From the NCBI GenBank assembly GCA_963971285.1, contig OZ020253.1, positions 16,442,528 through 16,506,527 on the forward strand: DNA of 64,000 nucleotides. Direction: 5' to 3'. The notes under the pieces were generated by a model. That model did no database searches, was not told where the DNA came from, and worked only from the letters and a program-made list of their open reading frames with translations. The stretch is from Astropecten irregularis. Its lineage: Eukaryota > Echinodermata > Asteroidea > Paxillosida > Astropectinidae. The translations under genes and the position numbers were made by a program. Positions 1 through 64,000 of this stretch are shown here, piece after piece. Numbering within the stretch: the first letter of the stretch is position 1; every line of letters starts with the position of its first letter.

Positions 1-29
1 CGTTTCAAATGTTGTACTTTATCATAGGC

Positions 30-357
30 CCTATACTTTAGTTTTTGTCAAAGAAATGCAGATTCATGGGCACAAAATATTAAGAAAGATACAGTAACAG
101 TCATCCGTCGTCTGATACGTACGGTGCGCACTTTTCGAGAAAACAGTGAAAATTGCCCACCATATTTTTAAGCATTTGACCATTATTTTTTTATCTTTGA
201 CAGATCAAAAAAATTTGTGTGGTCATGTTGGTTTTCTGGATAGATACAGCATTTCAGGCAGAAAAATTGCATGTTTCTTCCATCACCATCTTTATACTCT
301 TTAAGTTATATAGGTAAATCTGTGGAGATTTCTGTTTCGGGGTGCTTAGGAAGATGC
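30..357. mobile_element. MITE family 1 partial copy
   Basis: TTTTTGTCAAAGAAATGCAG through CTGTGGAGATTTCTGTTTCG is recognisable; the outer ends are decayed. Further partial copies lie at 4486-4777, 17991-18273, 34245-34400, 45473-45722 and 47100-47227. Confidence 0.75.
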
Positions 358-860
358 TTAACCATAATTGTGTTTCTGCTCTCGGGAGAAAATGTTAACA
401 TTCCTGTGGAAAGTTTGAGGTTCTGTTTTTTAGTATGGATCTTGCAACATCTGGGAATGGTCATGGGAGAATACACACCAATCGCTATAGATGTAAAGTG
501 AGAAACGAAGTGAAATATTCAAAGTGCAGTATGAACCATCGCGTGTGTTCAATGTAAGATCATCCATTGAAAACTGCAGAAACGAAAATGAAACAATTTA
601 AACTTAAAATAATAGAAAATAGAACTAAAAGTTCCCTTGTCCTTGAAGCATTTTACAATGCATTCTAAATAAACTTGCACTTTTTAGTACAATAAGTAGC
701 TCATTATGGCACTTTCAGTAGTACTGAGAACAAAATGTAAAGCAGGTCTTATGGTTTCAGTCTTTACTTTAAAATTGTGACCTCAACTTTTTATAAAAAG
801 GTTTTTCATATGATTTAGAGGAAATTAAAAAGAACAAACAATGCGCATATTTATTTTGTG

Positions 861-1229
861 TTAAAGGTACAGTACAGGATTGGTTACATACCCAAACAGA
901 AATGTTCAAAGATTTACGTATAACTTTTAGGGTATAAGGATGGTGCTGGTAGAAACATACCATTAAAATATTTCCGCCTGAAATGGTGTATTTATCCAGA
1001 AATTAGTAAAACAAAGACCAAAAACAGTTTTGATCTCGGGGTATAAAGATCAAATCCATTCTCTATGTTTTATAAGATAAATTGAGTCAGGTTTTTGCTA
1101 TTTTCTCGTGACTCAGATGTCCGACTGAGCTCAAAGTTTCACAGTTTTATTTTTTCATGTACATGTTGGATCAGACAAAGTGTGAGTGCTGTTCTATGAC
1201 TTTTACCAATCATGTGTTACACCTTTAAA
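861..1229. mobile_element. MITE family 2 (ACAGGATTGGTAAC ends), copy beside mucolipin exon
   Basis: TTAAAGGTACAGTACAGGAT at the left and AATCATGTGTTACACCTTTA at the right. It ends 22 bases before the exon start at 1252, so the branch-point region is transposon-derived or adjacent. Confidence 0.85.
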
Positions 1230-1251
1230 ACTTGTTTTCTGAACTTTGCAG

Positions 1252-1402
1252 TATTCGCAGCTGGAAAAAATTGCCGTCGGGACGTATGAGTTTGAGACGA
1301 ATGCCTCCGCAGACATTCATCACATGAAGATCTGCAGCAAACATTACTCCCTCATCAATGTTACTCGCGGTAGATTTGACATCAGTCTCCGCACGATAAC
1401 CG
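1252..1402 (+). CDS. MCOLN: Mucolipin exon: luminal (polycystin-mucolipin) domain, part 1
   Basis: The acceptor TTTGCAG precedes TAT TCG CAG and the donor GTAAGT follows. It starts in phase 0 and ends in phase 1. It encodes the stretch from YSQLEK to SLRTIT, matching the luminal region of TRPML with its conserved C and NVT glycosylation sequon. An upstream exon must exist outside the window or in unread sequence to the left. Confidence 0.88.
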
Positions 1403-4400
1403 GTAAGTGGGCATGGAATTTGCCAGAATTATTCCCTGACTTAGACTGTGAAAATCTAACATGAAAGACAAGGAAACTGTTTAGGGATACCCTCGGTGAA
1501 GAAATGAAGAAATGTTGTAAAGATAACTCTACTGGTAAAATAATAACAGCACTATAAAATAGCATGTACCGGTATCAGTGTTATAGCTAGCCCATTGTGA
1601 GTACCGGCTAAACTTACTTATTGTGAAGCGTAGCAAGCGGAGCTCTCCTCCTTCACGGCCGGGGTCCAGGAGATAAAACATGGTAGCTAAATGCAAGTAC
1701 GTACGTACGTGAGCGTATCAGGAATGTTCTGTTTTGTTATTGGGGATCTGGTCAATTTATCTTTACAAATTTGTCTCCAAGTCAAAATTTATGTTGTGTC
1801 TTGTGCATTTTCTGTGATTTTCAAGAGTGCCGGATATCCCCGACCGGTGTAGACCGGCTTGGCTAGAACACTGACCAGGACATGTGTATGCAATGGTCTT
1901 GCCATTATAACTTCAGAACTCTTACCTGACAAAGTTTGTAATGACCTCAGAGCGAGGTCATGACCTTTTGACCCTGTTGTCATATCTCTCCACCCCAAAT
2001 TTGGTTGGACGTTCTTCAACTTCTTTCACGTGAGCACTTCTTCCATCCTCAGATTGTCTTGACTTTGAGGTGTCACTAGTCAACAACATCACCATGAAAG
2101 AATTTCTCGAACAGAAAAACTTCAAGATCAGCTTTGACAGGTGATTATTATCGGCCATTACGTTATCTTACACTTCCAGAGTAAAGTAGTTGGACTAGAT
2201 CCCATTGGATAGTTGCTAATTTTGAATTAAACCCCCCCCCCTTGCTTTTTCGTACTTCACCAACTTCTCCCTCTTTCCTAATCCTCCAATTTCCTTCATT
2301 GTTAATCCCAGTTCCCCCATCCTCTTTCTTCTCCACGCATTTGTTTGTGTCCAGTAACTGTCCACCTTTGATCTTCCCCCCTCTCCCATTACCCCTTTTT
2401 GTCCCCCCTTTTGTCCTCTCATCCATTTATAAATGTCATTTATAAATCTTTACTTGCATTATCTTGTACTCTTGTCATTTGGCCTGTCAGAAAGATCCTG
2501 CTAGGATCAAAACACATCAGGCCCTCCTAACTCCAAGAATTTTAAATTTTATAAATTAGGTATTACAACATTTTATCTTTGCCATAAGAGTGATAATATT
2601 TCTCTTCAAATGTCTTAGTTGAGAGCTTGAAAACTATAGGAATCATGTAAAATGTTTCCGTTTTTAATTAAAAAGAACAAAATGTCTATTGGATTGAAAG
2701 TAGCCATACCGGTAAATATGTAATGAGTGTTTGTGTTTCTTTCATTTTCAGTCTGATTGAGCTGAGGTTAACTTTCTCTATTCGAAGTCTGCATATTAAA
2801 GATATGGAAATCTTTGCTGTACCGGATTGTGTCAGATTTAATATCACAGTAAGTAAAGTAAACTTTGTGTCCAAAATAGCAAACAGGTTGTCTAAAATAG
2901 CAAACTGTGTGTCCAAAACAGTAAAGAGGATGTACAAAATAGCAAACCGTGTGTCCAAAACAGTAAAGTTGGTGTACAAAATAGCAAAATGTGTGTCCAA
3001 AACAGTACATTGAGGGTGTACAAAATAGCAAAATGTGTGTCCAAAACAGTAAAAAGGTTTTAAAATAGCAAACTGTGTATCCAAAACAGTAACTTGAGGG
3101 TGTACAAAATAGCAAACTGTGTGTCCAAAACAGTAACTTGACGGTGTACAAAATAGCAAACTGTGTGTCCAAAACAGTAACTTGACGGTGTACAAAATAG
3201 CAAACAGGGTGTCCAAAACAGTAACTTGAGGGTGTACAAAATAGCAAACAGGGTGTCCAAAACAGTTACTTGGCGGTGTACAAAATAGCAAACTGTGTGT
3301 CCAAAACAGTAACTTGACGGTGTACAAAATAGCAAACAGGGTGTCCAAAACAGTAACTTGACGGTGTACAAAATAGCAAACTGTGTGTCCAAAACAGTAA
3401 CTTGAGGGTGTACAAAATAGCAAATTGTGTGTCCAAAACAGCACACAGGGTGTCCAAAACAACAAGTACGATGTACAAAACTGCAAACAGTTAATGAAGA
3501 TGAAAACCTTACCAGAAAACACAGCAGATTTGAACACTGTGCAACTGTAACTTTTGTTTCTCCAGATTCTGTACGACTACAACATTCACGGTGGACGCAT
3601 TGCTGTGTCTTTATTTGAGGAGCATTCTATCTTCCACTGCTCGGATAACGTAACTGGAGGTAAAGTATCAAATAGCAGGCTATGTTCACTGCCTGGGGCC
3701 AATGTCATGGAGCTGCTAAAGCACAAAATTTGCTCAAGCATGAAAAGTTTTCCTTGATCAAACAGCATTACCGACCAAATTTTCATGTGATGTTTACTGC
3801 TTTTGACTTGTATTCGGGTCATTGTTTGCTGACCATAACATTCACAAGGAGTTTTGGCTGGCATAATGATGATTTTATTAATCAAGGTTTTTGGTGCTTA
3901 AACAGATTTTGCTGCTTAAGCAGCTCTATGAAAATGGCTCCTGGAGCTGTTAAGCATTGTCTTTAAGGCCATGTCATACGAGGCAATTTTTACAGGCAAC
4001 TTGGAGGAAACCAACTACACTGCATACACAAGGAAAGTTTCAGTACCATAAGAGTCAGTTTCCTGGCAGTTTCTTGCTATCCCCTATAAAATTATACAAA
4101 TATTTTGAGAGGAATGTTATTTCTTCTTGGAGATTGCCTGGGAACTGATTGCCTGTTAATTGACTCGTGTGACATGGGCCTTAGTCTCCAGAATTAAATC
4201 AGGTTTGAAACAAATGGAAGAAGACGACGATATACTTATAATTTCTGTATTTTTGTTTGTGGCTGATTATTTTCTGTACAGAGACTGATTCTGCAATCAT
4301 CAGCTATCTGGTAGTTGGTTATGATGTCTTTATCATGCTGCTGTGTTCGGCCTCTCTAATGCTGTGTTGCAGATCCCTACAGAGAGGAAGGAGATTAAAA

Positions 4401-7400
4401 AAGGTATCAAGGCAAATATGAATCGTCATCTATGTTTCAGCCTAAAACTTTTCAAAAAAATCTTAGACAGTGAATTTTGAATGTACTATCAAACTTTATT
4501 TTTTTGTCAAAGAAATGTAGATTGATGTGAAAAATATCAAGGAAGATACAGTTATAGCCATCTGTGAAATGTTCAATCCCATACGGTGCCCACATTTTTA
4601 GAAAACAGTGAAAACGTTCTCAGAATTTTTTAAAAATCTCTTCACTTTTATTTTTTATCTTTAATAGATCAAAATTGTCTTTGGTTATTGGTTTTTAACC
4701 CTTTCCAGATAAAATATAGCGTTTGAGGCTGAATTTTTTTTTACGGTATGCTTCTACCAACAGCATCTTGTTTTTTTTTTCCTTGCAGAAAGCGGAGAGG
4801 TTTTTCCTGCGGTATTACAAACGGAAGTTGACACGGACGGAAAAGTTAGAGTTTTTGAACTTGTGGTACATTATGATCATCATTAGCGACCTCATGACCA
4901 TATCTGGGTCAATCTTCAAGGTTCTTCTGGAGTTTAAGGTCAGCTTAGTCTGTTTACTTTACAGTTTAGTCTGGTTCCCTGCCCAAAAATTTCCTGACGA
5001 CTCTTATTAAAAAATCTTAGGTCTGGTATCGGCTACGGTTAAAATAGACCATGACACAACTGTCATGCCTGTGCAGGCGCAGAAGCTGGCTAGTTTCCAT
5101 ATTAGCATTCATTTTTATATTTTTGTAAGCACATGCAATTTTACCCAGGCAAAGTAAGAGTTCAAAGACTAGGAAAACTATACAACAAACTCCTCAAAAG
5201 TGCATACAGGAAGAGTGCTCTGTTGTATGTGGACAATAATTATGCTCTATTTTGGCTAACTGTAGCATGAGATCAAACATATTTACATGATGTGACTTTT
5301 TCTGTGTATGACCTCACGTAACCTGTCGGAAATAGCCGACAATCAACTTGACTATCCGAAGTTGGACGAAAATGAGTTCATAATGTTTCAGATTTTTCCG
5401 TAAAGAAACAAAATTTGGCTTTTTTTGGTCACGTGCCAATCCAGTACCTCAAGTCGATACGGGACCCTAGAATTGACAGACAATAGTCGGTGATTCTTGG
5501 TCTGGGAACCAGACTATTAGTCCGTGTCTGTATCTGAGTGAAATGTTGATTGTTCATTTTTGTCTGTGACCTTTTGAGTTGTGTTATTAATAGCAAATTT
5601 TTTTTTATTGTTCATGAATATCTCAGGTGACTGCAGATTTTGACATGTGTAGCTTGTTGCTAGGGACGGGATGCTTCCTGGTCTGGCTGGGTATCCTGAG
5701 ATATCTTGGATTCTTCCCCAAGTACAATGTGAGTATCAATCAGTGCCGTATAAATCTAGGGGGTGGGGGATGCGTCCGAACGGGTGATACTTCGACTAGG
5801 TTATGGGTCAAATATTTGACCTTTTGAATCGCAGGTTTTTCCCTAGTCTTCTTGGGAGCTGGGTTGGTCTTATCAAGGAATGCCATCAGTATCCAGTGAA
5901 TAAGACGTATAACAGGGATGAGATTTCTCAGATTAAAATCTGATTTCAGATTTGTTTGTTTTAATAGGTTTTAGATTTTTTTTCCCTTACATGCTGTGGA
6001 GAAAAAGAATAAGAGATTTTCAGATTTCAGACTTGTTATGCTCCCTGTCAGCTGTTTGCAGACACTTTTTATCATTGGTCAATCTCATCCCTGGTATAAT
6101 GATGTTAAAGTGTATTGATTATTATCTTAGTGTGATATATGGGCTTTGCAAATTCAAATGATTCGTATTCATATGTCATTTCTCTTCTCATTTCCTTAAA
6201 ATGTGACCATATTAGGCTGCATATTTAGTTGATATCATTTTGTTACTTGTCACCAAATATATCATGAATTCACGTTACCACATTCTTATTTATATTTCAG
6301 ATACCTATCATCACCTTGAAGAATGCCATGCCTAATTGCATGCGATTCATCGTGTGTGGTCTTATCCTGTATATGGCCTATGGGTTTTGTGGCTGGATAG
6401 TCCTTGGTCCGTACCACCACAAGGTAAGAACTTCAGAATTTAAGAAATGTAAGAGAGGAAGATTTGCGGAGACATAAACTCTTTTCTCCAAGTGCGGTTC
6501 TGAAAAGAACCTGTGAGAAGTTGTCTTGACGTTTTGACCAGTGTACTCTGGCTTTCCTCAGGAGAGAGTGTGGGTGTCTCCGCAAACTTATTTGCTTGTG
6601 ATCATAGAGATACATACTAATAAACTAGAGGGTGGATGCACAATACTCCCCTGTACTGTGGCGCTGTGATCGCATGGGCCCGTGTCGCCATTACTATTAT
6701 GGGCACGAATTACGTATACGCATGCGTACCAGGGAATGCTGTGCTGACGGAGCACTTGCGTAAACTACATTACAAAGGCCTACGCCGTACGTTCACAGCA
6801 AAGATAGTAAAGCGCCGGCGCAGTGCCCATTTCAGTAATGGCGGATCGATCCCCATGTTGTCACAGAAATTTCGCCGAGCCCGCCCTCTAGTTTATTATT
6901 GTGTATCTCTATGGTTCATATTGATCTGTGCTGGATTAGACAATGAGTGCTGTTCTGTGACCTTTACCGATCATGTATTATACTTGTGATTAAATCCATT
7001 CGTGTGACAGGATTTTCACCACTTGCTCTAGATACTTATGAAGTATTTCTTTCTGTTTTTTCGTCTCTAGTTTCGCAGTTTGAACGTGGCCATCGAGTGC
7101 ATGTACAGTCTTATCAATGGAGATGACATGTTTGCAACATTTGATGAGATGTCGGATAAGAGCACAGTGGTTTGGATCTACAGTCGTGTCTACTTGTACT
7201 CCTTCATAAGTCTCTTTATCTACGTCATTCTCAGCTTGTTCATTGCGTTGATCATGGACACCTACGAAACTGTCAAGGTAAATACAGGCCATTATTCCTC
7301 AATAATTTTTCTTCGGCTAGATGGAAGATGTGTTTTTTGTCATTTTTGTCACTAGTCTTAAAAATAATGCCAATCTGTCTAGTATAAAAGATAATCAACA

Positions 7401-8536
7401 AATAACCACAAGGGAAACTGACTGAATTTAAAGTCATTGAAAAGTGAACTGGATTCAGTCGGTAGAATTGGGACGCGCTGTTTGGCCCTCAATAGACGAT
7501 TTGAATCCATGTTTACAAGCATAAGTCGGCCACCAACAACGAATTCACCTTAATTTGTGGCTTGATATTCGTGACGTTGCAGTCAAAGCCAGACAATTGA
7601 CCGTTCCGGCTTTGCTCTTAAGTGTGTGTCTTACGTACTGCATGTGACTGAGTTTGATCAAGGCTTTCGTGATCACCTGATTAAAAGGTGTCCTTCAATT
7701 GGTCAATGAGCACAGTTTCATTGACAGGGCCGGAAAGGTCAATTGGGACGTGGCAACAAAATGGCCGCTCTGCTGAATGCAACAGCCACAGCCACAGCCA
7801 GTCGATTGAGACGCAGCCAAACACTCCGACTTTCATGACAGGTGTTCTTGAATGCACCAAACCATTAGTAGACTGATTTTAAACTCAAGATCTCTTTGCT
7901 AATTGATGCAGGCTTGTAACGGTAGACACCGCAACTACACAAACCTAGAGGCATTCATCGACCAATGTGACGACCAGCCGGAATCGGGCTGCTATAGGAG
8001 GAAGAAGAAGAAGAAGCGTAAGAAGACGTGGAAGACCATATGTACCTGTCAAAGGTAATCCAAAGGAATCTGGGTACCGTAGCCTAGTGGTCTGGTGCAT
8101 CATATTGTGTGTTCAAATGCAGCCATGAATTATAGTAGTAAATGTGATAGATGCATTCGCCATACAGCGAGCGAGTGTCTATCACATGTGTGCAGATTTC
8201 TTGAATAATTATGCAAACCATCCCAGCACTGACTGACCTCTCTTAGTTTTGACCAATCAAGGAGCATCTACTATCGTACCATATTGCGAGTGCGTCTATC
8301 TTTTCTCTGACCTTTACGAATCATGTATTTTACCTTTAAGTTCTCATGTAAAAAAAGTATTCACAGTCTGATTTTCATGTACTAAACCATTTGACCAACT
8401 ATCAATTACTATCCATTAATATCGCTATTAGTATCAGTATCTATATCAATGATTAATCGATATTCACATGTGTTGTCTGTTATTCAATTACAGAACCAGT
8501 TCCTCAAGTGATGAAGATACCCCTCTGTTGCAGTAA
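1252..8536 (+). CDS. MCOLN: Mucolipin (TRPML) cation channel, 3' eleven exons; 5' end outside window
   Basis: TRPML channels release Ca2+, Fe2+ and other cations from late endosomes and lysosomes. Exons: 1252-1402, 2053-2140, 2752-2848, 3566-3659, 4282-4403, 4789-4938, 5627-5728, 6301-6423, 7071-7277, 7912-8054, 8494-8536. They join in frame to 439 residues plus TAA. Seen in order: the second half of the luminal domain, S2, S3, S4, S5, a pore with the family filter NGDDMF, S6 ending [15 protein letters not shown], and a cytosolic tail. Full-length family members are near 550-580 residues, so the cytosolic N-terminus, S1 and the start of the luminal domain should lie left of base 1. The tail has a lysine/arginine run and ends DEDTPLLQ, an acidic dileucine sorting motif. 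The one-to-one paralogy (MCOLN1, 2 or 3) cannot be assigned by eye. Identity as a mucolipin is very secure. Confidence 0.96.
2053..2140 (+). CDS. MCOLN: Mucolipin exon: luminal domain, part 2
   Basis: An 88-base exon between CCTCAG and GTGATT. The split codon G/AT gives D, then [17 protein letters not shown] and on to KISFD. The C and the NIT sequon match the conserved core of the mucolipin luminal domain. Confidence 0.85.
2752..2848 (+). CDS. MCOLN: Mucolipin exon: luminal domain, part 3
   Basis: It follows TTTTCAG and is read as [18 protein letters not shown], then [14 protein letters not shown], the typical LIEL..TF and PDC motifs of the family. The donor GTAAGT is immediately followed by a minisatellite. 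Confidence 0.93.
2849..3480. repeat. 44-bp minisatellite in a mucolipin intron
   Basis: About 14 copies of a 44-base unit made of two related halves, GTGTGTCCAAAACAGTAA and GGTGTACAAAATAGCAAA. The array starts within about 20 bases of the splice donor at 2849. All three minus-strand frames are open through it simply because the unit lacks stops; this is not a gene. Confidence 0.93.
3566..3659 (+). CDS. MCOLN: Mucolipin exon: luminal domain, part 4
   Basis: The exon begins [16 protein letters not shown] and ends near CSDNVTG, equivalent to the family block ending in the last conserved luminal cysteine before S2. Acceptor TCTCCAG, donor GTAAAG, ending in phase 1. Confidence 0.92.
4282..4403 (+). 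CDS. MCOLN: Mucolipin exon: transmembrane helix S2
   Basis: It encodes [20 protein letters not shown], continues as a hydrophobic helix and ends [13 protein letters not shown]. The cluster of Cys then Arg/Lys marks the cytosolic S2-S3 loop. Acceptor GTACAG, donor GTATCA. Confidence 0.93.
4789..4938 (+). CDS. MCOLN: Mucolipin exon: S2-S3 linker and S3
   Basis: Fifty whole codons. The basic linker [10 protein letters not shown] is followed by [20 protein letters not shown], one of the most conserved TRPML blocks. The acceptor tract lies at the edge of a degraded MITE. Confidence 0.95.
5627..5728 (+). CDS. MCOLN: Mucolipin exon: S4
   Basis: Thirty-four codons from [20 protein letters not shown] to [10 protein letters not shown], the family S4 segment. 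Acceptor TCTCAG, donor GTGAGT. Confidence 0.95.
6301..6423 (+). CDS. MCOLN: Mucolipin exon: S5
   Basis: Forty-one codons, starting [16 protein letters not shown] and ending [13 protein letters not shown], matching the S5 helix and the start of the pore region. Acceptor TTTCAG, donor GTAAGA. Confidence 0.96.
6603..6913. mobile_element. 311-bp nonautonomous relative of the P-like element
   Basis: Inverted repeats 6603-6635 and 6881-6913 differ at three of 33 positions. They begin CATAGAGATACA and contain AAACTAGAGGG, as does the 32-kb element (CATAG, AAACTAGAGGGCG). Inside, CGCCATTACT...ATGGGCAC occurs near both ends in opposite orientation, echoing the subterminal repeats of the larger element. 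No clear target duplication is seen. It lies in a mucolipin intron. Confidence 0.65.
6990..7070. other. Intron end before the pore exon
   Basis: Ordinary intron sequence with a pyrimidine tract (TTTCTTTCTGTTTTTTCGTCTCTAG split over 7046-7070). No further signal seen. Confidence 0.3.
7071..7277 (+). CDS. MCOLN: Mucolipin exon: pore helix, selectivity filter and S6
   Basis: Sixty-nine codons. [20 protein letters not shown] contains the complete NGDDMF filter. The S6 helix follows, with [11 protein letters not shown] and [16 protein letters not shown]. The two filter aspartates are intact, so a working cation pore is expected. Confidence 0.97.
7912..8054 (+). CDS. MCOLN: Mucolipin exon: cytosolic tail with polybasic run
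   Basis: It encodes [20 protein letters not shown], then QPESGCYRR and a long lysine/arginine stretch, then TWKTICTCQ. The LEAFI..C.D..SG.Y spacing matches the family tail. The lysine run is longer than I know from vertebrate paralogues. Cysteines near the end recall the palmitoylated CCC of TRPML1. Confidence 0.92.
8494..8536 (+). CDS. MCOLN: Mucolipin last exon: dileucine sorting signal and stop
   Basis: After the acceptor TTACAG the frame continues [14 protein letters not shown] and TAA. The sequence EDTPLL fits [DE]xxxL[LI], the adaptor-binding lysosomal sorting signal. TRPML1 carries a similar signal near its C-terminus. Confidence 0.9.
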
Positions 8537-8860
8537 TCATGATGAGGCTGCGCGATGTTGCAGTGGTTTCCGATCCTGTCAATGCAGAGGAATACTCACT
8601 TTAATTGTAGCGCATTATTTACACAGTAAGTATTAGAAGGGGATGGTTGTAAATTTCTGGGGACCAGTTTTACAGAGCTTCTAAGTTTGACAATTTTTTA
8701 AGAACAAATATTTTGCCAAAAAGGGACATTTCAATAAAGGTGTATCTCATGAATGGGAATTTCAGTTCATTAAATTTTTCTTTTTGTTCACTTTTTAATG
8801 ACTTGAAATTCAGTCAGTTTCCTCTTGTGGTTATTTGATGATTAAAAAGTAATAACTCAG

Positions 8861-9233
8861 AATAAGCCTTTTCAGTTTTGCACATTAAATTTGAATAAGT
8901 ATCTGGTACACAGACTTCTTTCATTGCACATAAACACCCAGTTTGAATTTCCCAGACTAAAGACACTGTTGTTATAGCACATGATGTGGTGCAAGCTTTT
9001 GCTTGGTTACATAACAGACGTCTGGCACCAATACACAGTTCACAATGGATAAGAATGGCACAAAGGAACCAGACCACTCCAGAGATTGGTATCACTATGC
9101 AAAAGCTTGCCCCGAATCATGTGATATAGCAACAGAGTCTTAGTCTGGGAATTTCAAACCGGGGTGTTTATAATGCAATGAAAGAAGTCTGTGTACCAGG
9201 TACTATTCAGATTTAATGTGCAAAGGGCTTATT
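8861..9233. repeat. Large foldback, arms of about 140 bp
   Basis: Arms 8861-9002 and 9099-9233 are inverted copies (for example CTGGTACACAGACTTCTTTC) around a 96-base loop. Confidence 0.88.
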
Positions 9234-9364
9234 TTGTTACACTTACACAAATTTAAGCGCATTTATATAACTCAGGTCATGTGTGTAAAAAGAACCAACG
9301 AAAAGCACAAAAATGGAATACAAAAGTGAGTTTGATTATTTTGCAGTACCGGCTCCGTGATAAC

Positions 9365-9793
9365 TTAAAGGTTCACTGTAATAAATTTTGGAAAAGGGAT
9401 GAAAGTGCTTTGAAATTGTTACTTTATACATAATTAATGACTATATAAATTTTTATTTTTATGTAAGTGCTTAATTTCGACCAAAAAGTTTAAAATCAGT
9501 ACACGTATTCCCCCTTTGAACCTATCCACGCAACAATAGCGAATGACGCCACCTACAGAACTAGTATAGGTTCGCACCCCATTACAGTCTGTACACTGCG
9601 TGTCAGTCTGCAATGAAGTAAGCAAGGTTTTTCGTCACGAAACATGGGGTGCTAAATCATGGGTCCAAAAATGCCTCCTTTTTCTGTAAACAATATTTTT
9701 AGCACAAACAATGATAGACAGGTTGAGTTTTATATCAATACAGATGTATTTAACTTCAATTGACTTTTGATCTCGGTAAACCTTTAAGGTAAA
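9365..9793. mobile_element. MITE family 3 intact copy
   Basis: TTAAAGGTTCACTG at the left and AACCTTTAA at the right. It contains AGCACAAACAATGATAGACA and GTTTTTCGTCACGAAAC. It provides the unbroken template for the nested copy at 32.0-35.95 kb. Confidence 0.75.
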
Positions 9794-11130
9794 TACTTCA
9801 AGCATTCGGGGCCTAGATTTTAAACAGTCATTCATGAATGACTAGGAATTAAAATCAGTGGAAGTGACTGGTTTTAATTTAAACTTAAATAATTCTCTTA
9901 TTGCAACAAAATCATGCATTTAAATGCCAGCCATCAGCATTAGGCAGTTTTATTTATGACAGTATTATATTAAACTTGTCGTTATTAAATATGGTACTTT
10001 TTTAAAATCTTTGTTTCATGGATATAATCTTGTACATAGATACTGAATAGATTACTGTGAAAAGGCTTTTTAAGAATTATTTAACAAATGTTTTGGTTCA
10101 ATTTTTCTAGATTACTTATTGCTATATTGTGCACCGTATACTGCAAGTTATTGTACTGAGAACACTCAATCCATTTTCATATTATAATTTTATTATTTAA
10201 AGTAATTTTGTTTTAATTATGAACGTCATACTTTTGTACACAGTTGTGATACCAATTAATGATACTACTACAGTGTATAAGCAAGAAGTCAGGGCACTAG
10301 ACTACGGAAAGCTCTTCATTCCATTCATGTTACTCCCTTTCTCTGCATGTATTTTGGCATTATTTCTAATCGATGTACTAAATGGGCCACTATAGTTTGG
10401 GAGATTATAAAGAACGAAAATTTTCATTTTCGGTAACTATTTATGTTATTTTATTTCTACTGTAAGTGTGAATCATTGCTGTGAGGATGGAAACTGGAAA
10501 GAGCGAACAAACTTGCCTAAATAAGAATTTCTTTCTTGACAATCGAGAGAATAACTCTTTGAAAACCAGTTTATTGCCAGTAAAAGATAATAACTATATA
10601 TCATATGGAATTGTGACTGGTAGTTTTGCTGGCCGCAAACGCATAATTAATTTGGGCTTAGAAAATGTCTTTTCTTAGGATGGAATCGGTACGAGACTTT
10701 TGAAAAATGTAGAAACCTGTGTACATATAATTTAAAACAGATTTATATACATTTGTAATTGGACAGTAAAGATGCAATTAAACTGACGTTCCTGTATAAT
10801 GCTTTACAAAAAAAATCACTTTGTCTCATCGTTTTGTTTAAAGGTATAATTGATAAAGGTCACAGAACAGCACTCACACTTTGGCCACTTTGGCTGTTCC
10901 AGCATGAACATGAAATCATAATACTGTACTGTGAAAATTTGAGCTCAATCGTACATATTTATGAGTCACGAGAAAGTAGCGAAAACCCGACTCGGCTTTC
11001 CTTATAAAACATAAAGAATGGTTTTCATCTTACCCTGAGATCAAAACTGTTTTCGGTCTTTGTTTTACTAATATCTGGATAGATTTCAGGCGGAACATGT
11101 AAGGGTGGCAGGTTACTTTTCTTCGGCGAC
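9794..11130. other. Intergenic, AT-rich
   Basis: No gene or domain seen. It contains only a truncated family 2 MITE at 10838-11102. Confidence 0.4.
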
Positions 11131-11255
11131 TTCTATCCAGCCCAATGTCGGGTGGCGTCCCTAATAGTCAATTATCTTTGTTCGGTTTGGCAGTCAGAAG
11201 GCCATGAAACCAGTACTGCTGGATAGCTCAATTGGTAGGGCGCCTGTACGGCAGG

Positions 11256-11560
11256 CGCGGTTCTAGAGCCCAAATTTTTTTTTTTTTTGGGGGGGGGGGG
11301 GGGGGGGCTAGAAGAGCCATTCTTTTTTTTTGCGGGGGGGGGGGGGGGGGGGCTAGAAGACCCAATATTTTGGGTTCTTCTAACACTCGCTTCTGCTATG
11401 TCTTATAAGTGGTCGAAAAACATGCACATTATAGCCCACACAACGCGTTTTTTATGTAATTTGCGCTTAATAACTGCAAAAATCCAGTATTTTCAAGAAT
11501 TTTTTTTTTCACTTGCATTTTTTTTGGGGGGGGGGGGCAGCCCCCCCGTAGAAGGTCGCG
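11256..11560. mobile_element. Poly-G element interrupting a SINE
   Basis: GGCAGGCGCGGTTCTAGAGC starts it. Three long G runs, CTAGAAGA motifs and a CACTCGCTTCTGCTATGTCT block follow. SINE sequence ends at CGCCTGTAC and resumes at AGAAGGTCGCGGGTTCGAAT. Other copies: 25259-25545 and, inverted, 32274-32455. Confidence 0.75.
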
Positions 11561-12075
11561 GGTTCGAATCCCGCTCCAGTCAATGTTTCTTTGTTCACTT
11601 TTTAATTCAGTCTCACCATTGACATTTTCAGGAAGTCACGGATGATAGGCTTGAAAACTGACCCTCCAAGCTCTTCTCTCAAACCACGCCCACCACCTAC
11701 ATTTTGCTTAAATCAAAACCCCACATGTAGACTGTATGCAGTGGAGACAGTGTTACGATCATTGTGTGAAAGATTATCACCCGTGTGTGTCAGAGTTGAA
11801 ATATTACAATCATAATCTGATTTCATTGCGGTCCGGTCTCGTTGCCTCCATGGGCGCCGAGTACCATGGATGTCTTTATGATACGGACATTAACACGGCT
11901 ATTAAAAGGTGACCATCATTCATACAGAGGTCAATGCAATAAAAGATAAATTACAGCATCTTCTGGTACAGTGACGTAGGCCTAACCGACTTGGCAGATT
12001 TCGGTTGAGCTCTGCACGAACATAAACTTTCCGTTTCGATGGTTTTCAACATTGTTGGCTTATGACTTAATCATG

Positions 12076-12319
12076 CGGCCCAATTCATGAAGCTGCTAAG
12101 CACACAAAAAAACATGCTTAGCACAAAAATGTCTTGCCCAATAAAACAAAACACCATTAAAAATGTAATTTGATATTCATGGTCACTACGAACAACAGCC
12201 AAAGAACAGTCACAAGTGATACACAATGCATAGACATTTTGTTGTTCATCCTGTTTTTATAATGACAGAAATTTCATGGTTAGCCTTTTTTGTGCTAAGC
12301 AGGGCCGTGAAATTGGCCC
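12076..12319. mobile_element. GGGCCAATTT-ended MITE
   Basis: GGCCCAATTCATGAAGCTGC at the left, GTGAAATTGGCCCC at the right, with TTGATATTCATGGTCA inside. Relatives: 3695-3946, 20045-20296, 21416-21656 and 44593-44770 (right end lost). Confidence 0.8.
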
Positions 12320-12380
12320 CTGGTGTTTCACAGTGGCTTATTAATATAATTAGAATTGATTAAGAGCCATATTGAGTATT

Positions 12381-12589
12381 AGGGCGTTTACGAAACGGAG
12401 GTTTAGGCTCAGGCTCAGGCTCAGGCTCAGTGACTCCATGCTGAAAATATATGTTGTGGTTTTTCATTGAAGCTGAAGCTCTGTCTTCCTTTTCAAACCA
12501 TTTTGATTTTGATACCCGTTATTTCAGAATATAATTACGAAATGGAGCCGGATCCCGAGACGGAGCCTGAGCCGTTTCGTAAATGCCCT
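12381..12589. mobile_element. GGCTCA-type foldback MITE
   Basis: Ends GGGCGTTTACGAAACGGAGG and inverse, followed inward by (GGCTCA)n hexamers. The centre contains ATGTTGTGGTTTTTCATTGA. Confidence 0.85.
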
Positions 12590-12599
12590 TAGTATATTA

Positions 12600-14680
12600 A
12601 AGAATTAATTAATTAATGAATTATATGTTATTGCGAGATGATGCATTGTGCGAAGACATAACATCAGCCATCAAATAATTATTAATTACTGTGTAGTGTT
12701 CGATAACAATAACTATTGTTAGACAGAGGTGGGAAGAGTTTTACCAAATCGTTCGAAACATAGCCGAGCTGATTCCAGTAATGATTATTATATAGCAAGT
12801 TGACGAGACAGACGAACTCACGGTATTTTGGCTGTAAAATATGACCCGGGGGATTTGGCGATTATGAATGGAAAAATACAGGCCGAGGCCTAGACAGTTG
12901 TTCACACAAAACAAAACACCAAAAACGACTATGGACGAATTTGTTAAAGAAAAAAATGGTTCTGTGAGTGTATTTTGTTTATGCAAATCTCCAGTGCATG
13001 AAAATAGGTTCAGATTGATTTTTTTCTTTTTAGATTTGGCCATATTTCCCCCAGTTATAGTATATTGTTCCTGTTGAATTGACATTAAATGCAGACAACA
13101 ACCAGATAGTGTACATACCTAATTTAATACGCACTCAGAACTTCAGAGGGATTTTATTGTCGTGTTTACCACATTTTCACCGGGTCCAAACACATGGTTG
13201 AATCATCTTGAGCCATTTGCAGAAAATCTTGTCACTCATTCAGCTCATCTGCCTCTGTGCCTGATTTGTTGTCCGGTGTTTCGTGTTGGTCCAGGCCCAG
13301 TCAACGGGGAACCACACCGCAGACAGTCCATATTTCACCCACTGACTGTCCTGCGAATTACGCTATGCCGTAAATTCACGGCCGTGGGTCCGATGGTGCC
13401 AAACTCAATGCTAACAGGTGATCTGTTCGCTGTCTTCCGACTGGAGATGTCAGTGGGTTTTTTGTGTTTTATTATACCTTTGCGGAGTTGGTTGTTTCGA
13501 TAAAATATTGGAGCACATCGACTTGTACATCTTCAAATCGCGCCAGATACCGGGTTAAGGTGTTAATCCGGTTCTTCTTCTTCAACGATGTTTATTATTG
13601 TATTTTTGTTATTTTGTAAGCTCAATGTTAATGTAAGCTAAATTTTATTAAAACTCTTTTGATTGGTATATTTTCCTATTTACTCGATTTTGTTTTGGTT
13701 AATTGTTTTGGGAAATAACGTTTTTCTTCGAAAAGGTTTCTTTCCTTCGAAAAGTCAAAAAAGTCTTCTTCTTTTGGTAGGCCTACATTGTTTTAGAGCC
13801 ACGCAACTCGAAAACGAAAACAGCATATTATAGGCATATAGCGTGTTATACCGTAAACTCTTTTTTTTTCATCTGCCTTTTAATGTGATGATTCGCTCAC
13901 TTTTCATTCATTGAAGTTGAAAGGAAAAATTTGACATCTGAGTCTTGCTTCGTCCCTCTCTGGTGTATATTCGTGTGATTCGTTACAGATTCGTATAATC
14001 ATGATTCGTGACTACACGAATCCTACCACGATCAGTCGCGATGTCCAAGAATGCCCAACGATCATTGTTACGACTACGATTTGGCGGGAAATCGTGGCCG
14101 AAACTTTGAACAGCTCAAAACATTTGCCACGAATCCGATCGCCGATCGAGAATTAAAAGAACTGAATACGAATAAAAACGAAACAGTTACCATAGCTTCA
14201 CTGAGAACTGGTTATACGATTCTGATACGAGTGCTAAGTTATCAATTCTTGGCATTTCGTGGGATCCGTAGCCTGTATGGGTATCAGAATGTCCCTTTTG
14301 GCTCTATAACCAACCGGAAGTCAAGTCATCGCGATGATATGTTACTAATGCGTATAACTGTTTGTTTACCCACATAATAGCCTCACAAGCACCGAATAGG
14401 AAGCCAGACTAATTTTCCTATAATATTACAGCTCCCTAGGGCAGGGGGGATTTGCTGGTCTTTATATTAAAGAGAGCCAGCTGCAATGTGACATTAATGA
14501 CTTGTTCGTGTCACACAGCGCCTAATAGGCTGCTTGCCAGGATTACTGTTATTCTGCCGAGTTGTATAATAGCCTTGAGAAGAAAAAACGACTTTCGGTT
14601 GACCTCGTGACCTGATACTTTTGTATAGGGGACATCCACATTGAGTCTTAAAAGAGAGAACACAATAATGATTATCGAAC
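12600..14680. other. Intergenic, no element recognised
   Basis: Low-complexity and ordinary sequence. ORFs of up to about 114 codons on both strands show no recognisable motif, signal peptide or splice context. Confidence 0.4.
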
Positions 14681-14683
14681 TAA

Positions 14684-15052
14684 TTAAAGGTAGTTTCATA
14701 CTTTGTTTTTTTTTGTCAAAGAAATACAGATTCATGAGCAGAAATATCAAGAAAGATATAACAACTTCATCTGTGAAATTCCAGTCTCAAATTCGGTGCC
14801 CCAGATGAGAAAACGAAGAAAACGCTTACGACGTTTTAAAATCTAATGAGCTTTGATCTTCCAAAAATGAAAATTGTTGGGTTTTTTTGTTCGTTTTTAC
14901 TCTTTTCTGGATAAATACAACACTATTTTCAGGCAGAACAATTTTAACGGTATGTTTCTAGCATCACCATCTTTATACCCTGTAAGTTATTGGTAAATCT
15001 GTGAAGATATCTGTTTCGGTATGCTTCCAAAGTATGATAATACCTTTAGAGG
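14684..15052. mobile_element. MITE family 1 copy
   Basis: Begins TTAAAGGTAGTTTCATACTT and ends AAAGTATGATAATACCTTTA, upstream of the lipase. Confidence 0.83.
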
Positions 15053-15734
15053 GAGCATATAGGATTTGCAAAAAGGCCTTGTAAATTCTGCATACGCTGC
15101 CTTTAAAGAAGAATGAGTCTGTTCCATAATTTGAAAAAACAACAACACATGCTTTGTTTTCTTGGTCAGAAACAGACCATACCAGCCCCAAAGTCCAAGC
15201 AACCTCGAAGACGTGACGGTCTCTGTATCCCTGGCGCCAAATTCTCGCCAAAACCAGATTTCCCTCCAAATCAAGGTTGTAATTTAATCATCATATGCAT
15301 GCTCAAATTATGAACAATGCAATACAGCTATATACCAGATTATTGCATTATGCAATGGCGGCATTATAATCCAAGGTAATACGGATGGATTTTTGAATGT
15401 GCCGTTGGTTTTGGTAAAATTGGCAATGACAGACGACCAAAGAAACCGCGCCTGGATTTGCGAACATTTTGCCGACGGGAGAGACCGGGTGAGTCTCGCC
15501 TGGCTTCCCCGGCTACACTCACCCACAATGCGGCCGGTTCGGTTTGATGCATTGCACGGCAACTTAGCCCTGTCAGTTACTGAGAGGAAACTGTAAGAGC
15601 GGAAAGCATTTTATTTTCGGTTTGATCGCGTCACACAAGGGGTTGATCAGTTTAACATACCTGGGAATAAATGGTTGGGTTAAGGTTAGGAGGGGGACGG
15701 GGCTGCATTGATAAACACATGCGCCCCATTTCTT

Positions 15735-16136
15735 AAAGGTATAATACATGATTGGTAAAGGTCACAGAAGACTACCAACACTTTGTCTAATCCAACATTT
15801 ACGTACAATACCCAACCTGTGAAAATTTGAGCTCAATCGGACTTCTGAGTCACGAGAAATTAACGAAAACCCGACTAAATTTTTCTTACAAAATATAAAG
15901 AACAGTTTTGATCTTACCCCGAGTTCAAAACTGTTGTTGGTCTTTGTTTTACTAATTTCTTGATAAATACACCATTTCAGGCGTTATGGGTACGGATGGT
16001 AGAAACATACCGTTAAAGTTTAACGGTATGTTTCTACCATATTATGCCCTGAAAGTCATATAGGCCTACGTAAATCTATGAACATTTCTGTTTGGGTACC
16101 GGTATCATACCAATCATGTGGTGTGTACCTTTAAAA
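15735..16136. mobile_element. MITE family 2 copy, inverted, with internal head-to-head joint
   Basis: Begins TTAAAGGTATAATACATGAT. Near 16000-16050 the motif GGTAGAAACATACCGTTAAA is followed at once by its inverse. Confidence 0.8.
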
Positions 16137-16885
16137 AGACAATTTCTGGGCAACCTCCATCACAAACTTCTCCTTTTGGGGGAGCGAGGATGTTTCGATG
16201 TGTGCTTATCTATATTTTGATTTTAGTGATATATGTCTTTTTATCATGCTCATACTCACTTCATAGAAATCTCAACAACCAAATAAAGCTCTGAAAAATA
16301 TCTGTCAATATAATATTACATCCACGTGACGATACCTATTAGCAACCCCTTTTCATTGTTACACGTTGCACGTCACTGACATGCGCAGAAAGTGATTTCT
16401 GATTGGCTGACAAAAGGTACAGATTCCTCCAATCACGACTCGTGTATCAATACCGCATCATGTTTCATAGTCCCGCGTGTCGAATGCACATGATACATGT
16501 ATCAACTCAGGATATGATGTAAAATGTCTTAACAATCTATCCCATTTGCCACTGAGAAGTCTACCGTGTACAATAGACAGATAACCCTAGTTACTCACCG
16601 GACATCGTCTGCTGCGAACAAGGGCTGGATGTTTCAAATTCACGGCGCAGAGAGGAAAGGCATCGCGTACAAATTTCACCGCTGTACTTTCTGCTAGTGC
16701 GACCACCCTAATTGCTTCGCCACATAAGGTATGTACAGTGTTATGATCAAATTTTGATCGTTTGAAATGGATTATTAACCCATTTTCTCAATCACCGGGG
16801 AATAAGAAAGCATTTCGGTATACGAAAACTCCTTAGTGGTTTCATATAACTTCACATGCAGTATTATATAAACAGCAAACTGAGT

Positions 16886-17252
16886 TACAGGTATACAGTA
16901 CGGGATTGGTAACATACCCAAACAGAAATGTTCACAGATTCAGGTATGACTTTCAGTGTATGAAGATGGTGCTGATACCGTGAACATATTTTCGGCTTAA
17001 ATGGTGCATTTATATCCAGAAGTTAGTCTAATAAAACAAAGACCGAAAACAGTTTTGATCTCAGGTTAAGATCAAAACCATTTTTTATGCTTTATAGAAA
17101 AATGGAGTCGGATTTTCGCTGTTACCGGTACTGTATCTCGTGACTCAGATGTCCGATTGACAGGTTTATCATTTCATGTAGGCCTACATGTACATTTTTA
17201 ATCAGACAAAGTGTGGGTGCTGATCTGTGACCTTTATCAATCATGTTTAAGG
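16886..17252. mobile_element. MITE family 2 copy
   Basis: ACAGGTATACAGTACGGGAT at the left and CCTTTATCAATCATGTTTAA at the right. Confidence 0.8.
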
Positions 17253-20044
17253 TCTTAATATTGAAATGATTTTGTTGTATCTGATATCTCTCATAAAAAC
17301 GGTTTCATTCCCTAAATCGTTAATATTTCAACTAGTTTTTTCAAAACACAGTCAATTGCATCCGTAATCGTATAAACCGATTTATTCCAATTGAGATAAT
17401 AATTGTCAATGCATAAATATATAACGATTGGGTTTGATACAATTTATTGAAACAAATATCCTACCTAGTTTGATGTGGCTCAGGATATTTCATGTTCGCG
17501 TATACGGTCAGTCACTATTGCCATAATGCTCCACGATTGCCATGCTATAACACCTTGGGACAAAATGATCAAATTCAACGAATGAGAGGGACATTTTACG
17601 AGATGACAGTGTCCCAGGGGAAATAACCTTATCACCTGAAAGCAAACCGGGACTTATCAGTAGCCTAACTAAGTGTTTTAACAACATAATTTACTGCCAA
17701 TTAAAATATGGAGGATTTAAAACTACACGAACATAATCAATTCTTGATTGGCAATGTTAGTCAAGAAAACTGAAACTCTGGAAATTTCTCTGAAAGTGAA
17801 ACGATATTATTTTAGAGGTTGTACTAAAGGTAGGAAAATGTTTTCATATTTTGGTCCAGTGATCCTAGAACTTGCAGAAGCCGAAGAATATTTTAGCTCA
17901 CCCTTCAGTAAACAAAAATCGTAAAAAGAAATGGAAGTTCAAACCATGCACAATACATCAAGTCAGCGCAATTCTACAAGTTAATTTGATACAGTAACCC
18001 TAACAGTCATCTGTGAAATTTTAAGTTCCACACGGTGCCCACTTTTTGAGAAAAAAAAACAGTGGAAAAAACGCCCACAGTATGTTTTAAAATCTTGTCA
18101 CCGTTATTTTTATCGTTAAAATATGAACATTTTGGTAATTGGTTTTTACTCTTTTCTAGATAAAAACAGCATTTCGGGCAGACTAATTTTAACGGTATGC
18201 CTATGTTTCTAACATCACCATCTTTATACACTGTAATTAAATTCTGTGAAGATTTCTGTTTCGGTATGCAGTTTCCTGAAAGTGAAACTGTGTTTTTTGG
18301 GACATTTTACCACTCTCAGATGCAAGTGATCCGAATCCGCTTGTATATGATAAAATACTAATGTACTCCGATCCGTATAATAAAAACGTGGCCCGGATTA
18401 TCAGGATAGTATTAATACACGAACATCGGTGCTAAAGAGTTGGTTGTGGTTGGAGCATGGAGGTAGAAATTGATGTGTTTATACATTTTGATGGATGTTA
18501 TAGCCTTGCTCAGACACGATGCAGTCGATCCCATGTACCGGATATTGGCAGGTGCTAAAATCTTCACTCTGGATTTGTTCCGATTACACGGTGACAAAGA
18601 CCAGGCTAAAAAGGTCTAAAGTTACCATGTTGATTTGTTTTATTATCATCACCGTCTCTGCGTGTGTGTTGTGTGGTGAACTCAGTACTCGTATGTCGGT
18701 AGAAATAAATGGCGATAAATCCTGGGATTATGCAATTTGGTGATAAATCCTTCTGTGCGACCTTGTGGGCAATGTTTCTGGGAGTTCTATATCATATATG
18801 GCTTAAAAAGAAGCCATTGTTTTGAGGTGACGATAAGTAACCAAACTGAGGTGAACAGCAAACTCAATTCCCTCAGTTCCCATTAGAGGGAGCATATAGG
18901 ATTTGCAAAGATGTGCGTTTTGGCTGAATTTCGTACGTATTAAATCAGAAGTGAAGGTCTTAAACTTCCTGCCAGACATTGACAGACGTTGTTTCATGTA
19001 CCTTTTTACGCTTTGTTCATCTGGATATCAGAAATACGGCAGAAATCATCTTGTCCCCCTCCCCTCCGACTCCTTCATGGTTACACCACGCTTTCGAAAT
19101 GCTACTATTTACTAAATCGTTCGGACGAACGATCTTTTTAAAAGACACTAAATCTTCATTTCTTTGAAAAACCCAGCATCTTATGAACCAAGATTTCCCA
19201 TGGTGACTGTTTGCACTGTTTACAAACTGTTGAGTCCATTTTCTGTCTCAAACTCAATAATTGTTTATGGGGAGGCCTTGTAAATCCTATATGCTGCCTT
19301 TAATGGCCTCATTTCTCGGTTTTGGTTTTGAATTTGTGTCCACATGATTTTCCCACATCATTATGCGTTTTATAATTATCTCACCAATTCTCCGCGTATA
19401 TACTGGACCTCAACGATGGATTGTAATTCAATTATAACCATTCTCGATTTTAAGAAAGTGGCAGATCTCCTTCTTTCTTTTTTGAAACAGTTCTGATTTA
19501 TGACTGGTAAGACATTGCCAGGTAGCCTTGCCTTAATTAAATGCCACGACTGCATGGCGCACAATTAGAGGTAAAACAAATTAAAACCCTCACTTTGGAT
19601 TTTCTTTTATCTTTTAGGTAAGAAAGTATGTTTGGAAGTGAAATTCATACCTTTTTAAGGTAATGGTATTTTTTAAAGACTTGCTTCAAAGTTTCGGCTG
19701 GGCTGCGTTCCTATGGTTTTTATGTGTGTCGATGTTAAAACGAAAAATTGGAAACATGCCCTTAATTGTCCACCTATGACTTGTAGTTGTACATCACTAA
19801 GTTAAAACCACTATTTTCCTCTTGTTGTGTACATATAATGCTGACTTCATTAAATGAAGTTCATTTCAATTTGATCATCAACTGCGAACTTAATGTAGGT
19901 TATACTTGACGAAGTGACAAATACCAGTATAGGCTATGTAATGTTTCCCAGTCGGCTTGATGTTAGTGACAGAAAGCTATTTTGGTTCCAGACGGACAAA
20001 AGACTCTTTCCAAACATTTGAATCAGTCACCGGTGACGGAACCG

Positions 20045-20296
20045 AGGGGCCAATTTCTTAGAGCTGCTTAAGCACCAACATTTGCTTAAGCAGCAAAACA
20101 AATCGGTAAATGAAATCAGTATGCCCTATGCCAGCCAGAACTCCTTGTGAATGTTATGCTTAGTAAAAGCCAAAAGCAGTTAACATCGCATGGAAATTTG
20201 GTTGGTGATCTTATTAATTATGTTGGTTGATCAAGGAATTAAGACTTTTCATGCTTAAGCAAATTTGTGCTTAAGCAGGTCTATACAATTGGCTCT
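20045..20296. mobile_element. GGGCCAATTT-ended MITE upstream of lipase
   Basis: GGGGCCAATTTCTTAGAGCT at the left, CTATACAATTGGCTC at the right. Confidence 0.75.
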
Positions 20297-20656
20297 ATAG
20301 ATCATACTTTAAATTCGGTTTTACGACAGGCGACTTAAAACAGACTCCTTGTACATGTGGTGGACAAGCACTCGCTCATAAACGAATTTGACTGGGTGCG
20401 TGCTGGGTGGGAGGCATGCTCAACTGTGCAGATGTATATCTATTAGGCTATTACTTATCAACATGTAGTGCATGGTTTCCCAGAGATTGACGTGCATTCG
20501 GTCATTATACCAATCTTCTTCCGTAGGTACATATCGACGGGTAAATATCAAGTGATTTAAGGCATTTCAAGTGGCAGGGATCTTGCAGCCGACTGAGTCT
20601 ATTATACTTTCCAGGGATTGTTTAGCCGTGAATCACACCGAGGCAGTATAGCAACG

Positions 20657-20717
20657 ATGAATGCAAGTAAAGTCACCTACCGTCTGTTTCTGGTCATCGT
20701 TATTGGCTTATCGAGCG
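20657..20717 (+). CDS. Lipase exon 1: start and signal peptide
   Basis: ATG in the context GCAACGATGA opens [20 protein letters not shown]. An acceptor-like TTTCCAG about 43 bases upstream suggests that a further 5' noncoding exon exists. Donor GTGAGT. Confidence 0.85.
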
Positions 20718-23700
20718 GTGAGTCTATTTTTTGGCAAATTTATCTTTCTTTTCGCAAGATTAAGATCATTTAGCCACGATTGGAGCGTTTTTAAAGAAGA
20801 AACTTCTCAGGTGCAGTTAAACTTCTGATAAGCCGCCAAGTTGTGGTCTATAAGTATTTTAATTTAGACACTCGTAACAAGACGGAATAATAATATTGTA
20901 ATGTGCTTTTGTCTACATCTGCTGTGATGTTTGTTTGTTTGTTTGTTCATCCCATTCCTTGTATAGCCTCTTTGACGGAAGCTGGAGACGGGGCGTGGCT
21001 CAGTGGGGACTGGGGACTAAAACACTGGCTGACAGAACTGTGCCACTGGGCAGGTAGGTCATTATAGTACTACATCAATTCATTATTGTTCAATTATTGT
21101 TTTGAATTGTTTGTTGATTGGCTCACCTTTTAAGATCTTTTGAATGTGTAGGTCATCATGCATCTATATGGATGACTGCAGGGCTATGATCAGTGGACCT
21201 ATTTTGTGCTACATATTTCGGTTGCTTTGGCTGTCTTCTGAAACGTTTTCTGTAAAAAGCCAAAGCAACACATTTTAGTCGGCCGAAAGTGTGGTACCGT
21301 TCGTCTTTTTTAATCAACTCGAGACATTTGGATAGTTTTGTCCATTGATGTACAGTATTCTAATTTCCTTTATGAAGAACTCGTCAAAGTGCAGTTGGTT
21401 CCACGTATATACCATGGGCCAATTTCATGGAGCATGCTAAACACAAAAATTTGCTTAGCACAAAAATGTCTTGCCCAATAAAATAAAGCACCATTAAAAA
21501 TTTCATTTGATATTCATGGTCAGTGAACAACAGCAAAAGAACAATCACAAGCGATGCGCAACACATGGAAATTTGGTTGTTAACCACGCTCAGTAGCAAG
21601 ACAGAAATGTAATGCTTAGCAATTTTGTGTGCTAAGCAGCACCGTTAAATTGGCCCAATAGCACAAGGTTCGGTCTTAATTCTCCTTTTTTTTTCATCCC
21701 AAGGACTTTGTGAATCCGTTTGCTTTGGGGATCTGGGCTGTTTCTCCGACGAGTTACCGTGTCACAAGGACTTCTTCCCGCCGATGTCTCCGGGCGAGAT
21801 AAGCACGCGATTCACGCTGCACACCAGGAATCTCCGTACTTCACCGGTACCGTTGAATCGGACCGACGAAGAGGGACGCTGGCGGTCAGAATTCAACGGT
21901 GAACGGAGGAGCATTTTCATCATACACGGCTGGGGGGAAATGGACAGCAAGGCCTGGGTGGTGGAACTTAAAGACGCGCTGCTGGACAAGGTAATTTAAT
22001 ACTGAAATGAACTTATGGCTTGCCCTAATCACAGACTGCAGCCATGACGGTCAACGAGTAATCAGTTCTGCGGTGATTTTAGACAAGTGGGGCCCAACAC
22101 TTTAAAGGAAATGAAAAGCACATTTTTGGAAAGAAACTTACCTAAATAGACGTTCGTGGTGTCCTCTTCATAACTACTAGCATTTAGCAAGGTGAAATTT
22201 GTGGAAAGAGGGCAGGACTTTGGTTTTTAAGGGAAATTCTGGGGCAGTGAAAACGGCAACGAAGATGCGACTTTTTTACGGCCGCATGCATGCATGGACG
22301 GCTGCAGACGAGATATTGTCTGGTTGCCGCTCTCATTTTGAGGACTCTTGATTTGTTGGATCAGGGTACCAGACTAATCTAGCCAGACCAGACAAAATGG
22401 CAGACGGGCTGTTTTTTCGCAACAAGTGTTCGCAACAAGCGCGTAGAAAAATTTAGGGGGGAGGGGTTTACACTAAAAATAATGTTGCACAGATGTCTTC
22501 AATCTAGGGTTTTAAGGACTCGGGAACATTAATTTGCTGCAAATATCATTCAGTTGGAGCAGCATAAGCTATAATAAGTTGTTTTCTTTTCCCTGGAGTT
22601 AGGAGGGCGTTTCGATCCTAGCAGGATCTTTATCGAAGGCTAAAATCATTTTAGGATCGAAACGCATCAGGCCCTCCTAACAAATTTCAGATCATTATTT
22701 TGGCTGATGAACAGTTTTCAGCAGTTTATTACTTGTATTGTTTTCTTTTCCTAATAATTTTAGGGCCTCACTTGTCCACAATCACAAGTTTTGTGATGAT
22801 TTTTTAACAAATGCCATTTTTTTAACCTAAAATGATGCAGGACGATGTGAATGTTATCACCGTAGACTGGGAGGAAGGTGCTGATGAATTGAACTATATG
22901 AAGTCAGTGCAGAACATCCGTGTAGTAGGCCGGGAGGTTGCCCGTACCGTGCAGCATCTTAGCATCGTGAAGGACGTGCACCCTGGGATGGTTCATCTCA
23001 TCGGTTATAGTCTGGGTGCACACGCTGCCGGCTACGCAGGCAAAGACACGCCCGGTATTGGACGCATCACGGGTAAGTTAGTAGTCCTCACCAAACTCAT
23101 CGTAACTTACTATCAATCGTAGGACTTATGGTGCATTGCAGCCCTACATGGGGCGTTTACGAAACTGAGGCTTAGGCTCAGGCTCAGCCTATTTCTTACA
23201 TCCATTTTAAAGTGACAGGTAGTATACAATTTGAGGTTTTGGGTACGGTTTCGAAGTACATACTCTGTTTCGTATACAAGAGAACAGAACTTTAACCTCA
23301 GGGAAAATTCACAACCTGTATTTTCAGCGTTTATGACGGAGCCTAAGCCCAAGCCCAAGTCTAATCCATCGTTTTGTAAAGGGCCATAGGATAAGATGGG
23401 TATCCTTCGTAACTCGACTTACGATCGGTCATAGGGCTTCGAGAAATCGACCCTTGGTCACACGGGGTAACCCATCTAGGCAACTGTAGGGTACGTCATA
23501 AAAACGGAAAACTTCAAAAGTGACAGTCAAAGAAAGTTATGTGAACATTTAAGGTTAAATGTACTACATGTATCATACTTTGGTAGCAAAAGTGAATCCT
23601 TTGCCGAAATGCTGTATTTATACTGTATCTTCCTTGATATTTTTGCCCATGAATCTGCATTTCTTTGACAATGAAACAAAGTATCATATTACCTTTAAAT

Positions 23701-25055
23701 GTTCCAGAAGATTGACTGGAAACGATTGCTGGCAAATTAATATTACTTCGCATGCCATTGCCAAAATATAAAACATCAGTTCAGCGCAAAAGTCACTCAC
23801 CAAGTTCCAAGAGCAATAATGGCACTCATGGCACGACTGATCCGTTTTAATTCACCACGGTTGTTGAATTCTCTGTAACTTGCACAACTTTCGTTCATTG
23901 TTTTGCGAACATGGTTACTGATTACAGGATTGGACGCAGCAGGACCTGGATTTGAAAACACTGACGCGGCCTGCCGATTGGACCACAGCGACGCCATGTT
24001 TGTTGACGTCATACACACTAGTTCCAACCGACTGATAGAGGGCGGTGCTGGCATTGAACAACAGGTGAGTATAAGGGCCTCTCTCAAAGCTCAATTCAGG
24101 CTCAGGCTCCGGCTCGGGCTACATTTCGTGTATTTTAAAATTACGGGTATAACAAAATAGAGACTTTTGGCTGCGGTTTGGAAGTAGATTCACAAGTGTG
24201 AAAAAGATAGCAGAGCTTCGGCTTCAATGAAAAATCACAACCTATATTTTCAGCATGTGCAGAGACGAAGCCGCAGCCGTGATCCGGTGCCGAGCTTTGA
24301 TGAAGCCCCCTCGGCTCAAGGTTGAGGCTCCGGCTCTGTCGTTCATAATGTTGCAAATTATAGGTTGGGGGTTTTTCATTGAAGCTGAAACTGTTTTCTT
24401 GTTCAAACCAGAGAATCTCAAGTGCTTTCAAACCGCAGCCAAAAGCCTCTACTTTGATACCCGTTATCTTAATGGATTCACGAAATGGAGCCTGAGCCTG
24501 AGCCACGGTTTTGTAAACCCCAAAATTGTGACGTGTAGCCATCAGTAGGCCTACTTGAATGACCGGTTGATGTGAGCAAAAATCCGCTGAAATTGAGAAA
24601 AACTTCTAATAACATGTTTATGAATTGGTTCATGACTGCAGGTGGGCGACATGGACTTCTATCCTAACGGAGGCCGTGAACAACCCGGTTGCAAGTGGTG
24701 GATGCTAGGCTGCAGTCACGCCAGATCCCATGCCTTCTTCATCCAGAGTGTACGAGATGACTGCCAGTACCCCTCCGTGCCCTGCCAGACCCTAGCTGAC
24801 TATCAAGCCGGTAGGTGCCGGTCATGCGGCCCCACAGGCTGCCCCTCCATGGGCTACGAGGCCGTCAACAACCAGCGGGAATCGGGAGGGAGCTTCTACC
24901 TAAAAACGATGCGTAAGAGCCCGTACTGCATCCCCAAGAAATACCGCTTACGAGACAAGTTTCTGAAGCAGGCTTCCCAAAATGACATCATCCATGTGCG
25001 TAAAGGAAATACATATAAGACGAGGAAGAATATTCGTAAGCTTAATCGTGGATGA
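20657..25055 (+). CDS. Secreted lipase of the pancreatic-lipase superfamily, complete, six exons
   Basis: A secreted acylglycerol or phospholipid lipase, 405 residues. Exons: 20657-20717, 20967-21053, 21704-21990, 22841-23072, 23928-24064, 24642-25055, joining in frame. A hydrophobic signal peptide ([11 protein letters not shown]) is followed by [14 protein letters not shown], the usual N-terminal lipase motif. FIIHGWG forms the oxyanion-hole strand. Ser202 sits in GYSLG, Asp225 in [11 protein letters not shown] and His294 in CSHARSH, so the catalytic triad is complete. The lid/loop region after His294 is cysteine-rich. The C-terminus ends in a basic tail and there is no PLAT (C2-like) domain, unlike true pancreatic lipase. 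That places it with short-form lipases such as the PLA1A or vitellogenin/insect lipase types. Substrate class cannot be decided from sequence alone. Confidence 0.94.
20967..21053 (+). CDS. Lipase exon 2: mature N-terminus
   Basis: The phase-1 entry completes Ala, then [17 protein letters not shown] and [10 protein letters not shown]. Acceptor TATAG and donor GTAGGT are both good. This segment is lineage-specific and is supported by frame continuity on both sides rather than by homology. Confidence 0.75.
21416..21656. mobile_element. GGGCCAATTT-ended MITE 47 bases upstream of lipase exon 3
   Basis: GGGCCAATTTCATGGAGC at the left and GTTAAATTGGCCC at the right, with TTGCTTAGCACAAAAATGTC inside. 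Confidence 0.8.
21704..21990 (+). CDS. Lipase exon 3: N-terminal core and oxyanion strand
   Basis: It encodes [21 protein letters not shown] and [15 protein letters not shown]. The HGWG glycine/tryptophan loop is the family oxyanion region. It ends exactly at a codon before GTAATT. Confidence 0.94.
22598..22681. repeat. GTTAGGAGGGC palindrome
   Basis: GTTAGGAGGGCGTTTCGATC at the left; GGATCGAAACG and CCCTCCTAAC at the right. Half copies lie at 2491-2533 and 61882-61923. Confidence 0.8.
22841..23072 (+). CDS. Lipase exon 4: nucleophile elbow GYSLG
   Basis: [16 protein letters not shown], then [17 protein letters not shown]. The nucleophile Ser202 is intact. The intron that follows carries nested MITEs starting about 20 bases after the donor. 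Confidence 0.96.
23090..23462. mobile_element. GGTCGATTTC-ended MITE, interrupted, in lipase intron 4
   Basis: 23090-23149 (AAACTCATCGTAACTTACTA) and 23387-23462 (ending GAGAAATCGACCC) match the intact copy at 58319-58467. The GGCTCA element occupies the middle. A third copy is at 39796-40022. Confidence 0.75.
23150..23386. mobile_element. GGCTCA-type foldback MITE in lipase intron 4
   Basis: GGGCGTTTACGAAACTGAGG at the left; AAGCCCAAGCCCAAG and TTTTGTAAAGGGCC at the right. It interrupts another MITE (23090-23462). Confidence 0.85.
23928..24064 (+). CDS. Lipase exon 5: catalytic aspartate
   Basis: [18 protein letters not shown], then [10 protein letters not shown]. The first Asp is the catalytic Asp225. 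The D..FVDVIHT block matches the family. A foldback MITE begins about nine bases past the donor GTGAGT. Confidence 0.95.
24073..24521. mobile_element. GGCTCA-type foldback MITE, near-complete palindrome, in lipase intron 5
   Basis: 449 bp. The outer GGCTCAGGCTC blocks and the inner TTTTGGCTGCGGTTTG/CAAACCGCAGCCAAAA blocks are inverted copies. It starts nine bases after the splice donor. Confidence 0.85.
24642..25055 (+). CDS. Lipase exon 6: catalytic histidine and C-terminus
   Basis: [17 protein letters not shown] is the family GH/GDVDFYPNGG block. [10 protein letters not shown] carries His294. Paired cysteines follow ([21 protein letters not shown]). The protein ends with a basic KYRLRDKF...KLNRG tail and TGA. 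Confidence 0.95.
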   Translation: MGDMDFYPNGGREQPGCKWWMLGCSHARSHAFFIQSVRDDCQYPSVPCQTLADYQAGRCRSCGPTGCPSMGYEAVNNQRESGGSFYLKTMRKSPYCIPKKYRLRDKFLKQASQNDIIHVRKGNTYKTRKNIRKLNRG

Positions 25056-25260
25056 GAGATTTTTCAACCTCTTCCAACATATTTTTTGCAGTTTATTTGC
25101 AAAATTGTAAAAAAAAAAAAAAAAAAACGAGTTCGGGTTACAATTACTTGGACTTACGCAAGGTTATTTATATGTCTTCTCAAAATCATATTGACTGCAT
25201 TAACTTTAAAAATAAAAATTATAAAAGTAATGGCTACAGTGGGAGGGCGCCTTTCCTTAT
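25056..25260 (+). other. Lipase 3' flank
   Basis: A run of A residues at about 25109-25127 and AATAAA at 25210-25215 are candidate 3'-end signals. A poly-G element starts just beyond. Confidence 0.4.
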
Positions 25261-25545
25261 GGCAGGCGCGGTTCTAGAGCCAATATGTTTGGGGGCTGAA
25301 TTTTTATCTTTTTTTTGGGGGGGGGCTAGAAGAGCCACCGTAGTGGGCTAGACTAGACCCTCCTTCTAACACTCGCTTCTGTTATCTCTTATTAGGAGTT
25401 AGCATGCATTTGTAACCTACCCAACACGTAGTCATGTAATCGGCGCGTAATAACTGAAAAGATCCAGTATTATTCAGGTTTTTTTTTTTTCAGTTGCATT
25501 TTTTTTGGGGGGGGGGGGGGTGCTAGACACAATTTTTGCCTGGCC
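25259..25545. mobile_element. Poly-G element copy
   Basis: GGCAGGCGCGGTTCTAGAGC, G runs, then TAACACTCGCTTCTGTTATC. It follows the lipase 3' end. Confidence 0.75.
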
Positions 25546-25767
25546 AATTCAGAGCCCAGCTTTATTGAAAAGAGGAGTATTAATATAGTCTGAACGCGTT
25601 GCTAAAGTACTGCAATTATTTCCTCTTTGAATTTCAAGGTTGAAAATAAAAAACTACCCAAAAAAATCACTTTCAAACAAGAGTTGCTGAAAGGTATACA
25701 CTGAATCAGGCCTATTTTTTCTGAATAGCGATTGATGATCACAACAAAATGACGAATCGACGTAAAA

Positions 25768-26040
25768 AATAATAATGCCGGTCCACTTGACAGACTTATT
25801 ATGATAACAATTCAAAATAAACCACACATGAAAACACGCCCAAATTGTTTCTCTGAGTTGCTCCGAACAAAAGCCTAAATATACACACAATTTGTCCTTT
25901 TCCAAAATAATAATGACGGTCCACGTAACAGACTTATTATGATAACAATTCAAAATAAAACACAAACGAAAACACGCCCAAATTATTTCTTCGAGTTGCT
26001 CCGAACAAAAGCCTAAATATACACAAAATCTGTACCTCCG
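25768..26040. repeat. Two 138-bp direct tandem copies
   Basis: TAATAATGCCGGTCCAC and TAATAATGACGGTCCAC start the two copies 138 bases apart. The copies are nearly identical through AAAGCCTAAATATACACA. Confidence 0.88.
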
Positions 26041-26660
26041 GTTGATGTTAATTATTCAAGCTTGACCGAGGCTTGAAAATCAAGGTTAGATGAATATTTA
26101 TAACTGAGTGTGTATTTAGGAATACAAACTGCTGACACGGTTGTTGGAATGGGTACAACAGAAAAAAAGGCCCAGCCTTTTGTCCTTAATTTTATTCACG
26201 ATAACTTTCATTTTGCAGGAAGGCAAAATGAATTACCACTGACTTTCAACGGCTAGCTTACCTAAGGCTCCATTTACAACAAAAAAATTGTTTAATTACT
26301 GGTATAATGAACTCAAATTAACTACAAGTACTTTATAATCACACGTGATGCATATTATTACGATTTACACGTGTAGCCCACAGGAAACCTGTATACAAGG
26401 ACAACTCTGCAAATGATTAATAATGCGTTTCAAATGAAGCAGTATGCCAACCATTCCTATTTTTGGAGGAATCATTCCTTTTTGGGTATAAATTTCTCAC
26501 TTTTTATAAGCTCTTGACAACAGATTCCGATTTTTGGCTTAAAAAACACATGTATTCCTATGTAGTTTGTTCTGTGATTCCTCTTTTTTAGCAGAAGTTG
26601 GCAGCTTTGAAAAATCTGACAGATAGGCTGTGTGACATTGCAGGTTGTCATATTAACTAT

Positions 26661-26883
26661 GGGCCTTTACGAAACCAGGCTTGATGCTAGGCTTGGGACT
26701 TACTCGTTACCGCCATTTGAGGCCCACAAAACGAAACGTAGGCATTTGGCCACATGACGAAGCGGAAGAAAGGCTCCAGCTTCGCCATGTATCTCAAGCC
26801 CTTCTATTAATTTAGGACACAAAATAGCTGTAGCAAAATCAATCCCAAGCCTAGACTCGAGCCTCATTTAGTAAAGGCCCTAT
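26661..26883. mobile_element. Foldback MITE with CTTTACGAAACC ends and a GACGAAGC core
   Basis: GGGCCTTTACGAAACCAGGC at the left, CATTTAGTAAAGGCCCT at the right. The core GGCCACATGACGAAGC and TCTCAAGCCCTTC recurs at 30070-30250 and 44920-45175, the latter inside reeler B intron 2. Confidence 0.75.
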
Positions 26884-27081
26884 AATCACTATGTATGTCA
26901 TGGTACTTGGCTTTCCTTTTTGAAGAAGAAATGCAAATTTATTATTCTTTGAAATCAAACCTTACCTAAAGGCTGTTTCATAATTTACATGATTTTTACA
27001 TCGGCTCTATACATTTTCACTATGAGATTGTTTTAAACCTTATTTTTGTGTTAATACAAAAACAATATCTAAATGTTCTGT

Positions 27082-27232
27082 GGCCGATTTCTCGAAGCAC
27101 TGACAATGATCTTATAAGTGTGAGATCAATCTCAATTGCTAAGCAAAGTGTGATGTCACAATACAAATCACTACGGTGATACTGACAGCTCATCTTAAGA
27201 TTAATCTTAGTGTTTGATGAAATCCAACCCTT
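27082..27232. mobile_element. GATTTC-ended foldback repeat
   Basis: Contains CTTAAGATTAATCTTAGTGT. The same element at 42151-42302 is its duplicate in unit B. A further inverted copy runs off the window at 63938-64000. Confidence 0.75.
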
Positions 27233-27513
27233 TTGCACTAAAAACATTATAAATCTTTAAATAACACGTTCTCTAGTAAACGTTTCATTGGTATTTGTTT
27301 ATATTATTGCGTAATGACCTAAATGTGCTATACCTGGATATTTCTTACAAAGTTTCTTAGATTATTAAAAGTAGAAAATTAAAAACTATAGTTGATGTTT
27401 GAGACATTTCTTAATTTATTTACTAAACAAAGTTTGCATTGTTATGTGAAGACTATAGAGTAATTTGATATTGCTCTATGGGGAAGACCGATCTGAGATC
27501 AGCAGTAACTGAG

Positions 27514-27590
27514 CTAGTACCACGGGGAGCCAGCCAGAAACAGAGTACCAACCACACCCAGTATTATGCTAACTGGAGACGCCACAGCAC
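27514..27590 (-). CDS. Reeler A exon 5: hydrophobic C-terminal tail
   Basis: GAVASPVSIILGVVGTLFLA, then GSPWY and TAG. Small residues followed by an uninterrupted hydrophobic stretch running nearly to the stop fit a GPI-attachment signal. The exon is conserved nearly base for base in copy B (26 codons, one clear substitution). Confidence 0.85.
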
Positions 27591-30500
27591 CTGTCATGAA
27601 ACACAAACATGTTTTGTTAGCATCGCAAACAGTGAGCATGGGTTTTTCTTTTACTTAAAAAATCAAACAGGACAGATTTTGGTCTCATGGCCTCGAGAGG
27701 CATAAATTTCACGGGAAATTTACTGCACACTTGAGGTAAGTGCTGAGCAAAATGGTCGCGAGAGATAGCTCTCGTGTGCGGCGGCCTTAAAGTTAATATC
27801 ATACTTTGGTTTTTGTCAAAGAAATACAGATTCATGGTCGAAAATATCAAGGAGGATATAATACAATAACAGTCATCTGTGAAAATTTCAGTCCCATACG
27901 GTACCCACTTTTTGAGAAAACAGTGGAAAACGGCCACAGTATTTCTTAAGTCTTTTCTGTTTCATTTTTTATCTTTAAAAGATCAAAATAAAATATTCTG
28001 AGGATAAATACAGCATTTCAGGCAGAAAAGTGCCAACGGTATGTTTCTATTATCACCATCTTTATAAGTTATAAGTTATAGGTAAATCTGTGAAGATTTC
28101 TGTTTTGGTATGTTACCAAAGTATGATAGCCTAGTACCTTTAAGGGTGTCCTACCAGGCTGTATTTAAGGAATTTTAGAGAATTGAAAAAACCTTTCAAT
28201 GGGTACGAAATGGATGACAGTTATTCATATTAATGGAAACATATACATGTATAAACCAATGCCCATTTGTTCGTAAGATACTGACCAAAAGCTCCTTTGG
28301 AAGGTGGTGTAGTTCTGCGTGGTCTGCCAGTTGGTGGTGGTTTGTTGCAGTCTGTACTGTTGGCACCCGTGAAATTGATCTGGGCAGACAAAACGCCAGT
28401 CCAGTACAACTCCTTGGGCCCCTTAACAATGGTTGCCCTATTGGGAGAATGGTAACGATGATCATTTTAAAATAGATAAGATTTACAAAACGTCTGCAAA
28501 GAAGGTTTAGTTTTGCCTACAGTGATTAAAGCGCTATATTAGGCCTAAAGGCTATACGCCGTGCTACTGCAGTACCGAACGTTTTACATTTTCGTGTTTG
28601 GTACGGCAATAGCATGGCGTTTAGCCCGAATTTGGCTCGGCAAGCTCTTTGGCTCGACAGGGTCTGTCGCACTAACGGTATTCGGTAGGGCTCGGCGTTT
28701 AGCGCAACTGTGCCTCGCTGCTGCTGCGCCATTGCTGCACTCCTTGATTTCAGTTCGGCACGGCAGTAGCACGGCGTATAGTCTTGGTCTAAGTTATGAT
28801 AATTTCGAGAACGTCTTCGTTGTTGGGGCGTCTCGGTGCATGTTGGGGAAGTGCATGTATTTATTATGGAAGCTTGGTGGCAGTAAACATTTTACAAAAT
28901 TACAATGACACACGGTAGCAAGCATCATGTGGTTTCTTTAAAGTTACTGTATAATACATGATTGGTTAAGGTCACAGGTCACCACTCACAGTATGTCTGA
29001 TGATCTGACCCAGCATGTACATGAAATGATAAACCTATGGAAATATGAGCTCAATCGGACACATGAGTCACGAGAAAATAATGAAAAACCAACTCAGTTT
29101 TTCTTTTGAAACACAAAGAAATAGTTTTGATCTTAAAATGTTTTCGGTCTTTGTTTTACTATAGTTTCTGGATAAATACACTATTTCAGGCTGAAATATT
29201 TAAACGGTATGTTTCTACCAGCACCATCTTCATACCCTGAAAGTTGTACGTAAATATGTGAGCATTTCTGTTTGGGTATAGGCCTATATGTTACCAATTC
29301 ATATATTAAACATTATTATTTTGTTTGTACGTACATGAAAGCGATGGGTCCTTCGTCGCATGGGGGCGCTCCCCAGGTTACTGTAGCAGCCGTGGCGTCT
29401 AACTCGTGGGACTGTGCCCATGCGTCCTGTGGGAAAAATACGTACAAAAGTTAGGTTACAATCATTGGCAGGACATGCATGGATGTAAATTTCTTAATTG
29501 TTATTTTGTTTTGAAGAAATAACTCAACAGGGCAGATACCCGTATGGCGTCAGAACAACCAGTGCTATTCAGATCTCATATTAACCCTTGAAAAGGACAA
29601 GTTTAGTGCTGCAACAAAAGGTCGCAAGAAGGCCCAACCGTTTAGGCCTACGTTATTTCAACAGAGAACAAAGCTTCAGAGAACAGAGCTTTAACTTCAA
29701 CGAAATACCACAGCCATTGAAAATTGAACAAAGAAAAATTCCCTGGAGGGGGATTCGAACCAACGACCTCCTGAACAAGGTACATGCGCTCTACCAACTG
29801 AGCCATCCAGCCCTACGTAGGCGGTGTCCTATGATACTTATAGCCAATCATCAAATAATCACATGGGAAACCGACTGATTTTAAAGTCATTGAAAAGTGA
29901 AGAAAGAAACATTTACTGGAGCGGGATTCGAACCGGCTGGATAGCTCAGTTGGTAGAGCGCCTGTACGGTATTCAGGAGGTCGTCGGTTCGAATCCCACT
30001 ACAGTAACATGTTTCTTTGTTCACAGAGCCAACAGCTTAATGGGTGAGAGACGAAGTAAAGGTTTGGAAAAGGCTCCTGTTGAGTCAAAGCTTGGGACTT
30101 ACTTCTCTACCGCCATTTGGGTCCCCTAAACGACTGAAGGGATTGGGCCACATGACGAAGCCGAAAGAAAGGCTTCAGCTTCACCATGTATCTCAAGCCC
30201 TTCATTTCATTTAGGACACAAAATGGCAGTAGCAAAATAAATCACACGCCCACTGATCTATACAAACTGGATAGGTCGCGGGTGCAGTGATTAGACGGCG
30301 AGCCGTGAAGTCACCAGCGGCCATGTAAGGATATTCAGCACAATACTCATTGCACTGCATGACTGCTTAGCAAGCAGTGCAGCAATTCTCTGTGTACGCC
30401 GGCTGCCGCGCCTGCCAATATATTATTGAATATCCCAAAATGGCTGCACGGATGCTTCACCTGCAGAGCTGCGCGACCTATCCAGTTTGTATAGATCAGT

Positions 30501-33500
30501 GCACACGCCTAGCCTCAACGCAAAATCCCTATAATGACAGGGAAAGTACCGGGTCGAATGTTGTTTTTTGGGATTGCAGAGTTTCCTATCTTCCTAACTT
30601 ACATCAGGTTTACTGCAGTTGAGTAACTTGGTGTTTTCTGGCGGATTGGAGAATCTACCAATGGCCTCGTTCCCGTTTTGGCCAGTTCCCCTACGGCGAG
30701 CCTGCATGAAAACACCCTCGATCTCAGAGGTTCCGTCGGAGGCTTCAACAGTCACTGTACAACAATAAAAATGTTCAATGATAAAAATTGTCGTTGTAAG
30801 TGCTGGTGTCCTTATAAATAGCTGTAATTTCAATGGAATCACGCTATTAGAATAATAACACCGTAGATGGTACAAACTGAGTACTAATAAGCCCTGACTG
30901 ACTTGAATATGCAAACGATTTGATTGAAATATGAAAGAAATACAGACTACTTAAAGGGTGGCTGCAGTGTTGTTTTTTTTCAGTCAGGTTATTTTATTGC
31001 CTTCATACAGAGAATATACTGAAAAATAATGAACGGCAAGTCTTATTTTGGTTTCAAACCAGCATTTGGTTTTCCTTTGAATGGCTTTGTAAAACGGGGG
31101 ATTTTCACGCATACTCATGTAGGGAACCAACAGCAAAAATATAATAAAAAAACATAAAAAGTGAAGAGGCAAACTTGACCTATGGTTTGGTAAAAAAAAT
31201 TACACCACCAGTTGAGTGAAAGGAACACTTTTGGCAAAATAAAACTCATTGAGGAGGAAAAAGTCTGTCAGAAAGCCTTTAAAGGGATTGCATACGTTTG
31301 GTAATTTGAGCCTACTGTTTCTTTCAAACCAATATAATTGTATATATATACCATAAAACTAACCTGTGCAAGTTTCAATTCAAAAGGTGGTAGCGTTTTT
31401 GAGATTTTGGCGACAAACTAGAGCGGTTATTTCACTCCAGAGAACAATTAGTCAATAGCTGAGAAGCGTTACGGCCATAACGCTTCTCAGATTCATTATT
31501 TTTGGAGATAAAAAGTGACATATTTTTCCATAACCGCGGTACTTCGAATTGAACGTTTCTCAATATGCATTATACTATCCAAAGCAGCTGTACTTCTCAC
31601 CAAGTAAGTTTTTATTGCCATAAATTTTCAGAGTCATTACCAAACGTATGCAATGCCTTTAAAACAACCGCAACTTTTTGTGCACAAATCAATTGGGTTA
31701 CTGCTCTCAGTTCCCCAGATGACATCACAGTTTTGCTCATAAATATGGAAATGCTAATTAGCATACAAACAAAAAATGTTTTTAACCCTGAATCAGTGTG
31801 AGGAAGTGGTTAAAATCACAGTCCCATGTACAGTTTTTTTTATTGACACATGTTCAAGCCATAATATTTCCATTGCAGAGACCCTTTAAAGATCGGGATA
31901 ATCATAAAGTAGTGGCGAGATTGCATACAATTTAACAATCATGAACAATAGTCGCGGGAAAGCCCTGTCATTCTTGGTTGTTTCTCACGTTTTGTAGTTA
32001 AGTTTAAAGGTTACCTGAAATCAAAACTCTTATGAAGTTAAATACATTTGTATTGTCATAAAACTCAACCTGTCTACCATTGTTTGTGCTAAAAAAAAGT
32101 TCGTAAAAAGGAGGTACTTTAGACTCATAATTTAGCACCCCACTTTTCACGATGAAAAACCTTGCTATACGTCACGCGTCACCGGCAGAACGCCACACAA
32201 TTTTCTATACAAGTCGCAAACTTGCCGACCCCGTTCAAATCGAAGAGCAAAATCTCACATACTATGTGCGTAAGCCAGGCGCGGTTCTTTTTTCAGTTAT
32301 TAAGCGCCAATGACATATGTGGGCCCCTAATAAGACATAGCAGAAGCGAGTGTTAGAAGAACCCAAAATATTGGGTCTTCTAGCCCCCCCCCCCCCCAAA
32401 AAAAAAATAATGGCTCTTCTAGCCCCCCAAAAATGTTGACTCTAGAACCGCGCCCTGCGTGAGCCAGCTGCTACTGTGATATAACCATAGAGTTATATTA
32501 GAAAACTAGAGGGCGCACCTCTGATTTGTCGCGTCACGAATTGAAGAATTGGCCGCCATTTTCTAAGTGGGCAAAAATGGGCATTCATGGGGTTATGTTT
32601 ACGTTTCGCGTTTGGCTGTGACGTGTGTTTGCATTATTGATATGCCCAAAAATTGCGCAGCCTTTGACTGCAGGAATCGGAGTAATAAGACCAACAACGT
32701 TTTATTTCATAAGTGAGTAGTACTGCTTAGTCTAACCTAAATATCATTAAATTTAGTCGATTTTTCATGGAGTAAGAAGGGGTTAACGTTACTTTAATAC
32801 AGTATTAAGTTAGGCCTATAAAAAGGCTATAGGAATTTGTGCTGCTATATTTTGTATGTTATTACTTAGTCGACTCTGGATCTGGATTTGGATCTGGATC
32901 TAGGTCTGGATGTTTACTTCGGCAAAGCTGGTTCCCGCATCATGTCAGAGGTTGAAATCATCCAGGTAACTTCAGGAAATGATCAAATAATGAAAGAAAC
33001 AGGTCAGATCATCCTTGAAAAGTTGCCACCAGCACCTTCCTCATAGTGTTGCCACTTTATGGACTACCGTATTTCATTCGTTGTAACTAATTCTTTTTTA
33101 AACTAACTTCTTTTTACAAATTTATTTTTACTAATTCCAGATGCAAAATTAAAGATAAGATACAAGATCCAAGTTTCAAGATCCAAGTTTCAAGATCCAA
33201 GTTTCAAGATCCAAGTTTCAAGATCCAAGTTTCAAGATCCAAGTTTCAAGATCCAAGTTTCAAGATCCAAGATCGACGTTTCAAGATGGAAGATTCTTCA
33301 GGGTTACCACCACCAACAAAATGGCCCTTTTCAGGACCACTAAATCATCCCAAAAGAGATTTATATTCAAGTCTGTTGATTACTGCCAAAAGATGAAATC
33401 CATTTTCTTTTTTTCAATTTCATTTTTTAGCACTCTCCTTCAAGAATACAGGTCCAGATTTCAGGAATGGCGACATGACTCAAGATTCATGATGCAAGAT

Positions 33501-36500
33501 GTCACTCAGATGCAAGATTTAAAGAAATAACTACTAACTAGATTTTACAAAAAATGTATTGTCATTGAAAAGTGAACAAAGAAAAATTGACTGGAGCGGG
33601 ATTCAAACCGGTGACCTCCTGAATACCATACAGGCGCTCTACCAACTGAGCCTTCCAGCCCTACGTTGATGGTGTCTCTAATTATCTCTTGTTCATCTCT
33701 TGTAGTCTATTATCTTTGTTCATTTGGCAGTGAGAAGGCATGAGAACGAACTTTACCACGAATATTATGAGTGCGAGTACCTGAGCACTTTTCCATGAGT
33801 GCGAGTATGAGTACGAAAACAGGAATTGACAAAGTTCATCAATGTAAACACATAGGCCTAGTGAATCCTTGTACTGGTGAGCTAAAACAATTACCGGTAC
33901 ATAATTATAAAGTGTCTGTATTCATGGACATAGAGCTATGTACATGTAAACATTGCTGAGATAACTTATGTACATTTTAGCTTGTCAAAAAAGTTTGTTC
34001 TTTCCCAGTGTGTTGAACTTTCATATACTGTTTCGACTTGTTAAATTAATTAACTGTGAAGAGCAAGTAATACTGTAAATAATTAGCTTTTTTCGCAGTT
34101 CAGATAAAGGTGCACTTGCTTTTTGGCGAAGTGCTGCGAAGCAGTGCGAGTTAATATACCGACTTCCGTCTGTCCGTCCGTACGCCATTTTGGCCACTCC
34201 AGAAGCATATTAGTTTGTCACGATTTATTTATTTAAATGTATATATAAAAACTGGTTTTTGTCAAAGAAATGCAGGTATTCGTGGGCAAAAATATCAAGA
34301 AAGAAACAGCAACAGTCATCTGTGAAAATTTCCAGTGTCATAAGGTGACTACTTTTGGAGAAAACAGTGGAAAAAATGCACACGGTATTTTAATATATTG
34401 ATTCAGAACTTGCAGAAAAGTCGAAAATCTCAAGTTTCCGTATTGTGTCAAGTTTGTGGCTGATTTAATTACTTGGATTTGTAGTTGTAATCGAGTACAA
34501 CAAATACCGGTTACGCCTCAGTTCCATCCCACATTTCTTTAAACTATACATGCACGTGACCCAAGATATAAAAACCCGATACCCTCCTTGTTTCAGATTA
34601 AGACTGACAATTAAAGAAACGATATTATCGACGCGCAATCGAGTTATGACCGGCCCTCGACTTGAAAAGTGGCATATCCTAAACTAAAGCTGAATTCGAG
34701 TGGAAAGGGGCAGTTTTAATGTAAAGGATTTTTTGTCAATTATTGCAATTTTTTTCCAATTGCACTAGTTTATTCCAAAAACAAACTATTGATGAGTAGT
34801 ATTCATGACGATAAGGCCGAAACTCCCAAAAAGATTGGAGAAAATCGACTTTTAGTAATGCGTTTTCTGAGCGCACTGTGTATAAGAATAAGCACATCCG
34901 GGCATTTTACACGGTTTTGCCCACTTAGAGACGCCATCTTTGATTCCCCATGTGTAGCCGAGAGCGCGTCACACAGGGCACGGTGAGTGCGCACTCTAGT
35001 TTTCTAATATAACTCTATGGATGTAACCTACTTGTTCTGCCGATGACGTCACACGCATTGTTGCGTGGTTCGGTTCCAAGGGGAATTTGGTTTTTGGGAG
35101 GCGGGACAAACATGTACTTATTTTTTTTAACTTTGGGGTCAAAATGAAGCACCGTACATAAAGGTTTAAATTTATATAGTCATTAATAATGCATAAAGCA
35201 AAAATCAGAAAACACTTTCATCCCTTTCAAAAATTTGATTACTGGGCCCTTTTCCAAACCTCGGCTCCGGCTCCGGCTCCGGCTCCGTCTCCATGAAGCC
35301 GCGTACCAAATGAAGGCTCCGGATCCGGCTTGATATTTGCGGCTTCATTCTGGCCAAAAAATGGAGCCAAACGAAGTCTGCTGGGGAGGTGGCTTCGTGG
35401 GGCTTCGTGACGTCACACTTTGAATCACTGAGGACAAAGTCACGTGACAGTAATAACAAGTGAACTTTGACACCTTTTCATTGTTTTTCGTCTGTATCTG
35501 CCGCGCAATTTAAATACCGAAACTAGTGAAATTATGGAAACTACATACAGTAGGATATTTTGGGGAAAGTTGCATCGAGTTTAGTGTAAATTGATAGACA
35601 AATCTCCATGGCAACGGTTTTCAGATTGTGCAATTTGGCTAATTAATTTGCATCATTATACATATACTTGTGACTTGTATGCCTTACACTAATCTTAACC
35701 CATGTTTTCAACACAAAATCAGCTAAATTAAAACAAACGTCACGCAACGGCGCGGCGCTCCTGAGCGCGTGACGCGTCACGCTCGAACCCCAGCGTTTTA
35801 GGCCGAAGCATCCCGAAGCCGCTCGAAGTCTGACTGTTCTAAACGTGGAGCCGCGACTTCGAACTGGAGCCGCGTGAAGCCGAAGCCTCGTGGAGCCGGA
35901 GCCGGAGCCTGAAGCCGGAGCCGAGGTTTGGAAAAGGGCCCAGGTATTCTTTAAGGTACTATCATACTTTGGTAGCATTCCGAAACAGAAATCTTCAAAA
36001 ATGTACCTATAATTTACAAGGTATAAAGATTGTGATGGTAGAAACATATCTTTAAAATTTATCTTCCTGAAATGTGCTGTTTTTATCCAGAAAAGAGTAA
36101 AAGAAAATTTGATCTTTTACGGATAAAAAATAATGGTGAAATGATTTTAAAGATACTATGGGCGTTTTCCCGCTGTTTTCCCCAAAAGGGGGCACCGTAT
36201 GGGACTGAAATGTTCACTAGACAGATGAATATTACTGTATCTTTCTTGAAATTGTTGCTCATGAAACAGCATTTCTTGCAATTTGACAAAAACCAAAAGT
36301 ATAATAATTAATATTATCACCTTTAAAGGAAACTTACCAAGGATAGTTTGACCAGCGCTGTACGTAGTAGTCCCCGTAGTGATCTTGTACGGTGCCTCAC
36401 CAGTGGCCGTGTTGTACCCATGACCTGTTGGGTACATGGATGTACAGACTTCAGGGGAGACCGGTGGGCCTCTCTCGTACGCCCAGGCTCCACTCACAGC

Positions 36501-36539
36501 CACCAAAAACACGGCAAACATCGCCAACTTAAGAGCCAT
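27514..36539 (-). CDS. Reeler-domain secreted/anchored protein, copy A, five exons
   Basis: A 224-residue protein of the reeler-domain (reelin N-terminal-like, insect 'defense protein') family. Exons on the minus strand: 36539-36338, 30754-30603, 29426-29335, 28437-28286, 27590-27514. All junctions are GT-AG and the sum is 225 codons. Seen: signal peptide ALKLAMFAVFLVAVSGAWA; the reeler core with PPVSPEVC.SMYP.GHG, then VTVEASDG and IEGVFMQARR, DAWAQSHELD, ATVTW.APP.C and ATIVKG...LYWTGVLSAQI; a Pro/Arg/Thr linker; and a hydrophobic end SPVSIILGVVGTLFLAGSPWY with no basic cytosolic residues. That end resembles a GPI-anchor signal more than a normal transmembrane anchor. Family members are linked to immune response and matrix roles; a specific function is not established here. 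Intron 1 (5.6 kb) holds a large transposon nest. Confidence 0.9.
27787..28142. mobile_element. MITE family 1 copy in reeler A intron 4
   Basis: A full-length copy between GCGGCC and GGTGTCCTACCAGGCTG. The B intron has GCGGCCTTCTGCCAGGCTG at this place with no element. Confidence 0.85.
28286..28437 (-). CDS. Reeler A exon 4: last reeler strand and Pro-rich linker
   Basis: ATIVKGPKELYWTGVLSAQI, then NFTGANSTDCNK and a PPPTGRPRRTTPPSKG linker. Two N-glycosylation sequons (NFT, NST). The linker is absent from copy B. Confidence 0.87.
28938..29310. mobile_element. MITE family 2 copy, inverted, next to reeler A exon 3
   Basis: Begins TTTAAAGTTACTGTATAATA and ends about 25 bases from exon 3 (29335). 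The equivalent place in reeler B lacks it. Confidence 0.8.
29335..29426 (-). CDS. Reeler A exon 3
   Basis: DAWAQSHELDATAATVTWGA, then PPCDEGPIAF. This matches the reeler strand that begins with an SH..... VTW motif. Acceptor CCACAG, donor GTACGT. It was too short to stand out and was found by homology with the second copy. Confidence 0.88.
29700..29830 (-). mobile_element. tRNA-derived SINE, minus strand
   Basis: GGATTCGAACC (B box inverse) and CTACCAACTGAGCCA (A box inverse). A further truncated minus head at 29893-29936 abuts the plus copy. Confidence 0.78.
29942..30025 (+). mobile_element. tRNA-derived SINE, plus strand
   Basis: A box TAGCTCAGTTGGTAGAGCG and B box GGTTCGAATCC sit in a tRNA-like head, followed by a tail ATGTTTCTTTGTTCAC shared with other copies. 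No proper acceptor stem or CCA end, so not a tRNA gene. Confidence 0.8.
30603..30754 (-). CDS. Reeler A exon 2
   Basis: VTVEASDGTSEIEGVFMQAR, then ARRRGTGQN and KLLNCSKPD. Acceptor TGTACAG, donor GTAAGT. The motif pattern (GF.MQAR, then a Cys) is typical of the reeler core. Confidence 0.92.
31278..31664. mobile_element. MITE with central palindrome
   Basis: Ends AAAGGGATTGCATACGTTTG and inverse. The centre CTGAGAAGCGTTA/TAACGCTTCTCAG at 31459-31490 is a perfect 13-base inverted repeat. Confidence 0.82.
32274..32455. mobile_element. Poly-G element copy, inverted
   Basis: ATAGCAGAAGCGAGTGTTAG, C runs, and CTCTAGAACCGCGCC at the right. Both ends carry AGAACCGCGCC or its inverse, so terminal inverted repeats of about 13 bases are possible. 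Confidence 0.7.
32642..32712 (+). pseudogene. THAP domain first exon (fragment) inside the P-like element
   Basis: ATG opens MPKNCAAFDCRNRSNKTNNV, then LFHK at a consensus donor GTGAGT (32713). The MP.xCAA..C.NR....... FH(K/R) pattern is the start of the C2CH THAP zinc finger, and the split falls at the FH(K/R)-FP position. The continuation exon with the remaining Cys and His was not found in the element. Confidence 0.75.
33167..33285. repeat. 14-bp tandem array
   Basis: Eight copies of ATCCAAGTTTCAAG, the last slightly changed, inside the P-like element. Confidence 0.92.
33553..33745 (-). mobile_element. tRNA-derived SINE inside the P-like element
   Basis: GTCATTGAAAAGTGAACAAA, GGATTCAAACC, GCGCTCTACCAACTGAGCC and a CTATTATCTTTGTTCATTTG tail. 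Confidence 0.8.
35243..35942. mobile_element. GGCTCC-type foldback MITE, 700 bp
   Basis: TGGGCCCTTTTCCAAACCTC with (GGCTCC)n, and the exact inverse at the right (GGAGCC runs, then GAGGTTTGGAAAAGGGCCCA). It splits a family 3 MITE in the transposon nest. Confidence 0.85.
35951..36327. mobile_element. MITE family 1 copy, inverted, next to reeler A exon 1
   Basis: Ends at 36327, 11 bases from the exon 1 donor edge (36338). Orientation is opposite to the neighbouring copies. Confidence 0.82.
36338..36539 (-). CDS. Reeler A exon 1: signal peptide and first reeler strand
   Basis: ATG at 36539-36537. The product MALKLAMFAVFLVAVSGAWA is a clear signal peptide, followed by PPVSPEVCTSMYPTGHG and the GEAPYKIT motif of reeler domains. 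A 5' UTR segment with its own acceptor (TTTTCAG) ends at 36560, so an upstream noncoding exon exists. Confidence 0.92.
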
Positions 36540-36595
36540 TGTTCTCTTGTTTCACTTGAACTGAAAATGGAGGGAAAACAATGTTTTAGTATGAC

Positions 36596-36961
36596 ATTGA
36601 AGATACAGTACAGGATTGGTGACATAGGCCTAATTCCCGAACAGAAATGTTCACCTATAATACGTATAACTTTCAGGATAATGAAGATGGTGATGGTAGA
36701 AACATAACCGTTTCCGCCTGAAATGGTGTTTTTCTCCAGAAATGAGTAAAAGAAAGACCGAAAACAGTTTTGATATCGGGGTAAGATCAAAACCATTCTT
36801 TATGTTTTATAAGATAAATTGAGTCGGTTTTTCGCTATTTTCTCGTGACTCATAAGTCCGATTGAGCTTACAGGTTTATCATTTCATGTAAACATGCTGG
36901 ATCAGACAACGTATGAGTGCTGTTCTGTGACCTTTACCAATCATGTGTTATACATTTAAAC
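36596..36961. mobile_element. MITE family 2 copy upstream of reeler A exon 1
   Basis: GATACAGTACAGGATTGGTG at the left and CCAATCATGTGTTATACA at the right. A partial relative lies at 46259-46440 upstream of reeler B exon 1, so this copy may predate the duplication. Other copies: 10838-11102 and 49830-50112. Confidence 0.8.
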
Positions 36962-37314
36962 AGTCGTGTTCACTAATCAATACAACTTATTTCCAAACTT
37001 TGAACAAGATAATTTAGAGCTACAGAGAATATAATTATTCAATCCATTAGTATAGTCTTTATACCATAAAGCTGGCTATTTGCATATTGCTTCTTTTTAA
37101 AATCAGAATGATTTTCACGTCAAAAAATATTGGTAAATTTCTTTGTTTCACTCTAATATTTAGCACGAAGGAAGAAGTAAATTTCAGTCCTTTTTTCGGT
37201 CACATAGCACCCAATTGTTCAGAATACTAACTCACCATGGCTTTGTATCAAATTAATGACTCAGCACGTTCAAAGAAAACATTTTGTAGAATTGTAAACT
37301 AATAAAATGACGAC

Positions 37315-37684
37315 TTAAAGGTAATATCATACTTTGGTTTTTGTCAAAGAAATGCAGATTCATGGGCAAAAATATCAAGGCAGATAAAGTAACAGTCATC
37401 TGTGAAAATGTAAAGTCCCATACGGTGCCCACTTTTTGAGAAAACAGTGAAAAACAGCCACAGTATTTCTTAAGTCTTTTCTCTTTTATTTTTGATCTTT
37501 TAATAGATCAAACAGATTTTCGGTCGTTGGTTGACTAATTTCTGGATAAATACACCATAATTTCAGGCGGAAACATTTTAACGGTATGTTTCTACCACCA
37601 CCATCTTCATACCCTGTAAGTTATACGTAAATCTGTCAACATTTCTGTTTAGGTTTCTTTCCAAAGTATGATACTACTGTTTAA
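37315..37684. mobile_element. MITE family 1 (TATCATACTTTGG ends), reference copy
   Basis: About 360 bp, bounded by TTAAAGGTARTATCATACTT and its inverse. It has an internal ATTCATGGGCAAAAATATCA block and an AACGGTATGTTTCTACCACC block near the right end. No coding capacity. This is the commonest repeat in the window. Confidence 0.88.
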
Positions 37685-38072
37685 AGATACTTTGGTTTCA
37701 GTGTCAAAGAAATGCAGATTCAAGCGCAAAATTAATTTCAAGGAAGATACAGTAACAGACGCGTCTGTGAAATTTTCAGTCCCATTATATAAAACTGTGC
37801 CGACTTTTTGAAGAAAAAAGTGAAAATAGTGAAAATGGCCACAGTATATTAAAAAAATCTTTTTACCGTTATTTTTTATCTTTATAAGATCAAAATTGTT
37901 TTTGGTCGATGGTTTGACTCTTTTCTGGATAAATACAGCATTTCAGGCAGAACCATTTTACCGGTATGTTTCTACCACCACCATCTTTATAACCTGTAAG
38001 TTATAGGTAAATCTATGAAGATTTCTGTTTCGGTATGCTACCAAAAGTGTGAACTATGATATCGCCTTTAAG
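37681..38072. mobile_element. MITE family 1 copy
   Basis: Directly adjoins the previous copy in the same orientation, sharing the TTAAA junction. Confidence 0.85.
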
Positions 38073-38321
38073 GATTTAAATGCCACATTTTTGACCAGAC
38101 AGTCAAAATCAGTGGTAAAAGTCTCTCGTCCAGCTCATTCCGAGGGCAAAAATTATACGATTGTGATTATCGTATGCCTCCCAACAAATCATGATACTAT
38201 TCAGATGACGTGATGTAATCAAGGTATGACAATGATTTATAAGCTTATATACAATGGGCTACAGTGGATGAATTACAATCATAAGAATGGGGAACACCTC
38301 ATATACAAATTTAGCTCTTAC

Positions 38322-38430
38322 CTTTTTCTTGATGTATTCGATCGATACCACACTCACGACACGACTCAATCGAATCTCATCTCACGACTCAATACCGACT
38401 ATCCGTATGTGCGCGTCCTTTTTATCCCGC
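38322..38430 (-). promoter_or_regulatory. Candidate promoter and 5' noncoding exon of reeler A
   Basis: On the minus strand GCGCGGGATAAAAAGG (a TATA-like box near 38419-38430) is followed about 100 bases later by a strong splice donor, AAAAAG|GTAAGA, at 38322. The same box and donor recur upstream of copy B. This would supply the noncoding exon implied by the acceptor at 36561. The start site is inferred, not seen. Confidence 0.5.
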
Positions 38431-40631
38431 GCAAACGCCCACACATCACGCCCATTGTTCATTTCCAAACTTGGCCACAAAATAGAAATTTAATCATGTT
38501 TGTCACCACCAGGGATACAACATTGAAGCAATGGTTGTGATTTTTTTTCCCGTTCTGTATCCTATTTTAAAAAAATCCAAATGATAAACGAAAATTATGT
38601 CCGATCGCACATATACTTGCAGATGTTTTGCTCCAACATTACGCCCGCCTTGAACATTCTAATCTCCGCCCATGATTGGATGTTAACCGTGAATGTGAGA
38701 CCTGTGAAGTGTTACCAAGTAGAATACATAGGATTTTCAACATGTGGTCGACCTTAATTCCAGCACCTCATACGGTTCAAGTTCCACTTTGGCTGGGGAT
38801 TCCGTTATTTTTCTTCTGGTTATGAAACCAAGGATTCCTCAAAAGCGCCCTTTATAGGCACGGTAGCTCGAAAGTCTGATGAAACCTTTTATAGAAAGAT
38901 GATGAGAAGAAGATACAGTTTTAGAGGTGGGAGGAAAACCCACAGAGTAATATTCTGGGTAAAACCCACAGAATCAGGTAGGGACTGAAAACCCAATCTA
39001 TACTTGTGGACCTAGCCGGACTCGAACCCCGGACACCAGAGGTGAAAGGCGAGGAAAGAACTGCTATGCCTGACTCCCGTTGGTCATAATGTAGTAGATT
39101 TCACTTGTTTATAGTGAGACTTTAAAAAAAGTTCTATTCTTTTGAATGAGATTCGGATTGAACATAGATTAATTCTCTTCAGATATTTCAAACTTTGTTG
39201 TGACTCGTATGAAAATACAACTTACGCAGAAAAAAGTGAGCGTACTTTTTTTTCAAATTTCATAGCAATACCAATGGATAAACTAGATATTTTATCTAAG
39301 TAGCCAACAGTGGTTTAAATCAAATATTCCAAACAATAATGATACGGGTGCAATGATAATAATAAGAATACTTCACAATGGAGCACCAATGATGAAAAGG
39401 GAAAGTGTGAAAGCAGTTTAACGTGTGGGAAAATAGACCATATTTGGATATGTCATGGTAACTGCACAATTTTAAAGAACAGTGAATCAATGACGGGGTT
39501 GTGGGCGGACAATGTAATACGTAAAACCTTTCTTGAGTTGAAGGTTGATATTATTATAGTTTGAATTATAGTTTTTTATAGCTGAATCATTATGCACGGA
39601 ATAACCATAAATAGTAAGGGTCATCCTTTTCTGTGTCATTTAATACCGAGCATTGTTGAAGTGAAATATCTAAACGTGGCACGTGAAATGTTTTTTTAAT
39701 CGACTGAATCGAGTCATTTTGGGTTTTCATTTTTCAGGCATCTCCGAATGAATATGACGATTGGACAATTATTTACACGGCAGGAAGACATATAGGCCTA
39801 CGATCGATCGTAACTCGAGATACGAAGGATAACTCATCGTATCCTTCGACTTCTACGTGGGGATGAGTCCTACCGAAGTTACGATGAGTTTTGTAACACC
39901 AAACTCTTCATAACATACTATCAATGGTAGGAATTTTGATGCATTGAAGCCCTACGTGAGATAGGCACCCTCGTTCGTAACTCGAATTACGAGCGATCGT
40001 AGGGCTTCGTGAAATCAACCCCTGGTCACATATAGTGGGGGACTGGCAACCTGAATGTGAGGTGGACATTTTCTCCTGGAATCAACCCATTTTATCGAGA
40101 CATTGATAAAGAACTACAAACACATGATACAAAACAAAATTTATCACTGTATAAAGAAGGATATTGTAATTAAGCTTGTTCAATGCGTATGTTTCATTTT
40201 GCTAACGCCATACCATCCACATAATCTACATGCCAAGACATGGATGTTTAATATTATATATTTTTCTCAAATGGAAAAAGGGGCTTCAACTCAATCAACT
40301 GTTTCGGTACAACTGCATTTAGATCCTTCGTCAACATGTTACAAATGCAAATTTCAGCAAAGAATTCAGCATTTTCATCAATTTATTATTTTTTTTCAAT
40401 CAAATTATCTTTTTCATCTTTCAGAGAGCATCAATGATGAACATTATTAAAATAATGACTAGCTTGAAATGAATTTTTTTTAATTGAACGGTACATACCC
40501 AACAATCATCAACTACCAACTATCAATGTTTCAGACGACATTTTGTTTGTTGACATCAAAGAGTAACTGCGCAAAATAACTTTGATTTTTGAATAGAGTA
40601 TTTACAGAACAGGATTGCCAGAAGTGGTAGC

Positions 40632-41412
40632 AAGTCATTTTTTTGCAAGTCCAATTCAAGTCACAAGTCATTGGGACTTGTCACAGGTCAAGTTACAAGT
40701 CATTTGGAAACAGGGCAAATCAAGTCAAGTCACAAGTCATTTTTGTGCAAGTCCAAGTCAAGTCACAAGCCATTGGGACTTGTCACAAGTTAAGTCACAA
40801 GTCATTTGGAAACAGGGCAAGTCAAGTCAAGTCACAAGTCATTTTGTGCAAGTCCAAGTCAAGTCACAAGCCATTCGGACTGGTCACAGGTCAAGTAACA
40901 AGTCATTTGGAAACAGGGCAAGTCAAGTCAAGTCACAAGTCATTTTTTGCAAGTCCATTCAAGTCACAAGCCATTGGGTCTTGTCATAGGTCAAGTCACA
41001 AGTCATTTATGCAAGTCCAATTCAAGTCACAAGCCATTGGGTCTAGTCACAAGTCAAGTCACAAGTCATTTGGAAACAGGGCAAGTCAAGTCACAAGCCA
41101 TTGGATCTTGTCACAAGTCAAGTCACAAGTCATTTGGAAACAGGGCAAGTCAAGTCACAAGCCATTGGGTCTAGTCACAAGTCAAGTCACAAGTCATTTG
41201 GAAACAGGGCAAGTCAAGTCACAAGCCATTGGGTCTAGTCACAAGTCAAGTCACAAGTCATTTGGAAACAGGGCAAGTCAAGTCACAAGCCATTGGGTCT
41301 AGTCACAAGTCAAGTCACAAGTCATTTGGAAACAGGGCAAGTCAAGTCACAAGTCCTTTCTTGTTAACACAAGTCAAGTCACAAGTCTCTTTGTCCAAGT
41401 GCAAGTCAAGTT
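40632..41412. repeat. CAAGT-based minisatellite with 64-bp higher-order unit
   Basis: Short CAAGTCA units are arranged in a 64-base higher-order repeat in the right half (GCCATTGGGT recurs at 41033, 41097, 41161, 41225 and 41289), with more irregular units of 60-120 bases to the left. It lies at the junction of the two duplication units. Confidence 0.93.
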
Positions 41413-42390
41413 TCATATTACTTTGTCTGGATTGCTATTCAACATGTTTCTCAGACCCAACAATAATGATTTACTCATTTGAAAAAACAAATGAAGACAG
41501 TTCTCAAATGTAAGTACAATAGCTCTAAATACCGATACACTTTTCAGAATTATGGAAATATCAAATTTAATATATAGAAAATGGGCATACTTCTTTCTTT
41601 TATTGACAAGAATCTTTGACACCAGAAAAAAAAAAGAACTGGCATGTTATTTACAAGTACATTAGTTTTAATGGATGACAATGGCCCTATAAGCAACTAA
41701 CCTCTATTGTTTGTCGTCTTGACACGCTGGTCCAGTCGGATAATACATTATACAATATTTCTCACTTTTTACAAGCTCTTATCAACATATTCAGATGTTT
41801 TGGCTTGGAAAAACACATTGCTCTGTGATTACTCTTTTGTTTAGAAGAAGTAATCCTAATTGTCTTTAAGACAGGTTGGCAGCAGCTTGGATTAATCATG
41901 ATAGGCTGTGTGATATTGCAGGTTGTTATACATATATAATTTAATATCCATGTTTGTCCTGTTTTGCGTATACTTGACTTTCCTATCAGAAGAAGAAATA
42001 CCAATTTATTATTTTTGAAATCAAAGCTTAGCTAATGGCTATTTCATAATTTACAGAAATGCTTTTGATATTGACCCTATACATTAACACTATGATATTG
42101 TTCTAAACCTTACTTTTGTTGTTAATAACAAAGCAATATCTAAATGTTCTGGGGCCGATTTCACCAAGCACTCAAACTAATCATATAAGTATGAGATCAA
42201 TCCCAATTGCTAAGCAAAGTGTGATGTCACAATACAAATCACCATGGTGATATTGACAGCTCATCTTAAGATTAATCTTAGTGTTTTTGATGAAATCCAA
42301 CCCTTTTTATTCAAAACCTTATAAATCTTTTAATAACATTTTTTAGTGAACGTTTCATTGCTATTTGTTGATATTATTGCATTATTGCCT

Positions 42391-42753
42391 TAAAGGTAGT
42401 ATCATACTTTGGTTTTTATCAAAGAAATACAGATTCATGGGTAAAAATACCAAGACAGATACAGTAACAGTCATCTGTGAAAATTTCAGTTCCATACGGT
42501 GCCCACTCATTTGAGAAAACAGTGAAAACAGCCACAGTATTTCTTAAGTCTTTTCTCTTTTATTTTTGATCTTTTAAAAGATCAAAAAGATTTTCGGTCA
42601 TTGTTTTACGAATTTCTTGACAAATACACCATTTCAGGCTGACAAATTTGAACGGTATGTTTCTACCACCACCATCTTCATACCCTGTAAGTTATACGTA
42701 AATCTGTGAACATTTCTGTTTTGGCTTCTTACCAAAGTATGATACTACCGTAA
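42391..42753. mobile_element. MITE family 1 copy with recoverable empty site
   Basis: Flanked by TAA on both sides. The matching place in the other duplication unit (about 27315) reads GACCTAAATG with one TAA and no insertion. This suggests a 3-bp TAA target, as in PIF/Harbinger-type elements. Confidence 0.85.
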
Positions 42754-42943
42754 GCGCCATACTTGGATATTTCTTACAAAGTTTCTTAGATTATTAAAAG
42801 TAGAAAACAAAAAAGCAACTACAGTACATGCTAGAGACCTTTCTTAATATTAAGTAACAAAGTTTGAATTGTTAAGGGAAGACCATAGAGTAATTTAATA
42901 TTTTCTATGGGGAAGACCGATCTGAGATCAGCAGTAACTGAGT

Positions 42944-43020
42944 TTAGTACCACGGGGAGCCAGCCAGAAACAGAGTACCAACCACACCCAGTATTATGCT
43001 AACTGGAGACACTACAGCAC
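42944..43020 (-). CDS. Reeler B exon 5: hydrophobic tail
   Basis: GAVVSPVSIILGVVGTLFLA, then GSPWY and TAA. Only the stop codon and one Ala/Val change differ from copy A, so the hydrophobic tail is under constraint. Confidence 0.85.
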
Positions 43021-46000
43021 CTGTCATGAAACACAAACATGTTTTGTTAGCATTGCAAACAGTGAAAAGGTGTTTTCTCTTACTTAAAAAAAATCAAACA
43101 GGACATATTTTGGTCTCATGGCCTCGAGAGGTAGAAATCTCACGAGAAATCGACCGCACACTTTAGGGTTGCACCCAAGTAAATAAACTCCCATAGACAA
43201 CAGTGATAAATCCTCAAACTTCAAAAATCATTTAAAAATATACAGAACTCTCACAGCTGTTCAAGTTGCACAGAAAAATGATGATGAACATGTCACCTTT
43301 CATTTTCTTTTCATTTTACGGTACGGTGACCATTGAATTTTTGAGATATACTCATTCTCAGCTGAACACCCCTAAAACAAGGTATGGATCACTCCAGTCA
43401 AAGAAGCCATTTAAAAAAAAACATCCCTCTGCAAAGCGGCTGAAATAGACCCACTTTCTCACCCTATTGCATCACAAAATGGTCACAAACTTGGAAGCCC
43501 AGAGTCCAGACAGGAGGTCCAGTACCATATTTCTACAATCCATCATTTTCATAGCTCTCACAACTCTCTTATTTAATATTTATTGAGTGCTTAACTTTTA
43601 TTAATGAGCACGGCGGACGGATTTTGGGACTATTTACTTGGGTGCACCCTTGGGTAAGTGCTAAGAAAACGGTCTCGAGAGATTATTTCCTCAGCAGATA
43701 GGTCTCGTGTGACGCGGCCTTCTGCCAGGCTGTATCTGAGAATTTTTTTCGAGAATTGAAAAACCTTTCAATGGGTACGAAATAGATAACAGTTATTCTA
43801 TATTAATGGTAATGGCACATTTCATCGTATAAGATACTGACCAAAAACTCCTTTGGAACTGCAGTCTGTACTGTTGTCACCCGTGAAATTGATCTCTGCA
43901 GACAAAACGCCAGTCCAGTACAACTCCTTGGGCCCCTTAACAATGGTCGCCCTAATGGTAGAATGGTAATGATGATATGTTAAGAAGAATTAAGATTTAC
44001 AAAACGTCTGCAAATGAGGTTTAGTTTTTGCCTGCTTTGATTAGAGCGCTACGTTATGATAATTTCAAGAACGTCGGAGTTGTTAGGGCGAAGTCATTTA
44101 CGCACGTCGTGTTCATGTAAATGGATAATGTGTTTGTATTTGATTTGTTTTTGGTGGCAGCAAACATTTTACAACAATGACAATAGGTAGCAAGCATCCC
44201 GTTTCCTTAGGCAAGCCAACATTGGGTGCATTCGTTTAGCTCCCCCGGATCGACACCAGTCAACCTGGTCTCCCATTCTCTCGCTTGTTTGTTGCAGCAT
44301 AACGCGACCATTCCCAGTAAGGGCTGACCCGGGGGAGCTAAACGAATGCACCCACAATTGTTCGTACATACATGAAAGCGATGGGTCCTTCGTCGCACGG
44401 GGGCGCTTTCCAGGTTACTTCAGCAGACATGAGATGTAACTCGTGGGACTGTGCCCATGCGTTCTGTGAGAGAAATACAAAATATTAATCAAAGGTTACA
44501 ATCACTGATGGGAGGCCAAGTGTGGTTGTATTATTTATTATTTCTCTTTATTTTGTTTTAAAGGAATTACTAAACTGGCCAGATATCGACCAGGGCCAAT
44601 TTCATAAAACTGTTAAGCACAAAAATTTGCTTAGTACAAAAATGTCTCGCCCAATAAAACAAACCACCATTGAGAATTCCATTTGATATTCATGGTCAGC
44701 GAACAACAGCCAAAGAACAATATCACAATATACACAACACGTGTACATTTGGTTGTTAACCCTGTTTTTATTTATTCGTGAAATAACCACAAGGGAAACT
44801 GACTATGTTTTAAGTCATTGAAAAGTGAACAAAGACAAATTGACTGGGGACCTCCTGAACACCGTAAAGGCGCTCTACCAACTGAGCCATCCAGCCCCCC
44901 CCAGTCTTGAGGCTATTTATAGACTTGGGACTTACTTCTCCATACCGTCATTTGGGGCCCTAAAACGACTGAAGGGATTGGGCCACATGACGAAGCCGAA
45001 GAAAGGCTCCAGCTTTCGATATGTGTCTCAACTTAATTTCATTTGGGACAAAAAACCGGTAGCAAAGTAAATCTCAAGCCTAATTAATTAGGCCTAAAAC
45101 CCGTCGACATCGGTAATGTTTTGATCTTTTCCGGGGACAGACGCCTCTAGACTCAAGCCTCATTTTGCAAAAGCTCTACATGACAGGAAAGGTGCCAAGT
45201 CGAATTTCTCTTTTATTGCAGAGTTTTCTTTTTTGCGAAGCGGAACTTACATCAGCTTTGCCGCAGTTGAGTAACTGGGTGTCTTTTGGAGGACTGGAGA
45301 ATGTACCAATGGCTTCGTCCATGTTTTGGCCAGTTCCCCTACGGCGAGCCTGCATGAAAACACCCTCGATCTCAGACGTTCCGTCGGAGGCTTCAACAGT
45401 CACTGTGCAACAATAAAAACAATTACTAGTGCGCAATAATTTTGTCGTTAAAAAATTGTAGGTGCTGATGAAGGTGGCAAAGAAATGCAGATTCATGGGC
45501 AAAAATATCATGAAAGATACAGTAACAGTCATCGTTGAAAATTTCAGTCACAAAACGGTGAAAAACGGCCACAGTATTTTTAAAATCATTTCTGGATAAA
45601 TACAGCATTTCAGATTTAAATAAATTGACGGTATGTTTCTACCATCATCATCTTTATACCCTGTAAGTTATAGATAAATCTGTAAAGATTCGGTATATAT
45701 GCTACTGAAGTATGATAGTATGTAATTTCATGGAAGCATGCTAAGAATAATAAACGGCAATTGAGTACAAACTGAGAATTAACAAGTCTTGACTGACGTG
45801 ATCAATACATTGCACATGACTTGAATATGCAAATAATTATGAAAGAAATACAAACCACCAAAAACATCTATAGACAATCATCCAGTACTGATGATTGCAT
45901 ACAAATTCAATATAAAACAATCATGAAAAAAATAACCGCTGGAAAGCCCTTTCATGTTTGGTTGTTTCTCAAGTTCTGTAGTCAGAAACTTACCGAGGAT

Positions 46001-46204
46001 AGTCTGACCAGCGCTGTACATAGTTGTGGTCCCCGTAGTGATCCTGTACGGCGCCGGGAAAGTGGACGTGCTGTCCCCATGACCTGATGGGTACATGGAG
46101 CTACAGACGCTGTAGTTCGTGGAAATGGGTGGGCCTGTCTCGTACGCCCAGACTCCACTCACAGCCACCAAAAACACCACAGACATCGACAACTTTAGAG
46201 CCAT
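42944..46204 (-). CDS. Reeler-domain secreted/anchored protein, copy B, five exons
   Basis: A tandem paralogue of copy A, 213 residues. Exons on the minus strand: 46204-45994, 45402-45251, 44463-44372, 43951-43842, 43020-42944, joining to 214 codons. It has the same signal peptide pattern (ALKLSMSVVFLVAVSGVWA), the same four conserved cysteines, the same exon phases and an almost identical hydrophobic tail. Differences: exon 1 has nine extra bases (NYS region), and exon 4 is 42 bases shorter, so the Pro/Arg/Thr linker is missing without a frameshift. Introns are far smaller (gene 3.3 kb against 9 kb) because most of the transposons of copy A are absent. No break is seen, so it looks functional. 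Confidence 0.9.
43165..43650. mobile_element. MITE with AGGGTTGCACCCAAGTAAAT ends
   Basis: 486 bp. The right end is the inverse with one base less. It is present in reeler B intron 4. Copy A has the uninterrupted sequence ACACTTGAGGTAAGTGCTGA. Confidence 0.85.
43842..43951 (-). CDS. Reeler B exon 4, linker deleted
   Basis: ATIVKGPKELYWTGVLSAEI, then NFTGDNSTDCSSKGVF. It is 110 bases against 152 in copy A; the 42-base difference removes 14 codons of Pro-rich linker in frame. Confidence 0.86.
44223..44353. mobile_element. 131-bp MITE with perfect 26-bp inverted repeats
   Basis: TGGGTGCATTCGTTTAGCTC runs into CCCCGG at both ends, in reverse orientation. It is in reeler B intron 3 and absent from copy A. 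Confidence 0.88.
44372..44463 (-). CDS. Reeler B exon 3
   Basis: NAWAQSHELHLMSAEVTWKA, then PPCDEGPIAF. Same 92-base length and phase as copy A, with substitutions clustered in the middle. A 131-bp MITE with perfect 26-bp inverted repeats lies 18 bases past its donor. Confidence 0.88.
44775..44905 (-). mobile_element. tRNA-derived SINE, B box lost
   Basis: ACCACAAGGGAAACTGACT to GCTCTACCAACTGAGCCATC. The B-box region between GACTGG and GGACC is deleted. In reeler B intron 2. Confidence 0.75.
45251..45402 (-). CDS. Reeler B exon 2
   Basis: Same length as in copy A (152 bases). VTVEASDGTSEIEGVFMQAR is identical; variation is concentrated in the second half (NMDEAIGTFSSPPKDTQ). Confidence 0.92.
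45994..46204 (-). CDS. Reeler B exon 1
   Basis: The start is the ATG at 46204, homologous to the copy A start. The product MALKLSMSVVFLVAVSGVWA is followed by PPISTNYSVCSSMYPSGHG and YRITTGTTT. An NYS sequon is added relative to copy A. The 5' UTR part runs to an acceptor at 46228. Confidence 0.9.
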
Positions 46205-47477
46205 CGTTCCCAAGTTGTTTCACTTGAACTGAAAATGGGGGGAAATAAAGTATTGATATGACATTGAAGATATGGTACAGGATTGGTATAACACCCAAAC
46301 AGAAATGTTCACAGATTTGCGTATATTTTTCAGGATATGGAGATGGTGCTGGTAGAAACATAGCGTTCAAATATTTCTGTCTGAAATAGTGTAAATATAT
46401 CCGGAAATTGGATAAACAAAGACCGAAAACAGTTTTGATCTCTGCACCCGCTACAGCTCAGAAGTCCTCGAAAACACCTAAAAAAAACGCGATAATTTTG
46501 GCTTTGTAACAGCATAACTTTTGAACGGCTCTTGCTATAAATTTGGTTCAGTAGCATAAAGAAGACACATTATTCCTCTTTCGAATGTATCATATAAAAT
46601 ATCTTTTGTGACTCTAAAGAACCGTTATTTTTGAGCTATAAATGGTCGGTTTCCCATTTTTACTGTGCAAATTCGTTTTGGGGGCTGAAATAATGCAAGA
46701 TCACAGCTCAGTTTTACTTACAACTCAGGACACCCTCAACGGATTTGAGTTGAGTATTCCAAAGCCTTGACAATCCCTCTTCACGGTTGAGCGAACACCA
46801 ACATACTGTTCATGAGGAAAGGCACACACAGAACCAATGTGCAGATGCCCAACATACATGTAAAACTGGCCCAGACAAATTGTAAATGCTTCTTTTTAAT
46901 ACAAACCAGAATGATTTTCACGTCAAATTATCTTGGTAAATTTCTTGGTTTCACTCAGAGAATGTACATGGGAAGATGTGTAGTTAGTCACGAAGGTACA
47001 TGTTTAAGTAAGTTTTCAAAGATAGCACTTGTTGAGAATGCTAACACAACATGGCTTCGTATTACATGAATGACTCAGCAAATTTTAAGAAAACATTGCA
47101 GGCAGAATATAAACTTGATCGACATGTTTCTACCACCAACATCTTCATACACTAATAAGCCCTACCCCATGTAAATCTGTGGAGATTTCTGTTTCGGTAT
47201 ACTACCAAAGTATGATAGTGCCTCTAAGGATTGCCAGATGTTTGACAAGACAGTAAAAAGCAGTGGATAAAGCCTCGTATCCAGCTCATTCCGAGGGCAA
47301 CAATTCCATCTAATTGTGATTTTTGTATATGCAACTCCACTTCAAACTAAAGCAAGGGTGCATTTAAAATGACGTGATGGGATAAAGGTATCACAATTAT
47401 TTATAACCTTATATACAATGTATTACAATAATTCGAATGGGGGGCACCAATTATACACAGAAAAATAGAATGCTTAC

Positions 47478-47592
47478 CTTTGTCTTGATGTGTTCGATTG
47501 ATACCACACACACGATACGACTCAATCCAATGTCATATATCACGACTCAATTACCGACTACCAGTAATGTGTAGGTCTTTTTTATCCCGCGC
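47478..47592 (-). promoter_or_regulatory. Candidate promoter and 5' noncoding exon of reeler B
   Basis: It is the counterpart of the copy A region. GCGCGGGATAAAAAAG lies near 47578-47592 and the donor ACAAAG|GTAAGC at 47478. Conservation between copies extends about 250 bases past the TATA-like box, into a block starting AATGGTTGTGAT on the plus strand. Confidence 0.5.
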
Positions 47593-47939
47593 AAACGCCC
47601 ACACATCACACCCACTATTCAATTTCCAACTTGGCCACAAAATAAAAAATTTAATCACGTTTGTCACCACCAGGGATACAACTTTGAAGCAATGGTTGTG
47701 ATTGTTTTTTCGTTCTGTATGATATTGAACATTCTTCAAATGATAAACGAAAATTTGGTCCGATAGTGCATACTTGCAGATGTTTCGCTCCAACATCACG
47801 CCCCTTGAATATTCTGATCTCCGCCCATCCGTGAGCATGAGACCTGTGAAGATTTCCCAAGGCAGAATACATGAGATTTTCAAGAATGTGGTCGATCTCG
47901 CACGATACAAGTTCCACTTTGGCTGTGGATTCCGTTATC

Positions 47940-47965
47940 GATTATTATTATTATTATTATTATCA
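47940..47965. repeat. (ATT)n microsatellite
   Basis: A run of ATT triplets. A similar TTA/TTTA run lies at 48709-48735. Confidence 0.85.
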
Positions 47966-49236
47966 ATTTCTGGTTTGTGGTGGCCCGTGTAAAACACAAC
48001 CTATATAGGCAGAAAAGAATCGAGCGTTCTTTTTCAAATTTCAGAGAAATAGCAATGGATAAACTAGATCTTTTATCTGAATATCCAACTGGTTCACATC
48101 AATAATTCCGAATAGTAATACAGGTTTAACGATAATAATAACAATAGTTCACGCACCAATGATGAAAAGGGAAAAGTGTGAATAAAGTTCAACGCGCAGG
48201 AAAATAGACCATATTATTTTGGTATGTCATGGTAACTGCACACGGAATCACTGAAGGGGTTGTGGGGCGGCCATTGTAACACAACCACCTTTCTTGAGTT
48301 GAAGGCCGTTGTGTTATGTTATAATGTTATAGTTTGATCAATACTATAATAATGCAAATAAAAGATGAATCATTAAACACGGAATACATAATGACCATAA
48401 ATAGCAAGGTCCAAGTACCAGGTGCCATATTTGGAAAGGGTCGTCCATTTTTGTGTCATTTCAAATACCGAGCATTGTTGAAATGAAATACTCCAATGTG
48501 GCACGTGAAAATGTTTTTGAATCGACTGAGGAATCGAGCCATAATGGGGTTTTCATTTCTCAGGCAGCTCCAAATGAGAATGATGGATTGAACAATTATT
48601 GTTTACCATTGTGTAAAGCATGTGGCATAAATAGTAAGGTAATGGTAACCAGAATGGGAGTGACTTGGGAATTTTTCTCATGAAATCTTATCGAGACATT
48701 CATAGGATTATTATTATTATTTATTTATTTATTTCTGGAAATGACACTAAGGATTCCTCAAAAGTGCCCTATGCACTGTAGCTCGAAAGCCTGGTGAAAC
48801 CTTTTATGGAAAGATGATGAGAAAGAAGGTACAGTTTTAGAGGTGGGAGGAAAACCCCAGAGTAATATTCTGTGTAAAACCCACAGAATCAGGTAGGGAC
48901 TGAAAGCCCAATCCACTTGTGAACCGACCCGGACTCGAACCCGGTCCGTAAAGGTGAAAGGCGAGGAAAGAACCGCTGCGCCAATCTGACTCCCAAAGAA
49001 AGACAAAAAATACTTACTGTATAAAGAAAGATCGTGTTCAATACGTATGTTTCATTTGGTTAACGCCATACTATCCACATACTCTACATGCAAAGTCTGG
49101 ATCTTTATATATATATATTATATATTTTTTTAATGGAAAAAGGGGTTTCAACTCAATCAACTCTTTCGAAACGACTGCATTTAGATCCTTTGTACAAATG
49201 TTATAAAACTCACACAGAAGCCAATTTTAAACAGAC

Positions 49237-49269
49237 GTGCGCCCTCTGGTTTTTTAATATAACTCTATG
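49237..49269. mobile_element. Solitary end of a P-like element
   Basis: GTGCGCCCTCTGG, then TTTTTTAATATAACTCTATG, is one 33-base terminal repeat of the 32-kb family with a few changes. No partner end is seen nearby. Confidence 0.55.
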
Positions 49270-50724
49270 TCTATGGTTGCACCCCATTGATATCCATTAT
49301 TCATCTTTCAAGTCACGAAAATATTCTTTCCATTGTACTCATAAACATTCATTATTTGTATAACAATCAGGTCATACAGCGGGCTCATTAACATTTCAAC
49401 ATCTTACAATAAATATGACAACATAATAACAAACACTCTGGTTTACCTCATGGAACAGTGAATCGAGAATAGTGTGTTTTCGTATCGAGTGCGAGATGCG
49501 GCGGTCGCCATGTCGCCATGACACTATAAGGGGCGCGCATTACATTATTCACAGTGTGAAATTAACTATGTATAAAATTATCATGCGCAAGACGGAAAGG
49601 AATGGTTGCGCAGATGTTTGTTATGCGATGTTTGCACATGCATTAAATGCGTAAGGACACTATTGTAATAACAATTCAAAAAATCAATGGAAAAAAGTGT
49701 AAAAGTATAAAATGATCAAAATTATGGTTAAACGGAAAAGATGTAAATACGGTGACAAAGAATTCAACATTTGTATCAATACTATAAACATGATTAAATT
49801 ACTACCTTGAAATGACATTGTCTGATCAGACAGGTACAATCCTGTTAAAAAATTGAACTCAATCGGACATCTAAGTCACGAAAATATAGCGAAAACCCGA
49901 CTCCTTTTTCTTATACATAAATAATGGTTTTGATCTTACCGCGAGATCAAAACTGTTTTCGGTCTTTGTTGTAGTAATTTTGGATAAATACACCATTTCA
50001 GACGGAAACGGTATGTTTCTACCACTGACACCATTATTCATACTTAAATCTGTGAATATTTCTGTCAGTTGGGTATAATTATATGTTACCAATCCTGTGA
50101 ATACTTTTAAAGCACACAGCACTTATAAAGAGACGCCGACAATAAAAGCAGTAGGCCTATTGATTGAAATGAAATGAATTAAACATGCATGATAACGCAC
50201 CCCTACAGACCAGCCTATTACGTACATTATGCTTGACACAGAAAATCTGTGCATGATGGCGTAATAAATGTTAAGTCTGTACCGACATTTTCCCTTTATA
50301 TCTCGCAAACCAGTTATCCCGATATATGATGACGTCACGAGCAGACAATACCAGACTTTAACAATGCCTTTGACCTTGGAGCTAGCTGAGCGTGTTGTAT
50401 TATATTCCCCTATTACAACCACAGAGGTCAGACAGGGGGAGTGTTGGATTAGCCTTCTGTCGAGAGGCTTTAAGCTGACTGAGAGGCCGTTACAAAGGTT
50501 AAGCGTGCGATAGGATGTGGCATGTGGCAGCTTGCGCCTTGATAAAGAGACTGGTCGAAAAACCCAGGTGCCTACACCACAGCGTTAAGTAGCGATCAGA
50601 ACTAGAGCCGATTCACACGGGCAACCTGCTTGTCGGAAATAGTCTTGCTCTTGAGCTCAGTTCAGGTGAAGCAGATGAGATTCTACCCAGCCTAGATTGT
50701 TCTTGATTAGAATAGCTCAACATC

Positions 50725-50803
50725 ATGGATTGCAAACTCAACACTCTTCTCTTCATGGGCATGTTCTTTCTACATCTTTGTTCACACGGTCGTGCGCAAG
50801 AAG
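50725..50803 (+). CDS. SRCR receptor exon 1: signal peptide
   Basis: MDCKLNTLLFMGMFFLHLCS, then HGRAQE. It is a clear signal peptide and ends in phase 1 at GTAGGT, which fits the downstream phase-1 exons. TATA-like GATAAAGA lies near 50540. The next coding exon is 5.3 kb away, so linkage to the SRCR exons is by phase, strand and absence of a competing gene. Confidence 0.75.
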
Positions 50804-53800
50804 GTAGGTGAAGACCGACGTACAGTTTCTAAATAGTCAATTAGCAGAATAGTTTTCATTCATTCATTCATCAGCATCTTCATGCGATGGCTAAATATAG
50901 GACATAAATATTCCACTTTATGAGTGGAAAAGGGAATTGCAGGGACTGGATTATAGGTTAAACGGTATTCTTTCAACAGTATCCGCCTTGGTGAAGCTGT
51001 AATCTATCATTCATTAATCAGACAGTCCCCTCCACGTATACATGTACATTAATAATAATTACCCAGTTACATGCATAATTTGTCAGTATAGGTCTACAGA
51101 TAATAGAGTTAGGATTCAAAAAGGACATCTTCACAAAAATTATCATTTAACTAAATAATGAACGTCTTAAAGATATAGTATCATACTTTGGTAAGAAACC
51201 AAAACAGAAATCTTCACAGATTTACGTATACTGACTTACAGTGTATGAAAATGGTGGTGGTAGAAACATACCGCTTCTACCAATAATATCATACTTTGGT
51301 TTTTATCAAAGAAATACGGATTCGTGGGCAAACATATCAAGGAAGATACAGTCACAGTCATCTGTGAAGGTTTCAGTCCCATACGGTGCCCCCTTTTGAG
51401 AAAATCGTGAAAAACGGCAACAGTATTTCTTAAGTCTTTTCTCTTTTATTGTTGATCTTTTAAAAGATCAAAAAGATTTCCGGTCGTTGTTTGACTAATT
51501 TCTGGATAAATACACAATTTCAGACGGACAATTTTTAACGGTAGGTTTCTACCAGCACCATCTTCAAACCCTGGAAGTTATCGTAAATGAACATTTCTGT
51601 TTTGGTTTCTTACCAAAGTATTACACTACCTTTAAAGGGATGGTACGGAACTGGTTTTTGCGACAAAATCGTTTGTAATCCATTATATACCTTAACTGAC
51701 AAACCTGTCGAAGTTTGAGGTCAATCAGCCATCTTGATCACGAGAAAAGAGTGAAAACCCGTTTACACATTTCAACGAAGAAATGAATAAAATGTTTCGA
51801 AGCGATTTATTCCAATAGGAAAATAGTTTTATTTATTTCTCAACGAATATGGCCTTTCAGACAAAAACATTTCATGGGATGTTTTCTCCTATCATCACCA
51901 TGATACTGTGAAAGTTTTATGTGAATCTGTGAACTCCAAGTGTATTTTGTCTTACCAATTTTGTACTATCCCTTTAAGCAGCTCTATGAAATTGGACCCA
52001 GATAATAAGGTTATGCTCCACAATGGATATGTTCACAAAAAATCCCAGTGAACTATAATTTTGTGTATCACCCGTACGACACCCGTAATGTCGTAACGAC
52101 ATTAAAATGAATGTGACCAGAATGAAGCTGTTAGCAGGATCTTTTATAATTGGTTTTGATTTACATGATCAAAAAAGCTCAGTCAGACACGCCATAATTC
52201 ATCAGAATATGGAGAGTGTGGACATCTTTTATGTCATTACATTTCTTAATTGGCTGATTATTATTTCAGATTGAAGGTAATATCATACTTTGGTTTTTGT
52301 TAAAGAAATGCAAATTCATGAGCAAAAATATCAAGGAAGATACAGCAACAATCATCTGTGATTTGCAGTCCCATACGGTGCCCACTTTCTGGGAAATTAC
52401 TAAAATAAAAAAACGCCCACGGTATTATACAAAACTTTTCACCATTATTTTGGATCTTGTGAAGATTAAAACAGGGGTTTTTTGGTCATTGGTTTTACTC
52501 TGTCCTTGATAAATACAGCATTTCAGGCTAAGACATTTTAACGGTAGGTTTCTACCATCACCAGCTTCATACCCTGTCAGTTTTAGATAAATCTGTGAAG
52601 ATGTCGGTATGCTATATACCAAAGTATGATACTATACCTTTAAACTCGGATATTTTATAGACCAGACGCGTAGGTCAGGGCCAATACCGCAGCAAGCTGT
52701 GCATATGAATAGTTGCTATGTGCCCTACCCCTGTGGATTAAGGTTTCCACTGTTATAAGGCTTTTGCCTCAAGTGGTAACGCAAGCAAGAGTCTTGTTTG
52801 TTTTCTTCCGTATCGTTGACTTGCAACCGGACAAATCTAATCATAATAGACAAGTGAATTTTGTTCATTCGCTTTTTGTTTGCTAGAATCCACAAGCCAC
52901 AATGCTAGTTTTGCCGTTAGCACAGACTAAGGTAAACAATGTATGCGGCTACAAAAGTACAATGCGCGTTTTAGGTCAGTTTGAAGTAATAAGAAATTGT
53001 ATAATCAGGTACTGGACCAGAGACTCCTGTAGCAATTCATCCTAATACTCAATACACTCAATCCTACTTTAATATATCATACTTTGGTTTTTTTGTCAAA
53101 GAAATACAGATTCATGGGCAAAAATATCAAGACAGATGCAGTAACAGTCATCTGTGAAAATTTCAGTCCCATACGGTGCCCACTTTTTTAGAAAACAGTG
53201 AAAAACAGCCACAGTATTTCTTAAGTCTTTTCTCTTTTATTTTTGATCTTTTAAAATATTTTCGGTCGTTGTTTTACAAATTTCTGGATAAATACACCAT
53301 TTCAGGCGGAACAAGTATAACGGTATGTTTCTACCGTCACCATCTTCATACCCTGTAAGTTATATGTAAATCTGTGAACCGTTCTGTTTTGGTTTCTTAC
53401 CAAAATATGATACTACCTTTAACCAAACACATAGGCCCCTACCCATAATTATCGTCATTGCTTAACTTGGCAGCCCATTTCGGCTTGTTCATACCTGTCT
53501 GATAACATCACCAGTAGACTTGTGCCGTTTTACCATACTTAAAAGTCATTCCTAACTATATCTTTGTATTTTCCAATTAGTAAAGTTGCGTCAATTAATC
53601 ACCCTCTATAGTTTCAATTATGCTCTTGTATACATAATTTGATGTTTCTGGTATATGCACTCATTAACGGGTGTAGTACATCAGTGGTCATATGCTGTTT
53701 TTTCATTTAGTTTTCCAGATGCATATCACCTCACTAACCAGTGAAGATTTCATATCAAAATCAGAGTTTTCAAAAACAATTATGCACGACATTTTCGGTG

Positions 53801-56800
53801 CACGTTGCTTCAGTTTCGGTTACTTATACCTTCATGTCGTAATCAATATCAGCTGATACCTTTTGGGAGGTTATCAAATGTAGTTTTCTCAATTATGGGA
53901 GTATTTCAGAGGGAAGTATTTTTACCCAAAATGTCATTTCTGGTACAAACTTTATAACGTAATAATTAATCTAATGACGGAGATATTTTAGCTTGCTGAC
54001 ACAGCCATACTCTTATACAAACCTGGAGCAATGTTTCATGTAATAAACTATCAAATCCCATCCGATCAAATAGTGCATAGAGCTCTATAAGACCTAAACC
54101 ACAGTGTACATCCCATGCTATTAACCATCCATCCCTTCTCTTGCAACCAAAAATGATAAATGGGTGCTTATGACTTTAATAGGCCTGCATAACGTTCCTT
54201 ATTTATAACACTCCAAGAAGTTTGCAGAATGAAAATGAGATTTGTCTGCAATATTTACGAGAGGGAGAATTACCCTTGTAGACATTATGTGAGTGAAATA
54301 CTTAAAGGTACTGTCATACTTAGGTAACATACCGAAACATATATCTTCACATATTTGCCTATAACTTACAACTTACAAGGTATAAAGATATAGCGATGGT
54401 AGAAAGATTGCGTTAAAACCTTTTTGTCTTAAATGCTGTATTTGTATTTGTCCAGAAAAGGTAAACCAATGACCAAAAACAATCTTGAACTTTTAAAAAT
54501 AAAAACAATCCGGGGAAACGATTTTGAAAATACAGAGGGCGTTTTTTTTTATTGTTTTCTAAAAAACAAATGGGCACCGTATGGGACTGACATTTTCACA
54601 GATGACTGTTACTGTATCTTCCTTGATATTTTAGCCCATGAATCTGCATTTCGTTGACAAAAACCAAAGTATGATACTGAAATACCTTTAATACATGAGG
54701 TTAATCATATTTATTTATCATTGGGGGAGGGGCTGGAAGCATCTTTCGACAGCAATTAGTTTCGATGATAGTTCATAAAATCGGGAATTCAAATGTCAGA
54801 TCACCCTTGAATGTAGAGTCTAAATTGTAGATTGCTATCTCTATTTTTCTTGCAGCAGTCCACGTGACATCGTGGTGTGTTACAGACAAAATATCGCACC
54901 TATAGGGCCCTATACTTGTCATCGCCTCGGCGCATACCGTTCGTCGGCTGTTGCTCACATATCCATTCGCCTCATTAACCATACAATAACTAACTTCACG
55001 GGACAAGCCTGTATGCTCATGCACTCACAGCCCGTACATTGCTAGCATTGCATTGAATGATTCCATGTATGAGAGCTCAGTGTTGAATAATTCCATGTAT
55101 GAGAGCTCAGTGTATTGTAAACTTGAACTTGGCCTTTCGTCTCGATCCCCATTGAGAGGAAGGACGCGCCTCAATTCAGCAATTTGACACTTTTATAGGT
55201 CTCCCGGGCTACGCCATCGTAAATCATTCAGGCTGATTGTTTGCTATAAAATGTCTGCATCGTATACCAGCGGAAAACGCTCATCTTATGGATATGGCAC
55301 GCTAAAGAGGAATTTATTCAACCCTATACGGAAACTGCAGCAACATAACAAAAAATCAACATTTTTGTAAAACATGTCAACATTTCCAAAACATGTAGTT
55401 GTCAACATTGTTACAATATGCTTCAACCCGCATGCCCATAACAATATATATCAACATTTTGTAAACAAAACATGTTAACATTTCAAAAAAATAGTTGTCA
55501 ACATTGTTACAATGTGCTCCAACCTGCATAAAAATAATTAATATCATATTTTGTAAACAATAATTGTTAGCATTTACGTAAAAATACCCGTCAACATTTC
55601 ACAACAATATTTGTCAACATTTTAATCATCAAAATAACCACAAGGGAAACTGAATTTAAAGTCATTGGAAAGTGAACAAAGAAAAACTTACTGGAGCGGG
55701 ATTCGAACCGGCGCCTGAATACCGTACAGGCGCTCTACCAACTGAGTGGTGTCCCTAATAGTCAACTATCTTTGTTCGTTTGGCAGTCAGAAGCCATGAA
55801 ACCACGCACACACCGCCATACCCCAAGGATCATTTCACCGATACGCGCAGCCATGCCGTCAACACTTAAAAATAATGAAACTACCGGTACCTACTTGTTG
55901 ACAAAATAATGTAATTATGCCAACCCATGCTGCGACAAAATTCATCTAAAAATACTCGTCAACATTTCTTCCAAAAAAGTGTGTCAACCCTGCTCAGCAA
56001 AACAATGACCAAGTCAAAAGCAGTAAACATCACAATCCCCATGAACATTCTTCTTGTCACCAATATTAACCCACAATTCAATTGTTTCGATGTTACAGCA
56101 GGCAGCAGCGGGTCATCGCTTCATTCATCATCTCCATTACCAGGTAAGTTGACCTAAGTAATGATGTTTCATTCTTGTTGTTCTAGTAAGCAGGAGAGAG
56201 TGCTTGTTAAATGCTTGCCTGGAATTTTGAGTATCATTTGTTTATTTTGAAACACATCAATCCCGGTCAAGTTCTTTTTGGCTCACCCTGCATAAAGCTC
56301 TTTTTCTGGCATCGATCTTCTGGCAAATAGAAGCGCCATATAATGCATATGGCAAAGATACGCCTGCATGCGGATAAATGACGTGTCTTATTTCGATTGT
56401 AAAACAAAAGTAGATATACCATGGCCGATGAATGTGATTGATGGGCGTCTAGTCCATGTACATGTATACCACACAGGATATTCATCTCTGTTGCACCTGC
56501 ATGCATGAAACACTTTGTCTTTTAAAGGAAAAACTGGATTCCATGGCCAATTTTGTTGCTTTACTTTCCCCAGATGGCACAGTACGTCTTAGAGACGGCT
56601 TCCAACCATACCAGGGCCGTGTGGAGATCTACTACTCTGGGCAATGGGGAACCATCTGCGATCCTGGTTGGGACACCAACGCAGCTACCGTGCTGTGCCG
56701 TCAGCTAGGTTACAGCGCCGTCAGGAAGGCACGGATCACCTTCGGTGCAGGATCAGGCCCCGTCTACCTGCAAGGCATCAAATGCGGGGGTTACGAGGAT

Positions 56801-59800
56801 AATCTCTTGGGGTGTTCCAACGATGATTTGATCGGTAGCGGCTCGTGCGATCACTCGCAGGATGTGGGTGTGATATGCGGCGATGGTTCGAAACAGGCCA
56901 CACCGGCACCCGTAGAGGCCAAGGGTATATTCAATTGATTCCTGTGTTATCACCCAGGGCTTAGGGGCGTAGATATCGAGGAGGTGGGAGTATGCACCCC
57001 CTCCTCCCCTTGCAGAATGTTAGCAATTATGCAATACATGCAACTTAAAAGAAATCTATAATAGCATAGAAATCAAAATATAACGAGTAACAGTAAGAAA
57101 TATGATAACATTTAGACTAATGTTTATAATTACAAATAGGGTATTAAGGAGACACGTTAGCGTCTGAAAGTGAACATTCGGGAGACATCGGAACTTAGGG
57201 AGACTTTTCGATGTCTCCCTAAGGTATCAGCTACCATATAAAGACATATTTTTACTGTACATATTTTAAGTCAGAGAATGCTCTCAATATGAACATTATG
57301 TCAATTTCAAGTTCATTGGTTTGGAGGATACGTAGAAATAGGTAAGCAAAGTTTGTGCACGGCCCTATAGGAAAGTCTTCCTAAGTACCCATCCTCGGTT
57401 ATTATTATTAATGATAACCAGGTTCTTCTTTACTATCACTTAATAACTAGATGGTGCTTTGCGCTTGGCTGATGGTACGGAGATACACAACGGTCGACTG
57501 GAAATCTTCTATAAAGGAGAATGGGGTACCGTGTGCAAGGATGCATCTGACAACATGACAGCTCACGTAGCCTGCCGGCAGCTGGGCTTCAGCACCGCCG
57601 ATCCACCCGATGCCGTGCCCCCAGGGGGTTTCACGGGCTCCACCCTAGGGCCCATCCTGCTGGATCATGTGGTCTGTGGAGGCACGGAGTCCAAGCTGGC
57701 CTATTGCTCTTATGGGAGATGGGGAGAGCACGATTGCTCGCATGATAATGATGTCATGCTCAGCTGTAAAACATACACTGAACCCGAAGGTATATACAGT
57801 GCATAACATTGATCTGACACCTTTATTTATCGTGAAAATGAATTGTACATGACATCATGGAATGATATGTATAGATATGTCAATCTGAGAATGGATCTTT
57901 TAATATCATGGGTGTCGATCCGGGGGGGGGGGGGGGGGATATATCCCCCCAAATTGTTGAGGTGGGGGGGGGGGGGGATGGCGTGTATTATCACCCCCCC
58001 CCCCCCCCCCCCCAATATTTTGAGGTTGAATGTCATTCAATTTTATTGTATAGAAATATTACATGACCCTTGTTGTTTTGTTAGTCTTCGCAATGAATTT
58101 ATAATGTTTAATTCTTCTGAATATCGCTTTTAAATGCTCTAAAATGCGACTTTTCGACTGTTTTTATTAAAACGTCCCTGGTTTGGGAGGGGGGTATCCC
58201 ACCTCCCACAGCCTCCACCGGCTCGGTCGCTTCGCTCCCTCGCATAGAACACCAAATTACCAATCATCCCCCCAATCATAAACAGAAATCGACACCAGTG
58301 ATCTTTATTAATTATCCTGGGGTCGATTTCACGAAGCCCTACGGTCGTTTGTAACTCCAGTTGGGATGGATAACCCATCGCAGGGGGCATATCCCACGTA
58401 GGGTTGCAATGCATTAAAAGTCCTACGATTGATAGTAAGTTACGATGAGTTTGGTGAAATCGACCCCAGTTTATAGACTGCTTCCTGGGTATGGGCCAAG
58501 GCTTAATGGCTTCAAGTAATTATACTATTTCAAGACTCTTTTATTCTTGATTCCTATAACTTTACAGAAGGGGCAATTCGTCTGGTGGCAGGAGACAGTG
58601 AAGAGAGTGGTCAAGTTGAGATCTACTACCAAGGTGTCTGGGGTACCGTCTGTGATGATGACTGGACCATTGAAGATGCTACGGTGGTGTGTCGGCAGCT
58701 GAACTACAAGCCAGCCAGGGCCAGCTACTCCTACTCTTACTTCCTAGACGAGGACTCCATCAACCCGGTCTTCATCGACAGCATCGAGTGTGATGGATAC
58801 GAGAAGCGTTTGGAGGACTGCACGCATACGTGGCGTACCGGAGCCCGTGGCCATGCCTTCGATGTCGGCGTCACGTGCGGTGCACCGGAGAAATGGAACC
58901 CTGTAGCCTACAAGGAAGGTATTGATTTCAGATGCTTGGAGCAGCAGCGATCCTAGCGACCTGTTCGATTCATACATATTTGGGTTCTTCTGATTATTGT
59001 AATTTGTAATAAAGATAATGATAATGTTAATTCTGAATTTATTCCGCGCACACCAAAGACACTCGTGGCGCACATCATCTCTGGTCACCAGGCCATAATT
59101 TACATTCATGAAACCATCTCAGGGAGTATACAGCCCCGTGCTTCCGTATTCAATGCACAGGGGCTAATCAAACCACAAAGCCATCTCTACCATGACAGGA
59201 ACCCATTTACACCTGGGTGAAAAGGAGCAATATTATGTGACAAAGCGTCTTACCTAAGGATGCAATCACCACTAGCCCATGGCTGGATTCGAACCTACAA
59301 TCTGTAGATTGACTACGAGATCTTGAGTTCGTCACGCCAGACCAATAGGCAGAACACTCCATTATATTTAATGTTTTTATGCAGTCCACACAGAATAGAA
59401 ACTCGTTCAAGATGGCAACTACCGAAAGAAGATACGGGGGATAGTACCATTTTCCTATCAAAAACGAGGAAGACCAAGGATAATAATTGGTGCACAAGTT
59501 ACACATGCCCTTCACGTATTGAATTTTATAATTATGTTACGTCTATAATATTGGGAAATTAGACTTAACTTTAGCCGTCATTCATTTGATTTTGGACTAC
59601 AGATGGAAGAGTACGACTGGACGGCGGTACCTACGTACACAACGGCCGCGTGCAAATCAAATACCAAGGTGAATGGGGCACAGTGTGCGATCAGGGATGG
59701 AACATCGAGGCAGCTAACGTAGTGTGTCGCCAGCTGGGCTACCCGTCAGCTGACAGCGCTCTACCGGGGGCATTCTTTGGCGAGGGGACTGGGGTGATCA

Positions 59801-62403
59801 TGCTGGACCAGGTGTCGTGTCTAGGGGACGAGTCGGAGCTGGCGTTCTGCAATCACGCCAAGTGGGCGGTGAACGAGTGCGACCACTCCCAGGATGCCAG
59901 CGTCGTGTGTGTGGCTGAGACGCCAGACGACGCCACGCCCGGTAAGACTCTCTTGTTCGGGGTGATGATTGTGACATTATAGGTGGTTAGGAAACGGAGT
60001 CTCAGGCTCAGGCTCAGGTTCAGATTCAGACATAGGTTCAGGCTCAGGTTCAGGTTTAAGCTTAGGTTCAGGCTCGGCTCCATTTCGTGAATCCATTTTA
60101 ACATAACGGGTATCGAAACGGTTGCTTTTGGCTGCGGTTCGAAAGTAGATTCTCTGGTTTGAAAAAGAAAACAGCTAGAGCTTCGACTTCAATGAAAAAC
60201 CACAACCTATAATTTTCAGCATATGGATGTCAGAGCTGGAGACTGAGCCTAGCCTGAGCCTGAGCCTCCGTTTCGTAAACGCCGTATGGTGATAATGATA
60301 ACGATATTCAATGGATGGGATGGGTATCGCGAAGATGATGACTGAAATGACTATGATAAACGAAGATGTTGAAATAATGTCGGTGACGTCATAGCTATGA
60401 CGTCATGACAACGCTATACAGACAATGACTATAATGAGGATAATTACGTTGGACATTATAGCAACGGCGAAAATGACCTTGGTACATTTTGGACGAGACA
60501 TGGCACCTATGAGGAACGTACCATACGTTGGGAAATATGCACATTTTCATTATAATTATAATCTTGAAAATTGTTTTCTTTCTACCAAGATGGATCTACA
60601 CGTTTGGTGGGTGACTCGGCACCTCTTGAGGGCAAAGTGGAAGTCCATTATCAAGGTATCTGGGGTACAGTCTGTAATGCAGACTGGAAAGACGTCAATG
60701 GTGACATCGTTTGTCAGGAGCTTGGCTATACCATGGTAGACCCATTCCCCAATTCAAACATCAATGATGGAAAGGATGATAGCCTGCCGATCATGCTATC
60801 CAACGTGAAGTGCACTGGGGACGAGAGTCGACTGGTAGACTGCCTCAATGATGGGTGGGCCATCACTGACTGTGACCATTCCAGTGACGTCATATTAACG
60901 TGCATTCAAGTGATACCAACCTCGAAGCCTGCTACTACACCCTCGATCCCTACCACTACACCCTCGATCCCTGCCAGCACACCTACTGTCACTACTCCAC
61001 GGCCACCAATTCCTGTGTCCGGTAAGTACACATTATTTTAACCGAGGATGCTTCCCTCTGTGTTGGAAGTTGAAAAACTTCGCCTCAGGAACTATTACTA
61101 TACTTTGTCAACTTACTCACACTTCGGGAACTAGTATACAAATATCACATGGTTTGAGGGTGGACAGTCGATTCTAGATTCCCTCGGTGTTGGAAGTTGA
61201 CAAACTTCGCCTCGGGAACTATAGTTTGTCAACTTCCAACACCTTGGGAGCTAGAATCGACTGTCCATCCGTAACCTCAAACCATGTGATATTTGCATAC
61301 AGCATACTATTACTGAGTTTTGTAAATACTAGTAACCGATGTTGTTACTCAGAAGAACATTAGATGGTTTGGATGTTGAGCCCATAGTACAAATACAGGC
61401 GACTTTCTTGCGGCAGTAAATACAGTCACAGATATATTTTTCCTGCTCATTTCTTTTATCTACAAAATATACCCGTTTCCCTCTGTATCACTTTGATAAT
61501 TAGTGTCAGATAATAGCAACAAGACGGATGGTGATAGCAGCGAGGAAAGTGGTGATGGTGAGAGTGGTGATGGTGAAAGTGGTGATGGTGAAAGTGGCGA
61601 CACCGGTTACAATGAAGGTACAGTAACATCCAACACGACAGGTTAGTACTGAGTATTGATTATGCAGGGCTTAAAGGTACTGTACAGAATTGGTAGCATA
61701 CCCAAACAGAAATATTCACAAATTTACGTAGTTACTTTCAGGGTATAAAAATGGTGATGGTAGAAACATACGGTTAACTTATGTATTCGCCTGAAATGGT
61801 GTATTTATCCAGAAATTACTAAATACCAGTGACCAAAATTAGTTTGATCTATTTAAAGATAAAACATGAAATGCCTTTGAGAAAGATCCTGTTAGGATCG
61901 AAACGCGCCAGGCCCTCCTAACTTTAAGCAAAAATAAAATAGATAAGACTTTTTTAAGGTTTTCTCAAAAAGTGAGCACCGTATGGGACTGAAATTCTCA
62001 CAGATGACTGTTACTGTATCTTCCTTGATATTTCTGCCCATGAATCTGTATTTCTTTGACAAAAACTAAAGTATGATATTGCCTTTAACCAATCATGTAT
62101 TATACCTTTAATGATAACATTCATGAATTAATGTCTTTTGTTCAAGGGTCGTGGCCGATATACTGCTGCTGTTTCTAACTATTATTAACATTATTTCTTT
62201 GTTGATACTATTGTTGCCGTTTGTTTGTTGTTAATCATTCCTTAGGTGAGGTATCTCTTATCTGGGTCATCGTGGTTCTGATTCTCATGGTACCAGCCAT
62301 CATCATCATATTCGTCATTGGCATTCTCATCAAGAGACGTCGTACCAAGAAATCATACACGCCCGTTGACAAATCAGCCATGCCCATGAATCAGCGTATG
62401 TAG
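50725..62403 (+). CDS. Type I membrane receptor with five SRCR domains, complete, nine exons
   Basis: A scavenger-receptor cysteine-rich protein of 742 residues. Exons: 50725-50803, 56102-56143, 56574-56924, 57451-57789, 58568-58918, 59603-59941, 60590-61021, 61504-61641, 62246-62403. All internal introns are phase 1. Layout: signal peptide 1-24; short Ser-rich link 27-40; SRCR1 about 41-150; SRCR2 158-265; SRCR3 271-380; SRCR4 388-495; SRCR5 501-605; Thr/Pro/Ser stalk to 644; acidic Ser/Gly/Asp/Glu repeat 645-690; one transmembrane helix (WVIVVLILMVPAIIIIFVIG); and a basic tail ending AMPMNQRM. SRCR domains bind polyanionic or microbial ligands, and large SRCR sets are known from sea urchin and amphioxus immunity. 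Whether this receptor is immune is inference. Each SRCR domain lies in one exon and has six cysteines, except SRCR3. Confidence 0.93.
51168..51639. mobile_element. MITE family 1: inverted fragment joined to a full copy
   Basis: 51168-51284 is an inverted partial copy ending in GGTAGAAACATACCGCTTC. 51285-51639 is a full direct copy. Together they form a head-to-head pair. Confidence 0.8.
51640..51980. mobile_element. MITE with AAAGGGATGGTAC ends
   Basis: TTAAAGGGATGGTACGGAAC at the left, TTGTACTATCCCTTTAAG at the right, abutting the family 1 copy to its left. Only one copy is seen. Confidence 0.7.
52271..52643. mobile_element. MITE family 1 copy
   Basis: Full length, TATCATACTTTGGTTTTTGT at the left and AAAGTATGATACTATACC at the right, in SRCR intron 1. 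Confidence 0.85.
53068..53422. mobile_element. MITE family 1 copy
   Basis: Full length in SRCR intron 1, ending ATGATACTACCTTTAA. Confidence 0.85.
54302..54691. mobile_element. MITE family 1 copy, inverted
   Basis: Begins TTAAAGGTACTGTCATACTT and ends AAAGTATGATACTG, in reverse orientation to 53068-53422. Confidence 0.83.
55050..55112. repeat. Short direct duplication
   Basis: ATTCCATGTATGAGAGCTCA occurs twice, 30 bases apart. Confidence 0.8.
55340..56000. repeat. Degenerate GTCAACATT repeat split by a SINE
   Basis: Repeated AAACATGTCAACATTT and TAGTTGTCAACATTGTTACA blocks with a rough period of about 115 bases run from 55340 to 55630 and resume at about 55855. A tRNA-derived SINE occupies the gap. 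Confidence 0.7.
55630..55805 (-). mobile_element. tRNA-derived SINE
   Basis: Both boxes present (GGATTCGAACC, CTCTACCAACTGAG), plus the tail AGTCAACTATCTTTGTTCGT. A fragment of the same family lies at 7395-7450 and an interrupted copy at 11134-11600. Confidence 0.8.
56102..56143 (+). CDS. SRCR receptor exon 2: short Ser-rich linker (tentative)
   Basis: A 42-base phase 1-1 exon, GSSGSSLHSSSPLPG, between ACAGCAG and GTAAGT. A NAGNAG acceptor could add one Ala. The frame fits but there is no homology support; it may be skipped or absent. Confidence 0.5.
56574..56924 (+). CDS. SRCR receptor exon 3: SRCR1
   Basis: DGTVRLRDG opens the domain. GRVEIYYSGQWGTICD and TVLCRQLGY are canonical SRCR motifs, and CDHSQDVGVIC closes it. 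Six cysteines are present. A short QATPAPVEAK linker follows. Acceptor CCCCAG, donor GTATAT. Confidence 0.94.
57451..57789 (+). CDS. SRCR receptor exon 4: SRCR2
   Basis: LRLADGTEIHNGRLEIFY, EWGTVCKD, ACRQLGF and CSHDNDVMLSC are seen with six cysteines. W is missing from the usual DDGWD segment (DASDNMTAHVA). Donor GTATAT as in exon 3. Confidence 0.93.
57917..58030. repeat. G/C homopolymer palindrome in SRCR intron 4
   Basis: Three G runs of 14-18 and one C run of about 20, with ATATATCCCCCC and TGGCGTGTATTATCA between them. A quadruplex- and hairpin-prone block. Confidence 0.85.
58319..58467. mobile_element. GGTCGATTTC-ended MITE, intact, in SRCR intron 4
   Basis: GGGGTCGATTTCACGAAGCC at the left and TTTGGTGAAATCGACCCC at the right. 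Confidence 0.8.
58568..58918 (+). CDS. SRCR receptor exon 5: SRCR3, one conserved Cys lost
   Basis: IRLVAGDSEESGQVEIYY, WGTVCDDDWTIEDATVVCRQ, then ECDGYEKRLEDCTH. The usual CDHSQDVGV position reads RGHAFDVGV, so the fifth cysteine is replaced by Arg and its partner (GTVC) is unpaired. Confidence 0.93.
59240..59345 (-). mobile_element. Second tRNA-like SINE type
   Basis: GGCTGGATTCGAACCTACA has a B-box inverse. The flanks do not match the first SINE. Related B-box remnants (CGGACTCGAACCC) lie at 39009-39022 and 48931-48943 in the duplication units. Confidence 0.5.
59603..59941 (+). CDS. SRCR receptor exon 6: SRCR4
   Basis: VRLDGGTYVHNGRVQIKY, WGTVCDQGW, VVCRQLGYPSAD and CDHSQDASVVC, with six cysteines. 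Donor GTAAGA, then a GGCTCA foldback element begins 40 bases on. Confidence 0.94.
59981..60285. mobile_element. GGCTCA-type foldback MITE in SRCR intron 6
   Basis: GGAAACGGAGTCTCAGGCTC at the left, GAGCCTGAGCCTCCGTTTCG at the right, with an inner TTTTGGCTGCGGTTCG block. Confidence 0.85.
60590..61021 (+). CDS. SRCR receptor exon 7: SRCR5 and Thr/Pro stalk
   Basis: TRLVGDSAPLEGKVEVHYQG, WGTVCNADW, VCQELGYTMVD and CDHSSDVILTC, followed by a mucin-like stalk with TTPSIP repeats likely to be O-glycosylated. Six cysteines. Confidence 0.93.
61139..61295. repeat. Long hairpin in SRCR intron 7
   Basis: Arms 61139-61206 and 61223-61295 (AAATATCACATGGTTTGAGG and inverse) with a loop of about 16 bases. 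A related partial copy lies at 61048-61110. Confidence 0.85.
61504..61641 (+). CDS. SRCR receptor exon 8: acidic Ser/Gly repeat
   Basis: VSDNSNKTDGDSS followed by four SGDGE-type pentapeptides from a (GGTGATGGTGAAAGT) 15-base repeat, then a Thr/Asn end. Phase 1-1 with acceptor ATTAG and donor GTTAGT. SGDGE units resemble glycosaminoglycan attachment sites (Ser-Gly in an acidic setting). Confidence 0.78.
61667..62112. mobile_element. Chimeric MITE: family 2 shell around a family 1 half and a GATCC palindrome fragment
   Basis: The left part is family 2. At 61882-61923 sits AAAGATCCTGTTAGGATCGA. Then the family 1 inverse follows (CACCGTATGGGACTGAAATT to AAAGTATGATATTGCCTTTA), then the family 2 right end. 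Confidence 0.75.
62246..62403 (+). CDS. SRCR receptor exon 9: transmembrane helix and tail
   Basis: GEVSLIWVIVVLILMVPAII continues to IIFVIGILIKRRRTKKSYTP. The basic stop-transfer run and the short cytosolic tail (KSYTPVDKSAMPMNQRM, then TAG) give a type I membrane protein. The tail has no ITAM or other signalling motif. Confidence 0.92.
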
Positions 62404-64000
62404 CTGGCCTGCTTGGGGGCGCTATTCTATTAGACCGCTTATAAAGTAGATTAGACATGATTTTATAGATCGCGTGTCCGAAAGAGGCTTCCAGAGATCA
62501 GCTACGGCTAGGTCTATTGTCTTGGTGTCTCCGTGTATTTCCAATGGAGCGAGGACCTTGACCTAGCTCTAGACAACAGAATCGGATGCAGCATAAGTCA
62601 TTCATTGCTTGTAGATGCCATTTTGTCGTGAATGGGCAGGGCATTAGCTTAAGAATATGCACCTGATACCTTCATTGTGGAGCAATATTATCGTGCATAT
62701 CTTGTATGTGTCAATGTTAGCTTGAATTTGTTAATGGTCCGAAAATGTGGTCGTATCAGCTTTTAAGGTGCTCACTATTTGAGGGAGAGGACAGAGTCCA
62801 CGTTAAGGTTTATTCATAACACTCGTCAACATTCAAAATGATATGGGGTAATGCAGACAATATTTTGGCACTTTTGTACGACGAACTAAGGATTTTGTGT
62901 TTGTTTACATTTTCCTTTGGGTAGACACAGAAACCCTAATTGAGAAACTTGACAGGGAAAATACTTGCAGGTCATATTTATTCATATGAATTAAAGAGAC
63001 CACCAGAGTATATGTTTTTTGCATTATTGTGGTTTAATAATTAATGTCAAGCACAGTCGATAAGACAACAAAACTTTGAAAGTTTACCCCTGTCCGTGCA
63101 GCCCGAAATAGACCTTATTCACGGTACATCCATCCTTCATTCGAAGCAGTGCAATCAAACCGAGGCTTGGATTCAAAGTAGTCTGGTACCCGTTTTCATT
63201 TTAGAATTGGTGTTATCTTTTCCCACGGGTATACAAGGAAGGAGACAAGATGGATGCGCCGTGAATAGCTAATGCGTACTAATAAGTAGGTTACACGAAC
63301 TTAAAGCCAAATTTCCGAAGTCCATTCCTGGTGTAATGTAAAAACTTTATTGTAATCGTGAATAATTATATGGGCCCAACTATCAAATTAGCATAAAATG
63401 ACCTGTCATCGAGACAATTTAGGATTTACGCCTTCATTGGTCGACATATTTGTATATAATACAAGTGTTGTAGCAACTAGCATAAAACAGTTTCGAATAT
63501 TGGGTCTTAGAATATCATCTGCACTTTAACGTCTTGGCATTCCGGATACATGTACTATAGCTTGCGCCAGAGAGTCATGTCAAGGTCACTTATAATGCAA
63601 AGCATGAATCATCATGACTTTTTATACACCATTCAGGTTATTGAAGTAAACTGTCTCCCTCTTTTGCAAAATTAGTAGGCTACTGAGTTTCATGCTGTGA
63701 AATCAGTCATCCCGCCATGAACTCAGATGCCTTTCAGATAATGAAGCATGTATTATATTAATGTACATGTAATAATGCAAAACAACATGGAGTCATTTCA
63801 TCTTTTTAATGAAGGCACATACGATTTATTTGAACTATGATAGCAAACTTAATGTCCTATATAAGAAAACGCACATATAAAGTGGAAAGCAGTTTCGTGC
63901 AAGATTACAGGGTTTGCAGCAGCTATAGACTAAACTGGATTTCACAAAGCATTCAGATTAATCTTAAGATGAGTGGTTCAGTATCACCATAAGAGATTTG
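62404..64000 (+). other. SRCR receptor 3' flank
   Basis: No ORF or domain of interest is seen. ATTAAA at 62990-62995 is a possible polyadenylation signal. The last 63 bases (63938-64000) are one end of a foldback repeat also seen at 27.1 and 42.2 kb, cut by the window edge. Confidence 0.45.

Follow-up and report, generated by a model that had tools for sequence, protein, structure and literature searches.

The stretch of DNA analysed here (the window, 64,000 nucleotides) contains, at positions 32478 to 35027, a P-element-type transposon of about 2.5 kb; a first-pass annotation had placed such an element at the same positions. A Reeler gene on the minus strand encloses the element, which sits antisense between the first two frames that match this gene; these frame matches support the annotated intron location. 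The mitochondrial COX1 appears to read AAA as asparagine. This codon use fits an echinoderm and narrows the annotated host, an invertebrate deuterostome, to a likely echinoderm. Amphioxus was weighed as an alternative host; because a GFP-family search was silent in its controls as well, the assignment rests on the mitochondrial codons. In a paralogous segment near 9740-9370, only the right side of the empty site aligns, and the left flank holds another repeat.

Table 1. Features of the element and related sequences in the window (L020 is another copy of the same family)
Feature	Position	Strand	Remarks
Family-B miniature, 311 bp	6603..6913	.	two ends without interior; no clear target duplication
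Next matching Reeler frames	30597-30950, 29319-29450	-	
Target duplication, left, 8 bp	32478..32485	.	GATATAAC
Terminal inverted repeat, left, 33 bp	32486..32518	+	CATAGAGTTATATTAGAAAACTAGAGGGCGCAC
Left subterminal motif CTAAGTGGGCAAAA	32563..32576	+	exact; candidate THAP-finger binding site
First THAP exon, 71 nt	32642..32712	+	MPKNCAAFDCRNRSNKTNNVLFH(K); only first two cysteines of C2CH finger
Splice donor GTGAGT	32713..32718	+	consensus
14-bp minisatellite within element	33163..33271	.	
tRNA-derived repeat within element	33553..33743	-	tRNA-like part 33588-33660
Segment replacing transposase-bearing segment (L020 1510-2300)	33708..34389	+	comparison with L020
Abundant dispersed repeat within element	34253..34392	.	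16 other matches in window
Right subterminal motif CTAAGTGGGCAAAA	34915..34928	-	exact
Terminal inverted repeat, right	34987..35019	-	one mismatch to left repeat
Target duplication, right, 8 bp	35020..35027	.	GATGTAAC
Open frame with first coding part of host Reeler gene	36159..36551	-	
Lone family-A left end	49229..49269	-	partner not found

The structural marks on which the annotation relied were recovered. The 33-bp terminal repeats begin with CATAG and agree at 32 of 33 bases, and the flanking 8-bp duplication is present with one mismatch. The subterminal inverted motif matches at 14 of 14 bases at both ends, and the exon opens with an ATG at 32642 and closes after 71 nt at the consensus donor beginning at 32713. 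The 28-base end was not matched in 100 shuffles of the window. Two repeats within the element, the tRNA-derived one (33553-33743) and the abundant dispersed one (34253-34392), had escaped the annotation.

Searching the genome (475.7 Mb) with the first 28 bases of the end, allowing up to three mismatches, gave 132 matches (67 forward and 65 reverse), and the reversed control pattern gave none. We designated this group family A, of which the genome contains dozens of recent copies; among 17 long copies, the mean divergence is 2.2%, with values from 0.35 to 3.4%. Pairing of 77 left and 79 right ends yielded at least 54 pairs; one of them, spanning 18.7 kb, probably joins two separate elements, and one right end serves in two pairs. 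From the lists, 33 two-ended copies were chosen: the window copy, 16 of the 20 long copies (L029 to L048), L020, L049, 9 short copies, and 5 further pairs. L033, L044, L047, and L048 were left out because a second good end was missing (L047 has a poor end and a 5/8 duplication match). The 8-bp duplications were perfect in 30 of the 33, had one mismatch in two (the window copy and L036), and were lacking in one; none extended to 9 bp. The 1360 element, which is related to the P superfamily, has 7-bp duplications. No family-A ends were found in a scan of viral contigs. Judged by their listings, no papers in the literature searched, which included few subscription journals and not Repbase, describe the element.

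One copy, L020 (C8:37628347-37631060), combines the family-A ends, THAP exon, and subterminal DNA with a P-transposase exon, directly 5' of which lies the tRNA-derived repeat. It is 88% identical to the window copy over element positions 8 to 1230 and 94% identical over positions 1913 to 2543. Pfam identified RNaseH_N (1.7e-30) and the Tnp_P_element helix-turn-helix (HTH; 2.6e-19) in this exon, which is truncated, with the HTH and only part of RNaseH_N. The annotation had proposed a profile search for THAP and P transposase between such ends, and for the P-transposase domains L020 was the single positive. One of the 23 P-HTH matches fell between listed family-A end pairs, as did one of the 87 RNaseH_N matches, both in L020, and none of 48 GTP-binding-domain (GBD) matches did so. 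Neither the GBD nor RNaseH_C was found in family A, and the L020 exon had no other full match in the genome. Two further P fragments lie outside family-A pairs, one (C28:6385297, from a four-copy group) 2.1 kb away and the other (C30:5385274) 4.8 kb away. The annotated possibility of autonomous family members elsewhere was not borne out for family A, of which no complete copy or working transposase was found, although the genome does hold sister P families whose transposase frames are open. L049 (8.5 kb; C17:6866786-6875329) was considered as an autonomous master and rejected; it is a family-A element broken up by two stretches of other sequence, one of about 0.8 kb and one of about 5.1 kb. 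Read by eye, the open frames of the 5.1-kb insert resemble those of a DIRS-type retroelement.

Because L020 shares its ends, THAP exon, and subterminal DNA and adds a P-transposase exon, the window copy is almost certainly a non-autonomous P-superfamily DNA transposon that arose when a longer P element underwent internal deletion. The annotated P-superfamily assignment thus held, with P-transposase domains between the same ends in L020 and 8-bp duplications in 32 of 33 copies when one mismatch is allowed; neither an unrelated transposase between these ends nor consistently different duplication lengths were encountered. Further P-superfamily traits are inverted repeats of about 30 bp starting with CA(T), here 33 bp starting with CATAG; subterminal inverted motifs, with a core present also in most small miniatures; a THAP start of the transposase, seen as a first exon in family A and in full in a sister family (family B); and the transposase core of HTH, split RNase H, and GTP-binding insert, of which the GBD and RNaseH_C occur only in family B. 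Two other traits, the 8-bp duplication, which is common to hAT elements, and a palindromic target extending beyond it, are less specific. P-superfamily elements also transpose by a GTP-dependent cut-and-paste reaction that leaves long 3' overhangs.

The targets of family A are palindromic to 3 bp outside the duplication, with 115 self-complementary pairs in 32 sites compared with 86.4 expected, and none of 5,000 shuffles reached 115 pairs (L060 was excluded from the count). T occurs at -3 in 50 of 64 half-sites, a position chosen after the counts were seen, and each insertion contributes a pair of half-sites that are not independent of each other. The hAT element hobo has 8-bp duplications and a palindromic target motif of 14 bp centered on GTNCGNAC (PMC3276498). 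Because hobo shows both features, P cannot be told from hAT by duplication or target bias, and family A might be a hAT element carrying the THAP-like exon as a passenger. We consider this exceedingly improbable. The transposase exon found between family-A ends, in L020, has RNase H and HTH domains of the P type, which refutes a hAT origin unless L020 is a chimera, and the same 71-nt THAP exon 1 boundary recurs in sister family B, whose ends also read CATAGAG...ACTAGAGGGCG. Kolobok elements, which duplicate TTAA, were rejected as well: family-A duplications span 8 bp and differ in sequence from copy to copy, and the L020 domains are P-type.

The window-copy exon stops after 24 codons of a THAP finger, less than one-third of its length. 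Human THAP1 exon 1 (c.71) likewise ends after 71 nt. A strict THAP N-terminus pattern of our own design had one match in the window and none in 30 shuffles; a looser pattern also had one match, compared with a mean of 0.3 per shuffle. Among PDB chains with E values up to 10, the 24 residues matched only THAP1 (0.0015 and 0.013) and THAP2 (0.036). Pfam did not report THAP for the window-copy exon, and the commoner form of the exon reached an E value of only 0.059, below the cut-off. The window copy makes no transposase, and its exon specifies less than one-third of a finger; therefore, it is probably a passenger. Some truncated Drosophila P-element products repress transposition, and the start codon and splice donor are retained in 17 of 17 long copies, as might be expected if a truncated protein from the THAP exon of deleted copies acted as a repressor. 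However, a search for the second finger half (C..HF) gave no match in the plus-strand frames of either the window copy or L020, each of which had only two C..FF matches, taken as chance. The first zinc cysteine is gone in 9 of the 17 copies, and the exon thus shows no sign of selection at the protein level. A repressor role is accordingly very improbable.

By itself the CTAAGTGGGCAAAA motif is weak because shuffles averaged 0.85 matches with up to two mismatches; its weight rests on placement at both ends. The core AAGTGGGC is present at both ends in six of eight miniatures of 231 to 257 bp. Miniatures have GAAAGTGGGC or GTAAGTG(G/A)GC at position 65 to 69, not 78, and a search of the 705-bp copy gave no close match to the left motif. 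The left motif of L020 itself is altered. A role as a THAP binding site is a guess because of these altered, shifted, or missing motifs. CTAAGTGGGC may resemble fly and human THAP sites; the literature consulted did not confirm this.

In family B (L015/L016 and L050 to L053), the main frame is open in two copies of 7.9 kb, which are 99.3% identical across the 6.4 kb that was compared and are flanked by the perfect 8-bp duplications GTAATTCT and GGCATTCC. Family B encodes a THAP domain (Pfam, 3.4e-16 with exons joined by hand) and four P-transposase domains and matches the Drosophila P transposase 6p5a at 6.2e-23. Among 20 of the 23 P-HTH loci that were compared, family B was the closest to the L020 exon (62% identity over 188 residues). 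It shares with family A the left-end form, 8-bp duplications, the 71-nt first exon, and this transposase exon, but differs in its length and open main frame, and its subterminal repeat, CCGCCATTAC as read by eye, is not that of family A.

We suggest that family A moves by cut-and-paste with a P transposase made elsewhere. The THAP finger of this transposase would bind the subterminal AAGTGGGC motifs and its helix-turn-helix the inner terminal repeats; the enzyme would then cut the element out and join it to a weakly palindromic target, producing the 8-bp duplications. The source of transposase today is either lost, unassembled, or a sister family. Mobilization in trans by family B, rather than by a lost master of family A itself, is consistent with left ends 79% alike over 33 bp, with the two B copies that retain both ends, an open transposase frame, and duplications, and with the failure to find a complete family-A copy. 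Against it, identity between the two transposases is only 62% in the exon they share, the subterminal DNA differs, and a now-absent master explains the data equally well. In addition, the THAP domain of one Galileo subfamily showed weak binding to the ends of a second and none to those of a third, although it did bind some ends from other species (PMC3688188). Mobilization by family B is therefore unlikely, though worth considering. It is with similar reserve that we propose the broader picture, in which this echinoderm very recently had several active P families, with family A an orphan sustained by a sister transposase.

In our judgment, knowledge of P elements comes mostly from flies, followed by mosquitoes and zebrafish. 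This genome brings together open-frame sister copies, a defective family in many copies, miniatures, and target sites, which allows comparison across animals of how P elements choose their targets and how their ends are recognized. A sea cucumber genome preprint lists 51 THAP genes, one class of which has transposase domains (PMC13228809), and our results suggest that, among the echinoderm genes classed as THAP transcription factors, some may encode P-element transposases.

Drosophila P-element ends begin with CAT. The Drosophila melanogaster element shares with the elements described here inverted ends of about 31 to 33 bp, subterminal inverted motifs, 8-bp duplications, a THAP-HTH-RNaseH/GBD transposase (here in the family or its sister), and internally deleted copies (PMC7776569), as well as a target palindromic to 3 bp outside the duplication (PMC3276498); the fly P group is reported to tend toward ANAGT/ACTNT, whereas family A favors T at -3. 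Zebrafish Pdre2/THAP9 also has CATA ends, subterminal repeats, 8-bp duplications, and one full copy along with internally deleted ones (PMC10983969), but its ends are 13 bp (CATACCTGTCAAC) and those of family A are 33 bp and different after CATA. Anopheles gambiae P elements and P-MITEs have 27- to 31-bp ends, 8-bp duplications, and miniatures with P ends around an unrelated center (PMC1562414). Family A differs from these in host lineage, in sequence, and in having multiplied mainly as a 2.5-kb deletion copy that retains the THAP exon. Unlike Drosophila P, no intact master of family A was found, and the sister elements are 7.9 kb compared with 2.9 kb. Counted by eye, subterminal spacing differs by 12 bp between the two ends of family B, like that of the Drosophila P element, with spacings of 9 and 21 bp; because neither family A nor its miniatures show such a difference, it was given no weight.

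Most of the first-pass annotation, which placed a P-element-type transposon with a THAP exon in an intron, held up on closer analysis. The inverted ends are present (Table), the flanks read GATATAAC on one side and GATGTAAC on the other, and exact inverted 14-base subterminal motifs, CTAAGTGGGCAAAA, start 78 and 92 bases inward of the two ends (counted from coordinates). A 71-nt coding stretch runs from an ATG at 32642 to a GTGAGT donor. When this exon was searched alone against PDB, only THAP1 and THAP2 chains matched (best E value, 0.0015), which agrees with the proposed THAP-type exon; Pfam made no THAP call on the exon alone. A strict THAP pattern of our own gave no matches in 30 shuffles, and a loose pattern gave a mean of 0.3 matches per shuffle. 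PMC4049367, which reports variant c.71+9C>A in intron 1, places the end of human THAP1 exon 1 at c.71, and thus the splice position is common to the element exon and THAP1. Half of the C2CH residues are missing from the THAP piece of the window copy and the first zinc cysteine is gone in 9 of 17 long copies. Therefore, the THAP piece appears to be a relic of the gene from which the element derives.

Features and copy classes of the P-type elements and the host gene
Feature	Location	Strand	Size	Remarks
Window element	window 32486-35019		2,534 bp	33-bp inverted ends, one mismatch
Reeler gene frames	window 36159-36551, 30597-30950, 29319-29450	minus		match paralogous gene between 46216 and 44359
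Family B miniature	window 6603-6913		311 bp	two family B ends, nothing between
Family B copy	C1:12049510-12057437		7,928 bp	GTAATTCT on both sides
Second family B copy			~7.9 kb	GGCATTCC on both sides
Family-A pairs, among matches listed			231-257 bp	8 pairs
Family-A pairs, among matches listed			705 bp	1 pair
Family-A pairs, among matches listed			2.4-2.9 kb	35 pairs
Family-A pairs, among matches listed			3.1-3.6 kb	6 pairs
Family-A pairs, among matches listed			longer	4 pairs

The window corresponds to C17:16442528-16506527 of the 475.7-Mb assembly. Searching the genome with the element ends, as the annotation had proposed, yielded 132 matches to the 28-base end, 67 of them forward and 65 reverse, when as many as 3 mismatches were allowed, versus none for the reversed end used as a control. 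Left and right ends formed 54 pairs among the matches listed; copies with these ends are referred to as family A. The whole element had at least 123 genome matches (best 40 of 5,944 candidates scored), the longer ones 92 to 98% identical. The mean difference among 17 long copies, including the window copy, was 2.2%, which suggests that family A spread recently. The predicted 8-bp target duplication was perfect in 30 of the 33 two-ended copies examined and had one mismatch in two (the window copy and L036); L060 had none, and in no copy did the duplication extend to 9 bp. At window 49229-49269 there is a solitary left end of family A, for which no partner was found. Within L049, a family-A copy at C17:6866786-6875329, an insertion with long open frames (~2810-7960) reads like a DIRS-type retroelement.

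Assignment to the P superfamily was borne out by genome-wide profile searches, which placed P-type domains between the listed family-A ends in one copy, L020 (C8:37628347-37631060). This copy is 88% identical to the window copy over the left 1.2 kb and 94% over the right 0.6 kb, has the THAP exon, and is flanked by GGTTGATC on both sides. Between the left and right parts lies a 232-residue frame that matched HTH (2.6e-19) and positions 1-109 of the 137-position RNaseH_N profile (1.7e-30). The likeness of this exon to family B, the nearest sister P family, ends at residue 187 of 201, and its alignment with the more distant L009 group reaches residue 199. L020 is truncated too, because the frame ends after that and the GTP-binding and RNaseH_C parts were not found. 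Genome-wide, 1 of 23 HTH, 1 of 87 RNaseH_N, and 0 of 48 GTP-binding-domain matches fell inside the family-A pairs listed. No second full match to the L020 exon was present in the genome; three matches of 44 bases each covered the final part of the exon alone. Two P fragments lie outside a family-A pair, one 2.1 kb away at C28:6385297 and the other 4.8 kb away at C30:5385274. A family-A master copy could hide among unlisted ends or unassembled stretches. At the position of the L020 transposase, 682 bases of different sequence, including an abundant repeat, occupy the window copy. Another family-A right end adjoins L020 (C8:37628115-37628346, positions 1-232 of the L020 locus), and the L020 duplication overlaps its last base.

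The window element probably moved by cut-and-paste with transposase supplied from elsewhere, and the subterminal motif is a putative THAP site. The 32 stacked insertion sites are palindromic. Of their 64 half-sites, 50 have T at position -3 (binomial P, 5e-15 versus 30.5% T), 32 begin the duplication with G, and 34 have T as its second base. Self-complementary pairs numbered 115, versus 86.4 when the second half of each site was shuffled (0 of 5,000 shuffles reached that number). PMC3276498 gives a target motif of 14 bp for the fly P element, which has the same reach, 3 bp past the duplication, but a favored base different from that of family A. The palindrome is no P-only mark because the same paper gives the hAT element hobo a 14-bp motif as well.

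Family B (L015/L016) starts with CATAGAGATATATACTAATAGAACTAGAGGGCGGGC, and its exon is 62% identical to that of L020. Identity between its two copies is 99.3% across 6.4 kb and reaches 99.6% in the final 1.5 kb. The joined THAP exons, with splices of our choosing, matched THAP (3.4e-16). The first 701 residues of a 741-residue frame contained HTH, RNaseH_N, GBD, and RNaseH_C and aligned with fly P transposase (6.2e-23). By eye, acidic residues in LDAM, CDG, FDACHL, and LEMFF match acidic positions of the fly protein; we take these residues to be catalytic. Two further groups of sister loci also look recent: six copies with 809-residue frames (L009-L014; 98.98-99.97% identical over the 3.2 kb compared) and three with 819-residue frames (L017-L019; 99.5-99.7%). 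In these groups, the stretch shared by L054 and L055 starts at GTCCTGTCAG and continues to the end of the compared piece. The interval C11:18,990,731-22,091,849 holds 40 of 87 P-type RNaseH_N matches in 3.1 Mb, ~0.65% of the genome. Five of eight pieces compared from this interval share 94.6-97.2% identity across 1.36-1.77 kb, so at least part of it is an array of P-derived sequence that arose by duplication. The miniature in the window is 91% identical to family B over 92 bases at one end and also matches the other end; its flanks, CTTGTGAT and GTTCATAT, form no clear target duplication.

The proposed intron location was supported: the window element lies between the first two of three matching Reeler frames, which places it in an intron and antisense to the gene. 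The peptide that we joined from the three frames matched the Reeler domain (5.7e-21). Window 9740-9370 (minus strand) and 32050-35253 are a duplicated host segment, 71-82% alike, the other copy without the element; the left flank of the segment with the element holds another repeat. The tRNA-like matches at 29935-30007 (plus) and 33588-33660 (minus) belong to a tRNA-derived repeat that is dispersed, and ARAGORN called neither a tRNA gene. Frames in 56453-61038 (plus) read by eye like repeated SRCR domains.

Contig C168 carries a COX1 with AAA at two asparagine positions (STNHKDIG and YNVIVTAHA). Asparagine is conserved among animals at both, and this usage fits the echinoderm mitochondrial code. 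Flatworms also use this reading of AAA; in our judgment, gene content would speak against a flatworm. We infer that C168 is the mitochondrion of the sequenced animal. Of two further COX1 matches, that on C25 has TGA codons, and that at C131:32162-33484, a 552-residue frame, has none, unlike C168; C131 may be a bacterial contig included among those assembled.
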